Assembly (NCBI RefSeq): GCF_023715325.1
Contig: NZ_JAMBNX010000001.1
Span: forward strand, 248,001 to 312,000
Length of the DNA: 64,000 bases
Direction of reading: 5' to 3'
Source of the DNA: Agromyces mediolanus
GTDB lineage: Bacteria > Actinomycetota > Actinomycetes > Actinomycetales > Microbacteriaceae
The position numbers were made by a program, and so were the translations under genes. Under the pieces are notes generated by a model. The model worked only from the letters and a program-made list of their open reading frames with translations. It was not told the origin of the DNA and did not search any database. Each line of letters begins with the position of its first letter. The stretch's first letter is position 1. Shown here one piece after another: positions 1 to 64,000 of the stretch.

Positions 1-698
1 ACCATTTCGACCGAGTCGCCGAGCTCGAGGCGACCCTCGAGGCCAAGGGCGACACCGCCAAGCTCCAGAAGGTCAACGAGTCGACCGATCTCGCCGACAT
101 GCACTACGTGCGCCAGGGCGACCCGCTCGGGCTCGGCCACGCCGTGCTGCGCGCGAGCATGCACGTCGGCGACGAGCCGTTCGCCGTCCTGCTCGGCGAC
201 GACATCATCGACGCCCGCGACGAGCTGCTCACCCGCATGCTCGCCGAACAGGGCAAGCGCGACGCTTCGATCGTCGCCCTCCTCGAGGTCGACCCCGACA
301 GCATCCACCTCTACGGCGCCGCCGAGGTGGAGCCCACCGACGACCCCGAGGTGGTGCGCATCACGGGGCTCGTCGAGAAGCCGGCCAAGGAGGTCGCCCC
401 GTCGAACTACGCGGTCATCGGGCGCTATGTGCTGAAGCCCGAGGTCTTCGAGGTGCTCGAGCGCACCGAACCCGGCAAGGGCGGCGAGATCCAGCTCACC
501 GACGCGCTGATGGAGATGGCGGGCGATGTCGAGGGCACCGGCGGCGTCTACGGCGTCGTGTTCCGCGGCCGGCGCTACGACACCGGCGACAAGCTCGACT
601 ACATCAAGGCCGTCGTGCAGCTCGCCGGCGACCGTGACGACTTGGGCGCCGACCTCAAGGACTGGCTCCGCGGCTACGTCGCCGGGCTCGACGACTAG
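1..698 (+). CDS. galU: UTP-glucose-1-phosphate uridylyltransferase, C-terminal part
   Basis: The reading frame is open from the first bases of the window, so the start lies upstream. It encodes the C-terminal ~230 residues of a GalU-type nucleotidyltransferase, which makes UDP-glucose from UTP and glucose-1-phosphate for cell-wall and exopolysaccharide synthesis in the cytoplasm. Visible family marks are the sugar-phosphate binding segment GDPLGLGHAVL, the LLGDDIID acidic segment, the VEKP motif and the GGEIQLTD segment near the C-terminus. It ends at TAG 51 bp before the next gene. This is ordinary chromosomal DNA left of the mobile element. The family assignment is secure; the partial state is due to the window edge. 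Confidence 0.95.
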   Translation, partial: HFDRVAELEATLEAKGDTAKLQKVNESTDLADMHYVRQGDPLGLGHAVLRASMHVGDEPFAVLLGDDIIDARDELLTRMLAEQGKRDASIVALLEVDPDSIHLYGAAEVEPTDDPEVVRITGLVEKPAKEVAPSNYAVIGRYVLKPEVFEVLERTEPGKGGEIQLTDALMEMAGDVEGTGGVYGVVFRGRRYDTGDKLDYIKAVVQLAGDRDDLGADLKDWLRGYVAGLDD

Positions 699-749
699 TC
701 CGCCGAGCGGCGCACCCCGCCGGCGCCTCCGGGCCGCTACCCTCTCACC

Positions 750-1412
750 ATGGCTTCAGCCGCCCTTCCCACGCTCCGCGACGGCGAGCTCGTGCTCCGG
801 GGCATCCGGGTGCGCGACGCGCGTGCGTTGGAGCGCGTCCTCGTCGAGAATCGGGCGTGGTTGCGGCGCTGGGAGGCCACGTATCCGGGCGGCGGCTTCG
901 CGATCGACGTGAAGAGCTCCATCCGGAACCTGCTCTCGCACGCCCGCGCCGGACACGGCCTGCCGTTCGTGCTCGAAGTCGACGGCGAGCTCGTGGGGCA
1001 GCTGAACGTGTCCTCGATCTCCTACGGTTCTCTGTCGTCGGCGACGATCGGGTACTGGGTGGCGCAGAGCGCGGCGGGCCGCGGACTCACCCCCGCTGCC
1101 GTCGCCCTCGCCACCGACTATTGCTTCCGCACGCTGCGCCTGCATCGGATGGAGATCTGCATCCGCCCGGAGAACGCGCCCTCGCTTCGCGTCGTCGAGA
1201 AGCTGGGATTCCGGTACGAGGGGCTGCGTCGCCGGTACATCCACATCGACGGCGACTGGCGCGACCACTTCGCGTTCGGACTCGTCGCCGAGGAGGTGCC
1301 ACGAGGTGTCCTCCAACGGTGGCGCGACGGCCGGGTGCCGCCCGCCGCGGCGGAGATCCATCCGGCCGACCGCGTGGCGGCGTCGCACCCCCTGCAACTC
1401 GACGGTCGCTGA
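750..1412 (+). CDS. RimJ/RimL-type GNAT N-acetyltransferase
   Basis: 220-residue GNAT protein of the RimJ/RimL group, which transfer acetyl from acetyl-CoA to N-terminal amines of ribosomal or other proteins. The N-terminal LRDGELVLRGIRVRDARAL strand-helix start, the GYWVAQSAAGRGLTPAA acetyl-CoA loop (a variant of the R/Q-x-x-G-x-G/A motif) and the ENAPSLRVVEKLGFRYEG segment are characteristic. It begins at ATG 750, 51 bp after galU, and could be cotranscribed with it. The protein substrate cannot be told from sequence. A long open frame on the opposite strand (from 2732 to 756) is only its shadow. Confidence 0.88.
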   Translation: MASAALPTLRDGELVLRGIRVRDARALERVLVENRAWLRRWEATYPGGGFAIDVKSSIRNLLSHARAGHGLPFVLEVDGELVGQLNVSSISYGSLSSATIGYWVAQSAAGRGLTPAAVALATDYCFRTLRLHRMEICIRPENAPSLRVVEKLGFRYEGLRRRYIHIDGDWRDHFAFGLVAEEVPRGVLQRWRDGRVPPAAAEIHPADRVAASHPLQLDGR

Positions 1413-1508
1413 CGGACGGATGCCTCGGCGCGGGCCGGCGCGGCATCCCGCACTGACACACCCGCGAATCGCGCGGGACCTCGGGCGTCTGTGCCCTACC
1501 GTTGATGC

Positions 1509-2558
1509 ATGGACGTGGTGGGCGGGGGCGTGCTGGTGGCGGTGGCCGCCGCGCTGTGGATCGTCTACCTGCTGCCCAACTGGTTCCGCCGTCGCCAGTA
1601 CGAGGTGAGCGAACGCCACGCCATCCGGCTCCAGCAGACCCTCCGGGTGCTCGCCGAGACGGCGGAGACGCCGGACGCGGTCCGGCTGGAGGCGACGGCC
1701 CGCGAGGTCGTCGCCCAGCAGCGCATCCTCGCCGCCCAGGAGCAGGCCGCCGCGCACCAGGCCGAGGCCGCTCGCCTCGCGGCGGAGGCCGAAGCGCAGA
1801 TGGCGCTGGTCGAGCGCCGCGCGGCTGAGCAGGCCGTCGCCGCCGCCCGCGAGCGCGCCACTCGCCTCGCCTTGACGCAGTCGATGCCCGCGGTCCCGGT
1901 TCCGAGCGCAGCGCCGCTCGTCCCGGCGTCGAGCGGTGCCGCGCGCGCCGCGCGCCGCCGTGGGCGTGCCCTCTGCTCGCTGGCCGTGCTCGTCTCGACC
2001 ATCGTGGTGCTCGCGGGTCTCGCCATGGCGTGGCCGGTCGCCCTGCTGGTGGGTGCGGTCGGTGTCGGCGCCGTGGCGGCCATCGGACTCGTGCGCCTGG
2101 CTCGGCCCGGCGCCGTGGCAGCCTCCTCCTCGGTGGCTCCCGTCGCCGTGGCCCCGCCGGCGCCGGCGTTCGAGCCGATCGAGTTGCCGGTCGCACCGAC
2201 GCGATCGCCGGAGTGGACGCCCCAGCCGTTGCCTCGGCCGCTGCATCTGTCGCGCGGCACGATCGCGGCGACCGCGATGGCATCCGTCGAAGCCGCGGCG
2301 AAACTGCAGCGCGCGGTGACGGACGAGGCGATCGCGGCCAAGGCGGAGCGGCGCGCGCCCAAGGTGCCCGTGCTGCGACCGGCCGCCGTGGCCGACCGTG
2401 CGGCGGCACCCGCCCCCTCCGCGGCATCCGCTCGTCCGGCTGCGCCGGCCCGCGCGGAGTCGGCACCGAACCCCTATGCGGCGATGGGGATCGTGGGGAA
2501 GGCGGAGCCCGGTTTCAACGATCTCGACACCGTGCTGCGGCGACGCCGCGCCGTCTGA
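1509..2558 (+). CDS. Membrane-anchored Ala-rich hypothetical protein
   Basis: 349-residue protein of unknown function. It has an N-terminal membrane segment (about residues 4-23) followed by basic residues (FRRRQYEVSERHA). A long Ala/Glu/Gln-rich region predicted to be helical or coiled-coil covers about residues 45-120. A second hydrophobic stretch with two probable membrane helices lies at about 155-195, and the tail is Ala/Pro-rich and likely disordered. Similar proteins are common in Microbacteriaceae, often under the unhelpful name large exoprotein; that is background knowledge, not something the sequence shows. The gene lies between rimJ and tRNA-Ala and belongs to the host chromosome. 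I do not recognise a function. Confidence 0.7.
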   Translation: MDVVGGGVLVAVAAALWIVYLLPNWFRRRQYEVSERHAIRLQQTLRVLAETAETPDAVRLEATAREVVAQQRILAAQEQAAAHQAEAARLAAEAEAQMALVERRAAEQAVAAARERATRLALTQSMPAVPVPSAAPLVPASSGAARAARRRGRALCSLAVLVSTIVVLAGLAMAWPVALLVGAVGVGAVAAIGLVRLARPGAVAASSSVAPVAVAPPAPAFEPIELPVAPTRSPEWTPQPLPRPLHLSRGTIAATAMASVEAAAKLQRAVTDEAIAAKAERRAPKVPVLRPAAVADRAAAPAPSAASARPAAPARAESAPNPYAAMGIVGKAEPGFNDLDTVLRRRRAV

Positions 2559-4356
2559 TCGGGTCGGTCCGACCTCGTCGGCGGTGGTCACTACCAAGCC
2601 GTCGGAGGTGATAGGCTCGTTCACGGCTCGGGCCCATGGCGCAGTTGGTAGCGCGTCTCGTTCGCAATGAGAAGGTCGGGGGTTCGAATCCCCCTGGGTC
2701 CACCCCACGCACAAGGCTCGAACCCTTGCCAACGGAAACGTTGGTTGAGGTTCGGGTTTTGTTGGTGTCTGCGGCCCAGGTCAGGGCGTTGGCGTTGACC
2801 TGTGGATCGAGGAGCATCTCGAAGGGCCGGTTGTGCTCGACGCGCAGCTCGTTGTCCTCGTCGATGTAGACCTTCGTGAAGAACGCCTGGTTGCACAGCC
2901 GCCGGTTGGTGTCGTCGCAGCGGGCGTAGATGTCAGCGCAGTTGGCGAGCAGGCCGAGCGCGTCGTCGAGGTGGGCGCGAGCGTCGGCGTAGTCACCGAA
3001 GTGGGCGTCGATACGGCGGGTCACCTGGTCGAGTTCGGCGACGATGCGGTCTTGCTCGCGCTTGAGCACGGAGAGCGGGATCGCGTCGGCGTAGTGCGCC
3101 TGCATGAGGCGGTCCTGCTCGCCTTCGAGCCGGTCGCGGTTGGCGGTGAGGCGTTCCAGTTCCTCGGTTTCGGCGGCCATGAGCCGGTCGAACTCGTGGT
3201 GGAGCATCCCCGCGAGCGCGTCCTGCTGAGCCGGCGTGATCTGGACGCGCGTGTAGTAGTCCTCGACGAGCTTCGCGACGTCCTCGATGAGCATCGCCTG
3301 GCGCGTGCAGTCGGTGCGCTTGGAATGCCGACCGGAGCACACGAAGTAGCAGTAGACGTTGCCGTGGCGGTTCTTCGCGTTGGAGACGATGAGCCGGGAC
3401 CCGCACTGGCCGCAGTGGATGGTGCCTTTGAGGTAGTGGCCGTGGACTTGGGTTGCCTCGACGGCGCACTGGTGCGCGGTGAGCACGGACTGGACCTGGT
3501 ACCAGACCTCGGCGGGCACGAGCGCCGGGTGGTTGCCCTTGTAGCGGGTGCCTCGGTAGACGACATCGCCTTTGTAGTACGGGTTGGTCAGGAGCCGGTG
3601 GATGGTGGACACGGCCAGCGGCTTCGCCGGCCGCTTCGGGGTGGGCAGACTGCGCAGCCCGCGCGAGGTGAGTTCGTCATGGAGCTGGCTGACGCTCCAG
3701 TTGCCCGAGGCGTAGGCCTTGAACGCCCACTCGATCATCGGTGCCCGTTCAGGATCGAGCTCGATGGTGCGGACTTCGCGGCCGAGTTCGTCGCGCTTGC
3801 GGACATTCAGATAGCCGATGGGCGCTCGTCCGTTCGTGCCGCCGCCGATGGCCTTTTGGGTCATGCCCTTGGCGACCTCGGTGGCGAGGTTGCGGGAGTA
3901 GAACTCGGCGATGGTGGACATGATGCCGTGCAGGAGCATCCCCGAGGGGGTCTCGTCGATGTTCTCGGACGCGGACACGAGCATGACCCCGCACTGTTGG
4001 AGTGCGAGGTGGATGCTCACGTCGTCGGCGCGGTTCCTGGCGAGCCGGTCGACCTTGTGAACGATGCAGTACGCGACCTTGTTGGTCTTGACGTACTGGA
4101 TCATCCGCATCAGTTCGGGCCGGTCGGACGACTTGGCTGAGGCTCCCGCGTCGACGAACTCCTCGACGATGCCGGCGCCGAGCTGTTCGGCCTTACGCCG
4201 GGTCGCTTCGCGCTGGGCGGGGATCGAGAAGCCCTCGTCGGTCCCGCCCTTCTCTGCCTGCTCGCGGGTCGAGACCCGCAGGTACGACACGGCGGCAGCC
4301 GCAGTGTTGGGCGGGTCGATGAGGCTGGTAGCCGGATCATCGGCAATGGTGGTCAT
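2515..4356 (-). CDS. Large serine recombinase (ICE integrase)
   Basis: Site-specific recombinase of the resolvase/invertase superfamily, predicted to integrate and excise the element. The N-terminal catalytic domain carries YLRVSTREQ with the nucleophile at about Ser29, and the HKVDRLARNR segment. A recombinase DNA-binding domain follows (residues ~185-300). A zinc ribbon with CGQCGS and a later paired Cys region lies at about 315-350, followed by a coiled-coil-like stretch (residues ~380-450) rich in Glu/Arg. The start at ATG 4356 gives a sensible N-terminus. The frame has no stop inside the element: it crosses the attL core and the whole tRNA-Ala gene in antisense and stops at 2515 in host DNA, so the last ~65 residues are not its own. 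In the predicted excised circle the frame would instead continue into the HTH ORF ending at 52393. Confidence 0.92.
   Translation of the reverse strand: MTTIADDPATSLIDPPNTAAAAVSYLRVSTREQAEKGGTDEGFSIPAQREATRRKAEQLGAGIVEEFVDAGASAKSSDRPELMRMIQYVKTNKVAYCIVHKVDRLARNRADDVSIHLALQQCGVMLVSASENIDETPSGMLLHGIMSTIAEFYSRNLATEVAKGMTQKAIGGGTNGRAPIGYLNVRKRDELGREVRTIELDPERAPMIEWAFKAYASGNWSVSQLHDELTSRGLRSLPTPKRPAKPLAVSTIHRLLTNPYYKGDVVYRGTRYKGNHPALVPAEVWYQVQSVLTAHQCAVEATQVHGHYLKGTIHCGQCGSRLIVSNAKNRHGNVYCYFVCSGRHSKRTDCTRQAMLIEDVAKLVEDYYTRVQITPAQQDALAGMLHHEFDRLMAAETEELERLTANRDRLEGEQDRLMQAHYADAIPLSVLKREQDRIVAELDQVTRRIDAHFGDYADARAHLDDALGLLANCADIYARCDDTNRRLCNQAFFTKVYIDEDNELRVEHNRPFEMLLDPQVNANALTWAADTNKTRTSTNVSVGKGSSLVRGVDPGGFEPPTFSLRTRRATNCAMGPSRERAYHLRRLGSDHRRRGRTDPIRRRGVAAARCRDR
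2630..2702 (+). tRNA. tRNA-Ala (anticodon CGC)
   Basis: Complete cloverleaf: acceptor GGGCCCA pairs with TGGGTCC (one G-T pair), D arm GCGC/GCGC, anticodon stem TCTCG/TGAGA with loop TTCGCAA (anticodon CGC, decoding GCG), and T arm GGGGG-TTCGAAT-CCCCC. The discriminator is A at 2702 and CCA is not encoded. Its 3' end is the integration site of the mobile element, and the tRNA remains whole after integration. Confidence 0.97.
2697..2704 (+). other. Left attachment core (attL) at tRNA-Ala 3' end
   Basis: GGTCCACC covers the last bases of tRNA-Ala and recurs at 52869-52876, where chromosomal synteny resumes. A short shared core is what a serine integrase leaves. The recombinase gene reads across this core in frame. 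The assignment is inference from the repeat, the adjacent recombinase and the gene content. Confidence 0.7.
2713..2760 (+). terminator. Element-borne hairpin terminator behind tRNA-Ala
   Basis: A long inverted repeat closed by a GAAA loop (arms beginning AAGGCTCGAACCC and ending GGTTCGGG, several G-T pairs), followed by TTTT. It follows tRNA-Ala and closely resembles the chromosomal hairpin at 52886-52935: same AAGGCTCGAACCC start and same GGAAAC loop. It would terminate the tRNA transcript in the integrated state, and it also lies inside the recombinase coding frame. Confidence 0.65.
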
Positions 4357-4537
4357 CGGGGGCTCACTCTCACGCGGTTCGACCCTCGCGCTCCCACTGT
4401 TGGTGGGAGGGGTGTTGATCGTGAGAGCAGCCGATGAAGGCTGTAGGGCGGGACCCGATGGTCTCGGTGCGTGTTGCTCGCCGAGCGGCGAGGTTTAGGC
4501 CACAACACCCCGCATCGCGAGGCTTGCAAGGTTCATT
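4357..4537. other. Noncoding gap upstream of recombinase gene
   Basis: About 180 bp between the small gene at 4538-4765 and the recombinase start. Short G-rich inverted segments (GTTGGTGGGAGG region near 4400) are present, but no convincing promoter, terminator or gene is seen. Confidence 0.4.
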
Positions 4538-4765
4538 CTACCGGGCGGCTTCGGAGGCGGCCAGGCCATCCGTCGCCGCCCGGTAGGTGTCGGGCACCCG
4601 CACGGCCTCGCGGGCCGCGCGGCTCTCGCCGGTCTCCTGCAACGTCAGCCGGATGAGAACCTCGGCGAGCTTGTGCAGGTCGGCGCGTTCGCGGTGGACG
4701 GCCCGGACGGAGAACGACCGCTCCTCGTAGGGGCGACGGTCGGTCTTCTTGGCATAGCGGCTCAT
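4538..4765 (-). CDS. Small basic ICE protein, function unknown
   Basis: 75-residue protein starting MSRYAKKTDRRPYEERSF, with a basic N-terminus and a helical middle containing LHKLAEVLIRLTLQETGE. I recall very similar small proteins beside conjugation genes of other actinobacterial elements, but no role is known to me. Start ATG 4765 lies 4 bp downstream of the preceding gene's stop (4770), consistent with one operon. The longer open frame reaching 5173 runs through the neighbouring gene in another frame, so the shorter start is preferred. Confidence 0.7.
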   Translation of the reverse strand: MSRYAKKTDRRPYEERSFSVRAVHRERADLHKLAEVLIRLTLQETGESRAAREAVRVPDTYRAATDGLAASEAAR

Positions 4766-4769
4766 CGGT

Positions 4770-5327
4770 CTACGGAGTCTCGTCGCCGGCCAGGTTGGCG
4801 TAGAACTCGTCTTCGGCCTCCTGGCGCTTGCGGACTTGCGCGATGACGAACTCGACGAACTCGATGTCCCGGTCAGCGAAGGTGAAGTCCTGGATCGTGG
4901 GCGCTGGGTCCTCACCGGGCCAAGCAGCTTGCCGGGTCGGGCGGTCGCGGTCTCCACGAGTCCCGCAGGCGGTGACCCAATGGCGAAGACGCTCTCGTGC
5001 GTCGGCGAAGTCGCGGTGCCAGCCGAGCGGCGCGGATGCGTTCTGCTCGGGGTCGTAAGCCGCAAGCCAATGCAGGTGCAGCGCAGACAGCTCCCAGACC
5101 ATCTCCGGGTGGTGATGCCAGTACGGCGGCACCACCGCGACCGTGAGGCCGTAGGTGCGTCGCAGCCAGTCAACCCACCGGTTCAGCGCGAGCCATTCCT
5201 GCTCCAGCTCGTGCGCCGTCAGCAGGTTCCAGTTCACGGGGTGCGGCGGTTCGGGCATGTCCGCGTTGGTGACGCGGGGCGGCCCGTCGAAGACGTCCGG
5301 CTCATCCATCTCATGCTGATCGTTCAT
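4770..5327 (-). CDS. Hypothetical ICE protein, DUF-like, 185 aa
   Basis: 185-residue acidic, Trp/His-rich soluble protein (several WHHHPEMVWELSALHLHWL-type aromatic segments, and a C-terminal helix with FVEFVIAQVRKRQEAEDEFY). The start is placed at ATG 5327 (MNDQHEMDEPD) because the upstream 33 codons of the open frame overlap the region just after the SSB gene and are not protein-like. It sits in the leftward transfer operon between ssb and the 75-residue gene. I do not recognise the family; its position suggests an accessory role in DNA transfer or maintenance. Confidence 0.65.
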   Translation of the reverse strand: MNDQHEMDEPDVFDGPPRVTNADMPEPPHPVNWNLLTAHELEQEWLALNRWVDWLRRTYGLTVAVVPPYWHHHPEMVWELSALHLHWLAAYDPEQNASAPLGWHRDFADARERLRHWVTACGTRGDRDRPTRQAAWPGEDPAPTIQDFTFADRDIEFVEFVIAQVRKRQEAEDEFYANLAGDETP

Positions 5328-5346
5328 GGTGCTGTGGCTCCCGAAC

Positions 5347-5787
5347 TCACATGCTGACCGGGGCGTGCGTCGCAGTCGCTGCTCGCTGCGTCGGGTCGTA
5401 CGCCGCTGCGTCCCGGCCGACTCCATTGCGCGGCGTCCGGTCCACCTCGTAGCGGGTCCGCGCGGTGTCGTGGCCGATCTTCTTGGCGACGAACTCTTCG
5501 CCCTCGATCGCCTGACCGTTGCGCTCGTAGTTGACCGGCCGCGTGTAGCCCTCGGCGACGAAGTTGTCGCCCTGGGCGAAGCTCGCGTGCGCGTGCTCAG
5601 CGGAACGCCCGAACATCACCAGGTGGTGATAGGTCGTCTCGGTCTGCGTGAACGAACCATCGTCCTCGCGGCGGAAGTGCTCCTTGCCGATACGGGCGAA
5701 GAACCTAGCGTCTCCCTTGGCCGTCTCAGTGAGCAACGGCTCCGAAGCGATGAAGCCCGACAACGATTCCTGGGTGTGAATGGCCAT
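5347..5787 (-). CDS. Single-stranded DNA-binding protein (SSB-like)
   Basis: 146-residue OB-fold protein. Residues ~5-105 match the SSB pattern: TQESLSGFIASEPLLTETAKGDARFFARIGKE, then TYHHLVMFGRSAEHAHASFAQGDNFVAEGY, where the F-G-x-x-A-E and G-D-x-x-x-V-x-G-Y/R elements are diagnostic. It would protect the transferred single strand during conjugation. The ATG at 5787 is preceded by a strong AGGAGG ribosome site, which decides the start over an upstream in-frame GTG. The C-terminus lacks the usual acidic DDDIPF-type tip of housekeeping SSB, as is common for element-borne versions. Confidence 0.85.
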   Translation of the reverse strand: MAIHTQESLSGFIASEPLLTETAKGDARFFARIGKEHFRREDDGSFTQTETTYHHLVMFGRSAEHAHASFAQGDNFVAEGYTRPVNYERNGQAIEGEEFVAKKIGHDTARTRYEVDRTPRNGVGRDAAAYDPTQRAATATHAPVSM

Positions 5788-5867
5788 GATGGCCTCCTCC
5801 TGAACTCGGGCGACCAACTGCGTGTGGTCGCTCTGTCAGGCAGGTGCGCTGGCCCTTCCAAGCGTCG

Positions 5868-7646
5868 TCAGGACGCGGGGCGGTGGCGCAGCAATGCTTC
5901 GAGTTCGTTGCGGTCGCTGCGGAGCTGCGCGGCGTCGGGCCGGGTCGGCCAGGCGCGCAGATCGGTGACGATGGGCGGTGCGGAGCGCAGCATCGTGATG
6001 CCGGTGCCGAACGGCAGGGTGCGGATGCGGTCTGGCGGCAGAATCGGCACACGGCGGACCGAACGCTGGTTGGAGCGGGTGCCGTGGTCGCCAAGGGTCA
6101 CGCTGTCGGTGTACTCGTCACGCTCACCGATGAGGGTGGAGAGGTCTTGGAGATCGCGGCTGTTGGATGCGCCGCCGAGGATGATCTTGACGATGCTGGC
6201 GTCCCAGATCGCGCCGGCCTGGTGTTCACTCCACCTGTCGCGTGCTTGGGCGAGGGACTGCAAGACCGGCATGGTCGTGATTCCGGTGCCGCCGCCTTCG
6301 GCCATGAGCGTCGGCAGGGATGGCAGCGGTGCGAGGTTCCCGATCTCATCGAGCGCGAGCAATAGCGGCGGGTCGAGCCGTGCTCCGGGTGAGCGGGCGG
6401 CAAGCCTGCGGGCGGTTTCGATGAGGTCTTCGACGAATGCCGCGACCAGCGATGCGGAGGCTCCTGCTCCCGCCCCGGTGGCGAGTAGGTAGAGGGTGCC
6501 TTGTTCGGTGAGGAAGGTCTCGGGGTCGAAGTGCTCGTGCGGGCCGGGCGTGACGGCATCGAGCACGCGCGGGTCGGCGAGGGCGGCGAGTGCGAGGGAG
6601 ACGCCTTGCCAGATGCTGTCGCGGGTCTTGGGGTCGGCGTCGATCATCGCACCAAGGGAGTCGTCCCAACCCATCGCCGCGTTCGGGTGGGAGTTGAGGA
6701 TGGCGACGGCCTCGGTCGCTGCGCTGGGGTCGAGGGTCCACCTGAACAGCTCGGCCGGTGGGCGGCCGTCGAGTTCGGCGGCGTGCAGCAGGCTCTGGAG
6801 TGCGGTGCGGGTCTTTCCCTCCCAGAACCCACCCGACTCGACGCCTCCGGCGCTGAGGCCGGTGGCGGCGGCGAGTCCGTTGGCGCGGATCATCGCGGTG
6901 AGCGGATCGTCGCAGCCGCGAATGGGTGACCAGCGGAGTCCGGCGGGGATGCCTTCGGCGAGGTGTTGGGGGTCGAACACGGCGACCGGCCCGCCTTTGC
7001 GGCGTCGAGCGCGAAGGGTCGCGGTGAGGTTGTCGGGCCTCGTGCTGGTGGTGACGACCGCACCGGGGGCGTCAAGGATCGCGTTGATGACGACGTGCAA
7101 TCCCTTGCCGGAGCGGGGCGGGCCGATCAGCAGGATCGAGTCCTCGACCGATGCCCAGACTTTCGTGCCACGACTGGCCCCCAGGAGGTAGCCGACATCC
7201 TGCGGTGCCGGCGACTCCAAGGAGGGCCGCAGCGTGGCCGCACGGTGAAGCAGTGCCTTCGCGGATGCTGCGGTCTTGACTTCATGGCTGGTCGCGATCC
7301 CCGCGAGTCGGTGCGGGTCGGTCTCGGTCTTCCGCGTGTGTCGACGCAGCACGATCCAGACCCAGACGATCCCGGCTGCGAGTCCGCCGAGCAGTGTCGT
7401 GCTGACGAGCCAGTAGACGAGCGGGTTGAGTCCGTCGGCACCGAGCGCGGTCGCGGGGTCGCCGGGGTTGAACAGCACGGCGAGCCCCGCCGCTGCGCCG
7501 GCGTCGGGCTGGGGCGTGCTGGTGAGGAGCGCGGCGACGCTGCCGGCCGCGCGGAGGACGAGAGCGATCCCGAACATGCCGATCAGGCCGATGAGGGCGG
7601 CGTTGGTGAGTTCGTCGCCCATGCTCCCGGCTTGCCGCTGGTTCAT
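5868..7646 (-). CDS. Type IV coupling protein (TraG/VirD4 family)
   Basis: 592-residue membrane ATPase that links the relaxase-DNA complex to the secretion channel at the inner membrane. Two hydrophobic N-terminal segments (about residues 15-45 and 75-100) anchor it. Walker A GPPRSGKG lies near residue 175 and Walker B LLLALDEIGNLAPLP near 432, and the TraM-recognition-type region follows. The start ATG 7646 overlaps the stop of the gene upstream by 4 bp (ATGA), indicating translational coupling. Its length and order of motifs fit the family. Together with VirB4 and the relaxase it shows that the element is self-transmissible or was until recently. Confidence 0.93.
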   Translation of the reverse strand: MNQRQAGSMGDELTNAALIGLIGMFGIALVLRAAGSVAALLTSTPQPDAGAAAGLAVLFNPGDPATALGADGLNPLVYWLVSTTLLGGLAAGIVWVWIVLRRHTRKTETDPHRLAGIATSHEVKTAASAKALLHRAATLRPSLESPAPQDVGYLLGASRGTKVWASVEDSILLIGPPRSGKGLHVVINAILDAPGAVVTTSTRPDNLTATLRARRRKGGPVAVFDPQHLAEGIPAGLRWSPIRGCDDPLTAMIRANGLAAATGLSAGGVESGGFWEGKTRTALQSLLHAAELDGRPPAELFRWTLDPSAATEAVAILNSHPNAAMGWDDSLGAMIDADPKTRDSIWQGVSLALAALADPRVLDAVTPGPHEHFDPETFLTEQGTLYLLATGAGAGASASLVAAFVEDLIETARRLAARSPGARLDPPLLLALDEIGNLAPLPSLPTLMAEGGGTGITTMPVLQSLAQARDRWSEHQAGAIWDASIVKIILGGASNSRDLQDLSTLIGERDEYTDSVTLGDHGTRSNQRSVRRVPILPPDRIRTLPFGTGITMLRSAPPIVTDLRAWPTRPDAAQLRSDRNELEALLRHRPAS

Positions 7647-8194
7647 GTCAGCCGCCGCACCGCGAGGGTGCCGGAGATGCGCCCAAGGAGGATCACCTCG
7701 GGCGCGCTTGCGTCGGGCAGGTCGTCGAGGTCGATGAGTGCGTGGGCCTCGCCGGTTCCGGTGGCGTCGGTGTGGGAGACGATCGTCGCGACGGCGACAT
7801 CCTCGCCGGGTACGAACCCCTCGGCGGTGACCTCAGCCAGGCGCGGCACTCGTCGGGCCTGGCGACTCCGACGAGTCTCTGGCACAGGGGTCTCGGGCGG
7901 GGCCACGGCGCGTCGGGTCTTGCGTGTGCGGAGGATATCGGTGAAGACACTTCCATCGGTCTCGCGAACTTCGACCCGGACGGCGACGGTGCGGTCCTTG
8001 GTGATGGCGTCCATGAGCGGCCCGAACGTCGCTCGCGTCCACGCGCCCGCGTCCGGTGACGGAAGTGGTGTTCCATCGACCGTCGCGGCGAGGCTTCCGT
8101 CGTCGGCGACGGTGACGAGGACGTGCGGCAGCTCGACGGGAGCCGTGGCATCGTCGTCGGTCGTGGTGGATCGGCGCGGGCCCGTGAGGTTCAT
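7643..8194 (-). CDS. Hypothetical ICE protein between VirB4 and TraG
   Basis: 183-residue acidic soluble protein of unknown function. It contains Thr/Asp-rich beta-like segments (LPHVLVTVADDGSLAATVDG) and an Arg-rich linker near residue 110 (TRRSRQARRVPRL). The start is placed at ATG 8194, coupled to the VirB4 stop by an ATGA overlap; the open frame upstream of it overlaps VirB4 in another frame. Genes of this size recur between virB4 and traG in actinobacterial elements. A role as an accessory to the coupling protein is inference from position only. Confidence 0.65.
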   Translation of the reverse strand: MNLTGPRRSTTTDDDATAPVELPHVLVTVADDGSLAATVDGTPLPSPDAGAWTRATFGPLMDAITKDRTVAVRVEVRETDGSVFTDILRTRKTRRAVAPPETPVPETRRSRQARRVPRLAEVTAEGFVPGEDVAVATIVSHTDATGTGEAHALIDLDDLPDASAPEVILLGRISGTLAVRRLT

Positions 8195-9675
8195 CGGTGA
8201 CCTCCCGCGGCGCGGCTGCTGGTGTCGAACAGGGCGAGTTCGTCGGGGTGGAGCTGGTGCTGGCAGACGAAGCTCCTCGCCTTGATCCGCCACAGGCCTT
8301 GGCCGACGCCGAGGTTCGGCAAGAGTTGCTGCTCAGTGCCGGTCAGACCGAGGGCGGTCGCGGTCGGTCCGAGCTGGTCGGATTCCTGCCGGTACACGAT
8401 CCGCGTCTCCGCGTTCGCGAGCAGCGAGTTGGCCAGGGAGCGCATGGCGGAGCCTTGGTCGCCCACGTTGTCGAGGTCGGTGAGCTTGTGGAAGATCAGC
8501 ATGTTCGCGATCCCGTAGTGCCTGGCGAGTCGCCAGTGCGCATCCATCCGCCGCAACAGCGCCGGGTGGGACATGAGCCGCCATGCCTCGTCGTAGATCA
8601 CCCACCGCTGCCCACCGTTCGGGTCGAGCAGTGCGGATTCCATCCACGCTGACGAGCACGTCATCAGGACTGAGATGAGGGTCGAGTTCTCGGTGACCCG
8701 CGAGAGGTCGAGGGAGATCATCGGCAATGACGGATCAAACGCGACCGTGGAGGGGCCGTCGAACAGCCCGGCCAGGTCGCCTGCGACGAGGCGGCGTAGC
8801 GCGTGGCCGACGAGCCTGCCGTCCTCGGCCAGCCTGCCGTCGGCATCCTTGCTGGGGGCGAGGATGTGATCGACGACCATCGGCAGGATCGGCACGTCGT
8901 TCTCCCACACGGTCTGGGTCAGGGCGATGTCGATCGCGGTGTGCTCCAACGGCGACAAGCCTCGCGCGAGCACGGTCTCCGCGAGCGCGCCGATCAGGTC
9001 ACGACGCCGCGCCGCGACGGTCGAGGCCCACTGCGCGTCCGACAGTCCGCTGGGCCGGTGACCTTCGTCGAGCGGGTTCAGGCGAGTGTTGAGCCCGTGC
9101 CCGAGGACGATGGCGCGTCCGCCGACGGCGTTCGCGACGGCGGTGTGTTCGCCTTTCGGGTCGCCGGGCACGTACACGCGCCGCCCGAACGGCAGCGACC
9201 GCGTGTAGAGCGACTTGGCTAGCGAGGACTTGCCTGAGCCGACGATCCCGGCCAGCACCACGTTCGGCGCGGTGATGATCCCGCGCGCGTAGAGCACCCA
9301 CGGGTCGTAGACGAAACTCCCGCCCGAGTACAGGTCTTGGCCGACGAACACACCATCGGCACCGAGCCCACCCTCGGCGACGAACGGATACGCACCCGCC
9401 AGCGTCGCCGACGTGTCCTGATGCCGCGTCAGATGGAACCGACCCGGAGTGCGCAGCCTCGCGGCACCCGGTTCGCCAGACTTCGGCAGGTAGACCGTGG
9501 CGCGCCGCTCGGCACGCTCCTCCTCGGCCTTCGCCTTCGCCGCGGCGAGCGCGGCCCGACGCTGCTCGGCGTGGAGCCGGGCCTCTGCCTTGCGGCGCTG
9601 CTTCCGGAGCTTCCGCCGCTCCTTCGACGGCGCTACCAGAACTGCGGTGTGCAGCCGCGCGCGATCCTCGGTCAC
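8191..9675 (-). CDS. VirB4-like conjugation ATPase
   Basis: 494-residue AAA-like ATPase powering the type IV secretion channel. A basic coiled-coil-like N-terminus (residues ~15-55) is followed by a linker and the ATPase core: Walker A AGIVGSGKSSLAKS near residue 143 and Walker B WVIYDEAWRLMSHP near 358, then the late TRIVYRQE segment typical of VirB4. GTG 9675 is chosen as start because it overlaps the upstream stop by 4 bp (GTGA); the open frame continuing to 10125 is non-protein-like and overlaps the upstream gene. The protein lacks the usual N-terminal VirB4 domain, which appears to be carried by the SCO6880-type protein at 11456-12925. Confidence 0.9.
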   Translation of the reverse strand: MTEDRARLHTAVLVAPSKERRKLRKQRRKAEARLHAEQRRAALAAAKAKAEEERAERRATVYLPKSGEPGAARLRTPGRFHLTRHQDTSATLAGAYPFVAEGGLGADGVFVGQDLYSGGSFVYDPWVLYARGIITAPNVVLAGIVGSGKSSLAKSLYTRSLPFGRRVYVPGDPKGEHTAVANAVGGRAIVLGHGLNTRLNPLDEGHRPSGLSDAQWASTVAARRRDLIGALAETVLARGLSPLEHTAIDIALTQTVWENDVPILPMVVDHILAPSKDADGRLAEDGRLVGHALRRLVAGDLAGLFDGPSTVAFDPSLPMISLDLSRVTENSTLISVLMTCSSAWMESALLDPNGGQRWVIYDEAWRLMSHPALLRRMDAHWRLARHYGIANMLIFHKLTDLDNVGDQGSAMRSLANSLLANAETRIVYRQESDQLGPTATALGLTGTEQQLLPNLGVGQGLWRIKARSFVCQHQLHPDELALFDTSSRAAGGHR

Positions 9676-10502
9676 AGCACCAGCCCTCGCGCCTGCTTGA
9701 CAGCCGTGATCTTGGCCGGCTCGAACCACGACCCATCCCGCTTCGCCGTCGGCACATCGGCCCGCTCCGTGGCACCCGGCGACGAGTACGACACCAGCAA
9801 CTCCGGCCCAGCCTGCACCGGAGGGGTTCCGACTGGTTCGGCGTCCTGGGGCTCTGCTTCCGGTTCGGTGTAGCGGCGCAGGAGCGAGACGTAGCCGACG
9901 TGCGGGTTGACGACCAGCGCGTAGTCGCCCGAGAGCGCCACCTGGTCGTTGGGGCCCTCGCCGGGCTCGTCGTAGACGTACCCGTTCTCCAGCGCGGCCT
10001 GCGTGGTCTCGTCGCCGTAGTCCCACTGCGCGAGGAAGTCCACCGCATCGACATGCCCCAGCTCGCCGAGGATGCGCAACGGCCGGTCCGCCTCCTCGCC
10101 CTGAAGGAACACCACACTGACCCACCGAGACGGCGCGGCCTCCTCGACGGCGGGCTCAGGGTGCCAGGCGATCCGCCCGGCGGCGATGAACCCTTCCGCG
10201 AGCCGGTCATACGCCCGGTCGACGAGGTTCGCCGCCTGACGCAGTTCCTCCGCAGCAGCGAGGGCGTCACGCACTCCTGCCTCGTGGCTTCCGGCGTCAT
10301 TGAAGGCGTGCGCGACCTTGCGCTCGTGAACATCGGCGATCTGATCGAGTGCCTGCCGCAGCGAGCGCATCCCCGAGGACAGATCACCGATCACCCCGTA
10401 CATCTCGGCGGGCTGATCGAACCCCCGGCTCGGGTGCGCGAGTCCGCGCAAGGCTTCGGATGCCTCCGCTGCATCCGCGGTCGAATCGAAGAACGTGGGC
10501 AT
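9672..10502 (-). CDS. Hypothetical ICE protein upstream of VirB4
   Basis: 276-residue protein. The N-terminal half is helical (residues ~10-110, heptad-like HERKVAHAFNDAGSHEAGVRDALAAAEELRQA), and the C-terminal half is acidic with beta-like segments (SRWVSVVFLQGEEADRPL, GDYALVVNPHVGYVSLL). The ATG at 10502 has GGAGG seven bases upstream, which favours it over the in-frame ATG at 10514. It is coupled to virB4 by GTGA. I recognise it only as a gene commonly found at this place in actinobacterial transfer operons; no function is claimed. Confidence 0.65.
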   Translation of the reverse strand: MPTFFDSTADAAEASEALRGLAHPSRGFDQPAEMYGVIGDLSSGMRSLRQALDQIADVHERKVAHAFNDAGSHEAGVRDALAAAEELRQAANLVDRAYDRLAEGFIAAGRIAWHPEPAVEEAAPSRWVSVVFLQGEEADRPLRILGELGHVDAVDFLAQWDYGDETTQAALENGYVYDEPGEGPNDQVALSGDYALVVNPHVGYVSLLRRYTEPEAEPQDAEPVGTPPVQAGPELLVSYSSPGATERADVPTAKRDGSWFEPAKITAVKQARGLVL

Positions 10503-10651
10503 GGTGGCCTCCATCGGTAGGTCATGTCACCCACGAGGTGCGCCCCCGTGCACCCGCAGATCATTTGAGGCATTCAGCAGCAAGGGGCTTCTCATTCCTC
10601 CAGCCCACCGCGCTCGACGCCGGTAAACTTCGACCACCGAGGAGGTGAGGC

Positions 10652-11413
10652 ATGAACGACGACGAAGAGCTGCGTTGGGTGCGGCGTCGCGAGGGAACCC
10701 ACCGTTCCGAGTCGCGGGCGACCCGTGGGTATGAACGGGACCTGCTCCGTGACGACGACACCAAGAACCTGCTCGGTCCTACTGAGTCTCGCCCAGCCGA
10801 CATCGACGAGATCGTGCGGTCGCGCGGACCCTTGGTACCAGCGCGCCCTTCGCCCGGTCAGGAGTTCCGGTACCAAGTCGGCGACGCAATCATGGAGGCG
10901 TTAGCGCCCTACATTGAACGTGGAGTTGATGTTGCGGTGGACGCCGCGGTCCTCGGTGTCTCAAGACTGTGGAAGTGGGCCACAACTCGACCGCCACGGC
11001 AGACGTTCTCTGTCGAAGTCGGCAAGGTAGATGAGGTTCCTACTGCGTACCTTGAAGGTCCGCTCGCCGAGCATAATGAGCCACCGTCGGAAGAGCTGGC
11101 GCGCAGCCCACAGAGCATGACGGCGGAGCAGTACCAGGCGATTCTTCTTTCAGCGTTGCTGGCGGACCAATACGCAGCTCGCGCGCGATCAATGCTCGCC
11201 AATGTCCGCATCGACGACGAGGTGCTTCCAAGCGAGTTGGAAGACGCGGTCCGCGCCGCTCTGGACGGACCGACGATTGACGATGCGACGCTCGTGCGCG
11301 TCGTTGAGCTGCTGCGCGAGAGCATGACCCCTGACGGCGAGTATGTTCTCGTTCGTCCGCGGCAGGTCGACGCTCCAAGGTCAATCGCCGACCGCACGAG
11401 GGACAGCGCGTAG
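10652..11413 (+). CDS. Lone forward-strand cargo gene, unknown function
   Basis: 253-residue protein encoded against the direction of the surrounding transfer operon. It has a good ribosome site (GAGGAGGTGAGGC) before ATG 10652. Features: a charged, Arg/Glu-rich N-terminus (~1-75), an amphipathic or weakly hydrophobic stretch near 85-115 (IMEALAPYIERGVDVAVDAAVLGVSRLWKW), and a helical C-terminal half. Its base composition is visibly less GC-rich than its neighbours, suggesting recent gain. It splits the SCO6880 gene from the virB4 part of the operon. No domain is recognised; because insertion points in ICE operons often hold defence or exclusion genes, such a role is possible but unsupported. 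Confidence 0.7.
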   Translation: MNDDEELRWVRRREGTHRSESRATRGYERDLLRDDDTKNLLGPTESRPADIDEIVRSRGPLVPARPSPGQEFRYQVGDAIMEALAPYIERGVDVAVDAAVLGVSRLWKWATTRPPRQTFSVEVGKVDEVPTAYLEGPLAEHNEPPSEELARSPQSMTAEQYQAILLSALLADQYAARARSMLANVRIDDEVLPSELEDAVRAALDGPTIDDATLVRVVELLRESMTPDGEYVLVRPRQVDAPRSIADRTRDSA

Positions 11414-11455
11414 TCGTTTGGTACGGGCTTCACACTGCGAGGCACGTAAGACCCG

Positions 11456-12925
11456 TCAGACCCTCCGGCAGAGCGGGAGCGCAGCGGCGGTGAAGGCGGC
11501 GGCTTGCTGGCCGACGAGCAGCCGGGTCTCACAAGATGCCTGGATCGCGGCTTGCTCGATGGCGGCGACGGCGGCGTCGAGTTCTTCGACGGTGGGTGCG
11601 GAGACGGCGATGAGGCCGGTGTAGCGGAGGATGCCGTGTCCGGCGGTGAGGTCGGCTTCTTGCTGGAGCACGTCGTGGTACTCGGCGGTCTGTGAGGCGT
11701 CTTCGATCTGGCCGATCTTCGCGCGCTGGGCCTGGTCGGAGATGTGCTCGACCTTCTTCTTGCGGATGTCGCGAGCAGCGGCGTCGGAACGCATGGGGGT
11801 GCAGATCAGCGAGAACGACCGCTGGATGCCGGTGGACAGCAGCACCGGCGACAGGAATCCCGGATAGACGAGCGACCTGGGCCACTCGCTGACCCAGAGC
11901 ACTGCGTGGTGGGCGGAGTCGGTGCGGAGCTTGCCCCAAGTCTCGGTGACCGCGACCGGCCCTGCGGTCGCAAGGGATTGGCCGAGCCTGCCGTGGCGTT
12001 CCAGCGTGGCGGCGATAGCGGGGTCGTAGGCGGAGCGCAGCATCACCGCGATCTGCCCCGGCGTCAGCCATCCCGACGGCGAGAGGTCGGCGGAGCGGAG
12101 CGCGGCGACGAGCGTGTTCATCTCCTGCCGCAGCACGGCGGCAGCACCACGAATCCCGCCGCCCGCGGTCCTGATCTGCCGCGCACTGGTCTTCATGTCC
12201 AGTGATAGCGAGAGTGTGGTGGCGTGCCGTTCGCCGGCTGGGCCGGCGCGGTCGATGAGTTCTGCGTAGGTGTCGGCCGCCCACGAGCCGTCCGGGGTGC
12301 CGTGGGTGGCCCACCATTCGGCGAGTCCGGTGCCGGAGTCTGGGAGGGTGCGTTCGAGGACTTGTAGCGTCGCGATCCGCCCGGAGCGGCAGACGGTGGC
12401 CAGGACGCGACCCCAGGAGCTGACGCGGCGTTCCTGTTCGCCGGGGTCGAGGAGCACGAACGCGGGATGGGTGACCTCGCACACCACGGTCAAGGTTGCG
12501 GCGTGGGGGTCGTGGATCATTCCGGCGCTGGTGTCGGGGTCGGTGTATTCGCGCAGTCGCGCCATGTCGCCGGGCAGGGCGAGGGTTCCGACGGGGCGTG
12601 GGACGACGATCCTGTGTCGGTAGAGCAGTTGCCCGCCGGTGGTGCGCCACAGCCACCAGCAGGCGATGGGTAGCCATTCCACGATGGGCCGGCCCGCGAT
12701 GGGTATCCAGGTCAGTGCGGCGGCGAGTACCCAGATGGGGGCGGTGTAGGCGAGCAGCATCCCGCCGCCGGCGTAGAACGCGCCGATGAGTGTGGCTCCG
12801 CCGATGGCGAGCGTGATGAGCTGGGTCAGCGACAGACCGAGGAGGACACCGCGGCGGGTGAGGCGGGAGAACTTCACCGGCACGAGTTCGCCCGCGGTGG
12901 GACGGTCGTGGTTCGTGCTGCTCAT
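11456..12925 (-). CDS. SCO6880-type protein (PrgI + VirB4 N-terminal)
   Basis: 489-residue conjugation protein. Residues ~20-110 contain a pair of membrane segments like PrgI (LLGLSLTQLITLAIGGATL, then AYTAPIWVLAAALTWIPIAG). The rest resembles the N-terminal domain of VirB4 ATPases and has no Walker motifs. It corresponds to the SCO6880 family of actinobacterial type IV secretion systems. It likely assembles with the separate VirB4 ATPase (8191-9675), together replacing a PrgI-VirB4 set. The start ATG 12925 lies 3 bp downstream of the VirB6-like gene stop. The long shadow frame to 13679 is discarded. Confidence 0.85.
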   Translation of the reverse strand: MSSTNHDRPTAGELVPVKFSRLTRRGVLLGLSLTQLITLAIGGATLIGAFYAGGGMLLAYTAPIWVLAAALTWIPIAGRPIVEWLPIACWWLWRTTGGQLLYRHRIVVPRPVGTLALPGDMARLREYTDPDTSAGMIHDPHAATLTVVCEVTHPAFVLLDPGEQERRVSSWGRVLATVCRSGRIATLQVLERTLPDSGTGLAEWWATHGTPDGSWAADTYAELIDRAGPAGERHATTLSLSLDMKTSARQIRTAGGGIRGAAAVLRQEMNTLVAALRSADLSPSGWLTPGQIAVMLRSAYDPAIAATLERHGRLGQSLATAGPVAVTETWGKLRTDSAHHAVLWVSEWPRSLVYPGFLSPVLLSTGIQRSFSLICTPMRSDAAARDIRKKKVEHISDQAQRAKIGQIEDASQTAEYHDVLQQEADLTAGHGILRYTGLIAVSAPTVEELDAAVAAIEQAAIQASCETRLLVGQQAAAFTAAALPLCRRV

Positions 12926-12928
12926 CGT

Positions 12929-14317
12929 CTACTCCTTCGGTGGGCGTGGCGCGGGCGGCGGGGGCTGCTTCGGTGGCGGTGACGGGTCGGTGCTCGGCGG
13001 TCGTGGTGCCGGGCTCGACGGCGGTGCCGCAGGCGAGGCTGCGGGAGGTGGCGGTGTCTGCGCGGCGGCGTCGGCGGCGTGCTCGCCCTGGGCTCCCAGC
13101 GCGGTTCCGGCTTTCGGCCCGGCGGTCGCGGCACCCTTGGCGACACTCGCCCCGACCACGACGCCTGCCGCGACGGGACCGGCCGCGGCTGCGCCGCCCC
13201 CGCCGGCTGCGGCCCCTCCACCAGCGGCGGCACCTCCGCCGCTCGCGGCGTGTGCCGGTGCCGGGGTCTTCGGCGGTGGCGGGGCGCTGCTTCCTCCACC
13301 AGAACCTCCGCCCGCGTTCCCGCCGCCACTGCTGGCTCCGTCGAGCACCTTCTTCGGGTCGCCGCCGCCTTGCGGCTTGGTCGGGACGGGGATCGGACGG
13401 TTGAGGGCGCTCTTGGCATCCTGCTCGGAGCCGATCGCGTGGTACATGTCGAACCCGACGAACGCGATGAACTTGTACGTGAGATACGGGGCGAATGCGG
13501 CCATCGCCATCAGCACGATTCCCGCGATGGGGTCGCTGACCGAGGCGAGGTCGGCGTCGATCGGTGCGGAGACTTGGGTGATCGCGACGAGGAACATCAC
13601 GACGAGCACGAGCTTGGAGCAGATCAGCGCGACCACGAACATCGCCCACTTCCCGATCCACCCCCGCGAGGCATCCCACGACGCGCCGCTAAACGCGAGC
13701 GGCGCGAACACGACCGCCACCAACAGCAGCGCCTTCCTGACGAGCAGGGACAGCCACACGATCGCGGCGGCAGTGATCGCGAGCCCGGCCATGAAGATCG
13801 TGATGATCGCGCCCACGCCGGGAGCGGCGATATTGATCCCGACCAGCCCCGCAGCGAGCAGGGCGATCTTGTCGCCCATCGACTCGGTCGTTTCCCCGGC
13901 GGCCTGCACGATCCCGATGCACAGCTGATCAACGACCTCCAGCAGCAGCGCCGTCAGCGTGATGACCACGAACGACCCGAGGACGGACTTCGCCAGACCC
14001 AGGGCGGCGCGGGTGAGGGCGGTGGGGTCGCGTCGGATCAGCCCGGTAATGAGTTGGAGGCAGAAGAAGATCAGCATCACGAAGACCGCGATACCGAACA
14101 ACAGGTTGTAGACGGCGATGTAACCGGGCTTGGTGACATCCACCAGCGTCGTGGTGTCGAAGACCGACCAGACCGCCTCGAACAGCCACCCCGCGGCGGC
14201 ACCCATCGCCTGGGCGAGCCAGTCGAACGGGGCCGCGACCAGAGACGCAGCTCCTTCGCCGACGGCATCGCAGACCGAGGAGATCACGGGAACGTCGCAC
14301 ACGCCCATCACGAACAC
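12929..14317 (-). CDS. VirB6/TrbL-like polytopic membrane protein
   Basis: 462-residue protein with about six to seven hydrophobic segments between residues ~30 and 290, several of them long and Val/Ile/Leu-rich (for example IAVFVMLIFFCLQLITGLI and IIVFMAGL-type stretches). A Gly/Ala/Pro low-complexity tail covers ~330-462 (repeated PPP and GGG runs). This is the layout of the TrbL/VirB6 channel component of conjugative type IV systems. The start is uncertain: GTG at 14317, or the ATG four codons in at 14305 (MGVCDVPVISS). The proline-rich tail is probably disordered and cytoplasmic. Confidence 0.82.
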   Translation of the reverse strand: MFVMGVCDVPVISSVCDAVGEGAASLVAAPFDWLAQAMGAAAGWLFEAVWSVFDTTTLVDVTKPGYIAVYNLLFGIAVFVMLIFFCLQLITGLIRRDPTALTRAALGLAKSVLGSFVVITLTALLLEVVDQLCIGIVQAAGETTESMGDKIALLAAGLVGINIAAPGVGAIITIFMAGLAITAAAIVWLSLLVRKALLLVAVVFAPLAFSGASWDASRGWIGKWAMFVVALICSKLVLVVMFLVAITQVSAPIDADLASVSDPIAGIVLMAMAAFAPYLTYKFIAFVGFDMYHAIGSEQDAKSALNRPIPVPTKPQGGGDPKKVLDGASSGGGNAGGGSGGGSSAPPPPKTPAPAHAASGGGAAAGGGAAAGGGGAAAAGPVAAGVVVGASVAKGAATAGPKAGTALGAQGEHAADAAAQTPPPPAASPAAPPSSPAPRPPSTDPSPPPKQPPPPAPRPPKE

Positions 14318-14339
14318 CAGCTCTCGACGACGGGGCGGG

Positions 14340-14660
14340 TCAGACGGACTGGCCGACGTTCCAGAAGAAGTTGATGAGCGTCACGCTCGCGCCGCAAATC
14401 ACCGCAGCACCGCAGGAGACGAGGACGCCGATCTTCCCGCGCGAGGCGAGGTGCGGGTTCGACGAGTTCGCGCCGAAGCCCCACACGATCGCGGACACAA
14501 TCAGCGCGAGCACGGACAGGATCAGGCCGATGGTCATCACCGCGCCGACGATGGTTCGCAACTGGTTGATCCCCGGCAGGCCGTCGGTGTTGGGGTCAAT
14601 GTTGATGTCCATCGGCACCAGCAACGGCGCGGACATGACGTTGGCGAGCAGATCGAACAC
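14340..14660 (-). CDS. DUF6112-type small membrane protein, copy 1
   Basis: 106-residue protein with two membrane helices (about residues 34-58 and 75-97) joined by a short loop with SNPHLASRGKIG. A GTG start at 14660 is chosen because AAGGAG lies eight bases upstream; the longer open frame to 14786 is not protein-like. It belongs to the DUF6112 family of actinobacterial conjugation clusters and resembles the neighbour at 14808-15074 throughout (LRTIVGAVMT... versus LRAVVGALLT..., GKIGVLVSCGAAV versus GRIGVLVAVGAAV). By size and position it could be the pilin-like VirB2 or VirB3 equivalent; that is inference. Confidence 0.8.
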   Translation of the reverse strand: MFDLLANVMSAPLLVPMDINIDPNTDGLPGINQLRTIVGAVMTIGLILSVLALIVSAIVWGFGANSSNPHLASRGKIGVLVSCGAAVICGASVTLINFFWNVGQSV

Positions 14661-14807
14661 GGTAGGACTCCTTAGCGACGGGCGGCCCGCCCACGAACTC
14701 GCAGACGGGGTACACGCCACAGGTGCACCCGTGACCCCTCGGCGACGGAATAGCAATGCCCACGCCGGTGAGGACGTGGGCATCAACGGGCTCAGAGGTG
14801 TTCGGTG

Positions 14808-15074
14808 TCAGAGCTGTTGGCCGAGGTTGAGGAGCCAGTTCATCCAGGCGACGCCGCCTCCGGCGAGGACGGCGGCACCGACGGCGACGAGGACTCCGAT
14901 TCGTCCCTTGCTGGCGGTGGCGTAGTTGCCGTGGGCCGTTGCGATGGCCCAGACGATCGCCGAGACGATCAGCATGAGGACGGCGACGATCAGGACGAAC
15001 GTCAGGAGCGCGCCGACCACGGCGCGGAGGTCTCCGATACCGCCGAGCCCGTCGAAGTCGGGGAAGACACCCAT
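14808..15074 (-). CDS. DUF6112-type small membrane protein, copy 2
   Basis: 88-residue protein with two membrane helices (about residues 18-45 and 57-80). It starts at ATG 15074 (MGVFPDFDGLGGIGDLR), 6 bp after the hydrolase gene's stop. It is a paralogue of copy 1, with the same spacing of helices and the shared GxIGVLV turn motif. Two tandem copies suggest duplication and possible division of labour, for example major and minor pilin-like subunits. Confidence 0.8.
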   Translation of the reverse strand: MGVFPDFDGLGGIGDLRAVVGALLTFVLIVAVLMLIVSAIVWAIATAHGNYATASKGRIGVLVAVGAAVLAGGGVAWMNWLLNLGQQL

Positions 15075-15080
15075 CGCCGA

Positions 15081-16691
15081 TCACCCCACCTTGACTGTGA
15101 CGTGGAGGTGGTCGTAGTGGCCTCCGGTGATGGAGGCGGGGTCGTGCATGCCTCCGCCGTTGTACGGTCGCCAGCCGTCGGAGTCGCGGGCGAGGGACCA
15201 GATTTGGCCTTGCCAGATCAGGTACTCGACGCCGAGCACGTCGGCGTTGTCCTTCATCCAGTTGGTGACCTTCCAGCCGGCGTCGAGCTGTTCTGGGTTG
15301 GGTCGCTGGCCGATGCGGTTGCCGAAGGTGATGTCGCACGCCCTGCCGAGGGGATGCTCGGACTTGGTGCCGGGGCGCGGTGAGTAGCAGCCCCAGCCGG
15401 TGTCGGGGAACGTGGCGAGGGTCTGCTGGTAGAGGTGGAGCAGGCGGGCGGTGATCTTGCCCGAGCTGGTGGGATCGTCGACGAGCCGGTCGGGGTCTCC
15501 ATCGACACCGACCGGCGTCCCCGCAGTGGCGTTGTTGCAGGCAGCGGGTGATCCGCTGGTCGCCGTCGGCAGGTTCGCGGCACCGTGCTCGTTGAGCCAG
15601 GCGGCGGCGTCGATTGCCTCACCGTTCGTGCCGCCGGGCCGGACCTCGAAGTGCAGATGTGCGCCGGTGCTCATGCCCGAGGAGCCGACATCGCCGATGT
15701 GCTGCCCGGCGCTCACCCGATCGCCGGGACGGACGTGGATGCCGCTTTGCCACATGTGTGCGTAAGCGGTCGCGACGGTCTTGCCGGCGATGGTGTGCTC
15801 GATGACGATGAGGCCGCCGTACCCGCCGGAGAACTCGGCGATGGTGACGGTGCCGTCCGCGGCGGCGAGGATCGGCGTGCCGTCGGGTGCGGCGAAGTCG
15901 GTGCCGGTGTGTATCTTTCGTTCGCCCGTGATCGGGTGCACCCGCATCCCGAACGGCGAGGACAGCACCCAGGTGCCCTCGGGCAGTGGGAATACCACCC
16001 GCGACGACGAGACCGCCGGGCCACCCACGCCAACCGGAGTGCTGCCGCCGTTGGTGAGGGCGGCGAGGATGCTGTCGGCGACGGGCGCGTAGTTGCGGTA
16101 GCGGTCGGGGTAGGCGGAGACCTCGACGGCTTGGGCGGCTTCGCCGGGGTCCATCTGTTGCCAGCCGGGGATGTCGAGCAGGCCGCGTGGCGAGGGGTAG
16201 TTCGGTCCGGTCGGCCCGCCGAAGAACGCTCGGGCCTGGTACTGCGGGTCCATCAACTCTGCGACGGTGCCCCATCCTGATTGGGGGCGCATCTGGAACA
16301 GGCCGAGGGAGTCGTGGTCGCCGCCGTTGCCGTCGTTCGGGTAGTTCGCCGACTCAGGGTATGCGCCGGTGTTGGTGAGCATCCGCAGTGTGGACTCGGT
16401 GAGCGCGGCCATCAGCGCGATCTTGATTCCCGGGCGGCCCACGTCGGTGATGCCGTTGCCGACGGTGATGATCGTTGCCGCGTGCGTGAGCTGTTGACGA
16501 TTCAGGGTGAAGGTCTCGCCGTTCGTGGTGGTCACGGTGAGCGAGTCCGGGATCGGGCCGAGGTTCGCGGTACCGGCAGGGGTGGCGCAGTAGGCGGCAG
16601 CGGGGTTCATCAGCACCCCGATGCCGAGGAGTGCGGCGGCGGGGGCGAAGAGCAGCAGCGCCAGGGCTGCGATGGCGGCTTTGCGGAACAC
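15081..16691 (-). CDS. Cell-wall hydrolase, transglycosylase-like + M23 + ARB_07466 domain
   Basis: 536-residue exported or anchored enzyme that would open peptidoglycan for the conjugation channel. An N-terminal hydrophobic helix (residues ~5-27) is a signal or anchor. Residues ~60-190 resemble a lytic transglycosylase/VirB1 domain (MAALTESTLRML, DSLGLFQMRP). Residues ~235-365 form an M23 (LytM-type) peptidase with zinc ligands in HTGTDFAAPDG and GAHLHFEV. The C-terminal ~125 residues look like an ARB_07466-type carboxypeptidase domain (EHPLGRACDITFG and GHYDHLHVTV). The GTG start at 16691 is supported by GAGG upstream; the longer frame to 16838 runs into the VirB8-like gene. Confidence 0.87.
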   Translation of the reverse strand: MFRKAAIAALALLLFAPAAALLGIGVLMNPAAAYCATPAGTANLGPIPDSLTVTTTNGETFTLNRQQLTHAATIITVGNGITDVGRPGIKIALMAALTESTLRMLTNTGAYPESANYPNDGNGGDHDSLGLFQMRPQSGWGTVAELMDPQYQARAFFGGPTGPNYPSPRGLLDIPGWQQMDPGEAAQAVEVSAYPDRYRNYAPVADSILAALTNGGSTPVGVGGPAVSSSRVVFPLPEGTWVLSSPFGMRVHPITGERKIHTGTDFAAPDGTPILAAADGTVTIAEFSGGYGGLIVIEHTIAGKTVATAYAHMWQSGIHVRPGDRVSAGQHIGDVGSSGMSTGAHLHFEVRPGGTNGEAIDAAAWLNEHGAANLPTATSGSPAACNNATAGTPVGVDGDPDRLVDDPTSSGKITARLLHLYQQTLATFPDTGWGCYSPRPGTKSEHPLGRACDITFGNRIGQRPNPEQLDAGWKVTNWMKDNADVLGVEYLIWQGQIWSLARDSDGWRPYNGGGMHDPASITGGHYDHLHVTVKVG

Positions 16692-16704
16692 GACGCCAAC
16701 CTCT

Positions 16705-17397
16705 TCAGCGCAGCGGGTTGTCGAGTTGAGACAGCCGCAGCAGGTGGCAGGTCGGGTAGGTCGGTGCGCAGACGACGAACACGGTGAACGCGACCGGATG
16801 CTCGCTGGTGACCGGTTGGCCGTTCCAGACTCCGGCACGGTGGCGGGTGCCCTCGATCGTTACGGCCGTCGTCCCTGCCGCGAGCTGCCCCGGCTGGGCC
16901 TGCGCTACCGCGTCGGCCCAGGCGGCGGGGACGTACGCGGTGTCGATGGTGAGGTGCTGGCGGGTGGCATACTGCCGCAGCTCGATCCAGGCGTCGCGGG
17001 TCGGCAGGTACGCGGCCACGTCGGAGGCCAGCCCGGCCTGTTCGTCTCCGCTGGGGTCACCGACCGTGAGGATCGCCGAGGTGTAGTCCAGCGGCCACAG
17101 CCCCGAAGCCGTGTCCCAGGCGAACAGCGTTGACGCGACGCCCCGAGCGAATGCCTCGGGATCGGCTGAGCGCGGAACCGCAGGAACCCCCGGCGGTCGC
17201 GGCGTGCTCGGTTCCACGGTCGGCGGTGCCGTGGTGACCGGGCCGGGCTCCGGGTCGGGATCGGTGCTGGTGCTGTTGCGTGGGCCAGTCAGGAGTCCGT
17301 AGACGCCGACCCCCGTGAGGAGCAGCAGGACGATACCGGCGGCGATGAGGGTGACGAGTCGGCGGCGGTTCCGGGTGTCAGTGGATGCAGGGCTCAT
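16705..17397 (-). CDS. VirB8/TcpC-like conjugal transfer protein
   Basis: 230-residue bitopic membrane protein. It has a short cytoplasmic N-terminus with Arg residues, one membrane helix at about residues 14-38 (LVTLIAAGIVLLLLTGVGVYG), a Pro/Thr/Asp-rich linker (~45-75), and an extracytoplasmic NTF2-like domain (SADPEAFARGVASTLFAWDT). This is the VirB8/TcpC layout of Gram-positive type IV systems. The start is taken at ATG 17397 (MSPASTDTRN) rather than the longer 17421 option. The gene ends 13 bp before the hydrolase start, within one operon. Confidence 0.78.
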   Translation of the reverse strand: MSPASTDTRNRRRLVTLIAAGIVLLLLTGVGVYGLLTGPRNSTSTDPDPEPGPVTTAPPTVEPSTPRPPGVPAVPRSADPEAFARGVASTLFAWDTASGLWPLDYTSAILTVGDPSGDEQAGLASDVAAYLPTRDAWIELRQYATRQHLTIDTAYVPAAWADAVAQAQPGQLAAGTTAVTIEGTRHRAGVWNGQPVTSEHPVAFTVFVVCAPTYPTCHLLRLSQLDNPLR

Positions 17398-17433
17398 GCC
17401 GAGCAGGTGCGCACCCCGCACCCACGCCGGCGG

Positions 17434-18435
17434 TCAGAGCGCGCGGAGGCGTGGCGGCTCCGCCGTGCCTTCGCGGGCGACGCGGAGTGCATCGGCGAAC
17501 CGGACGGTGCCGTCGGTGGTGGCGAGGAAGTTCTCGAACTGCTCGTCGGTCAGTTCGGCGGCGAGGGTGTCGGTGTCGTAGTGGGTCCACCAGTTCGTCA
17601 GCTCGCCCCAGGTCTGGATGAACGCCCGGACCGGGTAGCGGACGGGCTGCCCTTCGTCGGTGACGACCGGAAGGGACCGAGGTGGGGTGCGCTTGCCCTT
17701 CTTGATCGACTTCGCCTGGGCCACGGCTGCTTCGGCGCGGGCGTGCAGCTCGGCCTCGCGCCGCTCCCGCGCGGTGGTATCGGCGTCGCGGATCGTTTGG
17801 TAGATCGGATGCACCGGGTCACCGGCCTCGATCCTTTCCAGTCCGGCGGCGGCCTCGGCGCGCAACGTCTCGGGCTGAGCGGGGTTGTTGGCGATGTCTT
17901 CGAGGTAGCCGATCTTCTCCAGCGTCGTGTGTGACGCACCGCCGGGAATCATCGCCGCCGCTTGCTCCCGGGTCTTCCCGAGTGGCCCGCTCGACGGTGG
18001 TGCAAAGTTTGCACCACCGTCGTTCCCCGGCTGGTTCTCGCTGCTGAACTGCGTGGCGGACTTCCGGCGGGCGGCGTCTTCGGCCATGACCTGCTTGATC
18101 TCGCGGTACAGGCCGGCGGCTTCGAGCTGTGTGTAGGGCTTGTGCAGCATGTTATCGTCCTGCTCGGCGAGGAGCTGCCCGAGCCGGTCAGACAGACCGC
18201 TGCGAACCCACACGTTGACGGTGCGCCAGCCGAGCATCTTGATCGCGGCGAGCCGTCGTGCCCCGCACACCAGCACGCCATCGATGGTGATCGTGAGAGG
18301 TTGCAGCAGCCCGTCGCGCTCGATGGACGCGGCCAAGGCGTCGATGTCGCCGAGGTCGGCGCGGTGCCGGGTGCCGACGAGGATCGACTCGACGGTGCGG
18401 TCGAGCTGGATGCTGCCGATCTGTGGCTCGATCAC
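17434..18435 (-). CDS. ParB-like nuclease-domain protein
   Basis: 333-residue protein with an N-terminal ParB/sulfiredoxin-type domain: RHRADLGDIDALAASIERDGLLQPLTI followed by VLVCGARRLAAIKMLGW, the conserved G-x-R-R box. A helical middle region (KTREQAAAMIPGGASHTTLEKIGYL) resembles the ParB HTH. The C-terminal part is unfamiliar. It may act in element maintenance, replication or regulation. GTG 18435 overlaps the upstream stop by 4 bp. No ParA partner is visible in the window, so classical partitioning is unlikely to be complete. Confidence 0.82.
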   Translation of the reverse strand: MIEPQIGSIQLDRTVESILVGTRHRADLGDIDALAASIERDGLLQPLTITIDGVLVCGARRLAAIKMLGWRTVNVWVRSGLSDRLGQLLAEQDDNMLHKPYTQLEAAGLYREIKQVMAEDAARRKSATQFSSENQPGNDGGANFAPPSSGPLGKTREQAAAMIPGGASHTTLEKIGYLEDIANNPAQPETLRAEAAAGLERIEAGDPVHPIYQTIRDADTTARERREAELHARAEAAVAQAKSIKKGKRTPPRSLPVVTDEGQPVRYPVRAFIQTWGELTNWWTHYDTDTLAAELTDEQFENFLATTDGTVRFADALRVAREGTAEPPRLRAL

Positions 18436-19319
18436 GACGACTCACCGCCTCCACCACTCGGAGCGGCCAGTGCGAGCGCAAGGATCAGATCGTCGTCGCG
18501 GAGCAGCAGGTCGAGCGTTTCGCCCAGCAGCAGCCGGAGCAGGATGCCGCGACCGCTGCTGGTGGCCACGTAAGCCGGGTGCGGGTTCCCGAGCAGCGCC
18601 TTCAGCAGCGCGGCCCAGGAGCGGCGCGGCAGGTCGAGCAGTGCCCGCGCGTGCCGATCGCGGCGCAGTGCCTCGTAGGCGGACTGGCGGGTGCCAGCCT
18701 TCATCAACGCCCCGCAGACGTGCTCGACAGCGGCACGCGCCGTGTCGGTCGGCCAGTCGAGCAGGCACAGCATCGCGATGGCGTCCTCGGCCGCCGATCC
18801 AGCGGACATGCACGCTTGCGCTGACCCGAGACTGTCGCGCGGTTCCGGTTCGAGGTCGCTGGGACGAAGGTCGGTGGTGTGGAACGCGGGATGGTAGTCG
18901 GCCAGCGCGGTGTCGCGTTCGGAGAATCGTTCAGGGTCGTGGAACGCCGAGACGTGGGCGCGGCGGGCCTGGTGCACCGAGCAGAGCAGACCTTGAGCGC
19001 GTTCCTCGTAGACGCAGGTGATCCGCACGGCGTGGGTGATGATCGCCCACGGATCGTTGGCTTCACGGGTCGAGCGGTACTGCATCGCGTCGAACGCCGC
19101 CGTCACCGCTTCCCAGGTGTCGAGCCTGTGTTTCCTCGCGAGCGCGCGGTACTTGTCGGCGGCGAACTCCATCAGGTCGCGGGCCACCGGGTCGTGAACC
19201 CAGGCATCCTCGCCGCCCTCGGCGAGGCGATTGAGCAGGGCACGCAGGCCCTCGCCGGTGGTGAAGTCCTCAGCCCCGTCGGCCGTCTGCTCGGTGCTGG
19301 TGCTGGTTGGTCTGGTCAT
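18432..19319 (-). CDS. Conserved ICE hypothetical protein, 295 aa
   Basis: 295-residue soluble protein with no recognised domain. The start ATG 19319 is supported by GGAGGTG upstream and by the change from protein-like (MTRPTSTSTEQ) to unlikely sequence further out. The middle is helical and aromatic (WEAVTAAFDAMQYRSTREANDPWAIITHAV), and the C-terminus is Leu-rich. It is translationally coupled to the ParB-like gene (GTGA). Its place between DUF2637 and ParB genes suggests a role in replication or control of the transferred circle, but that is only context. Confidence 0.65.
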   Translation of the reverse strand: MTRPTSTSTEQTADGAEDFTTGEGLRALLNRLAEGGEDAWVHDPVARDLMEFAADKYRALARKHRLDTWEAVTAAFDAMQYRSTREANDPWAIITHAVRITCVYEERAQGLLCSVHQARRAHVSAFHDPERFSERDTALADYHPAFHTTDLRPSDLEPEPRDSLGSAQACMSAGSAAEDAIAMLCLLDWPTDTARAAVEHVCGALMKAGTRQSAYEALRRDRHARALLDLPRRSWAALLKALLGNPHPAYVATSSGRGILLRLLLGETLDLLLRDDDLILALALAAPSGGGGESS

Positions 19320-19412
19320 GGTGTCGGCACCTCCTGGCAGGCAGGTGCGCACTCGCTCCCACGAGCGCGTCCTGCATGCCGATGCCGTCGCAGCCATGAC
19401 CTGTCACCACCG

Positions 19413-19817
19413 TCAACTCATCGAGACCCCGGAGCGGGACACCTGCGAGGCAGGTGCGGTGCTGCACCCGAACGCCGAGATCGGCGGCAACCGCCGGGCG
19501 CGATCCCCGAGACGACGAACACCTGCACCGAGCGGGGTGCGGGTGCGGCGTGCCAGCTCGGCCTGGAAGTCGAGACCCCGCCCGGCCGCGTGCGCCGAGT
19601 GCCGGGCGATCAAGTCAGTGGGGCGCACCCACTCCACGCCTCGCCCACGAACGAGCGCGTGCCGCTTGTCGTCGCGGGCGACCGGCGCGGCCCGCACCGC
19701 CTCCGGCGTACTCATCACTTCGACCGACTCGGGGCGCTCCCGCGGCTCCTCGGGCACCAGCCGTGCGGGATCGGGCCTCGCGGAATCGTTGCGCTGGGGG
19801 TTCTCAGTGGTGTTCAT
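19413..19817 (-). CDS. Small ICE hypothetical protein, 134 aa
   Basis: 134-residue Arg/Pro/Ala-rich protein starting at ATG 19817, coupled by ATGA to the DUF2637-type gene. The segment HALVRGRGVEWVRPTDLIARHSAHAAGRGLDFQAELARRTR looks folded; the rest is low-complexity. No family is recognised. It ends 93 bp before the next gene, where the ribosome site of the 295-residue protein lies. Confidence 0.6.
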   Translation of the reverse strand: MNTTENPQRNDSARPDPARLVPEEPRERPESVEVMSTPEAVRAAPVARDDKRHALVRGRGVEWVRPTDLIARHSAHAAGRGLDFQAELARRTRTPLGAGVRRLGDRARRLPPISAFGCSTAPASQVSRSGVSMS

Positions 19818-20497
19818 GGGATCGTCTCCTCCCGCTCGTCGGCGGTGTCAGTGGTGTCAGTGAGGTGCGCGACGGCGAACCAGCGGCCCACCGTCGACGG
19901 ATGCACCCCGAGTTCGCGGGCGATCCGCTTGTTCGACCAGCCCGCCTCGCGCAGCTCCCACCCCAGCGCCCGCCGATCCGCCACACCCTCATCGCGACGG
20001 TTGGCCTCCATCTCGCCAGGCGGCAGCGCAGGCATCGAATCCGCGGTGTTCGTCGAGAACGAGTCGGCAGTGGCGGGTTCCGCATGGGGGTCGGTGGTGC
20101 GGGTGAGAATCACGGTCAGGTGCGTGATGGCCAGCAGCACGACGGGCGGCACCGCGGCGACCGAGGCCGCGAGCATCCTTGGCACGTCGGCGTCCGCGGC
20201 GACGACAGCATGAATGGCGTTCGCCGTCACCGACACGAGCGCGCCGCCTACCAGCAGCGCCCACGGATACCAGGCCGAGCGCTGCCCGGCGAGCGCGACG
20301 ACGGCAACCGTGGCGACGACGATGATGCCGTCCACGATCAGCGGCCACGCCCACGCCTGCCCAGCCCCGATCCCGGAGCGAGCAGCCAGATCGGCCAACG
20401 ACGTGAACGACAGCCAGAACGCCCCGGCGGCGATGAACACCGTCCCCGCGACCGCCGTCATCGCGGCCCAGCGCCGCCCTCCCGATTCACGCCTCAC
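19814..20497 (-). CDS. DUF2637 membrane protein with C-terminal HTH
   Basis: 227-residue protein with four hydrophobic segments in the first ~130 residues (AMTAVAGTVFIAAGAFWLSF, then two middle segments, then VPPVVLLAITHLTVIL), matching DUF2637, the SpdB-like spread proteins of actinomycete plasmids. The C-terminal part is a helix-turn-helix: LRRAGWSNKRIARELGVHP-type sequence followed by STVGRWF. GTG 20497 overlaps the primase stop by 4 bp. It may connect the cell membrane to DNA of the element during intramycelial spread or transfer; this follows from the Spd analogy and is not demonstrated here. Confidence 0.8.
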   Translation of the reverse strand: MRRESGGRRWAAMTAVAGTVFIAAGAFWLSFTSLADLAARSGIGAGQAWAWPLIVDGIIVVATVAVVALAGQRSAWYPWALLVGGALVSVTANAIHAVVAADADVPRMLAASVAAVPPVVLLAITHLTVILTRTTDPHAEPATADSFSTNTADSMPALPPGEMEANRRDEGVADRRALGWELREAGWSNKRIARELGVHPSTVGRWFAVAHLTDTTDTADEREETIP

Positions 20498-21426
20498 AGC
20501 CCAGCCCTCCCCAAGGCTGCGGACGGTGGGCTCGCCGAGCGACCGAACCACCGACCCGCGCTCTGGCTCCGGCCGCCGGGCGTCACTTCGGATGCGGGCT
20601 GGGTGGCTCGGTAGGCGGAGCGCACGGTCTGGGTGATCTCGCGATCACCCAGACCCGCCGACTGTGCCGCAGCACCCAGCGCATCGAGCGCCTCGGCGGG
20701 CGAGACGCCGTTCTCTGCGAGGCGGCAGGCAGCCCAGAACAGGCCTCGGTTCCGCTCGCCCTCACCCCGCCCAGCGACCCACGTCGCCAACCGCTCAGCA
20801 TCCTCATCCATCGAGCCGCTGCTGGCGCGTAGTGGAGCGACGGGGCGCGGGTCGAGGAAGTCCCGCAGACGGGCCGCGTCCACATGACCGACCGAGTGCG
20901 CGGCGATGTCCGCGACCTCGTAGCGGCACACACTGCCGTCGATGATTCGCCGGGAGGGAGGAGCGATGATGTAGCCGCCGTCGCCCCGGAAGTCGACGCC
21001 CGCGGTGGCTGCCTGCCACGACCGCTGCTCGCGGCCCGGGGTCGCCGGGAAGTACACGTGCGCGCCTCCGGTGGGTGTGCGCACGAGCAGACCCGCGCCA
21101 TCGACGAGCCCCGCGTCGGTGGCGCGCTGGAACGCCGCGCGGCCGTCGTGGGGGCCGTGGACATCGACATCGACGACGACAACGCCGGATGGAGCGCCGG
21201 TCGGGATGCCGATGTTCGCGTTCGGTGTGCGCGACCACCACGCGGCAACCTGTTCCGGGTCGCTGCTCGCATCGAGGAACCCACGGCGGGTCAGCGGACG
21301 CTTCCCCTCGACGACGCACGGAAACACGGGCACGCCAGCCGCCGCGAGGCTCCGCGCCGCGAGCCCCAGGCTCGGTGAACGATCCACGCGAATGAGCGCC
21401 GCCAGGACATCGAATGCTTCGGGCAT
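20494..21426 (-). CDS. Bifunctional primase-polymerase (Prim-Pol)
   Basis: About 310 residues. The N-terminal Prim-Pol domain (residues ~20-200) has AAAGVPVFPCVVEGKRPLTR, WWSRTPNANIGIPTGAPSGVVVVDVDVH (catalytic Asp pair), the TPTGGAHVYF motif and FRGDGGYIIAPPS. The C-terminal region (FWAACRLAENGVSPAEAL) is helical, as in phage and plasmid primases. It would prime replication of the transferred single strand. ATG 21426 or GTG 21429 can start it; both follow GGAGG, and the upstream ardC stop overlaps. It is followed directly by the DUF2637 gene. Confidence 0.88.
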   Translation of the reverse strand: MPEAFDVLAALIRVDRSPSLGLAARSLAAAGVPVFPCVVEGKRPLTRRGFLDASSDPEQVAAWWSRTPNANIGIPTGAPSGVVVVDVDVHGPHDGRAAFQRATDAGLVDGAGLLVRTPTGGAHVYFPATPGREQRSWQAATAGVDFRGDGGYIIAPPSRRIIDGSVCRYEVADIAAHSVGHVDAARLRDFLDPRPVAPLRASSGSMDEDAERLATWVAGRGEGERNRGLFWAACRLAENGVSPAEALDALGAAAQSAGLGDREITQTVRSAYRATQPASEVTPGGRSQSAGRWFGRSASPPSAALGRAGL

Positions 21427-22505
21427 CACAGCCTCCGCACTGCCAGCGCTGGCGCCGACGCAGCACGCGGACGATCGGTCTCCACCGAGTTCGCAGCCGT
21501 ACGGGAGGTGCGCGGACTGGGAGCGTCGCGTTCGAGTCCGGGCGGGGTGCCGTCGCCGACCTGGAGCGTGTCGAGCTGGTCGAGGATCGCCAGCGCGGTC
21601 TTCCGCACCCGCTCGCCGGTGGACTGCACCACCTGGACGGGCTCTTGGCCGTCCACGCGGGCGGCCCAGGTCGAGACGTACGGGATCGTGTACCCGGTGG
21701 TGTCCATGCCGTGCGCGGCACCGATCATCAGCGCGACGGACTCGGCTTCGACCTCGCGGATGCCGCGATGCTGACGTGCTTCCTCGTCGTCGGGATCGTG
21801 CATCAGCACGTGCGCCAGCTCGTGCGCGAGCGTCTTGACCTGCGCAGCAGGGTCCATGTTCTCCCGCACCGCTACCGTGCGCTCCTCATAGTCGGTCATG
21901 CCGTTCGCGCCGGAGATCATCCCCTCGTGTGGCACCCGCAGCACCTCGAACCCCGCGCCGCGAATCTGCCCGGCCAGCCCGTCCCACAGCCCCGAGGGTG
22001 CTTCGCCTTCCAGCAGCGTCGGAGCGGGCGGAACTGGCAATGGTTCTCCGTCGGTCTGGGAGGCATCCCACACGTAGGCCGGCCGGGCTCCGACCATCCG
22101 CGAGCGCACCACCTCGCCGGCCTTCGGCGTCTCCCTCGGCCCGAGCCGCCGCCACGAGCCCGCATCGGCAGGGGTCGCGGTGGCGAACCGGCCCGTCACG
22201 GGCGCGAAGATCATGTAGCCCGGCTGGCCCTTCATCACCTGCCGACCGAGCCCCTGCCACTGCCGGTACCCGGCAACCAGGGTGGGGAAGGGTTCGGGCA
22301 CGCGGCCTGCCTCGAACGCGGCTTCGTGCTGCACCCAGATCAGCATCGTGTTGTTGAACGACCGCGACCGGAACCGCGCCGCGAAGGCGAGCGCCTGGCG
22401 CCAGTCGTCACCCGAGACCAGCGACTCGACCGCGCCGGTCAGCTTCTCGTGCAGCTCGTCGAGCTTCGCCTCTCGCGCCGCGCGGGCGTCCTCGTTCGAT
22501 GCCAT
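21426..22505 (-). CDS. ArdC-like antirestriction protein
   Basis: About 359 residues. The N-terminal ssDNA-binding ArdC domain (residues ~1-135) includes WRQALAFAARFRSRSFNNTMLIW and GLGRQVMKGQPGYMIFAPV. A zinc metallopeptidase-like domain has HELAHVLMH (residues ~235-245) and downstream EVEAESVALMIGAAHG. ArdC proteins protect incoming single-stranded element DNA against host restriction. ATG 22505 (MASNEDARAAREAK) is preferred over the long upstream frame. It is the first gene of the leftward transfer operon and faces the repeat-rich control region. Early position fits a protein needed on entry. Confidence 0.88.
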   Translation of the reverse strand: MASNEDARAAREAKLDELHEKLTGAVESLVSGDDWRQALAFAARFRSRSFNNTMLIWVQHEAAFEAGRVPEPFPTLVAGYRQWQGLGRQVMKGQPGYMIFAPVTGRFATATPADAGSWRRLGPRETPKAGEVVRSRMVGARPAYVWDASQTDGEPLPVPPAPTLLEGEAPSGLWDGLAGQIRGAGFEVLRVPHEGMISGANGMTDYEERTVAVRENMDPAAQVKTLAHELAHVLMHDPDDEEARQHRGIREVEAESVALMIGAAHGMDTTGYTIPYVSTWAARVDGQEPVQVVQSTGERVRKTALAILDQLDTLQVGDGTPPGLERDAPSPRTSRTAANSVETDRPRAASAPALAVRRL

Positions 22506-22649
22506 GCTCCGGCCTCCTCTTCGGCGGGCCGCGACGCGGCTGCGCGCGGCGGTACACCTGGCAGGTAGGCGCGAACACCCGCGCCCAGACCGTGAGCTGG
22601 ACATCGTTCACCTCCTTGAGGCAGCCCGAGCCGAGACCGGGACGCAACA

Positions 22650-22663
22650 TTGAGCATGCTCAA
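22650..22663. repeat. Operator palindrome 1
   Basis: Perfect 14-bp palindrome TTGAGCATGCTCAA, the leftmost and only perfectly symmetric copy. It is nearest to ardC. Confidence 0.85.
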
Positions 22664-22695
22664 AATGCCCCGGAGTCCTGTTCTAACACTGACCG

Positions 22696-22709
22696 TTGAG
22701 CATGCGCAA
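22696..22709. repeat. Operator palindrome 2
   Basis: TTGAGCATGCGCAA, one mismatch from the consensus. Its centre lies 46 bp from copy 1. Confidence 0.85.
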
Positions 22710-22717
22710 GCCTTGAT

Positions 22718-22731
22718 TTGTGCATGCTCAA
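22718..22731. repeat. Operator palindrome 3
   Basis: TTGTGCATGCTCAA, one mismatch from the consensus. Its centre lies 22 bp from copy 2. Confidence 0.85.
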
Positions 22732-22740
22732 CGAGTACGG

Positions 22741-22754
22741 TTGAGCATGCACAA
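22741..22754. repeat. Operator palindrome 4
   Basis: TTGAGCATGCACAA, one mismatch from the consensus. Its centre lies 23 bp from copy 3 and 61 bp before the regulator start. Confidence 0.85.
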
Positions 22755-22815
22755 CCACCTTCTGGGTGGACTACATCGATGCCTTGCCCGTTGCGAAGGG
22801 AAGGGGGTCACCGTC

Positions 22816-23247
22816 ATGACCGAAGACGAGAGCCAGGCTGCGGCCGAAGACCTCGCCAAACGTCTGCGGCTCCTGATGGATGTCGCCGTCGCCGAGTCCG
22901 GCACGGAGCCGACCTACTCGCAGATCGCCGGCTACCTCCAAGAACGAGGCACCAACCTGTCGCGGTCGCGCTGGACGTACATGGTCAACGGCCACCGCTA
23001 CGTCCAAGACCCCGCCGTCTTCGAAGGGCTCGCGGAGTTCTTCGACGTGGACGCCGCGTTCCTGCTCGGCGAGGACGGTGCTGCCACTCCCGAGAAGGTC
23101 TCTGCGCAGCTCGACCTGGTTCGGTCCATGCGTGCCGCGAAGGTGAAGTCCTACGCTGCCCGCACCCTCGGCGATATCTCGCCGAAAGCACTCCACGCCA
23201 TCACCAAGTTCCTGGACGAGGAAATGACACACATGCCCGAGCACTGA
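22816..23247 (+). CDS. HTH transcriptional regulator (EspR/ImmR-like)
   Basis: 143-residue DNA-binding protein, MTEDESQAAAEDLAKRLRLLMD onward. The middle carries an HTH of the actinobacterial EspR/Xre kind: PTYSQIAGYLQERGTNLSRSRWTYMVNGHRYVQDP, where SRSRWTYMVNG is the recognition-helix region, followed by LAEFFDVDAAFLLG. It likely represses or switches both divergent operons through the palindromes at 22650-22754. Pairing with an ImmA-type peptidase gene directly downstream is the ImmR/ImmA arrangement of ICEBs1, in which the peptidase cleaves the repressor. The start is chosen by AAGGGGG seven bases before ATG 22816; earlier in-frame starts run through the operators. Confidence 0.82.
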   Translation: MTEDESQAAAEDLAKRLRLLMDVAVAESGTEPTYSQIAGYLQERGTNLSRSRWTYMVNGHRYVQDPAVFEGLAEFFDVDAAFLLGEDGAATPEKVSAQLDLVRSMRAAKVKSYAARTLGDISPKALHAITKFLDEEMTHMPEH

Positions 23248-23306
23248 CCGGTACCGCACGATGGAGCCGCCACCGGTCCCTGCTCCCTACAGAGAAGGGG
23301 CGAACC

Positions 23307-23771
23307 GTGAAGATCGAACAGACCGTATCGGCGGCCGTCGCGGGCCTTGAGCTCGGCAATACCTTCGCCCTTGACGATCTCCTCCACACCGTCCAAGACC
23401 GGCGGCACCGTAGGCTCCGCGTCGTCGAACTCGCAGACCTCGACACCCACGACGGCCTCTGCGCGCTCTGGCTCTCCACCGATGCCGAAGACGTCGTGCT
23501 TCACGCCCGCAGCGACTCCGCGCTGCATCGCCAGCAGTTCGTGCTCCACGAGCTCGCCCACATGATCCTTGGCCACGGCGAAGGCGACGGCTGTGCAGTC
23601 GGGGAGGTACTGCTGCCCAACATCCCGCCGTACACCAGAGGTCGCCTGCTCAGGCGGCAAGACCTCGACAGCGAAACCGAGATCGCCGCCGAGTCCCTCG
23701 CCGACCGGCTCGCCGCCGGCATCCGAGGGTCGGTGTTCGCAGAGTCCAGATACTCGGAGATATTCGGATGA
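23307..23771 (+). CDS. ImmA/IrrE-type metallopeptidase
   Basis: 154-residue zinc peptidase-like protein with the HEXXH motif in VLHELAHMILGHGEGDG (about residues 77-94) and a downstream ETEIAAESLADRLAAGI helix carrying the third ligand region. GTG 23307 follows AGAAGGGG. By analogy with ImmA of ICEBs1 it would cut the upstream HTH regulator and release transfer genes; here no experimental link exists. The stop overlaps the next start by 4 bp (ATGA), so it is coupled to the membrane protein gene. Confidence 0.85.
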   Translation: MKIEQTVSAAVAGLELGNTFALDDLLHTVQDRRHRRLRVVELADLDTHDGLCALWLSTDAEDVVLHARSDSALHRQQFVLHELAHMILGHGEGDGCAVGEVLLPNIPPYTRGRLLRRQDLDSETEIAAESLADRLAAGIRGSVFAESRYSEIFG

Positions 23772-24778
23772 TCCAGACGCTCGTCGCAACGCTCATGTGG
23801 GCGCTCGTGGCGAGCCTGCTCATCTTCCGACGCAAACGCACCGACCGAAGCATCACCTACGCCGCCCTCACCATCGCCATCGCGATGACGCTCAACGTGG
23901 ATGCCGCCTACAGCGCCGTCGATCGACTGCTCGGTGGCACCGACCTCGCCACCCTGATCGCGGACGCGCTCCTGATGACCGGGCTGTTCTTCCTCGGCCG
24001 CGGCGTCATGAAGACCGGCGAGTACCGGCCCAGGCTCGTCCGAGCCGCCGTCAGCATCCCCGTCCTGCTCGTCGCGCTGCTCGCGATCACCGCATCGTTC
24101 CTGCTCATCGACCGCGGCACCACTACCACACGATTTATGATCGACCTCGGCGCACAGCCAGCGGCGGCGGTCTACTCGATCATCAACTTCACCTACTGCC
24201 TCGTCATTGTCGTGGCGATGCTCGTCCTCGCCATAAGGCAGTACCGGCACAACACCGGCATCCAGCACCTCCCCGCGGCACTGTTGAGCCTGGGGTCGGC
24301 GTTCGGCGTCGCGCTCTGCCTCGCCGTGATCGTCATGGACGTTGCCCACGCCACGGGCCACCTCGACCTCATGCACACTATCCAGTCCGCCTACGATCCG
24401 CTCTCCGTCCTGACCTTCGTGTTCCTCTGTGCCGGGTTCGCGATCCAGCCTGCCGTCCGTCGCGCTCAGCACCGCGCCCGGCAGAGGCAGACCGTCGCCC
24501 TCACAGCGCAGCTGGAGTCGCTTTGGCACCAGGCGACGCGCGCACGGCCCGGGCTGAGCCAGGCCGACCCCCTCGCCGCCAGTAGCGAAGACCCCGAAGG
24601 GCACCTCCACCGAGTGATCGTCGAAATCCGCGACGCGATGATCGACCCTCGCATCACCTTCGACATCAGCACCGACGACCGCGACCTGCTCGAACGCGCC
24701 GAGAGCCACCTCGTCGGAAGCGACAGTGCCCTCGCGACGACCTCGCCCGTTCCCTACGTCGAGGAGCGGGAGTCGTGA
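23768..24778 (+). CDS. MAB_1171c-type membrane protein
   Basis: 336-residue membrane protein with seven hydrophobic segments between residue 1 and ~225 (QTLVATLMWALVASLLIF, ITYAALTIAIAMTL, LLMTGLFFLG, SIPVLLVALLAITASFLLI, and so on). A ~110-residue cytoplasmic helical C-terminus (VRRAQHRARQRQTVALTAQLESLWHQA...DPEGHLHRVIVEIRDAMIDPR) follows. It matches the MAB_1171c family of putative transporters, frequently found behind ImmA-like genes in actinobacteria. The substrate or signal is unknown. It is coupled on both sides (ATGA before, GTGA after), so the four genes form one tightly packed operon. Confidence 0.78.
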   Translation: MIQTLVATLMWALVASLLIFRRKRTDRSITYAALTIAIAMTLNVDAAYSAVDRLLGGTDLATLIADALLMTGLFFLGRGVMKTGEYRPRLVRAAVSIPVLLVALLAITASFLLIDRGTTTTRFMIDLGAQPAAAVYSIINFTYCLVIVVAMLVLAIRQYRHNTGIQHLPAALLSLGSAFGVALCLAVIVMDVAHATGHLDLMHTIQSAYDPLSVLTFVFLCAGFAIQPAVRRAQHRARQRQTVALTAQLESLWHQATRARPGLSQADPLAASSEDPEGHLHRVIVEIRDAMIDPRITFDISTDDRDLLERAESHLVGSDSALATTSPVPYVEERES

Positions 24779-25911
24779 TAGGCCGCATCGCTCTCGGCGC
24801 TGGGGCCGCGGCGGCAGCGGTTGCCGGGGTCGGGTGGGCCATCGCGCGGCGGCTCACCGCACCCGTCGGCCCACGAATGTTCGACCTCACCGTTCGAGGC
24901 GTCGAGTACACCGACGACGGCGACCTGATCGTGCTCGACCGCACCGACCAGGCCGCCGCGCCAGGCATCTACAATCTCTGGTTCGAGCACGGCGGCTGGG
25001 CGCAGCTCGCCACAGATACCGTCGATCGAGGACCCACCCGCGTCGCTCGCAGGATCACGGGCACCACATCGGGTTTCACTCCGAAGACCGGCGATTGCGC
25101 CTCCTGGAGCGGCATCTACTACGCCACCCCAGCCGACGCCGGACTCCACACACGCGACATCACGATCACGACCCCCGCAGGACCATGCCCGGCCTGGCGC
25201 ATCGACGGCGACCTCGCGACCTGGGCCATCCACATCCACGGCCTCGGCAGCACCCGCGCCGGCACCCTCCGCGGCGTCCTCGCCGCAACCGAACTCGGCT
25301 ACACCTCCCTCGTCGTCAGCTACCGCAACACAGCAGAAGGGCCGCGAGTTGGCACCGGCCGGACGACCTTCGGCTACGCAGAGACGAGCGACGTTGACGA
25401 GGCCATCGGGTACGCCGTCCGACGAGGAGCCGAACAGGTCGTGATCTTCGGCTGGTCGATGGGTGCCGCTGTCGCTCTCCAGCTCGCCGACCACCCGCGA
25501 CATCCGGGACTGATCGCCGCGCTCGTACTCGACTCCCCAGTCCTCAACTGGACCGAAGTCATCAAGTCCAACTGCGCCCGCAGCGGATGGCCTGCAGCAG
25601 CCGGGCACCTCGCGATCCCGTGGCTCACCCTCGACCCACTGGCACGCACAGTCGGCCTGCCAGGACGCATCCCACTTCCCACCTTCGACTGGACATCCCG
25701 AGCCGTAGAGCTCAACACGCCGACCCTGATCCTCCACGGCACCCGAGACGACTCCGTGCCGATCCGGCTCTCACAAGCACTCCGAGACGCTCGCCCGGAC
25801 CTCGTTGAGCTTGAGACCTTCGATGCCGGCCACACCCTCTGCTGGAACAGCGATCTGGACCGCTGGCGGAACACGGTGACCGCCTGGCTCAAGGTGCGCA
25901 TCCCACGCTGA
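24775..25911 (+). CDS. Alpha/beta hydrolase, membrane-anchored
   Basis: 378-residue hydrolase with an N-terminal hydrophobic helix (residues ~2-22) that could anchor it outside the membrane. The catalytic serine is in FGWSMGAAVAL (about residue 227). The acid is in LILHGTRDDSVP (~325) and the histidine in DAGHTLCW (~352). The N-terminal ~120 residues form a beta-rich domain ahead of the hydrolase fold. GTG 24775 overlaps the membrane protein's stop. The substrate is unknown; its coupling to a MAB_1171c-type transporter and an ImmA peptidase suggests that it processes a lipid or ester signal, which is speculation from context. Confidence 0.82.
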   Translation: MIGRIALGAGAAAAAVAGVGWAIARRLTAPVGPRMFDLTVRGVEYTDDGDLIVLDRTDQAAAPGIYNLWFEHGGWAQLATDTVDRGPTRVARRITGTTSGFTPKTGDCASWSGIYYATPADAGLHTRDITITTPAGPCPAWRIDGDLATWAIHIHGLGSTRAGTLRGVLAATELGYTSLVVSYRNTAEGPRVGTGRTTFGYAETSDVDEAIGYAVRRGAEQVVIFGWSMGAAVALQLADHPRHPGLIAALVLDSPVLNWTEVIKSNCARSGWPAAAGHLAIPWLTLDPLARTVGLPGRIPLPTFDWTSRAVELNTPTLILHGTRDDSVPIRLSQALRDARPDLVELETFDAGHTLCWNSDLDRWRNTVTAWLKVRIPR

Positions 25912-26046
25912 TCGGCAGAACGCAGCGGCCACTCTCGAAACCCGTCTCGTTCGGCCACGCCCGGAGAAACCCAACTCAAGCCGTACCTCAGCCGGTATCA
26001 TCGTGGGTGTTGGCCTGCCTGGGCCATTGAGCGAGGGAGGACCAAC

Positions 26047-26307
26047 GTGGCTGAGCCGTGGCTGTCCGCAGACGACATCGCCGCCCACCTCGGGGTCACC
26101 AAAGACACCGTCTACACCTGGATCGCCGAGAAGGCCATGCCCGCCCACAAGGTCGGACGCCTCTGGAAGTTCCAAGCCAGCGAGATAGACGACTGGGTGC
26201 GCGCGGGTGCGGCGGCCAGTGACCAAGAGCTCCACGTAGCCCATCCCGGTGTCGGTGGACGCTCCTACGCTCATGACAACGACGAGCACGGGGAGGGGGG
26301 AAGATGA
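26047..26307 (+). CDS. Small MerR/excisionase-type HTH protein
   Basis: 86-residue DNA-binding protein: WLSADDIAAHLGVTKDTVYTWIAEKAMPAHKVGRLWKFQASEIDDWV is the helix-turn-helix of the excisionase/MerR-like family. The GTG start at 26047 has GGGAGG upstream. Its stop overlaps the methylase start by 4 bp, so it is the first gene of the restriction-modification operon and may autoregulate it, as control proteins do. It could instead serve as excision factor of the ICE, but the coupling favours the first role. Confidence 0.8.
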   Translation: MAEPWLSADDIAAHLGVTKDTVYTWIAEKAMPAHKVGRLWKFQASEIDDWVRAGAAASDQELHVAHPGVGGRSYAHDNDEHGEGGR

Positions 26308-26948
26308 ACCTGAAAGACGCCCAGCGCTTGGTGAAGTCCAAGCAACGCGTTGCGGACCACGGCGAGGTGTTCACGCCGGCGTGGATGGTCGAGGACATGC
26401 TCGACCTCGTTAAGCACGAGTCTGAGCGGATCGACTCCCGCGTACTCGAACCCGCCTGCGGCTCGGGCAACTTCCTCATCCCCGTCCTGGCTCGCAAGCT
26501 CGCCACGGTCGAGCTTCGGCACGGCAAGAGCGAGTTCGAGAAGCGCCACTACGCATTGTTCGCGCTCATGTGCACCTACGGTATCGAACTTCTCGCAGAC
26601 AACGCCGAAGAGTGCCGCCACAATCTCGCCGAGGTGTTCAACACATTCTTGGGTATCGGCAACGATGACCAGTGGGCGCGAGCGGCCCGCGCGGTTCTCG
26701 CCGTGAACATCGTCCAGGGCGATGCCTTGACCATGACCGTGCCAAGCGGCCAGCCGATCACCTTTCCTGAGTGGGGCTACCTCGGCAAAGGCAAGTTCCA
26801 GAGGCGCGACTTTCGCTACGACGACCTCACTCAGCGCGCCTCGTACGAGGGAACCCTATTCGGCGAGCTCGATGACGAGGACCTGTTCGTCCCCGCGCAG
26901 ACTTACCCGACGATGACCGTCAGTCAGATCGCCGAGGCCGCCGCGTGA
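26304..26948 (+). CDS. N6-adenine methylase subunit with motif I
   Basis: 214-residue protein of the N-6 DNA methylase class. VFTPAWMVEDMLDLV is the motif-X-like start and VLEPACGSGNFLIPVLARK is an intact SAM-binding motif I. It then has helices and ends without any NPPY catalytic motif. This looks like one half of a split methyltransferase whose catalytic half is the next gene. ATG 26304 overlaps the HTH gene stop, and the stop overlaps the next start (26945) by 4 bp. Methylation of host DNA would protect it from the helicase-nuclease encoded at 28614. Confidence 0.82.
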   Translation: MNLKDAQRLVKSKQRVADHGEVFTPAWMVEDMLDLVKHESERIDSRVLEPACGSGNFLIPVLARKLATVELRHGKSEFEKRHYALFALMCTYGIELLADNAEECRHNLAEVFNTFLGIGNDDQWARAARAVLAVNIVQGDALTMTVPSGQPITFPEWGYLGKGKFQRRDFRYDDLTQRASYEGTLFGELDDEDLFVPAQTYPTMTVSQIAEAAA

Positions 26949-28621
26949 CCCTTGCACCTTTCACCCTCCGAGGGCACAACCCGGATGTGTTGACGTGCAT
27001 CGCGAACCTCTCCAACGATGAGGTCTTCACCCCGCCGGAGTTCGCGAACCAGATGCTCGACACGCTTGCCGCCGCGTGGGCAGACGCCAACGACGGCGCC
27101 GACATCTGGACCAACCCCGATGTCACGTTCCTCGATCCTTTCACCAAGTCGGGGGTCTTCCTTCGCGAGATCACTCGCCGCCTCACCGACGGACTGATCC
27201 TGACGTTCCCTGACCTCGCCCAGCGCGTCGATCACATCCTCACCCGTCAGGTTTTCGGCATCGGGATCACACAGCTCACTGCACTGCTGGCTCGCCGGAG
27301 TGTCTATTGCTCGAAGTTCGCCAACGGCCCGCACTCGATCGCCAGGTCGTTCACGACCGAGGACGGCAACATCTGGTTCGATCGCACGGACCACGCCTGG
27401 GGCGGTGGCAAACGCGAGTTTCGGGTTGATCCGCTTACGCGCGAAGAGATCGCCGTCTATACCAACCGCAAGTGCACCTACTGCGGTGCTAGCGAAGGCA
27501 GCTACGCACGCGGTGACGACTTGGAAACTCACGCCTACGCATTCATCCATACCGACGACATCAGAGCTCGGATCGCCGAGCTGTTCGGAGACAACATGCA
27601 GTTCGACGTCATCATCGGCAACCCGCCCTATCAGTTGGGGGATGGAGGCGGTGGTGGCGGCGCGTCGGCCACGCCCATCTACAATCTCTTCGTCGAGAAG
27701 GCACTCGCGCTCGACCCTCGCTATGCCGTGATGATCACCCCGTCGCGATGGTTCTCGGGCGGGAAGGGTCTGGACGATTTCCGGGATCGGATGCTCGCCG
27801 ACCACCGCTTTGCGAAACTCATCGACTATCCGCAGCTGTACGACGTCTTTCCTGGCGTGAAGATTCGAGGCGGCGTGTCGTACTGGTTGTGGAGTCGAGA
27901 CCATGAGGGACCGTGCGAGGTCACCACCAAGATCGGAGACGAGGCTATCGGCGAACCCGCACTTCGGATGCTTGACGCCTATGACGTGCTCGTGCGTCGC
28001 AACGAGGGCGTGCGGATTCTGGACAAGGTGAGGGCGCACAGAGTTGACGGAGAGTCGGAGCCTCTCCTCGGCGATGTGGTGTCTGCCAGGAAGCCATTTG
28101 GGCTGACGAACCAAAGGGGCAAGGCGACTCCGGTCGGGTTGAATGATCCAGTCCTGGTGTATGGAAACCAGACTGAGTCGTACATGGAGCGATCTGCGAT
28201 TACGAGCAACGTCGAATGGGTCGACAAGTGGAAGGTCTTATTGGTCAAGGCCCACGGAACGAGTGGCCGCGATGACGTTACGATTCTGGGCGAACCGGTC
28301 GTGGCCGGCCCAGGTACCGCGTGTACCGAGACCTACCTCGTGATCGGGGTTGTGGACTCCGAAACAGAGGCTCGGAATCTGGCCATCTACATGCGGACGC
28401 GCTTCGTTCGATTCCTCGTCTCGCTTCGCAAGATCACCCAGAACATCACTCGCGACTCCTACCTGTTTGTCCCAAGGCTCTCGATGGATCGAGTCTGGAC
28501 TGATCGTGACCTCTATGAGCGCTACGACATCGATAGTGAGCAGGTTTCATTCATAGAGTCGTTGATCGCCGAGCGTCCGAGCAACGACGTGCCTGGTTCC
28601 GATGAGGACGGCGATGAGTAG
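26945..28621 (+). CDS. Eco57I-type methylase subunit with NPPY motif
   Basis: 558-residue DNA methyltransferase-like protein. Near the N-terminus it repeats the VFTPPEFANQML pattern and has FLDPFTKSGVFLREI, a degenerate motif I. The catalytic motif IV VIIGNPPYQL is near residue 225, preceded by a possible zinc pair (RKCTYCGASEG). The C-terminal ~300 residues (VMITPSRWFSGGKGLDDFR onward) resemble Eco57I/TaqI-type target recognition. It probably works as a complex with the preceding subunit. It overlaps the helicase start by 8 bp. Confidence 0.86.
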   Translation: MTLAPFTLRGHNPDVLTCIANLSNDEVFTPPEFANQMLDTLAAAWADANDGADIWTNPDVTFLDPFTKSGVFLREITRRLTDGLILTFPDLAQRVDHILTRQVFGIGITQLTALLARRSVYCSKFANGPHSIARSFTTEDGNIWFDRTDHAWGGGKREFRVDPLTREEIAVYTNRKCTYCGASEGSYARGDDLETHAYAFIHTDDIRARIAELFGDNMQFDVIIGNPPYQLGDGGGGGGASATPIYNLFVEKALALDPRYAVMITPSRWFSGGKGLDDFRDRMLADHRFAKLIDYPQLYDVFPGVKIRGGVSYWLWSRDHEGPCEVTTKIGDEAIGEPALRMLDAYDVLVRRNEGVRILDKVRAHRVDGESEPLLGDVVSARKPFGLTNQRGKATPVGLNDPVLVYGNQTESYMERSAITSNVEWVDKWKVLLVKAHGTSGRDDVTILGEPVVAGPGTACTETYLVIGVVDSETEARNLAIYMRTRFVRFLVSLRKITQNITRDSYLFVPRLSMDRVWTDRDLYERYDIDSEQVSFIESLIAERPSNDVPGSDEDGDE

Positions 28622-31184
28622 AGACATCGATCAGCTTCTCCCGGAGAAGCCCGAGGCACGACTGCGTATCTATGCGTGGTCGCCGAACGATCCACCAGTC
28701 GGCTACGCGGGCCTTCTCAAGGTGGGACAGACGACGAAGGCGGATGTGAACGCGCGCATCCGCGAGTCTCAGGGGCAGATGCAACAGGCATACACGCTGC
28801 ACGTTGATGAGCTCGCCGAACGAGGCGACGGGACGGTGTTTCGCGACTCAGATGTGCGCCAACGGCTGATCGACAAGGGCTTCGAGAACCCGATCTTCGG
28901 CTCAGCGCGAGAGTGGATGCGGTGCACCCCAGACGATGTGCGCACGGCGATCACTGAGCTTCGCACAGGCGTGAAGCTCAGTGGAACCCATCATGAGAAG
29001 TTTCCGATGCGCCCGGAGCAAGCCAGCGCCGTGGACAAGGCCGAGGGCTACTACGAGTCCATCTGGGCCGAGGACTCTCACGCGGTGCCACGGTTCCTGT
29101 GGAACGCCAAGATGCGCTTCGGGAAGACCTTCGCCTCCTACCAACTCGCGAAGCGGCTCGGCGCCAAACGCATCCTCGTGGTCACCTTCAAGCCCGCAGT
29201 GGAGGACGCCTGGCAGACCGACCTGGAGTCTCACGCCGACTTCGACGGCTGGCAGTACCTCTCCTCGGCCACCGGGGGCAACCCAGATGAGGCGGACAAG
29301 ACTCGGCCACTGGTCTACTTCGGTTCGTTCCAGGACCTACTCGGGCGAGATCGGAAGACCGGCCTCATCAAGGCGAAGAACGAGTGGGTCCACACCACCA
29401 ACTGGGACCTCGTCATCTTCGATGAATACCACTTCGGTGCGTGGCGAGAGTCCGCCAAGGAGCTGTTCGAGGGCGAGGACGAGAAAGTCAAGCAGAAGGA
29501 ACTGGCCGCGGAGTACAACGACGGCCTCGTGGCTTTCGACGAGGAGCTTGACGAACTCGGCAACGACGAGGACGACTTCCTGCCGATCACCACCCGCGCC
29601 TACCTGTACCTGTCGGGCACGCCATTCAAGGCGCTGGCAACCGGTGAGTTTATCGAGGAGCAAATCTTCAACTGGACCTACACCGATGAGCAGCGCGCCA
29701 AGGCCGAGTACGCCGTCGCGCAACCGGACGCCTGGAACCCGTACGGGGCACTCCCGGAGATGCGTCTGTTCACGTACCAGATGCCTGACGAGTTGATTGC
29801 CGTTGCGAATCAGGGAGAGTTCGACGAGTTCGACCTCAACGAGTTCTTCGAGGCAAAGGGCGCCGGCAAGGACGCCGAGTTCACCCGCAAGACCGACGTG
29901 CAGAAGTGGCTCGATCTCGTCCGCGGCGCTCACCTGCCCACCCAGGTCGACGCGATGCGAATGGGCACCCGCCCGCCATTCCCGTACTCCGATGTCCGAC
30001 TCCTGCCGTACCTTCAGCACTCGTTCTGGTTCCTGCCCAACGTTGCTGCCTGCGAGGCAATGTCGAACCTGCTCGCGGAGAAGCAGAACGTGTTCTGGCA
30101 CGACTACAAGGTCCTCGTCGTCGCGGGTCCCGGCGCGGGCATCGGGCTGGATGCTCTCCCGCCAGTGCGGGCGGCGATCGGCGACGGCCACGACACGAAG
30201 ACGATCACCCTGTCGTGCGGCAAGCTCACCACGGGCGTCACCGTCAAGCAGTGGTCCTCGATCCTGATGTTGCGCAACCTCAACTCACCCGAGACCTACT
30301 TCCAGGCAGCCTTCCGTGTGCAGTCACCGTGGTCGATCAAGAACCCCGACGGCGACAACCCAAGCGCCGAAGCCGTCCTCAAGCCGGTGTGCTTCGTGTT
30401 CGACTTCGCGCCGACCCGCGCGCTGCGTCAGATCGCCGACTACGGCGCGGGCCTCTCACCGGAGACGCCGAACCCCGAGCAAGCCGTAGAGGAACTCGTG
30501 AAGTTCCTGCCCGTGTTGGCCTACGACGGGTCGAACATGACCCAGGTCGATGCCGGCGGCATCCTCGATATCGCCATGTCGGGCACCTCCGCGACCCTCC
30601 TGGCCCGCAAGTGGGAGTCCGCGATCCTCGTCAACGTCGACAACGAAACCCTGCGCAAGATCATGAACAGCCCCGACGCCCTCAACGCCGTCATGAACAT
30701 CGAGGGTTTCCGTGCACTCGGCAACGACATCTTCGAGACCGTCGTGAACAAGAGTGACGCCGTGAAGAAGGTGAAGAAGGAGAAGGGCGAGGACATCACT
30801 CCGGCGGAGAAGAAGGAGCTGACGGCGGAGGAGAAGGAGTACAAGTCCAAGCGGAAGCAGATTCAGGAGAAGCTGGTCAAGTTCGCCACCCGCATCCCTG
30901 CATTCATGTACCTGACCGACTTCCGTGAGAACACTCTTACCGACGTCATCACCAAGCTCGAACCCGGCCTGTTCCGCACCGTCACCGGACTGACCGTCGA
31001 GGACTTCCACCTCCTCGTGAATCTCGGCGTCTTTAACGCCACCCATATGAACCAGGCCGTCTTCGCCTTCCGCCGCTACGAGGACTCCTCCTTGTCCTAC
31101 ACCGGCATCGAGTCCCACAAGGGCCTGCGTCGCTACGGCCTCTACGACACCGTCGTCGCCGTCAACGACGAGACCGTAGTCTGA
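28614..31184 (+). CDS. Restriction helicase-nuclease (GIY-YIG-like + SF2)
   Basis: 856-residue restriction subunit. The N-terminal ~100 residues (RIYAWSPNDPPVGYAGLLKVGQTTKADVNARI, given in parts) fit the T5orf172/GIY-YIG-like nuclease pattern with YxGxLKVGxT and a following Arg. An SF2 helicase follows: NAKMRFGKTFASY (motif I, residue ~165), LVIFDEYHFGAWR (motif II, ~267), LSGTPF (motif III) and late ETYFQAAFRVQSPW (motif VI). A Lys/Glu-rich segment lies at about 720-755. This architecture cuts unmethylated DNA with ATP. ATG 28614 is chosen over 28602 because it overlaps the upstream stop closely. The operon is HTH-methylase-methylase-helicase. Confidence 0.82.
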   Translation: MSRDIDQLLPEKPEARLRIYAWSPNDPPVGYAGLLKVGQTTKADVNARIRESQGQMQQAYTLHVDELAERGDGTVFRDSDVRQRLIDKGFENPIFGSAREWMRCTPDDVRTAITELRTGVKLSGTHHEKFPMRPEQASAVDKAEGYYESIWAEDSHAVPRFLWNAKMRFGKTFASYQLAKRLGAKRILVVTFKPAVEDAWQTDLESHADFDGWQYLSSATGGNPDEADKTRPLVYFGSFQDLLGRDRKTGLIKAKNEWVHTTNWDLVIFDEYHFGAWRESAKELFEGEDEKVKQKELAAEYNDGLVAFDEELDELGNDEDDFLPITTRAYLYLSGTPFKALATGEFIEEQIFNWTYTDEQRAKAEYAVAQPDAWNPYGALPEMRLFTYQMPDELIAVANQGEFDEFDLNEFFEAKGAGKDAEFTRKTDVQKWLDLVRGAHLPTQVDAMRMGTRPPFPYSDVRLLPYLQHSFWFLPNVAACEAMSNLLAEKQNVFWHDYKVLVVAGPGAGIGLDALPPVRAAIGDGHDTKTITLSCGKLTTGVTVKQWSSILMLRNLNSPETYFQAAFRVQSPWSIKNPDGDNPSAEAVLKPVCFVFDFAPTRALRQIADYGAGLSPETPNPEQAVEELVKFLPVLAYDGSNMTQVDAGGILDIAMSGTSATLLARKWESAILVNVDNETLRKIMNSPDALNAVMNIEGFRALGNDIFETVVNKSDAVKKVKKEKGEDITPAEKKELTAEEKEYKSKRKQIQEKLVKFATRIPAFMYLTDFRENTLTDVITKLEPGLFRTVTGLTVEDFHLLVNLGVFNATHMNQAVFAFRRYEDSSLSYTGIESHKGLRRYGLYDTVVAVNDETVV

Positions 31185-31214
31185 CCACCCGTCAGCCCGT
31201 ATCGAGAGAGCCGC

Positions 31215-31426
31215 ATGTCCTTCCAGACCCGGCGCAGCATCGAGGAGATGCTCACCGCCATCCACAAGCGCGAGTATCTGATGCCAGCTATCCATCGTGA
31301 ATTTGTCTGAAGCACGGATACCCTGTCGGCTCCTTCCTGCTCTGGAACTTCAAGCCCGAGACCGCGCAGTCGTACACGTTCTACGAGTTCCTGACGAGCT
31401 ACCACGAGCGCGACAACCTTACGCGG
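31215..31426 (+). pseudogene. DUF262 (GmrSD-type) gene, N-terminal remnant
   Basis: ATG 31215 opens MSFQTRRSIEEMLTAIHKRE and then MPAIHREFV before a stop at 31310; this is the start of DUF262 proteins (usually ...PAIQREFVW). After a shift of frame, 31310-31420 encodes KHGYPVGSFLLWNFKPETAQ and then YTFYEFLTSYHERDN, the next conserved block. About 15-20 residues between the blocks are missing. The matching C-terminus appears at 37190-37519. DUF262/DUF1524 proteins are modification-dependent nucleases or related defence factors. Confidence 0.8.
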
Positions 31427-31473
31427 ACAAGACAACGGTTCCCTCCGGGCAGCAAGACCCTTCAGCCGATTGG

Positions 31474-31863
31474 TCAGAGGTACCGGCAGATCGACTCGGG
31501 TGTGCAGGCCTCCGGCGACGTCTGTGCTGCGTTCGCGCGCAGCTCGGCGACGCTGGTACGGAGCAGGCGGAGATGCTCAAGCTGCTCGTCGATCTCGACC
31601 AGTCGCCGGTCGAGGAGGTCTCGAACATGACCGCACGGCGACCCGCCCGCGTCACGTACTTCGAGGATCTCGGCGGTTTGCGCGAGGGTGAGCCCTGCTG
31701 CGCGGGCCCGGTCGATGAACTCGAGCCGCTGCACCGCCTCGTCGCCGTAGTTGCGGTACCCGGCCGGGGTACGCTCCGGAGGTTGGAGCAGCCCGCGCTC
31801 CTCGTAATACCGCAGCGTGGACGCCCTCGTCTTCGCCTTCCCCGCGAGTTCTCCGATCCGCAT
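31474..31863 (-). CDS. merR: MerR-family metal-responsive regulator
   Basis: 129-residue MerR protein. The HTH is MRIGELAGKAKTRASTLRYYEERGLLQPPERTPAGYRNY, followed by the coiled-coil dimerisation helix. Three cysteines (in GSPCGHVRDLL, and two in PEACTPESICRYL) are placed like the mercury ligands Cys82/117/126 of classical MerR. The start ATG 31863 has GGAGGTG upstream; the longer frame to 31968 would cover the operator. It is divergent from merA across a MerR-type dyad, which supports mercury as the signal. Other thiophilic metals remain possible. Confidence 0.85.
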   Translation of the reverse strand: MRIGELAGKAKTRASTLRYYEERGLLQPPERTPAGYRNYGDEAVQRLEFIDRARAAGLTLAQTAEILEVRDAGGSPCGHVRDLLDRRLVEIDEQLEHLRLLRTSVAELRANAAQTSPEACTPESICRYL

Positions 31864-31882
31864 CGTCACCTCCGCCACCGAC

Positions 31883-31914
31883 TTGACCTTCAAGCATACT
31901 TTAAGGTCCATTCT
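31883..31914 (+). promoter_or_regulatory. MerR-type promoter/operator for merA
   Basis: -35 TTGACC at 31883-31888, then a 20-bp spacer containing the dyad ACCTTCAAG...CTTTAAGGT (31886-31907) and a weak -10 at 31909-31914. A long spacer with the dyad inside it is the hallmark of MerR-activated promoters. merA begins 48 bp downstream; merR is divergent. Confidence 0.78.
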
Positions 31915-31961
31915 TTCAGGAGTGGCCGCATGAGTGGCCGGTTCGAACTTGAGGAGGCATC

Positions 31962-33338
31962 GTGACACAGCACACAGAGGTTGATCTCGTGGTGATCGGG
32001 ACGGGCGGGGCGGCGATGTCCGCAGCGATCCACGCGCGCCTCGAGGGGGCCAGCGTGGTCGCCATCGAATCGGGAACCCTCGGCGGTACCTGCGTGAACG
32101 TGGGTTGTGTGCCGTCCAAGACGCTTCTCGCGGCCGCGCACACCCGGCACTCCGCCCTCACGAACCCGTTCTCAGGCGCCCCCAGCTCTGCTGGGATGGT
32201 CGATCTCAGCGCGCTCATCGAGCAGAAGGATGATCTGGTTGGGATGCTCCGCCAGACCAAGTACGCCGACATCGCCGCTGCCTACGGGTTTGACATCCTC
32301 CCGGGCACTGCAACGTTCACAGACGCGGGAACCCTGCTCGTGGATGGACGACCGGTGCGCGCGAAGTCGTATCTCGTCGCCACCGGCGCCGAGCCGCACG
32401 TGCCGGCAATCCCTGGGCTTGAGCAGGTTGATTACCTCACGTCGACCACAGCGATGGAACTGACGGAACTGCCCGCGTCGCTCGTGGTGATCGGCGGTGG
32501 CTTCGTCGGCCTGGAACAGGCGCAGCTGTTCGCCCGGCTCGGAGTAGAGGTCACCGTCATCGGTCGGCTCGCCCCGCACGCCGAACCGGAACTGTCATCC
32601 GAGCTCCGCAAGGCCTTCCTGGCCGAGGGGATCAGCGTCATCGGCGACCGCGCAGCCACGATCACCCAGCACGAGGGCCTGGTCCAGGTGACGACCCGCA
32701 ACGGGAAGGACGCGACCGGTGAACGTGTCCTCGTTGCCACCGGTCGCACCCCGCGCACCGAAGGGCTCAACCTTCCTGCTGCGGGTATCGCGACCGACGA
32801 GCGCGGCTTCGTCATCGTAGACGAGCAGCAGCGGACCACGAACCCGGCTGTGTTCGCCGCCGGTGACGTCACTGACGTGCCCCAGTACGTGTACGTCGCC
32901 GCGAGGACTGGGAAGATCGCCGCGCACAACGCCCTGGGTCACGACGAGCGAGTCGACTACACCGGGTTGCCGTCTGTGCTGTTCACCTCACCCCAACTGG
33001 CCTCCGCCGGGATCACCGAAGCCAGCGCCATCGCCGCCGGATACCGGTGCGCCTGCCGATTCCTACGACTTTCCGACGTGCCCAGGGCCATCGCCAACCA
33101 CGACACACGCGGCGGCATCAAGGTCGTCGCCGACGCCGACACCGGCAAAGTCCTCGGTATCCACGCCCTCGCCGACACCGCTGGGGAGATGATGCTCGCC
33201 GCAACCTACGCCATCACCGCCGGATTCACCGTCACCCAACTCGCCGACACCTGGGCCCCCTACCTCACCATGGCCGAAGGCATCCGCCTCACCGCGAACC
33301 TCTTCCGCAACGAACTCCCCACCTCCTGCTGCGCCTGA
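31962..33338 (+). CDS. merA: Mercuric reductase MerA (no NmerA domain)
   Basis: 458-residue flavoprotein disulphide reductase that reduces Hg(II) to volatile Hg(0) with NADPH in the cytoplasm. Marks: FAD-binding VIGTGGAAMSAAIHAR, redox-active GGTCVNVGCVPSK, NADPH-binding VVIGGGFVGLEQAQL, VFAAGDVTD, and the C-terminal vicinal pair ELPTSCCA that accepts mercury from the other subunit. The N-terminal heavy-metal domain (NmerA) of many MerA proteins is absent. GTG 31962 follows GAGGAGG. No merT/merP/merB is present nearby, so uptake must use other routes. Confidence 0.96.
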   Translation: MTQHTEVDLVVIGTGGAAMSAAIHARLEGASVVAIESGTLGGTCVNVGCVPSKTLLAAAHTRHSALTNPFSGAPSSAGMVDLSALIEQKDDLVGMLRQTKYADIAAAYGFDILPGTATFTDAGTLLVDGRPVRAKSYLVATGAEPHVPAIPGLEQVDYLTSTTAMELTELPASLVVIGGGFVGLEQAQLFARLGVEVTVIGRLAPHAEPELSSELRKAFLAEGISVIGDRAATITQHEGLVQVTTRNGKDATGERVLVATGRTPRTEGLNLPAAGIATDERGFVIVDEQQRTTNPAVFAAGDVTDVPQYVYVAARTGKIAAHNALGHDERVDYTGLPSVLFTSPQLASAGITEASAIAAGYRCACRFLRLSDVPRAIANHDTRGGIKVVADADTGKVLGIHALADTAGEMMLAATYAITAGFTVTQLADTWAPYLTMAEGIRLTANLFRNELPTSCCA

Positions 33339-33560
33339 CACAAGAGCCGGGCCCAGCGATGTGGTGATCCAAGTGATATCCGCGACGCCTTCAACACCGG
33401 CACCGACCGCGTGATCGACGCCTACGCGGTCAGCGTGGGCTCAGTTGAGGCAGCGGCGCCGAGCACGTCGTCTGGGCCGCTCACACGCGGAGCGCACCGG
33501 GACACTCAGCCGCCAGGTAGCAACCACAGCACGCTGCCATCTACGCAGTCGGCTACGAGT
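33339..33560. other. Gap between merA and cadD
   Basis: About 220 bp. An open frame on + from 33411 gives no recognisable protein. The sequence may include worn remnants at a junction between the mercury and cadmium units. The two genes converge here; no clear hairpin terminator was found by eye. Confidence 0.35.
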
Positions 33561-34163
33561 TCAGAGGCCGAAGGCACCACCACTGACGAGGATGAAGATG
33601 CCCAGGCCGATGAGCACGATCGGGAACAGGATGTGTTCCCAGCGTTCCAGGAGTTCGGCGATCGGTCGGCGGGTGGCGACGAACTTGCCCAGGCCGACGA
33701 GGGCGGCGACCAGGGCGAGGAACACGATGCAGTACGCCACCACGGCCGCTGGGCCCACGCTGAGGAAGACCGGGACGTAGACGCCGATGTTGTCCCCGCC
33801 GTTGGCGAAGGTCACCCCGGCCACCGTCCACACCCCAACCTTCTTGCCCTCGACCTTTGCCTCATCGTCATCGTCGGCACCGCGGTTGCGCCAGGCTTGC
33901 CACGCAGCCCAAAGTCCCAACCCCAGCGGAATGAGTCCGAAGTAGGGGATGACCTCCGGCGGCAGGAACGCTCCCGCCCCGAGCGTCACCAGCACGGAAG
34001 CGCCCAGGATGCCAGCGAACCCGAGGTACTGTCCGACCAGGATTCGGGCGGTGGTCCCGCGCCGGCCCGCGCCTCGGGCGAAGAACAAGGAGAGCACGAT
34101 GATGTCATCGATGTTCGTGGCGATGAATAGGCCGATCGCCTGCAGGACGGAGGACAGGATCAT
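33561..34163 (-). CDS. cadD: CadD-type cadmium resistance transporter
   Basis: 200-residue membrane protein with five to six helices. The start ILSSVLQAIGLFIATNIDDIIVLSLFFARG is the typical CadD N-terminus, with the paired Asp in the first helix. A cytoplasmic charged loop (RGADDDDEAKVEGKKV) follows, then FANGGDNIGVYVPVF, the second conserved acidic helix. CadD proteins give cadmium resistance at the cytoplasmic membrane. The gene lies 76 bp downstream of lspA on the same strand and may share the cmtR-cadA-lspA transcript. Confidence 0.9.
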   Translation of the reverse strand: MILSSVLQAIGLFIATNIDDIIVLSLFFARGAGRRGTTARILVGQYLGFAGILGASVLVTLGAGAFLPPEVIPYFGLIPLGLGLWAAWQAWRNRGADDDDEAKVEGKKVGVWTVAGVTFANGGDNIGVYVPVFLSVGPAAVVAYCIVFLALVAALVGLGKFVATRRPIAELLERWEHILFPIVLIGLGIFILVSGGAFGL

Positions 34164-34239
34164 GCGCCCACCGCCGCGTTACAGCCGCCTGGCGACCCAG
34201 CGGTTCCGGCAGCCGCGTGCCGTTGATACTCTGCGACCA

Positions 34240-34815
34240 TCATTGTCCGTTCCTGGTGTGGTTTGGGCCTCGGAGGTAAAGCAGTACGCCCAGGGCGACG
34301 CCGAAACCGAGGATGACGTCGGCAAGGTTGCCGATGAACAGGTTGCCGTAGGCGAGGAAGTCGGTGACATGACCGCGGCCGAATCCGGGAGGGGCGAACA
34401 GCCGGTCCAGGAGGTTGCCGACTGCGCCGCCCCACACCAGGCCGATCGCGACCGCCCACCCGGCCGATGGAGCGCGCGCGGCGGCGATGAGCAGGGCGAT
34501 GGACGCCGCGGTCGCGATGACGGTGAGCAGCCACGTTGAATCGGACCCTAAGGACATGACGGTGCCGGGGTTGAACGCGAGCTGTAAGCCGAGCCAGTCT
34601 CCCAAGAGCGGGATTGCGGTCATCCTCGCTGAGCTGAGCTGAGCGAGGGCGAGTGCCTTGCTGCCTTGGTCGATCAGCACCGCGCCGGCGGCGACGGCGC
34701 ACGCGAGCAGGAACCAGCGGAGCCGGACGCGCGCCGCCGCCGGGCCGGCAGAACTCGCTTCCACGGCATCCGCTTTTCCCGGGGAGGGAGCGGAGCCGTC
34801 AAGGGGATCGGTCAT
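34240..34815 (-). CDS. lspA: Signal peptidase II, metal-operon copy
   Basis: 191-residue lipoprotein signal peptidase with four membrane helices. Catalytic aspartates are in GNLLDRLF (about residue 135) and FIGNLADV (~162), and FNPGTVMSLG is the family's N-F-motif variant. Such copies accompany P-type ATPase genes in lead/cadmium operons, where PbrC-like peptidases mature a metal-sequestering lipoprotein or act in phosphate-coupled lead handling. ATG 34815 overlaps the cadA stop by 4 bp, so it is part of the metal operon and not the housekeeping copy. Confidence 0.92.
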   Translation of the reverse strand: MTDPLDGSAPSPGKADAVEASSAGPAAARVRLRWFLLACAVAAGAVLIDQGSKALALAQLSSARMTAIPLLGDWLGLQLAFNPGTVMSLGSDSTWLLTVIATAASIALLIAAARAPSAGWAVAIGLVWGGAVGNLLDRLFAPPGFGRGHVTDFLAYGNLFIGNLADVILGFGVALGVLLYLRGPNHTRNGQ

Positions 34816-36716
34816 GCCTTCGTGCGCCGCGCCGCGCGGAGCCCGTTGAGGATGACGACGACTTCAGCGACCTCGTGTACAAGCACGACCGCGGCGAGCC
34901 CGAGGACTCCGGTGATCGCGAGCGGCAGCAGCGCCACGATGATCGCGATCGACAACACGACGTTCTGGTTGATGATGTTGCGGCCGCGGCGGGCGTGGGC
35001 GAGGGCCTGTGGGATGAGGCGCAGGTCGTGGCCGGTGAACGCGACGTCGGCCGACTCGATCGCAGCATCGGCGCCCTTGGCTCCCATAGCGATCCCCACA
35101 TCCGCGGCCGCCAGCGCGGGAGCGTCGTTGATGCCGTCCCCGATCATGGCAGTGGGCTGAGACTTCGACAACTTCGCGACGGCGGTGGCCTTGTCCTCGG
35201 GGCGCAGCTCGGCGCGCACGTCCCTGATGCCGGCCTGGTCGGCCAGCGCTGCGGCGGTGCGGGCGTTGTCGCCGGTGAGCATCGTCACCCCGATCCCGCG
35301 GCGGTTCAGCGTGGCGATGACCTCGGGAACCTCTGGGCGCAGTTCGTCACGCACCCCGATCGCCCCGGCCGGCTGGTCGCCTCGGTGCACGATGACGACG
35401 GTCATCCCCTCGGACTCCATCGCCCGCACCTGGTCGGCCAGTGATCCGGCATCCAGCCAGCGGGGGCTACCGACGGCGAGACGGGCACTACCGAGCGTGC
35501 CGGTGATGCCGCGCCCGGCGGTCTCGGTGACGTCGTGCGCGGTCGGGGCGTCGGGGACGGCCTTCGTGATCGCGGCAGCCAGCGGGTGCGTGCTGTGACC
35601 TTCCAGGCTCGCCGCCCACGCCAGCACCTCATTCTCGGTCGCGCCGGTGGTGACGACGCGGGTCACCGTGGGCTCGTTGCGGGTCAGCGTGCCGGTCTTG
35701 TCGACGGCGAGGTGGCGGATGCCGCCGAACCGCTCGAACGCGGCCCCGGACTTCACGACCACACCGAACTTCGACGCCGCGCCGATCGCGGAAACAACGG
35801 TGACCGGGACGGCGATCGCCAGCGCGCACGGCGAGGCTGCGACCAGCACCACCAGAGCGCGGGTGATCCACAGCTCAGGGTCGCCGCTCAACAGCGACCC
35901 AAGCACGCCGACCAGCACGGCGAGGATCATCACGCCGGGCACCAGCGGGCGGGCGATCCGGTCGGCCAGGCGGGCACGGTCGCCCTTCTCGGCCTGCGCC
36001 TGCTCGACCAGCTCCACGATGGTGGTGAGCGAGTTGTCGGTGCCGGCGGCGGTGGCCTCGACCTCGAGCACGCCGGTGGTGTTGATTGACCCGGCCGAGA
36101 CGTCGGTGCCCGGTTCGACCTCGACCGGGATCGATTCACCCGTGATCGCGGACGTGTCCAGGCTGCTTCGCCCGGCCCGCACGGTGCCGTCGGTGGCGAT
36201 CCGTTCGCCCGGCCGGACCACCAGGACATCCCCGACGCGCAGCTCCTTCGCCTCGACCTCGGCGGTGGCGTCGCCGCGCTTGACGAGTGCGGTGTCGGGC
36301 ACGAGCTTCAACAGCGCCCGCAACCCTGCGCGGGCGCGGTCCATCGCCTTGTCCTCCAGCGCCTCCGCAATGGAGTACAGGAATGCCAGCGCGGCGGCCT
36401 CCTCGACGTAGCCGAGGATCACCGCGCCGGTCGCGCTGATCGTCATCAGCAGCCCGATGCCGAACTTGCCCTTGGTGAACAGCTTGCGCAGCGCGCCCGG
36501 CACGAACGTGTAAGCGCCCAGCAGCAGGCCGATCCAGAACAGCACCAGGCTCGCGGTCTCCGCGCCGGTCCACTCGCACACCAGGCCGGCGGCGAACGCG
36601 ACGCCGGAGGCGATCGGGATCAGAACGCTCGGGCTCCGATACCACGGCCGGTCATCGTCATCATCGTGGTCGTCGAGGTCGACGTGCTCGACCTGCGAAC
36701 CTGTGACCGCGCTCAC
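34812..36716 (-). CDS. cadA: P1B-type metal-exporting ATPase (CadA/CtpD-like)
   Basis: 634-residue P-type ATPase exporting soft divalent metals (Cd, Pb, Zn or Co). The N-terminus has a His/Asp-rich segment (VDLDDHDDDDDRPW) and no CxxC metal-binding domain. It has SPCALAIAVP in the metal-site helix (residue ~295), DKTGTLTRN with the phosphorylated Asp (~338), MLTGDN, GDGINDAPALAAADVG and a late HEVAEVVVILNGLR helix. SPC with HE in the last helices is the P1B-4 pattern. GTG 36716 overlaps the cmtR stop (GTGA); upstream open sequence to 36905 lies inside cmtR. Confidence 0.93.
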   Translation of the reverse strand: MSAVTGSQVEHVDLDDHDDDDDRPWYRSPSVLIPIASGVAFAAGLVCEWTGAETASLVLFWIGLLLGAYTFVPGALRKLFTKGKFGIGLLMTISATGAVILGYVEEAAALAFLYSIAEALEDKAMDRARAGLRALLKLVPDTALVKRGDATAEVEAKELRVGDVLVVRPGERIATDGTVRAGRSSLDTSAITGESIPVEVEPGTDVSAGSINTTGVLEVEATAAGTDNSLTTIVELVEQAQAEKGDRARLADRIARPLVPGVMILAVLVGVLGSLLSGDPELWITRALVVLVAASPCALAIAVPVTVVSAIGAASKFGVVVKSGAAFERFGGIRHLAVDKTGTLTRNEPTVTRVVTTGATENEVLAWAASLEGHSTHPLAAAITKAVPDAPTAHDVTETAGRGITGTLGSARLAVGSPRWLDAGSLADQVRAMESEGMTVVIVHRGDQPAGAIGVRDELRPEVPEVIATLNRRGIGVTMLTGDNARTAAALADQAGIRDVRAELRPEDKATAVAKLSKSQPTAMIGDGINDAPALAAADVGIAMGAKGADAAIESADVAFTGHDLRLIPQALAHARRGRNIINQNVVLSIAIIVALLPLAITGVLGLAAVVLVHEVAEVVVILNGLRAARRTKA

Positions 36717-37072
36717 GCCCGCACCTCCCCCGCCTGGCAACCCTCGACCCCGCAGTCCGGGTCCATGCACGGCACGCTCTCGTCGACCGCAAGCGTGACA
36801 TCCACCAGCGCCGTCAGCGCGCGGGCCAGGTGCGGGTCTGCCACCTCGTAGCGGGTCTGTCGGCCCTCGGGCTCGGCCACCACGATCCCGCACCCGCGCA
36901 GGCATGTCAGATGGTTCGACACGTTCGAGCGCGACAACCCCAGCTCGCGGGACAGCACCGCCGGGTAGCTCGGCCCGGCCAGCAGGGTCAGCAGAATGCG
37001 GGAGCGGGTCGGGTCGGCCATAGCTCGGCCGAGCCGGTTCATCACGTCGAGTCGATCGGAAATAGTCAGCAT
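36713..37072 (-). CDS. cmtR: CmtR-like ArsR-family metal sensor
   Basis: 119-residue winged-helix repressor: MLTISDRLDVMNRLGRAMADPTRSRILLTLL, then recognition helix LSRSNVSNHLTCLRGCGIV. The cysteines in LTCLRGC and those in the tail VPCMDPDCGVEGC match Cys57, Cys61 and Cys102 of CmtR, which binds Cd(II)/Pb(II) and releases DNA. ATG 37072 is preferred over the upstream frame. It is the first gene of cmtR-cadA-lspA, so it would repress its own operon through the palindrome just upstream. Confidence 0.92.
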   Translation of the reverse strand: MLTISDRLDVMNRLGRAMADPTRSRILLTLLAGPSYPAVLSRELGLSRSNVSNHLTCLRGCGIVVAEPEGRQTRYEVADPHLARALTALVDVTLAVDESVPCMDPDCGVEGCQAGEVRA

Positions 37073-37080
37073 ACGATGAC

Positions 37081-37100
37081 TATACACTGTACGATGTATA
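37081..37100. promoter_or_regulatory. CmtR operator/promoter palindrome
   Basis: TATACACTGTACGATGTATA is an imperfect palindrome (16 of 20 positions symmetric: outer TATACA/TGTATA and inner GTAC). It starts 9 bp upstream of the cmtR ATG at 37072. The TATACA-type arms also look like a -10 box, so binding would block transcription. It is the natural operator of the metal-resistance operon. Confidence 0.7.
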
Positions 37101-37189
37101 TTCGGCGCCAGGTGTCCTCACGAGCGGCGAGTCAGTTGACAGCTCCCTACCAGCGAGCGTGGCGAAGTGCTCGAAGATCCGTCGTGGAG

Positions 37190-37519
37190 AATATGTCCCG
37201 TTCCTCGGTGCCGGCGTCCCGCTCGATTAAGGTCGACGACTACTTGGCCGCCGCATGCCTGCTGCCGAACCTTCAGTTGCTGGGTGGGGCCGCCAACATC
37301 GAGAAGCAGGATGGACTGCCTGCGGAGTGGATGGACACCGCCTTCCCGAGCGAGAACAAGCGAGCTACGTACCTTGCCGAGGACGACCTCGACGGCCTTC
37401 CGCTCGACTTGGCCGACTTCACCTCGTTCTTCGAGCAGCGCAAGCAGCGAGTCCGGGTCCGCCTGCTCGCCGCTCTGGGAACGACACCGGGAGCACCGGA
37501 GGACGCCGCTCTCGCGTAG
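37190..37519 (+). pseudogene. DUF262 (GmrSD-type) gene, C-terminal remnant
   Basis: The + frame through 37193 encodes SIKVDDYLAAACLLPNLQLL, then ANIEKQDGLPAEWMDTAFP and FTSFFEQRKQRVRVRLLAALG before TAG at 37519. This matches the end of DUF262/DUF1524 proteins (NLQLL, N-x-x-K, EW and a final charged helix). It is colinear with the N-terminal remnant at 31215-31426, and the ~5.8 kb between them holds mer and cad genes. The middle of the protein, about 400 residues in a normal member, is gone. Confidence 0.72.
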
Positions 37520-37526
37520 CCCACGT

Positions 37527-37890
37527 TCACGCGGCGAGCAGTGACAGCGCGGACACAGCCTGGAGGGGTAGCACTCCGTTGCCGAGGGCGGTGATCTGTT
37601 GATTCTGCGTCAGGTCGCCGCTATCGGTGACCCATCCAGTCGGCAGGCCCATGAGCCATTCGACGAATGCCGGTGCTGGGCGGGGGCCGTCGGCGTCGTT
37701 CAGGAGGGCTGGCGCTTGCGCGGGTCGCCCGGTGATGTGTTCCCAACGAGTGATGGCGTCGGCGTAGCGTCCCCATCGCTGAACAGTCCGTCGATCAGCG
37801 ACCACAGCGTCTCCGATTCGGCTCTCCTGTTCGATGAGCCACCCGGTCCGTGGAGGGCGAAGTCGATGATCTGGTGCGACTGCGAGCATC
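37527..37890 (-). pseudogene. C5-methyltransferase beta ORF, 3' part (motif X)
   Basis: The frame encodes MLAVAPDHRLRPPRTGWLIE, then FVEWLMGLPTGWVTDSGDLT and ALGNGVLPLQAVSALSLL to TGA at 37527. ALGNGVLPLQA is motif X of cytosine-5 methyltransferases and the FVEWLMG segment fits motif IX/TRD. Removal of the IS110 element joins this to the ORF beginning at 39609 with no frame change, giving a 225-residue protein. The same stretch down to 37795 was also the end of the overlapping methyltransferase frame. Confidence 0.8.
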
Positions 37891-38123
37891 GTGACTGCGC
37901 CACCACCTGGGGTCTGACCCTTGCTTATGACCGGCCCTGCGGGTGCCCTCGCGTTGACGTGTCGGCCCCGGGTGGTGGCGTTCACCAGGCTGCTGGCCGG
38001 GTGGGCAGTGACCTGATAGGAGCCTGACTCGACCAGGGCCTCATCGCAGTCCTGTCCGCCCACTCCGGCCAGCTGAGCCATGGACAGCCCGCCCGGAAAG
38101 TGCGAGAGAGGATCCACAGCCCG
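37891..38123 (+). ncRNA. Candidate IS110 bridge-RNA region
   Basis: Noncoding left end of the IS upstream of the transposase start. IS110-group elements transcribe a structured bridge RNA here that pairs with donor and target DNA. By eye, ATAGGAGC (38016-38023) equals the right IS end/core (39285-39292), and TCGCAGTC (38044-38051) equals the target strand beside the core. These are candidate guide segments. Structure was not computed. Confidence 0.4.
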
Positions 38124-39269
38124 ATGCCCAGCATGCAGCTTCGGCGTGACGATGTCATCGTCGGCGTCGACACCCACAAGGACAACCACGTAGCGGTCGC
38201 GATCGACGGCTTTGGCGGCCGGCTCGGCGACATCGTCGTGCCCACCACCATCGCCGGGTTTGAGGAGCTCCTCGCCTTCTGTCTGGCCTTCGTCGGGTCG
38301 GCCGGTCGGCTGATCGGGTTCGGCGTCGAGGGCACCGGCTCCTACGGGGTCGGCTTGGCGCGCTACCTGCGCAACCACGGTCACGACGTCCACGAGATCG
38401 CCCGCCCAGCACGGGCCGCGGAACGTCGACTCGCAGGGAAGAACGACACCATCGATGCCGAGCACGCTGCACGCCAGCTACTGGCTGGGCACGGGCTGTC
38501 GACACCCAAGACCGCCGACGGCGCGGTCGAAACGATCAGGCTGGTCAAGATCGCCTACGACGGTGCCGTTCAAGCGCGGACAACCGCGATGATCACGCTC
38601 AAGGCGACCCTCGCGACCGGGAGCGAGGCGTTGCGGGCGGAGCTGGAGACGCTCACCGACCACAAGCTGATCCTCGCGTGCGCGGCGCTGGAGGGTCCGA
38701 CTCCACTGCCGCCCGTGCGCCGTGGCGCACCTGCCGTTGTTGTGCCGGGCGACCCGGATGTGGCGATGCGACACGTGCTGTCCTCGATGGCGAAGCGTTG
38801 GCTGGCGCTGCACGAGGAGGCCAAGGCTCACGCCGCATCACTGAAGGCACTCACTGCGGCCGCTGCGCCCCAGCTCGTCGAGGCCGTCGGCGTCGGCTAC
38901 GACACTGCGGCACAGATGCTGATCACCGCCGGCGACAACGCCAACCGGATCAAGTCCGAGGCAGCGTTTGCCAAGATGTGTGGCGCGTGCCCGATCCCGG
39001 CTGGATCCGGCAAGACCAACAGCCGGCACCGTCTGTACCGCGGCGGGAACCGGCAGGCCAACGCCGCGCTGTATCGCGTGGTCATCGTGCGCATGCGCTG
39101 GCATCAGCCGACGATCGACTACGTGGCCCGTCGCACCGCCGAGGGCATGTCGAAGCGGGAGATCATCCGGTGCCTGAAGCGGTACCTCGCTCGCGAGCTC
39201 TTCCGCCTGCTGCCGGCCCCGGACGCCATCGCCAAGCCCGTTAATGGAGAGCTCGAAATCGCGGCCTGA
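38124..39269 (+). CDS. IS110-family transposase
   Basis: About 381 residues. The N-terminal RuvC-like DEDD domain shows VGVDTHKDNHVAV (first Asp), GFGVEGTGSYGVGL (Glu) and NDTIDAEHAARQL (Asp pair). The C-terminal IS116/IS110/IS902 domain contains GVGYDTAAQMLITAG, SEAAFAKMCGACPIPAGSG and RHRLYRGGNRQANAALYRVV with the catalytic serine region. ATG 38124 follows GAGAGAGGA; the open frame from 38100 is an alternative. The frame is intact, so the copy is likely active or recently active. Confidence 0.92.
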   Translation: MPSMQLRRDDVIVGVDTHKDNHVAVAIDGFGGRLGDIVVPTTIAGFEELLAFCLAFVGSAGRLIGFGVEGTGSYGVGLARYLRNHGHDVHEIARPARAAERRLAGKNDTIDAEHAARQLLAGHGLSTPKTADGAVETIRLVKIAYDGAVQARTTAMITLKATLATGSEALRAELETLTDHKLILACAALEGPTPLPPVRRGAPAVVVPGDPDVAMRHVLSSMAKRWLALHEEAKAHAASLKALTAAAAPQLVEAVGVGYDTAAQMLITAGDNANRIKSEAAFAKMCGACPIPAGSGKTNSRHRLYRGGNRQANAALYRVVIVRMRWHQPTIDYVARRTAEGMSKREIIRCLKRYLARELFRLLPAPDAIAKPVNGELEIAA

Positions 39270-39288
39270 TCGACTTGACGATCTATAG

Positions 39289-39609
39289 GAGCATCAGCGC
39301 AATCGTCCCTCGTCTCGCTCGCACCTGGTCGAGAGTCTCTCCACCGCGCGATGAGTCCGTCGCCAGCGGGGTGCGGAACAGTGCGCCGGGCGAGGGCGAA
39401 GATGCGGAAGCGTTGGTGAGGAGCGCCGACAAGGGAAGCCGGTAAGCCGATCCATCCTGCATCCAGCCGCAAGTCGGCCAGATCGCCGAGAACGGCGCCG
39501 AGAGCCCGAAGAGGTCGAGTTGCGTAGTCTCCCAGATGCCACGGGTCGGGTTCCACGTTGCGAAGGGTTGCGCCGTCGGGGGATGCATCGCCTGGGTTGC
39601 GTCGGTCAT
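39289..39609 (-). pseudogene. C5-methyltransferase beta ORF, 5' part
   Basis: ATG 39609 opens MTDATQAMHPPTAQPFATWN, then GIWETTQLDLFGLSAPFSAI and PSPGALFRTPLATDSSRGGE, a phage-like methyltransferase tail sequence, in a different frame from the methyltransferase that covers the same DNA. It runs into IS110 at the GAGCATC repeat and originally continued at 37890. Both frames look protein-like over ~320 bp, so this is a genuine overlap rather than a shadow. Confidence 0.72.
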
Positions 39610-40033
39610 GGTTATCTCCTTCTGCGGATGGCCGCGTCGCGGGTGAGGACAGCAGCCCGCGGACGTTCTCGATGACGACCCATTCGGGCTGGAGCGCGTC
39701 GATGGCTACGGCCATGTGCGCCCAGAGACCCGAGCGCGTACCCGGAGCAAGGCCGGCGCGCTTGCCTACCGTGGAAACGTCTTGGCACGGGAATCCGCCG
39801 ATGAGGATGTCCACGGGCTCGACCTGACTCCAGTCGATGGCCGTGACGTCGCCAAGATTCGGAGCTTCGGGCCAGTGGTGCGAGAAGACGCGGGCGACGG
39901 GCGCGTTGAGTTCGGAGAACCACACGGTCGTGGCGTTGAATACGTGCTCGACGGCGAGGTCGAGGCCGCCGTAGCCGCTGAACAGCGACCCGATCCTGAG
40001 TCGTGGTTCGCCGCTGATGTCGAGGTCGTGCAT
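39289..40033 (-). pseudogene. Cytosine-5 DNA methyltransferase, interrupted
   Basis: ATG 40033 follows GGAG by nine bases. The protein carries motif I GSLFSGYGGLDLAVE, motif IV GGFPCQDVS with the catalytic Cys, motif VI VIENVRGLL and motif VIII GAPHQRFRIFAL. It lacks motifs IX-X, which are in the overlapping second frame. IS110 cuts it at 39289; before insertion it ended at 37795 (277 residues). The IS-extended frame (to 39119) keeps the catalytic motifs, but loss of the partner frame probably inactivates it. Known C5 enzymes use these motifs to methylate cytosine within a short target. Confidence 0.85.
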
Positions 40034-40300
40034 AAAGTATACTCCGGTGAAGGTCGTCCCCGGCATCCGTGCCTCGTTGAGCACTGATGCCGAGCTGGCC
40101 AACTGTCAGGTGCACAACTCCGGCACGCCCGCAGCTCGTCGAGCCACGCGAGCGACACCGCCCGACGCCCCCATCTCCGGCCTTCGCTCTGACCGCCATC
40201 CGAGGTCACACGCGTCTTGCAGGTCGAGGTTTGTCAACCAAAGTTGACGGAGCGTTCGCGCGGTCAACGCCCGCTCACCTGACCGTCGAAAGGCGGTGGC
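40034..40300. promoter_or_regulatory. Divergent promoter region of methyltransferase and relaxase
   Basis: 267 bp without a gene. It holds a strong palindrome at 40233-40248 (GTCAAC, 4 bp, GTTGAC), 53 bp before the relaxase start, and another GTCAAC half site near 40258. The palindrome is a likely operator for relaxase expression or part of a nick/oriT region. oriT itself is not identified. Confidence 0.5.
40233..40248. repeat. Palindrome upstream of relaxase gene
   Basis: GTCAACCAAAGTTGAC, perfect 6-bp arms around a 4-bp spacer. It is unlike the TTGAGCATGCTCAA operators, so a different regulator or the relaxase itself would bind it. Confidence 0.6.
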
Positions 40301-43300
40301 GTGGTGACGGTCTCGATGCGCGTGATGTCGGCCGGGGACGGCTACATGTACCTGCTGCGCACCGTCGCGGCCGCAGACGGCGACCGCGCTCTTTCAACAC
40401 CACTGACCAGGTACTACGTGGAGGCGGGGACACCGCCGGGCCAGTGGCTCGGCTCTGGCGTCGCCGCGCTCGGCAAGGGGCAGCTCGCGGTCGGGGATCG
40501 GGTGTCGGAGGCCCAGCTCCAGCTCTTGGTCGGGATGGGGCGTGACCCGATCACCGGCGACCCGCTCGGGCATGCGTTCCCGGCCTACAAGTCGGTGCCG
40601 GAGCGGATCGAGGCTCGGATCGCCGACCTCGACCCGAGCCTGAGTCCGGGTGCCAAGGGCGAGGCGGTCGCGCGGATCGAGGTCGAGGAGACCGAACGTG
40701 GGAAGCGGCGGGCGGTGGCGGGGTTCGACTTCACCTTCTCGGTTCCGAAGTCGGCCTCGGCGTTGTGGGCGGTCGCGGATGCCGGGACGCAGGCGTTGAT
40801 TGGTGAGGCGCATCATGCGGCGGTTGCGGAGGTGGTTGCGTTCATGGAGCGGGAGGTTGCAGCCACCCGGTCGGGTGCAACTGCCGGTGACGGTGCGGTT
40901 GCGCAGGTCGATGTGACCGGGTTGGTGGCGACGGCGTTCGATCACTTCGATTCCCGCGCCGGCGACCCCCATCTGCACACGCACGTCGTCATCTCCAACA
41001 AGGTGCAGACCGCGTTCGACGGCAAGTGGCGGAGCTTGGATGGCCGTCCGATGCACGCCGCCGTGGTGGCGCTCTCGGAGCTGCACGAGGCGGTGTTCGC
41101 TGATCACATGACCCGCACTTTCGGCGTTGAGTGGGAGGCCCGCGATATGGGCCGGGACCGGAACCCGGCTTGGGCGATTAGCAGCGTGCCGGAGGAGTTG
41201 GTCCGGGAGTTCTCCACCCGTGCCAGGTACATCGACGCCGAGAAGGACCGGCTGATCGCCGAGTACGTCGCCCGGCATGGCCGCCAACCCTCCACGGCCA
41301 CGATCATCAAGCTCCGCGCCCAAGCCACCCTCGCCACACGCCCGGAGAAGGAGGTGCGGTCGATGGCTGACCTGACTGCCGAGTGGCGCACCCGCGCCAC
41401 CGGGGTACTCGGCCACGACGCCACCACCTGGGCACGTGGGGTGATGGACAACGACAAGCCGCTGCTGCTGCGAGCCGATGACGTGCCCTTGGACGCGATT
41501 GGCGAACTCGGCCAGACCGTGGTCGAGATGGTGGGCGAGAAGCGCTCCACTTGGCGCAGGTGGAACCTGATGGCCGAGGCGTCCCGGCAGACGATGGGCT
41601 GGCGCTTCGCCACCATGCACGACCGCGAAGCGGTCGTGGGGATGATCGCCGACGCCGCCGAGCAAGCCTCGCTGCGGTTGACGCCGCCCGACCTCGCCAC
41701 CAGCCCGGTCGCGTTCCGGCGGGCGGACGGCACCAGCGTGTTCCTGCCCAAGCACTCCACCGTGTTCTCCTCCGAGCTGCTGCTCGCGGCCGAGGACCGG
41801 CTACTCGACCGCTCTCGCACCCTGACCGCTCCCACCGTGCCGCTGGCGACGGTCGAGAACGTCATCACTAAGCCTGATCGTGAAGGGCGGATGCTCGGTG
41901 AGGATCAGGCCGACGCACTCATGAAGATCGCGGTCTCTGGCCGGATGCTCGATGTGCTGGTGGGCCCGGCGGGCGCCGGGAAGACCACTGCCATGAACGC
42001 GCTGCGCAGGGCGTGGGAGAAGGAACACGGCGCCGGGTCCGTGGTCGGGCTGGCACCGTCCGCCGTGGCGGCGCAGGTCCTCGCTGACGACCTGGGGATT
42101 GCGACGGAGAACACAGCGAAGTGGTGGCAGAACCACCTCGTCCACGGAACTGACTTCCAGGCGGGTCAGCTCGTCATTATCGATGAAGCCTCCCTCGCTG
42201 GAATCCTCTCGTTGGATCGCATCACCCAGCTCGCCGAACGAGCCGGCGCGAAGGTGTTGCTGGTCGGCGACTACGCCCAGCTCCAGTCGGTGGATGCTGG
42301 CGGCGCGTTCGGGCTCCTCGTCGGTGACCGGGATGATGTACCCGAGCTGGTCGACGTGCACCGGTTCATCCACGAGTGGGAGAAGTCCGCGTCCCTCGCC
42401 CTGCGGCACGGCCGTACGCAGGTGATCGACACCTACCTCGACCATGACCGCATCCGCGACGGCGACGGCGACGCGATGACCGATGCCGCCTACACCGCGT
42501 GGCGCGCGGACCGGAACCAAGGTTTGGTGTCGGTGCTGGTCGCCGAGACCCGCGAGGACGTGACCGGCCTCAACACCCGCGCCCGCGCCGATCTGATTCT
42601 CGACGGCGCGTTGAAGCCTGGTCGGGAGGTCGAGCTGAACGACGGGACCACGGCGGGGGCTGGGGACACGATCATCACCCGCCGTAACGACCGCCGACTG
42701 CGCAACGGCAAGGACTGGGTGCGCAACGGTGACACGTGGACCATCACCGGCGTCCGTGACGACGGCTCGGTCACGATCCGCAAGGCCGGCCGCAGGTTCG
42801 GCGGCTCCATCGTCCTGCCCGCCGCCTATGTGGCCGATCACGTCGATCTGGGTTATGCGGTCACGGCGCACAGGGCGCAAGGCGTCACTGTCGACACCGC
42901 GCATGTGCTGGTGGAGCCGACCACGACGAGGGAGAACTTCTACGTCGCGATGACCCGCGGCAAGCAGGCCAACAACGCCTACGTGATCCTCGACCGGGCC
43001 GACGAGCACGCCGAGCCACATCCGGGCGACAACCCCGACGCCACTGGCCGATCCGTCCTGTTCGGGGTGCTTCAACACACCGGTGCTGAGCTGTCCGCGC
43101 ACGAGACCATCACCGCAGAACAGGAGCACTGGGGCTCGATCGCCCAGCTCGCCGCCGAGTACGAGACGATTGCTGCCGCAGCCCAACGAGACCGCTGGGC
43201 CACCCTCATCCGTGCCTCTGGTCTGACTGCCGAGCAAGCCGACACCGCGATCGAGTCCGAGGCGTTCGGGGCACTCACCTCCGAGCTCCGCCGAGCCGAG

Positions 43301-43855
43301 GCCAACCACCACAACCTCGACACCTTGTTCCCTCGGCTGGTCGCGGCGCGCGGGTTTGCCGATGCCGACGACATCGCCTCCGTCCTGCACTACCGAGTGG
43401 CTCGTGCCACTGCCCGCCCGGCTGGCTCGGGTCGCACCCGTAAGGCACCACGAATGATCGCAGGGCTGATCCCATCCGCGGACGGCCCGATGACCGACGA
43501 TATGCGCCAGGCGCTTGATGAGCGGCGCGAGCTGATCGAAGCCCGTGCCGACGCGGTGCTCGACACCGCACGCCAGGCTGGCGAGCCCTGGACGGAACCG
43601 CTCGGTGAGCCACCCCGTGATCCGCGCAAGGAAGCGGCGTGGCGACGGCACGCCCAAACCGTCGCGGCCTACCGCGACCGGTACGGCATCACCGATGACT
43701 CGCCCCTCGGCCCGGAACCGGAGAACGCGGCGCAGAAGATCGACGCGGCTCGCGCAAGAAGCGCACTCGCACGGGTAAATGAAGCCGCCCGCCGATCCGC
43801 GGCCGTCACCGAGCGTCGCTCGATCGAGCGAATTTCTCCCGGGCGGAGCCTGTGA
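40301..43855 (+). CDS. MobF-type relaxase-helicase (TraA/TrwC-like)
   Basis: 1184-residue conjugative relaxase. The N-terminal relaxase domain has a Tyr pair in LTRYYVEAG (about residue 37) for nicking and the His metal site in DSRAGDPHLHTHVVI (~222-230). A RecD-like helicase follows, with VLVGPAGAGKTTAMNA (~555), LVIIDEASLAG (~625) and late GYAVTAHRAQGVTVD with YVAMTRGK. It nicks oriT, leads the strand into the recipient and unwinds it. GTG 40301 or 40304 follows GAAAGG. It stands apart from the secretion operon and is oriented away from the IS-broken methyltransferase. The tail (~1090-1184) is Arg/Ala-rich. Confidence 0.94.
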   Translation: MVTVSMRVMSAGDGYMYLLRTVAAADGDRALSTPLTRYYVEAGTPPGQWLGSGVAALGKGQLAVGDRVSEAQLQLLVGMGRDPITGDPLGHAFPAYKSVPERIEARIADLDPSLSPGAKGEAVARIEVEETERGKRRAVAGFDFTFSVPKSASALWAVADAGTQALIGEAHHAAVAEVVAFMEREVAATRSGATAGDGAVAQVDVTGLVATAFDHFDSRAGDPHLHTHVVISNKVQTAFDGKWRSLDGRPMHAAVVALSELHEAVFADHMTRTFGVEWEARDMGRDRNPAWAISSVPEELVREFSTRARYIDAEKDRLIAEYVARHGRQPSTATIIKLRAQATLATRPEKEVRSMADLTAEWRTRATGVLGHDATTWARGVMDNDKPLLLRADDVPLDAIGELGQTVVEMVGEKRSTWRRWNLMAEASRQTMGWRFATMHDREAVVGMIADAAEQASLRLTPPDLATSPVAFRRADGTSVFLPKHSTVFSSELLLAAEDRLLDRSRTLTAPTVPLATVENVITKPDREGRMLGEDQADALMKIAVSGRMLDVLVGPAGAGKTTAMNALRRAWEKEHGAGSVVGLAPSAVAAQVLADDLGIATENTAKWWQNHLVHGTDFQAGQLVIIDEASLAGILSLDRITQLAERAGAKVLLVGDYAQLQSVDAGGAFGLLVGDRDDVPELVDVHRFIHEWEKSASLALRHGRTQVIDTYLDHDRIRDGDGDAMTDAAYTAWRADRNQGLVSVLVAETREDVTGLNTRARADLILDGALKPGREVELNDGTTAGAGDTIITRRNDRRLRNGKDWVRNGDTWTITGVRDDGSVTIRKAGRRFGGSIVLPAAYVADHVDLGYAVTAHRAQGVTVDTAHVLVEPTTTRENFYVAMTRGKQANNAYVILDRADEHAEPHPGDNPDATGRSVLFGVLQHTGAELSAHETITAEQEHWGSIAQLAAEYETIAAAAQRDRWATLIRASGLTAEQADTAIESEAFGALTSELRRAEANHHNLDTLFPRLVAARGFADADDIASVLHYRVARATARPAGSGRTRKAPRMIAGLIPSADGPMTDDMRQALDERRELIEARADAVLDTARQAGEPWTEPLGEPPRDPRKEAAWRRHAQTVAAYRDRYGITDDSPLGPEPENAAQKIDAARARSALARVNEAARRSAAVTERRSIERISPGRSL

Positions 43856-43899
43856 TCTGAGCCCGAGGGAATGTCGGTGCGGCAGCGTAGAATAGTTAC

Positions 43900-45006
43900 A
43901 TGGGTGTAGTTCCTGCAAGTTCGACCGATCCCGGAGGCGAGACGCCGACCGGACAGGCCGACGCGCCCGGACGGCAGGACCCTCCATCCACGACGATCGA
44001 GTCAAGCACCCCATCCGTCGATCGTTTCCAGATTCTCGCCCTCGATGGCGGGGGAGCCAAGGCACTGTTCACCGCTCACGTGCTGGCGCGGCTGGAACAG
44101 GACCTCGACGTCAGCATCAAGGACTCGTTCGACTTGATCGCTGGCACGTCGGCGGGTGGGATCGTCGCGCTTGGGCTGGGTGCCGGTCTCGCCCCGAGCG
44201 AGATCGTGGGGCACTACGAAGAACTGGTCGAGGCGGTCTTCCCGGCCGTGCGCCGGCGACTGTGGCGGCGGCCTCGCCAACTCACTGCACCCATCTACGA
44301 CGGCGATGCGCTGCGCACTGCCTTGACGAAAGTGCTCGGCCAAAGGCTGCTGGGAGACAGCGCGAAGCGGTTGGTCATCCCGGCGTGGGACGTGCAACGA
44401 GGCTCCGTGCATATCTTCAAGACGCCCCACCACACACGGCTCGCCCGAGACTGGCGCATCCCGATGGTGGACATCGCGATGGCGACCTCGGCGGCGCCGC
44501 TCTACTTCCCTGCCGCGCGTGTCGATGGACACCGCCTCATTGACGGCGGCGTGTGGGCGAACAACCCTTCCGTCGTCGCGATTGCCGAGGCCGTGAGCAT
44601 GCTCGACGTACCGCTCGCCTCGATCAGGGTGCTCAACGTCGGCACCATCGACCAGCTCACGAACCACCCCAAGCGCCTCGACCGCGGCGGGCTGTTCAAC
44701 TGGGCGAAGCCGATCGCGCCACTGATCCTCACAGCCGGCAGCCGTGGCGGACAGGGCATCGCTGAACATCTGATCGGCAAGGCCGCTTTCACCAGGTTCG
44801 ATGCTCTCGTGCCGAGCGGACTGTACGCACTCGACTCGGCAGACCCGAGCGATGTCGCCGGCCTCGCCGCGTCCGTGAGCCGCGAGCTCAGCCCTATCTA
44901 CACCGCGCGGTTCGCAGATCATCGCGCGGCGGACTACACACCGTTGATCGGAGACCGACACCGCGGCGACCCGACCAGCACGTCGACCACGGAGGTCTCC
45001 CGATGA
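43900..45006 (+). CDS. capV: CBASS effector: CapV-like patatin phospholipase
   Basis: 368-residue patatin-like phospholipase. After a ~40-residue flexible N-terminus come the oxyanion motif LALDGGGAKALFTAHV (~47), the nucleophile AGTSAGGIVAL (~84) and the catalytic LIDGGVWANNP (~210). In CBASS the enzyme is switched on by the cyclic nucleotide from the CD-NTase next door and destroys the cell membrane of infected cells. ATG 43900 is 44 bp after the relaxase stop, and a TAGAAT box lies just upstream. The stop overlaps the CD-NTase start by 4 bp. Confidence 0.93.
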   Translation: MGVVPASSTDPGGETPTGQADAPGRQDPPSTTIESSTPSVDRFQILALDGGGAKALFTAHVLARLEQDLDVSIKDSFDLIAGTSAGGIVALGLGAGLAPSEIVGHYEELVEAVFPAVRRRLWRRPRQLTAPIYDGDALRTALTKVLGQRLLGDSAKRLVIPAWDVQRGSVHIFKTPHHTRLARDWRIPMVDIAMATSAAPLYFPAARVDGHRLIDGGVWANNPSVVAIAEAVSMLDVPLASIRVLNVGTIDQLTNHPKRLDRGGLFNWAKPIAPLILTAGSRGGQGIAEHLIGKAAFTRFDALVPSGLYALDSADPSDVAGLAASVSRELSPIYTARFADHRAADYTPLIGDRHRGDPTSTSTTEVSR

Positions 45007-45998
45007 AGCTCACTGACTACTTCAACGTCTTGCTCAAGGACACCGTCAACCTCGGCCAGGTGAAGCTCGACTCGCTCGACTCTCGCGTCGAGGCGGTCTA
45101 CAAGGCGTTGAAGGCCGACGAGCAGATCGGGCACCTGATCCTCGGCAAGACGCCCCAGGGCTCGTGGGCGCACAAGACCATCATCAATCCGGTGGGCAGC
45201 AACGAGTTCGACGCGGACTTCATGCTCGACATGAGCGAGAACGCGGACTGGGCCGACGATCCCAAGAAGTACATCGAGGAGGTCTACGCGGCTCTGCACC
45301 GGCACAGCACCTACGGAAACATGCCGCACTCACGCAAGTGCCGTTGCGTCCGAGTTGTCTACGCGAACTCCATGCACCTGGACATCGTTCCGCACCTCAA
45401 CCTCGCCGATGGACGCGAAGTCATCGTCAATCGCGACGACAACGACTGGGAGCAGACCGACCCCCAGGGGTTCACGGACTGGATGAGGGACAAGGACGCG
45501 CTCGCGAAGGGCAACCTCCGCAAGGTCATCCGGCTGATGAAGTACCTGCGTGACCACAAGAACTCCTTCACCGGGACCCGGTCGATCCTCCTGACGACAC
45601 TGCTCGGTGAGCAGGTCACCGAGTTGCGCACGCTGCTTGACCCCGGCTACTACAGCGACGTCCCCACGACTCTCCTGCACCTCGTAAAGGACCTCGACGC
45701 CTGGCTCCAGGCGCGCCCGATCAAGCCCTCCATTCCGGACCCGTCCGGGTCCGGGGTCACCTTCGACCATCGGTGGGAGCAGTCGACCTACAGCTACTTC
45801 CGGGACCGTATTCATGTTCACGCCGCCGAGATCGAGGAGGCTTACGAGGAGGAGAACAAGGAGCGCAGCATCGAGCTGTGGCAGGGCATCTTCGGTGACG
45901 GCTTCAAGGCCCCGGCCACCTCGTCCAGCAGCGCGAAGTTCCCGGCAGCAGCTCCCGCGGCCGCTTCCACCGTGGGGCGGTCTGGCCGCGCGGGATGA
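45003..45998 (+). CDS. CBASS CD-NTase (cGAS/DncV-like)
   Basis: 331-residue nucleotidyltransferase that makes a cyclic di- or trinucleotide on phage infection. The nucleotidyltransferase motif is GSWAHKTIINPVGSNEFDADFMLD (GS plus the D-x-D pair, ~52-72), with the third acidic residue in MHLDIVPHLN (~125). The C-terminus is a long helix and a disordered Ala/Ser-rich tail ending GRAG; Cap2 enzymes attach this kind of tail to cell targets. It is coupled to capV before (ATGA) and cap2 after (4-bp overlap). The product nucleotide cannot be predicted safely. Confidence 0.9.
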   Translation: MKLTDYFNVLLKDTVNLGQVKLDSLDSRVEAVYKALKADEQIGHLILGKTPQGSWAHKTIINPVGSNEFDADFMLDMSENADWADDPKKYIEEVYAALHRHSTYGNMPHSRKCRCVRVVYANSMHLDIVPHLNLADGREVIVNRDDNDWEQTDPQGFTDWMRDKDALAKGNLRKVIRLMKYLRDHKNSFTGTRSILLTTLLGEQVTELRTLLDPGYYSDVPTTLLHLVKDLDAWLQARPIKPSIPDPSGSGVTFDHRWEQSTYSYFRDRIHVHAAEIEEAYEEENKERSIELWQGIFGDGFKAPATSSSSAKFPAAAPAAASTVGRSGRAG

Positions 45999-47749
45999 GC
46001 CGCCGCAACCGGGCCACGCTGTCGGCTTGGCAGAAGCACCTCTTCGATGAGCTGAGGTCACTCGCCAGGGAGCACCCCAGCGACGTGCGGATAGTCGAGC
46101 AGCCTCGGCTCGACTCTGACGGCGACGCCACCCTCCGACTTCGGCTCCACACCGCAGATATCCTTCATCGCCCCGGTGGGCTGGGACTTGGAGACGACGA
46201 GGAGTTCATCGTCAAGATTCGCCCCTCGCTGTTCGCACCCCCGAGCGCCGAGGTTGACCACACACGCTTCCTCGGTTTCCCGCACGTCCTCCAAGGGCAG
46301 CGGCTCTGCATCTATCTCGACCCCTCCCGCGAGTGGCGCCCTTCCGCCGGGATGGCCGGATTTCTCAGCCGACTGTGGGACTGGCTCACCGATGCTGCCG
46401 GCGGAGCGTTCGATCCCTCGACCGCGATGTACCACGCTGTCGGAGGAGTGCTCCACCACGCCGATGACACACCCACCATCGTCGTCCGCGAACCTGGGCC
46501 GCCGAAGCGGCAGCAGATCGCTCGGCTCGTCGCCCGCTCACCGCACCGCTACGACCTCACCTACTCGACCGACCGCGACGGACACCGCACACCCGTCTTT
46601 GTCCTCGCGAGGGACCTCCCGTTCGGTGCGGCATCCACCTTCGCGCTATTCCTGACGCTCTTGGACGACCCGCATCTTGACCGCGCCGAAGGACGACCGC
46701 CAGAGGTCTCACCGCAATCGCCCGCTTTCCTTACCTCGCTCCTCGCCAGCGCTCTACGAAACCCTGACGGCACCGAGCAGTACTTCGTGCTCGCCGTTCC
46801 GCACCCCGCAGGTGGACCGCACCATCTTCTCGGCGGACGCCTTCCCGCAACTACCGCCGACGCCCTGCGACGCCTCGCCAAGAAGCACGGCACAGCGGTC
46901 AACCTCGACCCCGCGATCATCAACGCCGACATCCCCATCGAATGGTGCAACATGTCCGACGAACGGCAAGAGGTCACAACCCGACGCGACGACAACCGTC
47001 CCGTCAACGGCTTCCAAGGACGAGCCGTCCACATCTGGGGCTGCGGCGGCCTGGGCTCATGGCTCGCCGAGTTCATCGCACGCGCCGGAGCCAGCGCCAT
47101 CACCGTCTGCGACCCCGGCACCATCACCGGCGGACTTCTCGTGCGACAGAACTACACCGAGGCCGACATCGGCCAGACCAAGGCCGATGCCCTCGCCACA
47201 CGCCTCCGCGCGATCCGCGACGACCTGACCGTGACCGTCGCAGAAGGAAGCGTCCCCGACCCAGCCGTCTCACTCTCCGCGGACCTCATCATCGACGCCA
47301 CCGTCAGCCACAGCATCACCACCTACCTCGACACCCTCGCCGGCGAAGACCGCACGGCACTCATCGCCCAGGTCGCCACCGACGCCAGGACAGGATCGCT
47401 CGGTATCGCCAACATCTGCGCGCCCGGTGACACCTGTACGCCGTCTGAGCTTGACGACCAGGCAGGCCGCTCGGTATTGGCCGATGGTGGATTAGAGCTG
47501 TACCACCGGCTCTGGGAGGACGCAGCCGAAGGCGACGAACTGACTCCCACGAGGGGATGCTCCGTACCCACGTTCCATGGCTCGGCCGCGGACCTCGCTG
47601 CTGTCGCCGCGACACTCGTCAACATGATCGGCCTGCACCTCCAACAGGCAGGGGCACCTGTTTCAGGGACCCACCTCATCGCCCTGCCACACGCACCAGC
47701 CGGCCCACGGCATCACTTCCTTCCCGCGGCGTCGGACACTCGCGGATGA
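45995..47749 (+). CDS. cap2: CBASS Cap2-like E2-E1 fusion
   Basis: 584-residue ubiquitin-transfer-like enzyme. The N-terminal ~170 residues form an E2-like domain (HVLQGQRLCIYLDPSREW with the candidate catalytic Cys ~104, then FLSRLWDWLTDAAGG). After a linker, an E1 adenylation domain begins at VHIWGCGGLGSWLAEFIARAG (~345) with RQNYTEADIGQTKA and LIIDATVSHS. The E1 cysteine is probably in TRGCSVPTFHGSAAD (~520). Cap2 primes the CD-NTase by joining its C-terminus to other molecules. No Cap3 (JAB) deconjugase follows. ATG 45995 overlaps the CD-NTase stop. Confidence 0.9.
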   Translation: MSRRNRATLSAWQKHLFDELRSLAREHPSDVRIVEQPRLDSDGDATLRLRLHTADILHRPGGLGLGDDEEFIVKIRPSLFAPPSAEVDHTRFLGFPHVLQGQRLCIYLDPSREWRPSAGMAGFLSRLWDWLTDAAGGAFDPSTAMYHAVGGVLHHADDTPTIVVREPGPPKRQQIARLVARSPHRYDLTYSTDRDGHRTPVFVLARDLPFGAASTFALFLTLLDDPHLDRAEGRPPEVSPQSPAFLTSLLASALRNPDGTEQYFVLAVPHPAGGPHHLLGGRLPATTADALRRLAKKHGTAVNLDPAIINADIPIEWCNMSDERQEVTTRRDDNRPVNGFQGRAVHIWGCGGLGSWLAEFIARAGASAITVCDPGTITGGLLVRQNYTEADIGQTKADALATRLRAIRDDLTVTVAEGSVPDPAVSLSADLIIDATVSHSITTYLDTLAGEDRTALIAQVATDARTGSLGIANICAPGDTCTPSELDDQAGRSVLADGGLELYHRLWEDAAEGDELTPTRGCSVPTFHGSAADLAAVAATLVNMIGLHLQQAGAPVSGTHLIALPHAPAGPRHHFLPAASDTRG

Positions 47750-47903
47750 GATAGCACGGGTTTACGTCTGTCCGGGCTTGGGCGTAAAGTTGGGGGCCGA
47801 GGCAGGTTCTCCTCGATTGCGGGTCCTTCGGGACGGCCCAGCTTGGGCGCTCATACACGTACTGCCTCCTCGACGGAGAGACACGTGTGACGAGAGGCCC
47901 GCC

Positions 47904-48284
47904 ATGATCCGCCTTATCTGGACGCTCAGCGCCCGCACCCGCTACTACCTGCGCCGCTACATGCCCACCAACCGGCTGCTCGACGCGATCCGACGCCGAC
48001 GCAACTTTAAGTGGGGCATCCCCGCGACGCTCCTCGCGGTGCCCTACCTGCTGATCGCGAGCATCTGCACCAACGCCCTCGACCAGGGGGCACCAGGCTG
48101 GTTGCATCTGGTCGTGTTGTGGGCGGTGTGGAACGCGATGAAGTTCATCGTCATGGGACCGGTCAGCCTGATCCTCCTGATCCGCGCCCGGACCCAGGAA
48201 GCCATTGCCCGGCACCGCGACCGGCAGGGCACCCGCGACCGCTCGGAGTCCCAGGTGCCTATGACCGTAGGGGCGGCCCGATGA
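47904..48284 (+). CDS. Small ICE membrane protein, two helices
   Basis: 126-residue protein: basic N-terminus (TRYYLRRYMPTNRLLDAIRRRRN), two hydrophobic segments (about residues 40-58 and 68-95, IPATLLAVPYLLIASIC and LHLVVLWAVWNAMKFIVMG), then a basic tail. Related small proteins occur in other actinobacterial elements and are sometimes misnamed sulfate permease; there is no support for that function. ATG 47904 (MIRLIWTLS) is preferred over the open frame from 47778. Its stop overlaps the recombinase remnant that follows. Confidence 0.7.
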   Translation: MIRLIWTLSARTRYYLRRYMPTNRLLDAIRRRRNFKWGIPATLLAVPYLLIASICTNALDQGAPGWLHLVVLWAVWNAMKFIVMGPVSLILLIRARTQEAIARHRDRQGTRDRSESQVPMTVGAAR

Positions 48285-48665
48285 ACGCCCCCACCTACAC
48301 CTACGCCGCTCGCCTACCTCCGAGGCGCACGAGCGGCAGCAGACCGCTTGTCTGGCGCTGCCCGCGACCTCGACCTTGATGTCACTCGCAGATACAGCGA
48401 TGAAGCCGGCGATCGCTCGGAGCTGACATGACTGCTCGCTGACTCTGCAACCGGCAAGTTCTCAGCCCTGATGATCGCGCGGCTGGACCGTCTCGGGCGG
48501 ACGATCCCCGTTGCCCCCCACGTCCTGGCAGACCTCGACACTGCTGGTGTGTGCGTCTGTGCGGTCGATCGTGGCACGTACGCCCTCACTGACCGGATGA
48601 CGTTGGCAGACATCTTGACCGCCACGATCCGACCGTGCACGTGCGGAAGGCACCTCACGCGCTGA
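48282..48665 (+). pseudogene. Serine-recombinase-like gene, degenerate
   Basis: ATG 48282 begins MNAPTYTYAA, but the frame shifts within ~15 codons. The recombinase-like frame then gives GAARDLDLDVTRRYSDEAGD, an in-frame TGA at about 48428, and FSALMIARLDRLGRTIPVAP with HVLADLDTAGVCVCAVDRG to TGA at 48665. The block around MIARLDRLGRT is the conserved helix of resolvase catalytic domains. One frameshift and one stop make it a pseudogene. It is unrelated in position to the element's main recombinase at 2515-4356. Confidence 0.75.
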
Positions 48666-48832
48666 CCCTGAGCACGGCGTGGACTCGGCCGAATCGCGGC
48701 GCCAGTCCCGGCCAGTGCGCTTGGCGGCCTGCTGGCTGACCCGAGTGGTCGGCATGCGGGGGATCAGCGATGCTCTGACGGTCCTGGCCCGTAGACTTGG
48801 GACAACACGCGGCGTACGGCGGGAGGTGAGTG

Positions 48833-49798
48833 GTGGCCGGATCAGGAGAGCACTTCAAGGCGCTCGTACGAAGCCACGGGAGCGGCGACGACGAGGCGTT
48901 CTACTCAGTCGCGCTACAGGTTGCCGCTCAGGCGGCTCGGCAGGGGCACCACCATCTCGCGGCTGACCTCAAAGCCGCAGTTGATCACTCACGTGTCGAG
49001 CGGCCGAAAAAGGTCACCTCAATCGCTCAACCGCGAGGCGATCTTTCAGAACTCGTTATCGCCTCTCACCCAGCCGTTGGCTTGAAAGACTTGGTCCTGC
49101 CGGATGAGCTGGCCGCGCAGGTGCGACGTGTCCTCAGCGAACAGCGCCAACGCAAGCAGCTTCTGGATCACGGCTTTGAGCCTGCGCATCGCCTCCTGTT
49201 CGAGGGGCCGCCTGGTACGGGCAAGACGATGACCGCGGCAGTCCTGGCTCACGAGCTCTCTCTGCCCTTGCTGACGATCAGGCTCGACAGCCTGCTGAGC
49301 AAGTTCATGGGCGAGACCGCCAGTAAGCTGCGCGTCATCTTCGATGCAGTGGGCGCGCAGCGCGGGGTGTACCTGTTCGATGAGTTCGACGCGCTCGGTG
49401 GCGACCGAGCAGGAAACGACGTCGGTGAGGCCCGACGCATCCTGAACTCCTTCCTGGTGTTCCTGGAGAACAGTTCTCCCGAGAGCATCGTCATCGCTGC
49501 CACCAACCACCGGTCGATTCTGGACAAGGCCCTGTTCCGACGTTTCGACATGGTTCTCAACTACTCACTGCCGGACGCGAAACAGGCCGCCGCCGTGATG
49601 CGCGGCAGGCTCGGGTCTCTCGCCAAGGGCGTCCGTTGGGCCGCACTGGCAGAGCACATGGCAGGGCTCTCCCATGCGGACCTCGTAAGGGCTGCGGAGT
49701 CTGCCGCCAAGAGCGTCATCCTCGCTGGCGGAACACGAGTGAGTGCCGACGACATTCGACAGTCGCTCAAATCGCGGCAGGCGGCGAGCCTTGGCTGA
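48833..49798 (+). CDS. ietA: AAA ATPase of an IetAS-like pair
   Basis: 321-residue AAA+ ATPase. A ~75-residue N-terminal helical region is followed by LLFEGPPGTGKTMTAAVLAHEL (Walker A, ~124), YLFDEFDALGGDR (Walker B, ~182), IVIAATNHRSILDKALFRRFD (sensor 1 and arginine finger) and a C-terminal lid. It is paired with a subtilisin-like protease, the arrangement of IetAS, known from plasmid incompatibility and anti-phage defence. GTG 48833 has GGGAGG six bases upstream; GTG 48830 is the alternative. It overlaps the protease start. Confidence 0.88.
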   Translation: MAGSGEHFKALVRSHGSGDDEAFYSVALQVAAQAARQGHHHLAADLKAAVDHSRVERPKKVTSIAQPRGDLSELVIASHPAVGLKDLVLPDELAAQVRRVLSEQRQRKQLLDHGFEPAHRLLFEGPPGTGKTMTAAVLAHELSLPLLTIRLDSLLSKFMGETASKLRVIFDAVGAQRGVYLFDEFDALGGDRAGNDVGEARRILNSFLVFLENSSPESIVIAATNHRSILDKALFRRFDMVLNYSLPDAKQAAAVMRGRLGSLAKGVRWAALAEHMAGLSHADLVRAAESAAKSVILAGGTRVSADDIRQSLKSRQAASLG

Positions 49799-52337
49799 GG
49801 GGCAGCAACACCTCAGTCACCTTCTGGTAGAAGATCGAGCGGCAGACGAGGAGTTTCGCCGACGGGGTGGACCGGACCCGAAAATTCGTCCGGTCGAAGA
49901 CCGTGCCGGTCACGGCGGCGGGCGGCTGAACGAGTTGCAGTCCGCGTTCTCTAGCGGTGACGAGACCCGTGAAGAACAACTCCCAGACGACGAGCTACGT
50001 GCCTTGGGCACCATCATCACGTTGGAGGGCTCTGACCCCGCGTATCCGCTCAAGCTCGACACTCTCCAACAGCTCACCTCGCACCGCGATCCGCAGCGCA
50101 GGCGCCCCAAGTGGCTCCTTCTCTCGGTTCTCCCCGCGGACTCGGGTTCTGGCATCCCCGAGCGAGCGACCGTCTGGGTCAGCGACGACTACCGTGCGAA
50201 GTTCCTGCAGATCTTCGAGGACTACCTGGCGAAGGAGTCACCGAAAGGCAAACCTCGCAACAACGAACTCGTCGCGAACATCGCACGCATCCGCGCCACC
50301 ATCCTGGGTGACCTTTGGCAGTCCGAGGGTCGCCCGCCAGAAGGTACGACGACATGGTGGGAACTATGGCTACGCCCAAACGCTGACGGCCCCGATCTGC
50401 TACGGCGCTTCGCCGAAGCCTCCGGACTGACCATCTCGCAGCGTCTCCTCCGGCTCGTCGACCGCGACGTCATGTGGGTCGAGGCGACGTGGGGGCAGCT
50501 TGAAGTCCTACCGTTCACCGCGGTGCCGCTGGCCGAAATCCGGCGCCCGGAGTTCATCGACTCCATAGAAGACCTCACCGCCGAGGAGCAAGCCGAGTAC
50601 GTCGACGACCTGGCCAAGCGACTGGAACCTGCCGACGAACTCCAGCCCGCCGTCTGCCACCTCGACACGGGCGTAGCGAGAACTCACGTCCTCATCGAGC
50701 AGTCCCTGGCACCCCAGGACCTGCACACCGTGATCGGCGTCAGCGGCTTCGATCAAGACGGACATGGCACCAAGATGGCCGGCATCGCGCTGCTGGGAGC
50801 CGCGGTCGACCGCCACCTGCTCGGATCGGACTCCGTTGTGCTGCGACACCGACTGGAGTCGGTTCGCATCCTTCCGACCAAGACCGAGAAGCCGCACGAA
50901 CCCCGCGCGTACGGAGACGTCACCGCCCAAGCCGTCTCGCTGCCCGAAATCGCAGCGACACGGCGCCGGGTGTTCTGCATGCCGGTCAGCACCAGTACCG
51001 ACACCCCCGGAAACCCAGGTCAGCCCACGCTGTGGTCGGCCACCGTCGACGCACTGGCCGTCGGCGCCAACGTCGTCAGCAACGGCGACGAACTCCGGCT
51101 ACTCGCGCCACCAGACAGCGAAGCAGCAAGACTCCTGATCGTGTCCGCCGGAAACGTAACCGGCTACGTCGCCGACCACCTCGCCGAATCCGACACCTCT
51201 CCGGTTCGAGATCCCGGCCAAGCCTGGAACGCACTCACCGTCGGCGCCTACACCGACCTCGACGCGGTCCCGACCGATCCGGCCTTCGCAGGCTGGACCC
51301 CTGTCGCGCGGAAGGGCGACCTCTCGCCCCACAGTCGCACGTCTCTGCCGTTCGGGAACAGGCCCTGGCCGATCAAGCCCGACATCGTCATGGAAGGCGG
51401 CAACGTCCTCCATGACACCGCCTCCATGTTCGAGCCGAATCACCCGGCGCTGTCCCTGCGAACCACCGGGCACACAAACGACCAGGCTCTGGCGTCGGCC
51501 AACGCAACCAGCGCCGCGACCGCGCAAGCCTCCCGGCTCGCAGCCCTCGTCATGGCCACCTATCCCGAGTACTGGCCCGAGACGATCCGAGCACTCCTCG
51601 TCCACTCCGCGCAGTGGACACCCATCATGCGCGACGAAATCGATCGTGCGGGGCAGAGCGGACTTCAAGCCAAACAGATGCTGCTACGCCGATACGGCTG
51701 GGGCGTCCCGACCGAGGAACGCGTGTTGTTCTCCTCCGATCGGTCCGTAACCCTGGTCGTACAGGACGAGTTCACCCCTTTCGAGGGCGATGAGTTCAAG
51801 GTCCCGTCGTTCCGGCTACACGACCTTCCTTGGCCGCGCGAAGTACTGCAAGACCTGGGCTCCGCTTCCGTGACCCTGCGCGTCACCCTCTCCTACTTCA
51901 TCGAGCCGACGGCTTCCCGACGAGGATGGCGGCAGCGGTACAAGTACGCATCACACGGACTCCGGTTCGAGCTACAAGACCCCCTTGAATCTGAGGCCCA
52001 TTTCATTCAGCGAGTGAACCGTGAAGCCCGCACCGAGGAAGCCGGCGGGCGCCCCGCAAGCGGACAAGTGTCGTGGCTCGTTGGCGCCAACCAACGCCTG
52101 TACGGCTCACTGCATCAAGACATCTGGGAGACCTACGGTTCAGCACTCGCCGACACCGGAAAGATCGCCGTCTACCCCGTCGGCGGCTGGTGGAAGAACA
52201 ACAAGAACCGCGAACGCGTCGACCGGAAGATCCGATACGCCCTCGTCGTATCACTCCAGACCGACGCCACCGACGTCGACCTGTACACACCAGTGGCGAA
52301 CCTCCTCCACACCTCGATCGAGATTCCGATCGAGTGA
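49791..52337 (+). CDS. ietS: Subtilisin-like protease of an IetAS-like pair
   Basis: About 848 residues, an S8-family protease in an intracellular context (no signal peptide). The catalytic triad is Asp in VCHLDTGVA (~291), His in DQDGHGTKMAG (~323) and Ser in ASANATSAATAQAS (~573). The N-terminal ~280 residues are a large pre-domain and the C-terminal ~250 a beta-rich extension. The start is uncertain: TTG 49791 overlaps the ATPase stop by 8 bp and is favoured; GTG 49743 lies further inside the ATPase gene. It is thought to be activated with the ATPase to degrade cell or phage proteins. The target is unknown. Confidence 0.87.
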   Translation: MAEGQQHLSHLLVEDRAADEEFRRRGGPDPKIRPVEDRAGHGGGRLNELQSAFSSGDETREEQLPDDELRALGTIITLEGSDPAYPLKLDTLQQLTSHRDPQRRRPKWLLLSVLPADSGSGIPERATVWVSDDYRAKFLQIFEDYLAKESPKGKPRNNELVANIARIRATILGDLWQSEGRPPEGTTTWWELWLRPNADGPDLLRRFAEASGLTISQRLLRLVDRDVMWVEATWGQLEVLPFTAVPLAEIRRPEFIDSIEDLTAEEQAEYVDDLAKRLEPADELQPAVCHLDTGVARTHVLIEQSLAPQDLHTVIGVSGFDQDGHGTKMAGIALLGAAVDRHLLGSDSVVLRHRLESVRILPTKTEKPHEPRAYGDVTAQAVSLPEIAATRRRVFCMPVSTSTDTPGNPGQPTLWSATVDALAVGANVVSNGDELRLLAPPDSEAARLLIVSAGNVTGYVADHLAESDTSPVRDPGQAWNALTVGAYTDLDAVPTDPAFAGWTPVARKGDLSPHSRTSLPFGNRPWPIKPDIVMEGGNVLHDTASMFEPNHPALSLRTTGHTNDQALASANATSAATAQASRLAALVMATYPEYWPETIRALLVHSAQWTPIMRDEIDRAGQSGLQAKQMLLRRYGWGVPTEERVLFSSDRSVTLVVQDEFTPFEGDEFKVPSFRLHDLPWPREVLQDLGSASVTLRVTLSYFIEPTASRRGWRQRYKYASHGLRFELQDPLESEAHFIQRVNREARTEEAGGRPASGQVSWLVGANQRLYGSLHQDIWETYGSALADTGKIAVYPVGGWWKNNKNRERVDRKIRYALVVSLQTDATDVDLYTPVANLLHTSIEIPIE

Positions 52338-52392
52338 TGTCCGATTCGCTCCGAATCCCACGGATAACGGATGACACCGCCGGACTCGCAGC

Positions 52393-52728
52393 TCAGACGT
52401 TCGATGCGACGGCTTTTGCGCGCCGACCACCCGGTCGAATCGTGACGCCCTCTGCGGCCAGCGCGCGTCGGACAGCTTGCTGGCTGACCCCGTACCGCAG
52501 CCCGACTTCCATTAGCGTAAGGCCCTCGTCGTACAGCTCGACCGCTTCGGCGAGATGGCACTCATCGAGCCCCCGCTGGCGTATCGGTACCGAGCGGCGG
52601 ACAAGGTGCGCCGCCGCGGTGCGGCGATGAATGCTGAACCGCTCGCCCAACTCCACGAGTGTCGCGCCCGACTCATACGAGGCCACCAGCTCATCCACCT
52701 GCCCCGGGCTCAGAAAGGTTTGAGTCAT
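52393..52728 (-). CDS. Two-HTH protein at the right end of the ICE
   Basis: 111-residue protein from ATG 52728 with two resolvase-like helix-turn-helix units: SYESGATLVELGERFSIHRR (residues ~16-35) and LYDEGLTLMEVGLRYGVSQQ (~69-88, followed by AVRRALAAEG). Such HTHs form the DNA-binding ends of serine recombinases or stand-alone recombination factors. It is the last gene before attR. The frame is open further upstream through attR to 52968, so in the predicted excised circle it would be the in-frame continuation of the recombinase. Whether it works alone, as an extension, or both is not settled by sequence. Confidence 0.75.
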   Translation of the reverse strand: MTQTFLSPGQVDELVASYESGATLVELGERFSIHRRTAAAHLVRRSVPIRQRGLDECHLAEAVELYDEGLTLMEVGLRYGVSQQAVRRALAAEGVTIRPGGRRAKAVASNV

Positions 52729-52868
52729 CCCAACTGCACGCACCATCCGCCCCCGCTCGTCCACCACAGACGGCTCCAGCGGCCTCCGGTTCCGCCGGTA
52801 GACGCCCCGCGACCTGCGAGAAGCCACGGTTTTCAAGGCCGGGCAGGGGTTCTCGAACTCTCTACGGA

Positions 52869-52876
52869 GGTCCACC
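52869..52876 (+). other. Right attachment core (attR)
   Basis: GGTCCACC, the second copy of the attL core. To its right lies a hairpin like the one beside tRNA-Ala, which is the original chromosomal terminator of that tRNA, displaced by ~50 kb. To its left element DNA ends. Only the short core is shared, as serine integrases require. Confidence 0.7.
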
Positions 52877-52885
52877 AAGCATACG

Positions 52886-52935
52886 AAGGCTCGAACCCCG
52901 GTCGATGGAAACATCGGCCGGGGTTCGAGCCTTTT
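52886..52935 (+). terminator. Displaced chromosomal terminator of tRNA-Ala
   Basis: Near-perfect hairpin: AAGGCTCGAACCCCGG arm, GATGGAAACATC loop region, CCGGGGTTCGAGCCTT arm, followed by T residues. It is an intrinsic terminator and matches the element-borne hairpin at 2713-2760 in start and loop. Before integration it stood right behind tRNA-Ala. Confidence 0.8.
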
Positions 52936-53185
52936 CGCTGTTCCGATCCCGGCGAGGGCGGTCGGCACCGTCGTCCGGGATGTCCCTCCCGCGGATCGCC
53001 GCGCCGCGCCGCGCAGGCGCAGGGTCTGCGTCCACCGATCGCGCGTCGGCGCGCGAGCGGGCGAGAGCCCGATGGAATCCCGGACTGCTCGACGCGCGAA
53101 GAGGGTGCGGAGTCCCGGCGCTACAGTAAGGTGATCGTGGTATCCCAGTATGGGAATGCCGGCTCATTCCTCCGAAAGGCGCTGC

Positions 53186-54586
53186 GTGCTGCTCGAATAC
53201 CTCCTGGCGATCTGCGGAATCCTGCTCGTGGGGGCGCTGATCCACCGGAAGGTGAACGCGACCGTCGCGCTGCTCGCGGGTGGCCTGCTCATCCTCATGA
53301 TCGCGCCGGCGCTCGGGCGCACCGGCACGGGCGGCTACGAGGTCGCAGCCACCGGCAATGCCTGGCTCGACCAGTTCGGTTACCTCGCGGCGATCCTCTC
53401 CCAGACGACCGCCGGCATCGGCATGGTCATCATGGTGCTGTTCGGATTCTCCGCCTACATGTCGCACATCGGAGCCAATCAGGTCGCCACCCGGCTGCTG
53501 ACGAAGCCGTTGCTGCGGCTGCGGGCGAAGTACCTGCTCGTTCCGCTCACCTTCTGGATCGGCAACTTGATGTCGCTCGCCGTCCCCTCGGCGTCGGCGC
53601 TCGCGGTGCTGCTCGTGGCCACCCTGCTGCCCGCGCTCGTCGGTGCCGGGCTCACCCCGATCACGGCGGCCGCGGTGATCGCCACGACGGCGACGATCAT
53701 GCCGACACCGCTCGGCGCCGACAACGTCATCGCGGCCGAACGCCTCGGCATCCCGCTCGACGACTACGTGTTCGGGATGCACGCGGCGATCTCGATCCCG
53801 ACGCTCGTCGCCATGGGGCTCGCGCACCTCGTCTGGCAGCGCTTCCTCGACCGCCGGGCCATCGCACGCTCGAAGAACCTCGGCCGCCTGCCCACCGAGT
53901 CCGAGGCGCAGACGGCGCCCGAGGCGGTGCGCGACGCGCCGAGATGGTACGCGGTGCTGCCGGTGCTCCCGCTGCTGCTCGTGCTCGTGCCGTTCGTGCT
54001 GAAGCAGTTCACCCCGTTCGATCTCACCGTCGAGCTCGTGCCCGTGACGTTGATCGCACTCAGCGTCGCGGCCGTCGCCGAGTCGCTGCGCCGACGGAGT
54101 CCGCGGGCGGCGCTCGAGGACCTCATGGTGTTCTTCCGCGGCATGGGCACGGGCTTCGCCGTGGTCGTCGCGCTGGTGATCGCGGCGAACGTCCTCGTCG
54201 AGGCGATCATGCAGATCGGCGTCGTGGACGCGCTGTCCGAGTCCGTCGCCGGACTCGACGGGGCGGCCCTGCTGCTCTTCCTCGGCTTCTCCGGGGCCAT
54301 GCTGCTGCTCGCGCTCCTCACCGGCGGGGTCGCGCCGTTCTACTCGCTCGTCGAGATCGCGCCGAAGGTCGCGCTGTCCGCCGGGGTGAACGGCGCCCTC
54401 CTCGTGCTGCCGATCCAGTTCATCGGCAACCTCGCCCGCGCGATGTCTCCCGTCGCCGCCGTGGTGCTCATCGTGAGCAGCTCGGTTCGAGTGTCCGTCG
54501 CGGAGCTCGTCGCGCGCACGAGCGTGCCGATGATCGTCGGCATCGGCGTCTCGATGCTGCTCACCTGGATCGTGGTGGGACCGTGA
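53186..54586 (+). CDS. DcuC-like C4-dicarboxylate carrier
   Basis: About 466 residues with 12 or so hydrophobic helices, starting LLEYLLAICGILLVGALIHRK. The pattern (GGLLILMIAPALG, GFSAYMSHIGANQVATRLL, LTFWIGNLMSLAVPSASALAVLL, ATIMPTPLGADNVIAAERLG) matches DcuC/YfcC-type carriers. The substrate may be a dicarboxylate, but its 4-bp coupling to a nucleoside hydrolase gene suggests a nucleoside or related compound. GTG 53186 with GAAAGG upstream is favoured over 53150. This is host chromosome, the first gene right of the ICE. Confidence 0.75.
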   Translation: MLLEYLLAICGILLVGALIHRKVNATVALLAGGLLILMIAPALGRTGTGGYEVAATGNAWLDQFGYLAAILSQTTAGIGMVIMVLFGFSAYMSHIGANQVATRLLTKPLLRLRAKYLLVPLTFWIGNLMSLAVPSASALAVLLVATLLPALVGAGLTPITAAAVIATTATIMPTPLGADNVIAAERLGIPLDDYVFGMHAAISIPTLVAMGLAHLVWQRFLDRRAIARSKNLGRLPTESEAQTAPEAVRDAPRWYAVLPVLPLLLVLVPFVLKQFTPFDLTVELVPVTLIALSVAAVAESLRRRSPRAALEDLMVFFRGMGTGFAVVVALVIAANVLVEAIMQIGVVDALSESVAGLDGAALLLFLGFSGAMLLLALLTGGVAPFYSLVEIAPKVALSAGVNGALLVLPIQFIGNLARAMSPVAAVVLIVSSSVRVSVAELVARTSVPMIVGIGVSMLLTWIVVGP

Positions 54587-55509
54587 CGCGGCGGCTGTGG
54601 ATGGACTGCGACACCGGCTTCGACGACGCCGTCGCGCTGCTCGTCATCGACCGGGCGAGCGCCTTCGAACTCGTCGGCATCTCGACGGTGGTCGGCAACA
54701 CGACGCTCGAGCGGACGACGGCGAACACGCTGGCCGTCGTCGAGCGATTCGAGATCGCCGCCCCCGTGCACCGGGGCGCGGCGAAACCGCTGGCGCAGGA
54801 GCCGCAGACAATCGAGGAACTGCTCGGCGGCGGTGCGCTCGGCACCATCGGCCGTCCCTTCCCGCCGCCGCGGGCACGGACCGCCGACCCGCGCGATGCG
54901 ATCGCGGCGCTCACGGCCGCGCTCGAGGACGGCCCGCTCACGATCCTCGCGACCGGCCCACTCACGAACCCGGCCATCGTGTTCAACCTCCGCCCCGACC
55001 TCGCCGCGTCCGTGGAGCGGTTCGTCTTCATGGGCGGCTCGGCCACGAGCGGCAACCACACCGCGGCCGCAGAGTTCAATGCCTTCGCCGATCCGGAGGC
55101 GCTCGACGTGGTGCTCCGGGCCGGCATCCCCGTCGAGATGTTCGGGCTCGACGCCACCCGTCAGGTGCCCATCGGTCCCGGTGAGGAGGCGGCGCTGCGG
55201 CGCGCGGGCACCCCGAACGCCGAGCTGTGGGCCGACCACGTCGGCTTCTACCTGCGCATGCTCGACCGACGCACCCCGCGGCCCATGGCGCTGCATGATC
55301 CGACCGCGGCGGCCCATCTGGCGTGGCCGGAGCTCGTCGAGCTCGCCGACGCCCGCGTCGAGGTCGAGCTCCACGGCAGCCGCTCGCGCGGCGCGACGTT
55401 CTGCGAGTTCCGTGTTCCCGCCCTGGCCCAGCCGAACGCCCGCGTCGCGGTATCGGTGCAGGGCGAGGAGGTCATGCGGCGGGTCCTCGAGGTGCTCCGC
55501 GCCTCGTAG
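54583..55509 (+). CDS. Inosine/uridine-preferring nucleoside hydrolase
   Basis: 308-residue hydrolase splitting nucleosides into base and ribose. The calcium-binding N-terminal motif is WMDCDTGFDDAVALL (DxDxxxDD). ILATGPLTNPAIV and FVFMGGSATSGNHTAAAEFNAFADPEA are the other diagnostic blocks, and the late ALHDPTAAAHL supplies the final Asp. GTG 54583 overlaps the carrier's stop by 4 bp, so import and hydrolysis are probably coupled. The base specificity is not clear from sequence. Confidence 0.93.
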   Translation: MTRRLWMDCDTGFDDAVALLVIDRASAFELVGISTVVGNTTLERTTANTLAVVERFEIAAPVHRGAAKPLAQEPQTIEELLGGGALGTIGRPFPPPRARTADPRDAIAALTAALEDGPLTILATGPLTNPAIVFNLRPDLAASVERFVFMGGSATSGNHTAAAEFNAFADPEALDVVLRAGIPVEMFGLDATRQVPIGPGEEAALRRAGTPNAELWADHVGFYLRMLDRRTPRPMALHDPTAAAHLAWPELVELADARVEVELHGSRSRGATFCEFRVPALAQPNARVAVSVQGEEVMRRVLEVLRAS

Positions 55510-55547
55510 GGTCGCGCCGTGTCGGCGGTCGCGGGCAGACTCATGGC

Positions 55548-56255
55548 ATGACCGAGTCAGAGACGAGAAGGTTCCCGGTGCCGCGCGTCGTCGACCGCGA
55601 GGAGTGGGCGGATGCGCGGGCGACCCTCCTCCAGCAGGAGAAGGCGCTCACCCGCATGAACGACGCCGTCGCCGCGATGCGCCGGCGGATGCCGGTCGTG
55701 GAGATCGAGCGCGACTACGTCTTCGACGGCCCGGACGGGCCGGTGCGTCTGCTCGACCTCTTCGACGGGCGTCCCCAGCTCATCGTGCAGCACTTCATGT
55801 ACGGGGCCGACTGGGCCGAGGGCTGCGACGGCTGCTCGATGATGGCCGACCACATCGGGCCGCTGTCCCATCTGCACGCCAGGCGAACCTCGTTCGCGAT
55901 GGTCTCGCGCGCGCCGATCGACATGCTCACCTCGTTCCGCGCGCGGATGGGGTGGGACCTGCCGTGGGTCTCCTCCGGCGGCACGAGCTTCAACGAAGAT
56001 TTCGGGGCGACCGTCGACGGCGAGGAACGGCAGGCGATCAGCGTGTTCCTCCGCGACGGGGAGCGCATCTACCACTCGTGGACCACCTACGCGCGTGGCG
56101 AGGAGCGGTTCATGCTCGTCTTCGACCTGCTCGATCTGACGCCCTACGGTCGACAGGAGTCCTGGGAGCACTCCCCGGCCGGCTGGCCGCAGGACCCGAG
56201 CTACTCCTGGATGCGACTCCACGACCGGTACGAGCAGCCCGGGTCAGTCGCCTGA
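55548..56255 (+). CDS. DUF899 (thioredoxin-like) protein
   Basis: 235-residue DUF899 protein. MPVVEIERDYVFDGPDGPVRLLDLFDGRPQLIVQHFMYG, ADWAEGCDGCSMMADHI with the C-x-x-C pair and the FNEDFGATVDGEERQAISVFLRDG block are typical. The fold is thioredoxin-like; the function is unknown, perhaps redox. It ends overlapping the convergent GNAT gene by 12 bp. Confidence 0.88.
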   Translation: MTESETRRFPVPRVVDREEWADARATLLQQEKALTRMNDAVAAMRRRMPVVEIERDYVFDGPDGPVRLLDLFDGRPQLIVQHFMYGADWAEGCDGCSMMADHIGPLSHLHARRTSFAMVSRAPIDMLTSFRARMGWDLPWVSSGGTSFNEDFGATVDGEERQAISVFLRDGERIYHSWTTYARGEERFMLVFDLLDLTPYGRQESWEHSPAGWPQDPSYSWMRLHDRYEQPGSVA

Positions 56256-56681
56256 CCCGGCCCTCGCTTCGGCTCGCCGCACCAGGTACTTCGCGGGCTC
56301 GGGGAGATCGGCGAAGCCGTACTGGCGGTACAGGCCGTGGGCGTCGGAGGTGGCGAGCATCGTGCGGGGGATGCCGAGGGCGTCGAGGTCGGCGATGACG
56401 CCGTTCATGAGCAGCTTGCCGATCCCGGCGCCGCGTGCGTTCGGGTCGACGAAGACGTCGCACAGCCAGGCGAAGGTGGCGCCGTCGGTGACGACGCGCG
56501 CGTAGCCGAGCTGGGTGCCCGCCTGCTCGTCGTAGACCCCGTAGTTGCGCGAGGCGTCGATCGCGGCATCCTGCGTCGCCCGACTGCGTCCCTCGGCCCA
56601 GTAGGCGAGGGTGCCGAGCCAGCGATGCACGCGGGCGCGGTCGATGCGGTCGGTGGAGCTCGAGAACGCGTACCGGGTCAT
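56244..56681 (-). CDS. GNAT-family N-acetyltransferase
   Basis: 145-residue GNAT protein. The acetyl-CoA site is LCDVFVDPNARGAGIGKLLMNGVI (residues ~77-100), followed by TMLATSDAHGLYRQYGFADL, the conserved end. ATG 56681 (MTRYAFSSSTDRID) is preferred over the longer frame to 56765. The substrate is unknown. It is convergent with the DUF899 gene and divergent from GrpB. Confidence 0.87.
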   Translation of the reverse strand: MTRYAFSSSTDRIDRARVHRWLGTLAYWAEGRSRATQDAAIDASRNYGVYDEQAGTQLGYARVVTDGATFAWLCDVFVDPNARGAGIGKLLMNGVIADLDALGIPRTMLATSDAHGLYRQYGFADLPEPAKYLVRRAEARAGSGD

Positions 56682-56733
56682 TCGATCAGCGTAGGGTGGT
56701 GGCTCCGCCGTTTCGCCGAGCAGAGGAGCCGGA

Positions 56734-57339
56734 GTGCCCACGCCGCAGCAGATCGTCGACTTCACGGAGCCGCCGGTGCCGGAGGGGCGTTCGCCGTTCG
56801 TCCGGCCGCAGCGGGTCGAGCCGGTCGAGGTCGTGGCCTACGACGAGCGTTGGCCGGCGACGGCCGGCGAGCTCGAGGCCCGCATCCGCGTGGCGCTCGG
56901 CGCGCGGGTGCTTCAGCTCGAGCATGTCGGCTCGACCTCGGTGCCCGGGCTGCCCGCGAAGCCGGTCATCGACCTCGACCTCACGGTCGCCGACCCCGAG
57001 CGGGAGGAGGCGTGGCTGCCCCCGCTCGAGGCGGCGGGTTTCGAGCTCACGGTGCGGGAGCCGTGGTGGCACGGGCACCGCTGTCTGGCGCTGGACTCGC
57101 CGCGCGCGAATCTGCACGTCTTCGGCCCGACGAGCCCCGAGCAGTACAAGCACCGGGTCTTCCGCGACTGGCTGCGTGCCGACGCCGCGGACCGTGCGCG
57201 CTACGCCGAGGTCAAGGCCGGTGCGGCGCGTGCGGCGACCGAGGCGGGGGAGACGATCATGCAGTACAACGCCCGCAAGGCCGAGGTGATCCAGGAGATC
57301 TACCGGCGCGCGTTCCGCGCGGCCGGGCTGTTCGACTGA
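56734..57339 (+). CDS. GrpB family protein (nucleotidyltransferase-like)
   Basis: 201-residue GrpB/UPF0157 protein. VEVVAYDERWPATAGELEARIR, VLQLEHVGSTSVPGLPAKPVIDLDLTV (the GSTxVxGLxAKPxIDI signature) and NLHVFGP are diagnostic. It is related to nucleotidyltransferases; the physiological role is uncertain. GTG 56734 is the start, 52 bp after the divergent GNAT start. The end lies 4 bp from the convergent TetR gene's stop. Confidence 0.92.
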   Translation: MPTPQQIVDFTEPPVPEGRSPFVRPQRVEPVEVVAYDERWPATAGELEARIRVALGARVLQLEHVGSTSVPGLPAKPVIDLDLTVADPEREEAWLPPLEAAGFELTVREPWWHGHRCLALDSPRANLHVFGPTSPEQYKHRVFRDWLRADAADRARYAEVKAGAARAATEAGETIMQYNARKAEVIQEIYRRAFRAAGLFD

Positions 57340-57343
57340 GTCG

Positions 57344-57943
57344 TCAGCGGTCTGCTCGGCCCGCTCGGGCGACCGCCGCATCGACGAGGAGGTCGAGGCT
57401 CCGATGTGCGGCCGCTCGAGCGGCGGCGTCGCCGGGATGCTCCGCCAGCCACAGCGCTGCGTCGTTCATGGCGCCGGACAGCATCGCGGTGAGCGGCTCG
57501 AGCAGCGCGCCGGTGACGCCGGTCGCCGCGATCGCCTCCCGCAGGTGCACGACCGAGTGCTCGGCGTCGAGCTGCCGCCACTCGGCCCAGCCGATCACGG
57601 CGGGCGCGTCGACGAGCAGGGTGCGGACCGCCGCGGCATCCGTGACGGCGTCGAGGAAGGCGAGGCAGCCCGCCCGTAGCTGCGCCGAGGCATCCGGCCC
57701 CGCCTGATCGGCCGCCGCGACCACCGCCGACGCGACCTGCTCCTGCAGGCGTGCGACGACGGCGGTGAACAGTCCGCGCTTGTTGCCGTAGTGGTGGTAG
57801 ACGGCGCCGCGGGTAACGCCGGCGGCCGCGGCGACGTCTTCGAGCGCGACCGCGGCGTACCCGGATCCGGCGAACAGGGCGGTGGCGGTGTCGACGATCG
57901 AGCGGGCCGTGCGGGCGGCGTCTTCGGCGGAGGCTCGGGGCAT
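57344..57943 (-). CDS. TetR-family repressor
   Basis: 199-residue regulator. The N-terminal HTH is SIVDTATALFAGSGYAAVALEDVAAAAGVTRGAVYHHYGNKRGLF, with a ligand-binding C-terminal domain. ATG 57943 has AAGGAAG upstream, which decides it over 57985. It is divergent from the VOC gene and likely represses both genes through the inverted repeat at 57951-57973. Confidence 0.92.
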   Translation of the reverse strand: MPRASAEDAARTARSIVDTATALFAGSGYAAVALEDVAAAAGVTRGAVYHHYGNKRGLFTAVVARLQEQVASAVVAAADQAGPDASAQLRAGCLAFLDAVTDAAAVRTLLVDAPAVIGWAEWRQLDAEHSVVHLREAIAATGVTGALLEPLTAMLSGAMNDAALWLAEHPGDAAARAAAHRSLDLLVDAAVARAGRADR

Positions 57944-57950
57944 GGCTTCC

Positions 57951-57973
57951 TTTACGTGCAGAGTGTATGTAAA
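57951..57973. promoter_or_regulatory. TetR/VOC divergent operator
   Basis: A 23-bp inverted repeat with arms TTTACGTGC... and ...GTATGTAAA, plus a second half-copy (GTGTACGTAAA) near 57994-58004. It lies between the divergent starts and is the natural site for the TetR protein. Confidence 0.7.
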
Positions 57974-58015
57974 ACTGGGGACCAAACATTCTCAGTGTAC
58001 GTAAAGGAGTCCATC

Positions 58016-58435
58016 ATGACCGTCACAAGCTGCTATCCCGTGCTGATGAGCGACGACGTCGCCGCCGCGGTCCGGTTCTACCGGGAGGAGCTCGGCTTCG
58101 AGGCGACGTTCGAGAGCGACTGGTACGTGAGCCTCCGACTGGGCGGCTGGGAGCTCGCGGTGCTCGACCGCGGGCACGAGACGATCCCCGCCGGCTTCGG
58201 CACGGCGGCCGCCGGGGTGCTGCTGAACCTCGAGGTCGACGACGTGGACGCCCTGCACACCCGGCTCGTGGGGGAGCGGGGCCACGAGCCCGTGCTCGGG
58301 CTGCGCGACGAGGCCTTCGGGCAGCGGCACTTCATCGTGGCTGCGCCCGACGGCGTGCTGCTCGACGTCATCCAGCCGATCCCGCCGAGCGCGGAGTTCC
58401 TGGCGGCCTATGCGTCGGGGGCCGCCGAAGGCTAG
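58016..58435 (+). CDS. Glyoxalase/VOC-family protein
   Basis: 139-residue VOC protein. YPVLMSDDVAAAVRFYREELGFEATFESDWYVSLRLGG and GVLLNLEVDDVDALHTRL, with the late RHFIVAAPDGVLLDVIQPI, show the paired beta-alpha-beta units. Such proteins detoxify or bind small compounds, for example antibiotics or aldehydes. ATG 58016 follows AAAGGAG. It is controlled with the divergent TetR gene. Confidence 0.9.
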   Translation: MTVTSCYPVLMSDDVAAAVRFYREELGFEATFESDWYVSLRLGGWELAVLDRGHETIPAGFGTAAAGVLLNLEVDDVDALHTRLVGERGHEPVLGLRDEAFGQRHFIVAAPDGVLLDVIQPIPPSAEFLAAYASGAAEG

Positions 58436-58442
58436 GCCGCGC

Positions 58443-59117
58443 TCAGCCGGCCCGCTGCTCGCGACGCACCATCTCCCCGATCCAGATCGGTGCGTACGGC
58501 GAGGTGCAGTTCGGCGGGGTGGGGTAGTCCTTCAGCACCTCGAGGCGCTCGCCGATGTCGAGCGCTCGGGCGCGGAGCTCCGGGCGGCGGATGCCGATGG
58601 TCGCCAGGCAGGTGTTCATCTCCCACTGCAGGCGATCGGGGGCGTCCTTCATCTCGGCCTCGATCGTGTCGAGCAGGCCCGGAAGATCGAGCACCTCGGG
58701 TCGCTTGGCGACTGCGTCGGCGGTGAGCGCCCAACCCGCGCTCGCGACGACGGGGTCGGCGTCGGCGAGCCACGCCTTCCGCAGCTCCTCGGCGTGCGGA
58801 CCCTTCCTCACGACGTAGTTCACGAGCCAGTCGTGCACCTTCGGCGCCCGGGCCTCCCGCAGCATCTCGTCGAGCTCCGCCGGGGTGAACGCACGCGGCT
58901 TCGAGATCAGGATGGCGACGAGGCGCGCCGCCGTGTCGTCGGTGGCCCACAACCGGAGCGCGAGCTCGTGGTCGGACTTCAGCCGCTTGGCGACGCCGCG
59001 GAGCTTCGTCAGGTTCACGCCGTGGTCGTCGCCGTGCCGGGCGTTCACCTCGCGCATGCGCGGGTCCTCGAGCTCGGCCAGTTCGGCGAGCACCTCGTCG
59101 ACGGTGGTATCGGTCAT
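58443..59117 (-). CDS. AlkD-like DNA alkylation repair protein
   Basis: 224-residue all-helical HEAT-repeat protein: EDPRMREVNARHGDDHGVNLTKLRGVAKRLKSDHELALRLW, then repeated helices with KVHDWLVNYVVRKG and CLATIGIRRPELRARAL. This matches AlkD-family glycosylases that remove alkylated bases. ATG 59117 is used; the longer frame to 59285 would overlap tRNA-Ser. Confidence 0.85.
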   Translation of the reverse strand: MTDTTVDEVLAELAELEDPRMREVNARHGDDHGVNLTKLRGVAKRLKSDHELALRLWATDDTAARLVAILISKPRAFTPAELDEMLREARAPKVHDWLVNYVVRKGPHAEELRKAWLADADPVVASAGWALTADAVAKRPEVLDLPGLLDTIEAEMKDAPDRLQWEMNTCLATIGIRRPELRARALDIGERLEVLKDYPTPPNCTSPYAPIWIGEMVRREQRAG

Positions 59118-59181
59118 CGGAGCCCTCCGCTCGTTCGCGACCAGCCTAGGCGGGGTGGAGTCGGCCCGGGCGGGGTGGAAT

Positions 59182-59215
59182 GCAGAACGCCCGCCGTTGC
59201 GGGCGGGCGTTCTGC
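59182..59215 (-). terminator. Intrinsic terminator of tRNA-Ser
   Basis: Perfect hairpin with arms GCAGAACGCCCGCC / GGCGGGCGTTCTGC around GTTGC, located directly downstream of tRNA-Ser on the minus strand. Confidence 0.85.
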
Positions 59216-59221
59216 GTCTGG

Positions 59222-59306
59222 CGGAGGATGGGGGATTCGAACCCCCGAGGGCTTTCACCCAACACGCTTTCCAAGCGTGCGCCATAGGCCACTAGGCGAA
59301 TCCTCC
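59222..59306 (-). tRNA. tRNA-Ser (anticodon GGA)
   Basis: 85-nt type II tRNA: acceptor GGAGGAT/ATCCTCC, discriminator G, anticodon loop TTGGAAA (GGA, decoding TCC/TCT), long variable arm and T arm GGGGG-TTCGAAT-CCCCC. CCA is not encoded. The chromosomal location is beside the SRP RNA gene. Confidence 0.97.
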
Positions 59307-59313
59307 AGAGACC

Positions 59314-59393
59314 CCTCACGCACCCGCCAGAGCCCGGTTACCCTTGCTGCGTTTCCGCCCTGGGGGAGTTGGCCTGGATGGCGCCACGTGAGG
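59314..59393 (-). ncRNA. ffs: 4.5S signal recognition particle RNA
   Basis: On the minus strand the SRP domain IV core reads CCAGGGCGGAAACGCAGCAA, then GGGTAACCGGG, with the GGAA tetraloop and the asymmetric A-rich loop bound by Ffh. The ends pair as CCTCACG/CGTGAGG. This is the small actinobacterial SRP RNA, which guides membrane proteins. The true ends may extend several bases beyond the stem. Confidence 0.92.
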
Positions 59394-59468
59394 AGCCTCG
59401 GACAGTCTACCCGAGTGAACGGCTCCGGATGAACGCCGGCTCCCAGGCTCGACCAATAGGCTGGGTCC

Positions 59469-61655
59469 GTGGCGCACAGCATCTACATCTGCTCCGCCGA
59501 GGGGAACACGGGCAAGTCCACCGTCGCGCTCGGGACCCTCGACACGCTCATCCACCGCGCGACCCGGGTCGGCGTGTTCCGACCGGTCGCCCGCTCGACC
59601 GCCGAACGCGACTACGTGCTCGAACTGCTGCTCGGTCACGACGGGGTCGTCGACCTCGCCTACGACGACGCGATCGGCGTGGGTTACGACGACGTGCACG
59701 CCGACCCCGACGGGGCGCTCGCGACGATCGTGCAGCGCTTCAAGGCGATCGAGGCGCGCTGCGACACGGTGGTCATCCTGGGCTCCGACTACACCGATGT
59801 CGCGAGCCCGACGGAGCTCGCCTACAACGCGCGCATCGCGGCGAACCTCGGCGCGCCGGTGCTGCTCGTGCTCGGCGGCCGCGCCGGGCTCCAGGGCGCC
59901 GAGCGCATCGGTCACGCCGACCACGCCGTGGGCGACGAGGCGCGAACCGCGCCCGAGCTCGCCCAGCTCGCCGAGCTCGCCGTCGAGGAGCTCGAGCGCG
60001 AACACGCGAGCCTGCTCGGCATCGTCGTGAATCGCGCCGACCCGGCCGAGCTCGACGCGATCGTCGCCGAGGTGCGCACCGCCGTGCAGCGCGGTCCCGG
60101 CCGGCACGGCCGGCCCGCGGCATCCGTCGCCGGCGAGGCGCCGACCGCGGTGTGGGCCATCCCCGAGGACCGCTACCTCGTCGCCCCGTCGATGCGCACC
60201 GTGATGGAGGCGGTCGGCGGCGAGCTGTACGTCGGCGACCCCGACCTGCTCGACCGCGAGGCGCTCGGCGTCGTGATCGCGGCGATGTCGATGGAGAACG
60301 TGCTCAACTGGCTGACCGAGGGCGCGGTCGTGATCGTGCCGGGTGACCGCAGCGAGGTCCTGCTCGGCGTGCTCACCGCGCACTCGAGCCAGGCGTTCCC
60401 GTCGATCTCGGGCATCGTGCTGAACGGGGGCTTCCCCCTCGCCGAGCAGGTCGAGCGCCTCGTGCAGGGGCTGAAGGCCGGGCTGCCGATCATCCGCACG
60501 CCGATGTCGAGCTACGAGACGGCCCTCGCGATCACCCGAACGCGCGGCCGGCTCGCGGCCGAATCCCAGCGCAAGCGCGACACCGCGCTCGCGCTCTTCG
60601 AGAAGCACATCGACGCGGAGGCGCTGCTCGAGCTCCTCGACGTCGCCCGCACCGACGTCGTGACCCCGCTCATGTTCGAGTACGGGCTGCTCGAGCGAGC
60701 CCGTCGGGCGAAGAAGCACATCGTGCTCCCGGAGGGATACGACGATCGCATCCTCCGCGCCGCGGCGACGCTGCTCGCCCGCGAGGTCGCCGAGCTCACG
60801 ATCCTGGGCGAGGAGATCGAGATCCGCTCGCGTGCGATCGGGCTCGGCCTCGATCTCGCGCGCGCGACCGTGCTCTCGAACCACGACTTCGTCTACGTGA
60901 CGCGCTTCGCCGAGGAGTACCAGCGTCGTCGCGCGCACAAGGGGGTCACGCTCGAGCAGGCACGGGAGCGCGTGCAGGACGTCTCCTATTTCGGCACGAT
61001 GATGGTCGAGCTCGGCATGGCCGACGGGATGGTCTCGGGAGCGGCGCACACGACGGCGCACACCATCCGGCCCTCCTTCGAGATCGTGAAGACCCGGCCG
61101 AACGTCGACATCGTGTCGAGCGTGTTCCTGATGGCGCTCGCCGACCGGGTGCTCGTCTACGGCGACTGCGCGATCGTGCCCGACCCGACCGCGGCGCAGC
61201 TCGCCGACATCGCGATCTCCTCCGCTCGCACGGCGGAGCAATTCGGCATCGAGCCGCGGGTGGCCATGCTCTCGTACTCGACCGGTCTGTCGGGCGAGGG
61301 CGCCGACGTCGACAAGGTGCGCAAGGCGACCGAGCTCGTCCGGTTGCGGGAGCCCGCGCTCGCCGTGGAGGGACCGATCCAGTACGACGCCGCCGTCGAT
61401 GCGGCCGTGGCGCGTACGAAGCTGCCGGATTCGGAGGTCGCCGGCCGGGCCACGGTCTTCGTCTTCCCCGACCTGAACACCGGCAACAACACCTATAAGG
61501 CGGTGCAGCGCTCGGCCGGTGCCGTGGCGATCGGCCCGGTGCTCCAGGGGCTCAACAAGCCGGTGAACGACCTCTCCCGCGGCGCCACCGTGCAGGACAT
61601 CGTGAACACCGTCGCCATCACGGCGATCCAGGCGGCCGAGGGCGGCTCGCGATGA
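59469..61655 (+). CDS. pta: Phosphate acetyltransferase
   Basis: 728-residue long-form Pta converting acetyl-CoA and phosphate to acetyl phosphate. The N-terminal P-loop-like domain starts SIYICSAEGNTGKSTVALG, a DRTGG-type middle domain follows (~205-340), and the C-terminal catalytic PTA domain begins KKHIVLPEGYDDRILRAAA (~415). It includes DGMVSGAAHTTAHTIRPSF and VFVFPDLNTGNNTYKAVQR. The start is GTG 59469. The stop overlaps ackA by 4 bp. Confidence 0.97.
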   Translation: MAHSIYICSAEGNTGKSTVALGTLDTLIHRATRVGVFRPVARSTAERDYVLELLLGHDGVVDLAYDDAIGVGYDDVHADPDGALATIVQRFKAIEARCDTVVILGSDYTDVASPTELAYNARIAANLGAPVLLVLGGRAGLQGAERIGHADHAVGDEARTAPELAQLAELAVEELEREHASLLGIVVNRADPAELDAIVAEVRTAVQRGPGRHGRPAASVAGEAPTAVWAIPEDRYLVAPSMRTVMEAVGGELYVGDPDLLDREALGVVIAAMSMENVLNWLTEGAVVIVPGDRSEVLLGVLTAHSSQAFPSISGIVLNGGFPLAEQVERLVQGLKAGLPIIRTPMSSYETALAITRTRGRLAAESQRKRDTALALFEKHIDAEALLELLDVARTDVVTPLMFEYGLLERARRAKKHIVLPEGYDDRILRAAATLLAREVAELTILGEEIEIRSRAIGLGLDLARATVLSNHDFVYVTRFAEEYQRRRAHKGVTLEQARERVQDVSYFGTMMVELGMADGMVSGAAHTTAHTIRPSFEIVKTRPNVDIVSSVFLMALADRVLVYGDCAIVPDPTAAQLADIAISSARTAEQFGIEPRVAMLSYSTGLSGEGADVDKVRKATELVRLREPALAVEGPIQYDAAVDAAVARTKLPDSEVAGRATVFVFPDLNTGNNTYKAVQRSAGAVAIGPVLQGLNKPVNDLSRGATVQDIVNTVAITAIQAAEGGSR

Positions 61656-62875
61656 GCGTCGTGCTCGTCTGCAACACGGGATCGTCCTCGTTCAAGTACC
61701 AGCTCATCGACGTCGAACGCTCGGAGACGCTGGCGAGCGGCATCGTGGAGCGGATCGGTGACGGGGTGGGGCACGCCCAGCACCGCCACGGCGGGCCGGA
61801 GAACTCGACGTTCGCCACGAACTGGGACGGCGCCTTCGAGGTGCCGGACCACTTCGCGGCGTTCGAGGTGATGCTCGAGGGGTTCGCCGCCCACGGCCCC
61901 TCGCTCGAGGCGTTCCCGCCGGCCGCGGTCGGGCACCGGGTGGTGCAGGGCGGCGCGCGCTTCTTCGAGCCGACGGTCATCACCGAGCTCGTGAAGATCA
62001 ACATCGACGAGTTGTCCTCGCTCGCGCCGCTGCACAACCCGGCGAACCTCGCGGGCATCGAGGCTGCGCAGCGCGCCTTCCCCGGCGTGCCCCACGTCGC
62101 GGTGTTCGACACCGCGTTCCATCAGACCATGCCGCCTGCGGCATACAGCTATGCCATCGACCGGGAGGTCGCGGCGAAGCACCGGATCCGGCGCTACGGC
62201 TTCCACGGCACCTCGCACCGCTACGTCTCGCGGGCGGCGGGCGAGTTCCTCGAGCGCCCGATCGAGGAGCTGCGCATGATCGTGCTGCACCTCGGCAACG
62301 GGGCGTCGGCCTGCGCCGTCGCCGGTGGACGCTCGGTGGAGACCAGCATGGGGATGACCCCGCTGGAGGGGCTCGTCATGGGCACCCGCTCGGGCGACCT
62401 CGACCCGGCGGTGCTGCTGCACCTGCAGCGCCGCGCCGGGTACTCGGTGGCGGAGGTCGATCAGCTGCTGAACCAGCGCAGCGGGGTGCTCGGGCTCGGC
62501 GGCCACTCGGACATGCGCGATCTCGTCGCGGCGGCCGAGGGCGGCGACGAGTCGGCCACGCTCGCGCTCGAGGTGTATGCGCATCGCGTGCGCGCCTACG
62601 TCGGGGCGTACGCCGCGCAGCTCGGCCGGGTCGACGCGATCGTGTTCACGGCCGGGGTGGGCGAGAACGCGGCGCTCGTGCGGGAGTGGTGCCTCGCGGG
62701 TCTCGAGGGCTTCGGGGTCGTCGTCGATCCCGAGCGGAATCGCACGGCCGCGCGCGGGGCGCGGCGCATCTCGGGCGACGAGTCGCGGGTCGAGGTGCTG
62801 GTGGTGCCGACGAACGAAGAGCTCGAGATCGCTCGGCAGACGGCGGCCGTGGTCGAGGGGCCGGCCACCGGCTGA
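61652..62875 (+). CDS. ackA: Acetate kinase
   Basis: 407-residue kinase making ATP and acetate from acetyl phosphate. VLVCNTGSSSFKYQLID (N-S-G-S-S-S variant), RRYGFHGTSHRYVSR, LHLGNGASACAV and MGMTPLEGLVMGTRSGDLDP are signature motifs, and FTAGVGENAALVRE is the C-terminal one. It works directly with Pta in overflow acetate metabolism. ATG 61652 is coupled to the pta stop. Confidence 0.97.
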   Translation: MSVVLVCNTGSSSFKYQLIDVERSETLASGIVERIGDGVGHAQHRHGGPENSTFATNWDGAFEVPDHFAAFEVMLEGFAAHGPSLEAFPPAAVGHRVVQGGARFFEPTVITELVKINIDELSSLAPLHNPANLAGIEAAQRAFPGVPHVAVFDTAFHQTMPPAAYSYAIDREVAAKHRIRRYGFHGTSHRYVSRAAGEFLERPIEELRMIVLHLGNGASACAVAGGRSVETSMGMTPLEGLVMGTRSGDLDPAVLLHLQRRAGYSVAEVDQLLNQRSGVLGLGGHSDMRDLVAAAEGGDESATLALEVYAHRVRAYVGAYAAQLGRVDAIVFTAGVGENAALVREWCLAGLEGFGVVVDPERNRTAARGARRISGDESRVEVLVVPTNEELEIARQTAAVVEGPATG

Positions 62876-62971
62876 CGCCGCGTCGGCCGGAGGAGGCGGT
62901 GGTCCGGCGCTCGCATCGCCAATTCAACAAGAGATGTTGCACAATGAGTCTTGTGTAACTACGCTGGCGAC

Positions 62972-63562
62972 ATGACCGACCACGACCGGCACGAGCCGAG
63001 CCGCATCGAGCTGCACGATCTCGGCCGCATGCGCGCCCTCGCGAACCCCGCCCGTATGCGCGTGCTCGGCCTGCTCCGCCTCGACGGGCCCGCGACGGTC
63101 GGCAGGCTCTCGGAACGGCTCGACGAGGCGCCGGGGTCGGTCAGCTACCACCTGCAGACCCTCGCCAAGCACGGCTTCGTCGAGGAGGCGCCCGAACTCG
63201 CGCGCGACCGTCGTGAGCGGTGGTGGCGTTCCGCGCACGACTACACCAGCTGGGATCCGCTGGAGTTCCGCGACGATCCGGCGACACGCGCCGGCCTCGA
63301 CGAGTTCCGACGGCAGGTGCTCGAGGGCTACCACCGCGAGCTGCTCGACGCGCTCGCCGCCGAACCCGCCCTCGAGGCCGACTGGGTCGAAGCATCCGAA
63401 TCAGCGGATGCCGCCGCCCACCTCACGGCCGCCGAGCTCCGCGAGCTCTCCGCCGAGCTCGCCGCCGTGCGCGAACGGTGGCGCGGGCGTGGTCGTGAAC
63501 GCCGCGACGGCACGCGCCCCGTGCGGTTCATCACCCACACCTTCGTGCGGAGCGAGCCGTGA
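62972..63562 (+). CDS. ArsR-type winged-helix regulator
   Basis: 196-residue regulator: ELHDLGRMRALANPARMRVLGLLRLDGPATVGRLSERLDEAPGSVSYHLQTLAKHGFVEEA is the ArsR HTH, followed by a ~110-residue helical effector region. It is coupled to an MFS transporter gene by a GTGA overlap, so it probably controls drug or metabolite export. ATG 62972 is used. The upstream sequence has an inverted TTGCACAA/TTGTGTAA pair near 62937-62958, a likely operator. Confidence 0.9.
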   Translation: MTDHDRHEPSRIELHDLGRMRALANPARMRVLGLLRLDGPATVGRLSERLDEAPGSVSYHLQTLAKHGFVEEAPELARDRRERWWRSAHDYTSWDPLEFRDDPATRAGLDEFRRQVLEGYHRELLDALAAEPALEADWVEASESADAAAHLTAAELRELSAELAAVRERWRGRGRERRDGTRPVRFITHTFVRSEP

Positions 63563-64000
63563 GCGCGGGCGGCGAGACCGAGGCACTCGGCTCCCTCGTG
63601 GCCGCCGCCCCGGCGCCGCCGCGGCGGACCCCGCTCTTCGCGACGTTCGCGGCCGCGCTCTTCTCCCTCGGCGGGAACGCGATCGCCCTCGTCGCGATCC
63701 CGATCATCGCGTTGCAGCAGACCGGTTCGCCGCTCGCGGCGGGCGTGGTCGGGGTGTTCGCGACCGTGCCGCTCGTCATCGGCGGTGCGTTCGGCGGCGT
63801 CCTCGTCGACCGCTTCGGCTACCGGGCGTCGAGCATCGCCGCCGACCTCGCCAGCGCGGTCACGGTGCTCGCGATCCCGATCCTGCACGCCACCGTCGGC
63901 CTGCACTTCGGCGCCCTGCTCGCCCTGGTCTTCCTCGGCGGCCTGCTCGACCCTCCCGGCGACACCGCGAAGACCGCGCTGACCCCAGATCTCGCCGCAC
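63559..64000 (+). CDS. MFS transporter, N-terminal part
   Basis: Incomplete at the window end. After a short Pro-rich cytoplasmic start come three to four hydrophobic helices (FATFAAALFSLGGNAIALVAIP onward) and the loop GGVLVDRFGYR, the MFS signature between helices 2 and 3. It is coupled to the ArsR regulator and is likely a drug efflux protein. The substrate is unknown. Confidence 0.9.
   Translation, partial: MSAGGETEALGSLVAAAPAPPRRTPLFATFAAALFSLGGNAIALVAIPIIALQQTGSPLAAGVVGVFATVPLVIGGAFGGVLVDRFGYRASSIAADLASAVTVLAIPILHATVGLHFGALLALVFLGGLLDPPGDTAKTALTPDLAA

Follow-up and report, generated by a model that had tools for sequence, protein, structure and literature searches.

A large serine recombinase gene of an ICE-like element in Agromyces mediolanus probably contains its own attP, and integration would exchange its C-terminus

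We analysed a window of 64,000 nucleotides from Agromyces mediolanus (NCBI RefSeq assembly GCF_023715325.1, contig NZ_JAMBNX010000001.1, positions 248,001 to 312,000). Near its left edge lies a minus-strand open reading frame (2515-4356) that is predicted to encode a recombinase of 613 aa. By translation, the part from 2704 to 4356 encodes the body of a large serine recombinase with resolvase, recombinase and zinc-ribbon domains (Pfam PF00239, PF07508 and PF13408), all of which score above the Pfam cut-off and lie within residues 22-367. Downstream of these domains, at residue 551, the frame meets the attL core (2697-2704) with no stop codon on the body side. It then runs antisense through the plus-strand gene for tRNA-Ala(CGC) (2630-2704, found with ARAGORN), the target of integration, and stops at 2515. 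The minus-strand stretch from 2515 to 2699 would thus give the integrated form a host-encoded substitute C-terminus, and similar antisense-tRNA tails are found in relatives. In the window the catalytic part stays with the promoter-proximal part of the gene and there is no split upstream of the catalytic domains. A second copy of the core, at attR (52869-52876), is crossed by a far-end minus-strand open reading frame (52393-52968). A sequence-only reading had placed the recombinase frame, the end of the far-side frame and both cores at these positions and had the recombinase frame cross the core and the tRNA gene to end at 2515; our check of the window and its translation confirmed these placements and this path.

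The core, GGTCCACC, begins at 2697 and at 52869. The window's plus strand contains it five times and its complement twice, so by itself the 8-mer is no proof. The ends of the element are supported by two congeners that carry an uninterrupted site. Among the 60 congeneric genomes searched, the element's own included, these two have the tRNA gene and right flank unbroken (alignments covering 1-134 of 138 nt at 97% and 1-136 at 93%), and in most of the others the match is limited to about the tRNA. In an alignment of 47 attL sites, conservation on the element side extends as far as GTG(G), beyond which the host side varies; at 30 attR sites the host side is variable ahead of GTG(G). The GTG(G) is common to both sides at 89-100%, a resolution short of the exact dinucleotide, and the window's own row in the attL alignment sits one base out of register. 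The most likely place of the crossover, from this pattern, is within 2700-2703, where the minus strand reads GTGG, and correspondingly within 52872-52875 at attR. A TTCGA-type sequence is present in both arms and in the tRNA T-arm, and this likeness may account for the many tRNA targets, which among relatives comprise genes for Ala, Val, Lys, Leu, Arg and His tRNAs. In the available text of a 2011 survey of actinobacterial ICEs, insertion into tRNA genes by serine recombinases is described as rare (PMC3218068), whereas the present samples contain many cases.

Between the att sites lies an element of about 50.2 kb. It encodes a TraG/VirD4-type coupling protein (5868-7646, minus strand) and a TrwC-type relaxase/helicase (40301-43855, plus strand), both recognized by Pfam, and from these and its other contents we call it ICE-like. 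The 30 ORFs of the element that were scanned gave no Pfam match to a VirB4-type ATPase; several large ones had no match at all. Also present are ArdC, a restriction-modification set, an oxidoreductase and a P-type ATPase, as well as patatin, SMODS and E1/E2 genes, which we take to resemble type II CBASS. Just upstream of the recombinase gene is an ORF of 75 aa (4538-4765, minus strand) that is kept in 59 of 80 loci (the best 80 of 247 relatives), 184-187 nt upstream in close relatives and at more varied distances in distant ones. It may encode an accessory protein or a directionality factor.

Each core reads as the codons GTG GAC on the minus strand, so the frames of the recombinase body and the far-end ORF agree. 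When the two ends are joined, one open frame continues for 158 codons past the core to the stop at 52393. We call this stretch (52393-52869, minus strand, 158 codons plus the stop) the tail; it would be the C-terminus of the recombinase in an excised circle. The tail begins with a linker (codons 1-50, 52720-52869) that is conserved as protein and predicted to be disordered. In an AlphaFold2 model (mean pLDDT 68, pTM 0.39) the linker is followed by two three-helix HTH units, at residues 55-91 (52597-52707) and 103-140 (52450-52563), the second of which also matches Sigma70_r4 and HTH_23. A Foldseek search with the model gave no match at E <= 0.001. The best, insignificant match was an archaeal CRISPR-repeat-binding protein at 3e-3, followed by Tc3, Pax6 and Mos1; any structural resemblance of the model to two-part DNA-binding domains is weak.

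Tail homologues were sought in 47 recombinase-bearing genomes, with 49 of the 80 loci as input (L017 left out), and were found in 43; the other 4 had no match. In 38 of these 43 genomes the best match begins at tail residue 1 or 2, directly past the core. Ahead of this point the sequences show no relationship to one another, and some contain stops; the exceptions are tails to which a recombinase is joined. Across 12 diverse tails (36-84% identical to that of the window) L1, N7 and a D-x-R-G in the linker are invariant. We also sampled the order, where 27 of 396 genomes contain a relative of the recombinase. Leaving out the window's own genome, tails matched in 24 of 26 recombinase-bearing genomes and in 2 of 20 that lack the recombinase (Fisher p 1e-8), or in 16 of 26 and 0 of 20 when matches had to start within position 12 and reach position 109, a comparison confounded by kinship since the 20 controls belong to the genus and family of the window. 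The phase of the core codon was checked in a run that took in 48 of the 114 tail rows of the 47-genome search and 52 of the 56 rows of the order sample. In the order sample it is in phase in 18 of 20 tails; in L204 the phase is off by one, with a stop, and in L206 no core could be recognised. Some elements carry decayed tails (G008, G018 and L029). The anatomy proposed from the sequence, a recombinase with about 160 added residues bearing two HTH units in the circle and a host-derived tail in the integrated form, thus appears to hold in the window and in most of the relatives examined.

In 14 of 37 pairs of elements with bodies at least 95% identical, the tails are less than 65% identical, which indicates that tails are exchanged or diversifying. 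Judged by eye, tails showed no evident correlation with the target tRNA, and their C-termini, considered for an ssrA-like degradation tag of the kind found in phage BPs, looked varied. The likeliest role of the tail, which we hold at somewhat under even confidence, is that it adds DNA binding needed by the circle-state enzyme to integrate and that its loss helps to make integration one-way. Excision would then fall to the body form acting together with a directionality factor; alternatively, it would use a long form that an incoming element provides or that arises anew at the junction of a tandem array. The main rival for this role, which we consider unlikely though it deserves weight, is that the tail senses state, acting as a regulator of transcription (for example of transfer or int genes) that exists only in the circle and has no part in directionality. 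The matches of its two HTH units to Sigma70_r4 and other HTH families speak for such a regulator, as does the diversification or exchange of tails independently of catalysis. No operator or target is known, however, and the best, insignificant structure matches include the two-part domains with which transposases bind their ends as well as paired domains, so binding to att sites fits equally.

A separate question is whether the tail belongs to the recombinase at all. It could be an HTH regulator gene of its own that starts in the linker, with the recombinase frame open into it by accident. Of 35 copies, 31, 33 and 31 have ATG, GTG or TTG at linker columns 42, 43 and 48, respectively, and an HTH protein could therefore be made on its own in the integrated state, in which the far end has no shared upstream frame. 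The start at column 48, however, is absent in 4 of the 35 copies, and linker codons 1-46 contain no indel and no stop in any of the 35 tails (30 distinct linker proteins), which were gathered by protein search, a procedure that disfavours frameshifted copies. This set excludes L103 (= L051) and L006 (= the window), which were dropped, and L078, which aligned only from residue 37 and was not used. Codons 15-41 lie more than 40 bp from the core and ahead of any conserved start codon. Their pN/pS is 0.39 (bootstrap 0.22-0.59) in a class of 17 copies and 0.20 (bootstrap 0.08-0.41) in a class of 12, near the values for the HTH part (0.26 and 0.19). Reading the linker in either shifted forward frame gives about 0.9-1.7, and one antisense frame gives a low ratio as well, 0.3-0.5 in the two classes. 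The two classes omit L029, L052, L072, L084, L104 and L115 (= L111) from the 35 tails, and L029 and L104 were also omitted from the set of all tails used for the linker statistics. By these measures codons 15-41 evolve under purifying selection in the recombinase frame, which speaks against a start after them. The frame is likewise kept up to the core over tails that are only 36-42% identical, with an L-x-x-x-F-x-N at the core that is nearly invariant. A separate gene is accordingly improbable, and the comparison of tail sequences shows the tail to be a coding module, conserved from the core onwards, rather than an accidental open frame.

We then consider the recombinase side of the core. The genome scan for the recombinase body, of which we kept the best 80 of 247 relatives, shows that it is present in many Actinobacteria; about 25 of these 80 are 96-98% identical to it and come from different genera. 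Among the 50 relatives with at least 79% identity, the frame is open through the in-phase GTG core codon in 48; in the other two, L051 has a stop in the body and the contig of L030 ends ahead of the core. A wider set of 111 loci comprised these 80, 4 from viral contigs and 27 from the order sample, after removal of L163 and L164 as duplicates. An antisense tRNA lies within 400 nt in 88 of the 111; the remaining 23, where the contig ends, a tail is joined, the body has a stop or the site is of another kind, are uninformative on whether a frame stops ahead of the core. Of these 88 recombinases, 69 read on into the tRNA and 19 stop at the core itself. Eighteen of the 19 are 60-79% identical and mostly target His-tRNA genes, where a host base completes a TGA at the core. 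None of the 88 stops ahead of the core, so the group encodes no stop of its own on its side of attP. The sequence-only reading had cautioned that agreement of phase is a one-in-three event and that stops are few at high GC, and had named relatives whose recombinase always ends before the core as the case that would tell against it. The 48 of 50 relatives open in the same phase answer the first concern, and no instance of the second turned up among the 88. That reading through the core is a trivial by-product of a lost or displaced stop is highly improbable: high GC, the often open antisense frame of tRNA genes and host-encoded tails of 11 to hundreds of codons would all allow it, but it predicts that some relatives stop ahead of the core, and it does not account for a far side conserved as protein for about 155 codons or for tails that track the recombinase (with kinship as a confounder).

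To count how tails are placed relative to recombinases, we used every row, 113 for recombinases and 114 for tails. In 43 pairs a recombinase and a non-adjacent tail lie on one contig within 120 kb, and in all 43 they are on the same strand. The tail is upstream in 37 of these pairs and downstream in 6, and several of these 6 are fragments or neighbours within an array. The order sample has 19 pairs, with the tail upstream and co-oriented in 18 (the exception is G179). In 10 rows, representing 9 recombinases, the tail starts within 400 nt of a recombinase, and existing contigs contain 12 distinct ORFs with both body and tail, several of them truncated by contig ends. In L118, from Aeromicrobium, the joined frame is uninterrupted and encodes 776 aa. 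This contig, the one tested for circularity, has no end overlap, and we therefore do not call it a circle. In Sediminivirga (G026:C7) joined recombinases stand in a series that ends with a recombinase in tRNA-Ala, from which we conclude that these joined forms are tandem-array junctions. Several of the joined ORFs have a body from another recombinase group, 50-58% identical, and the frame nonetheless fits. The sequence-only reading had suggested a search for relatives with recombinase and HTH domains in one ORF. Such joined ORFs exist; at least some of them, those with a readable context, are tandem-array junctions, and no circle was seen among them. Two loci considered as permanent fusions of recombinase and tail, L124 and L125, have no recombinase domain and were rejected; L125 encodes a TniQ protein with unrelated HTHs.

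Free forms were also sought in sequence collections. In phage collections the tail had no match and the recombinase matched 678 records, all below 60% identity. In plasmid collections the recombinase had no match at 1e-60; the tail gave one weak match, to a Streptomyces HTH gene (35% identity) whose annotated surroundings name no serine recombinase. Four relatives of the recombinase were found in viral contigs, and none is joined to a recognised tail.

Based on these results, attP very probably lies inside the int gene, and integration splits the gene and exchanges its C-terminus. Chance is a very unlikely explanation because relatives keep the open frame, the tail and its orientation. Comparison of relatives indicates that attP falls within the integrase coding sequence, between the catalytic and zinc-ribbon body and the C-terminal tail of linker plus two HTH units, and that integration separates the two parts. 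The circle would make a long recombinase, body and tail together, with 711 residues when counted from the ATG chosen here. By integrating at the 3' end of the tRNA gene, the element would shift the sequence that encodes the tail to its far end and so part it from the recombinase, leaving a gene that makes the body with a host-encoded tail read antisense through the tRNA, and excision would restore the long form. Our confidence here covers the splitting of the gene and not the role of the tail. It is plausible that activity of the enzyme, or excision, depends on the state of integration. Going further, a large group of tRNA-targeting serine recombinases of Actinobacteria might edit themselves, with every integration removing a conserved two-HTH domain, every excision restoring one, and the product of the reaction setting the direction of the enzyme; we hold this speculatively, at somewhat less than even confidence. 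If these enzymes do edit themselves, tandem accretion would rebuild a long enzyme with a neighbour's tail, and arrays could re-arm excision and shuffle tails between elements.

The nearest precedents are the suicidal tyrosine integrases of archaea and the integration-dependent immunity of phage BPs. As far as the available text of a 2021 review goes (PMC8371274), archaeal integrases of the SSV1, pT26-2 and pTN3 types likewise have attP in the integrase gene, their gene parts are separated by integration, and the complete gene is present only in the circle. They are tyrosine recombinases, whereas the enzyme of the window is a serine recombinase, and their split removes the catalytic domain, whereas here the catalytic body stays whole and only the C-terminal HTH tail is exchanged. 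The same text regards self-disrupting recombinases as exclusive to archaea (PMC8371274). Mycobacteriophage BPs and its relatives, in the portion of the account available, also have attP in an ORF, and integration alters a C-terminus with state-specific activity (PMC4557955). There, however, the gene that integration shortens, by 33 residues with an ssrA-like tag, is that of a repressor; in the present element attP lies within the recombinase frame, and the recombinase would lose a folded two-HTH module. In ICEKp1, int expression also depends on the state of integration through the joined ends, but by a transcriptional switch on the 5' side that, in the available text, leaves the protein apparently unchanged, unlike the tail exchanged here (PMC13023037). 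Protein parts added in engineered integrase-RDF fusions alter the direction of serine integrases, according to the available text (PMC5737554); those fusions are artificial, whereas here recombination itself would add or remove the module, with a putative directional role. Among the open-access literature searched, we found no description of a serine recombinase whose gene is divided by its own attP.

If correct, these elements would be a widespread bacterial serine-recombinase counterpart of the self-splitting integrases of archaea. The protein sequence of the recombinase would record whether the element is integrated or free, and the gene annotated in integrated genomes would not be that of the enzyme that performs integration. 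Many odd annotations of a recombinase with an antisense-tRNA tail may be explained in this way. The exchanged tail would also offer a direct route to asking how the direction of serine integrases is set.

The left end of the element, at window positions 2705-2770, is one stretch that serves as recombinase coding sequence, att arm and terminator-like hairpin. The hairpin resembles the terminator of the host tRNA-Ala, since the empty-site query (the tRNA and the right flank) aligns at attL at 87% over positions 1-125 of its 138 nt.

Upstream of the recombinase on the minus strand is a 75-aa ORF (4538-4765) that is kept in 59 of 80 relative loci, these being the best 80 of 247 recombinase relatives. 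This ORF is possibly an accessory or directionality factor. We also observed elements with differing recombinases in apparent tandem arrays on three contigs: G026:C7 from Sediminivirga (loci L120, L121 and L145), G022:C23 (L131) and G289:C1. At every internal junction of these apparent arrays, the recombinase is joined to the tail of the next element.

A partial match to a resolvase domain on the plus strand (48342-48596) is interrupted by a single internal TGA and is probably a remnant. Genes for an N6-methylase, an Eco57I-type methylase and a ResIII helicase (26304-31184) form a restriction-modification set. At 43900-47749, genes that encode a patatin, a SMODS nucleotidyltransferase and an E1/E2 fusion together resemble a type II CBASS defence system.
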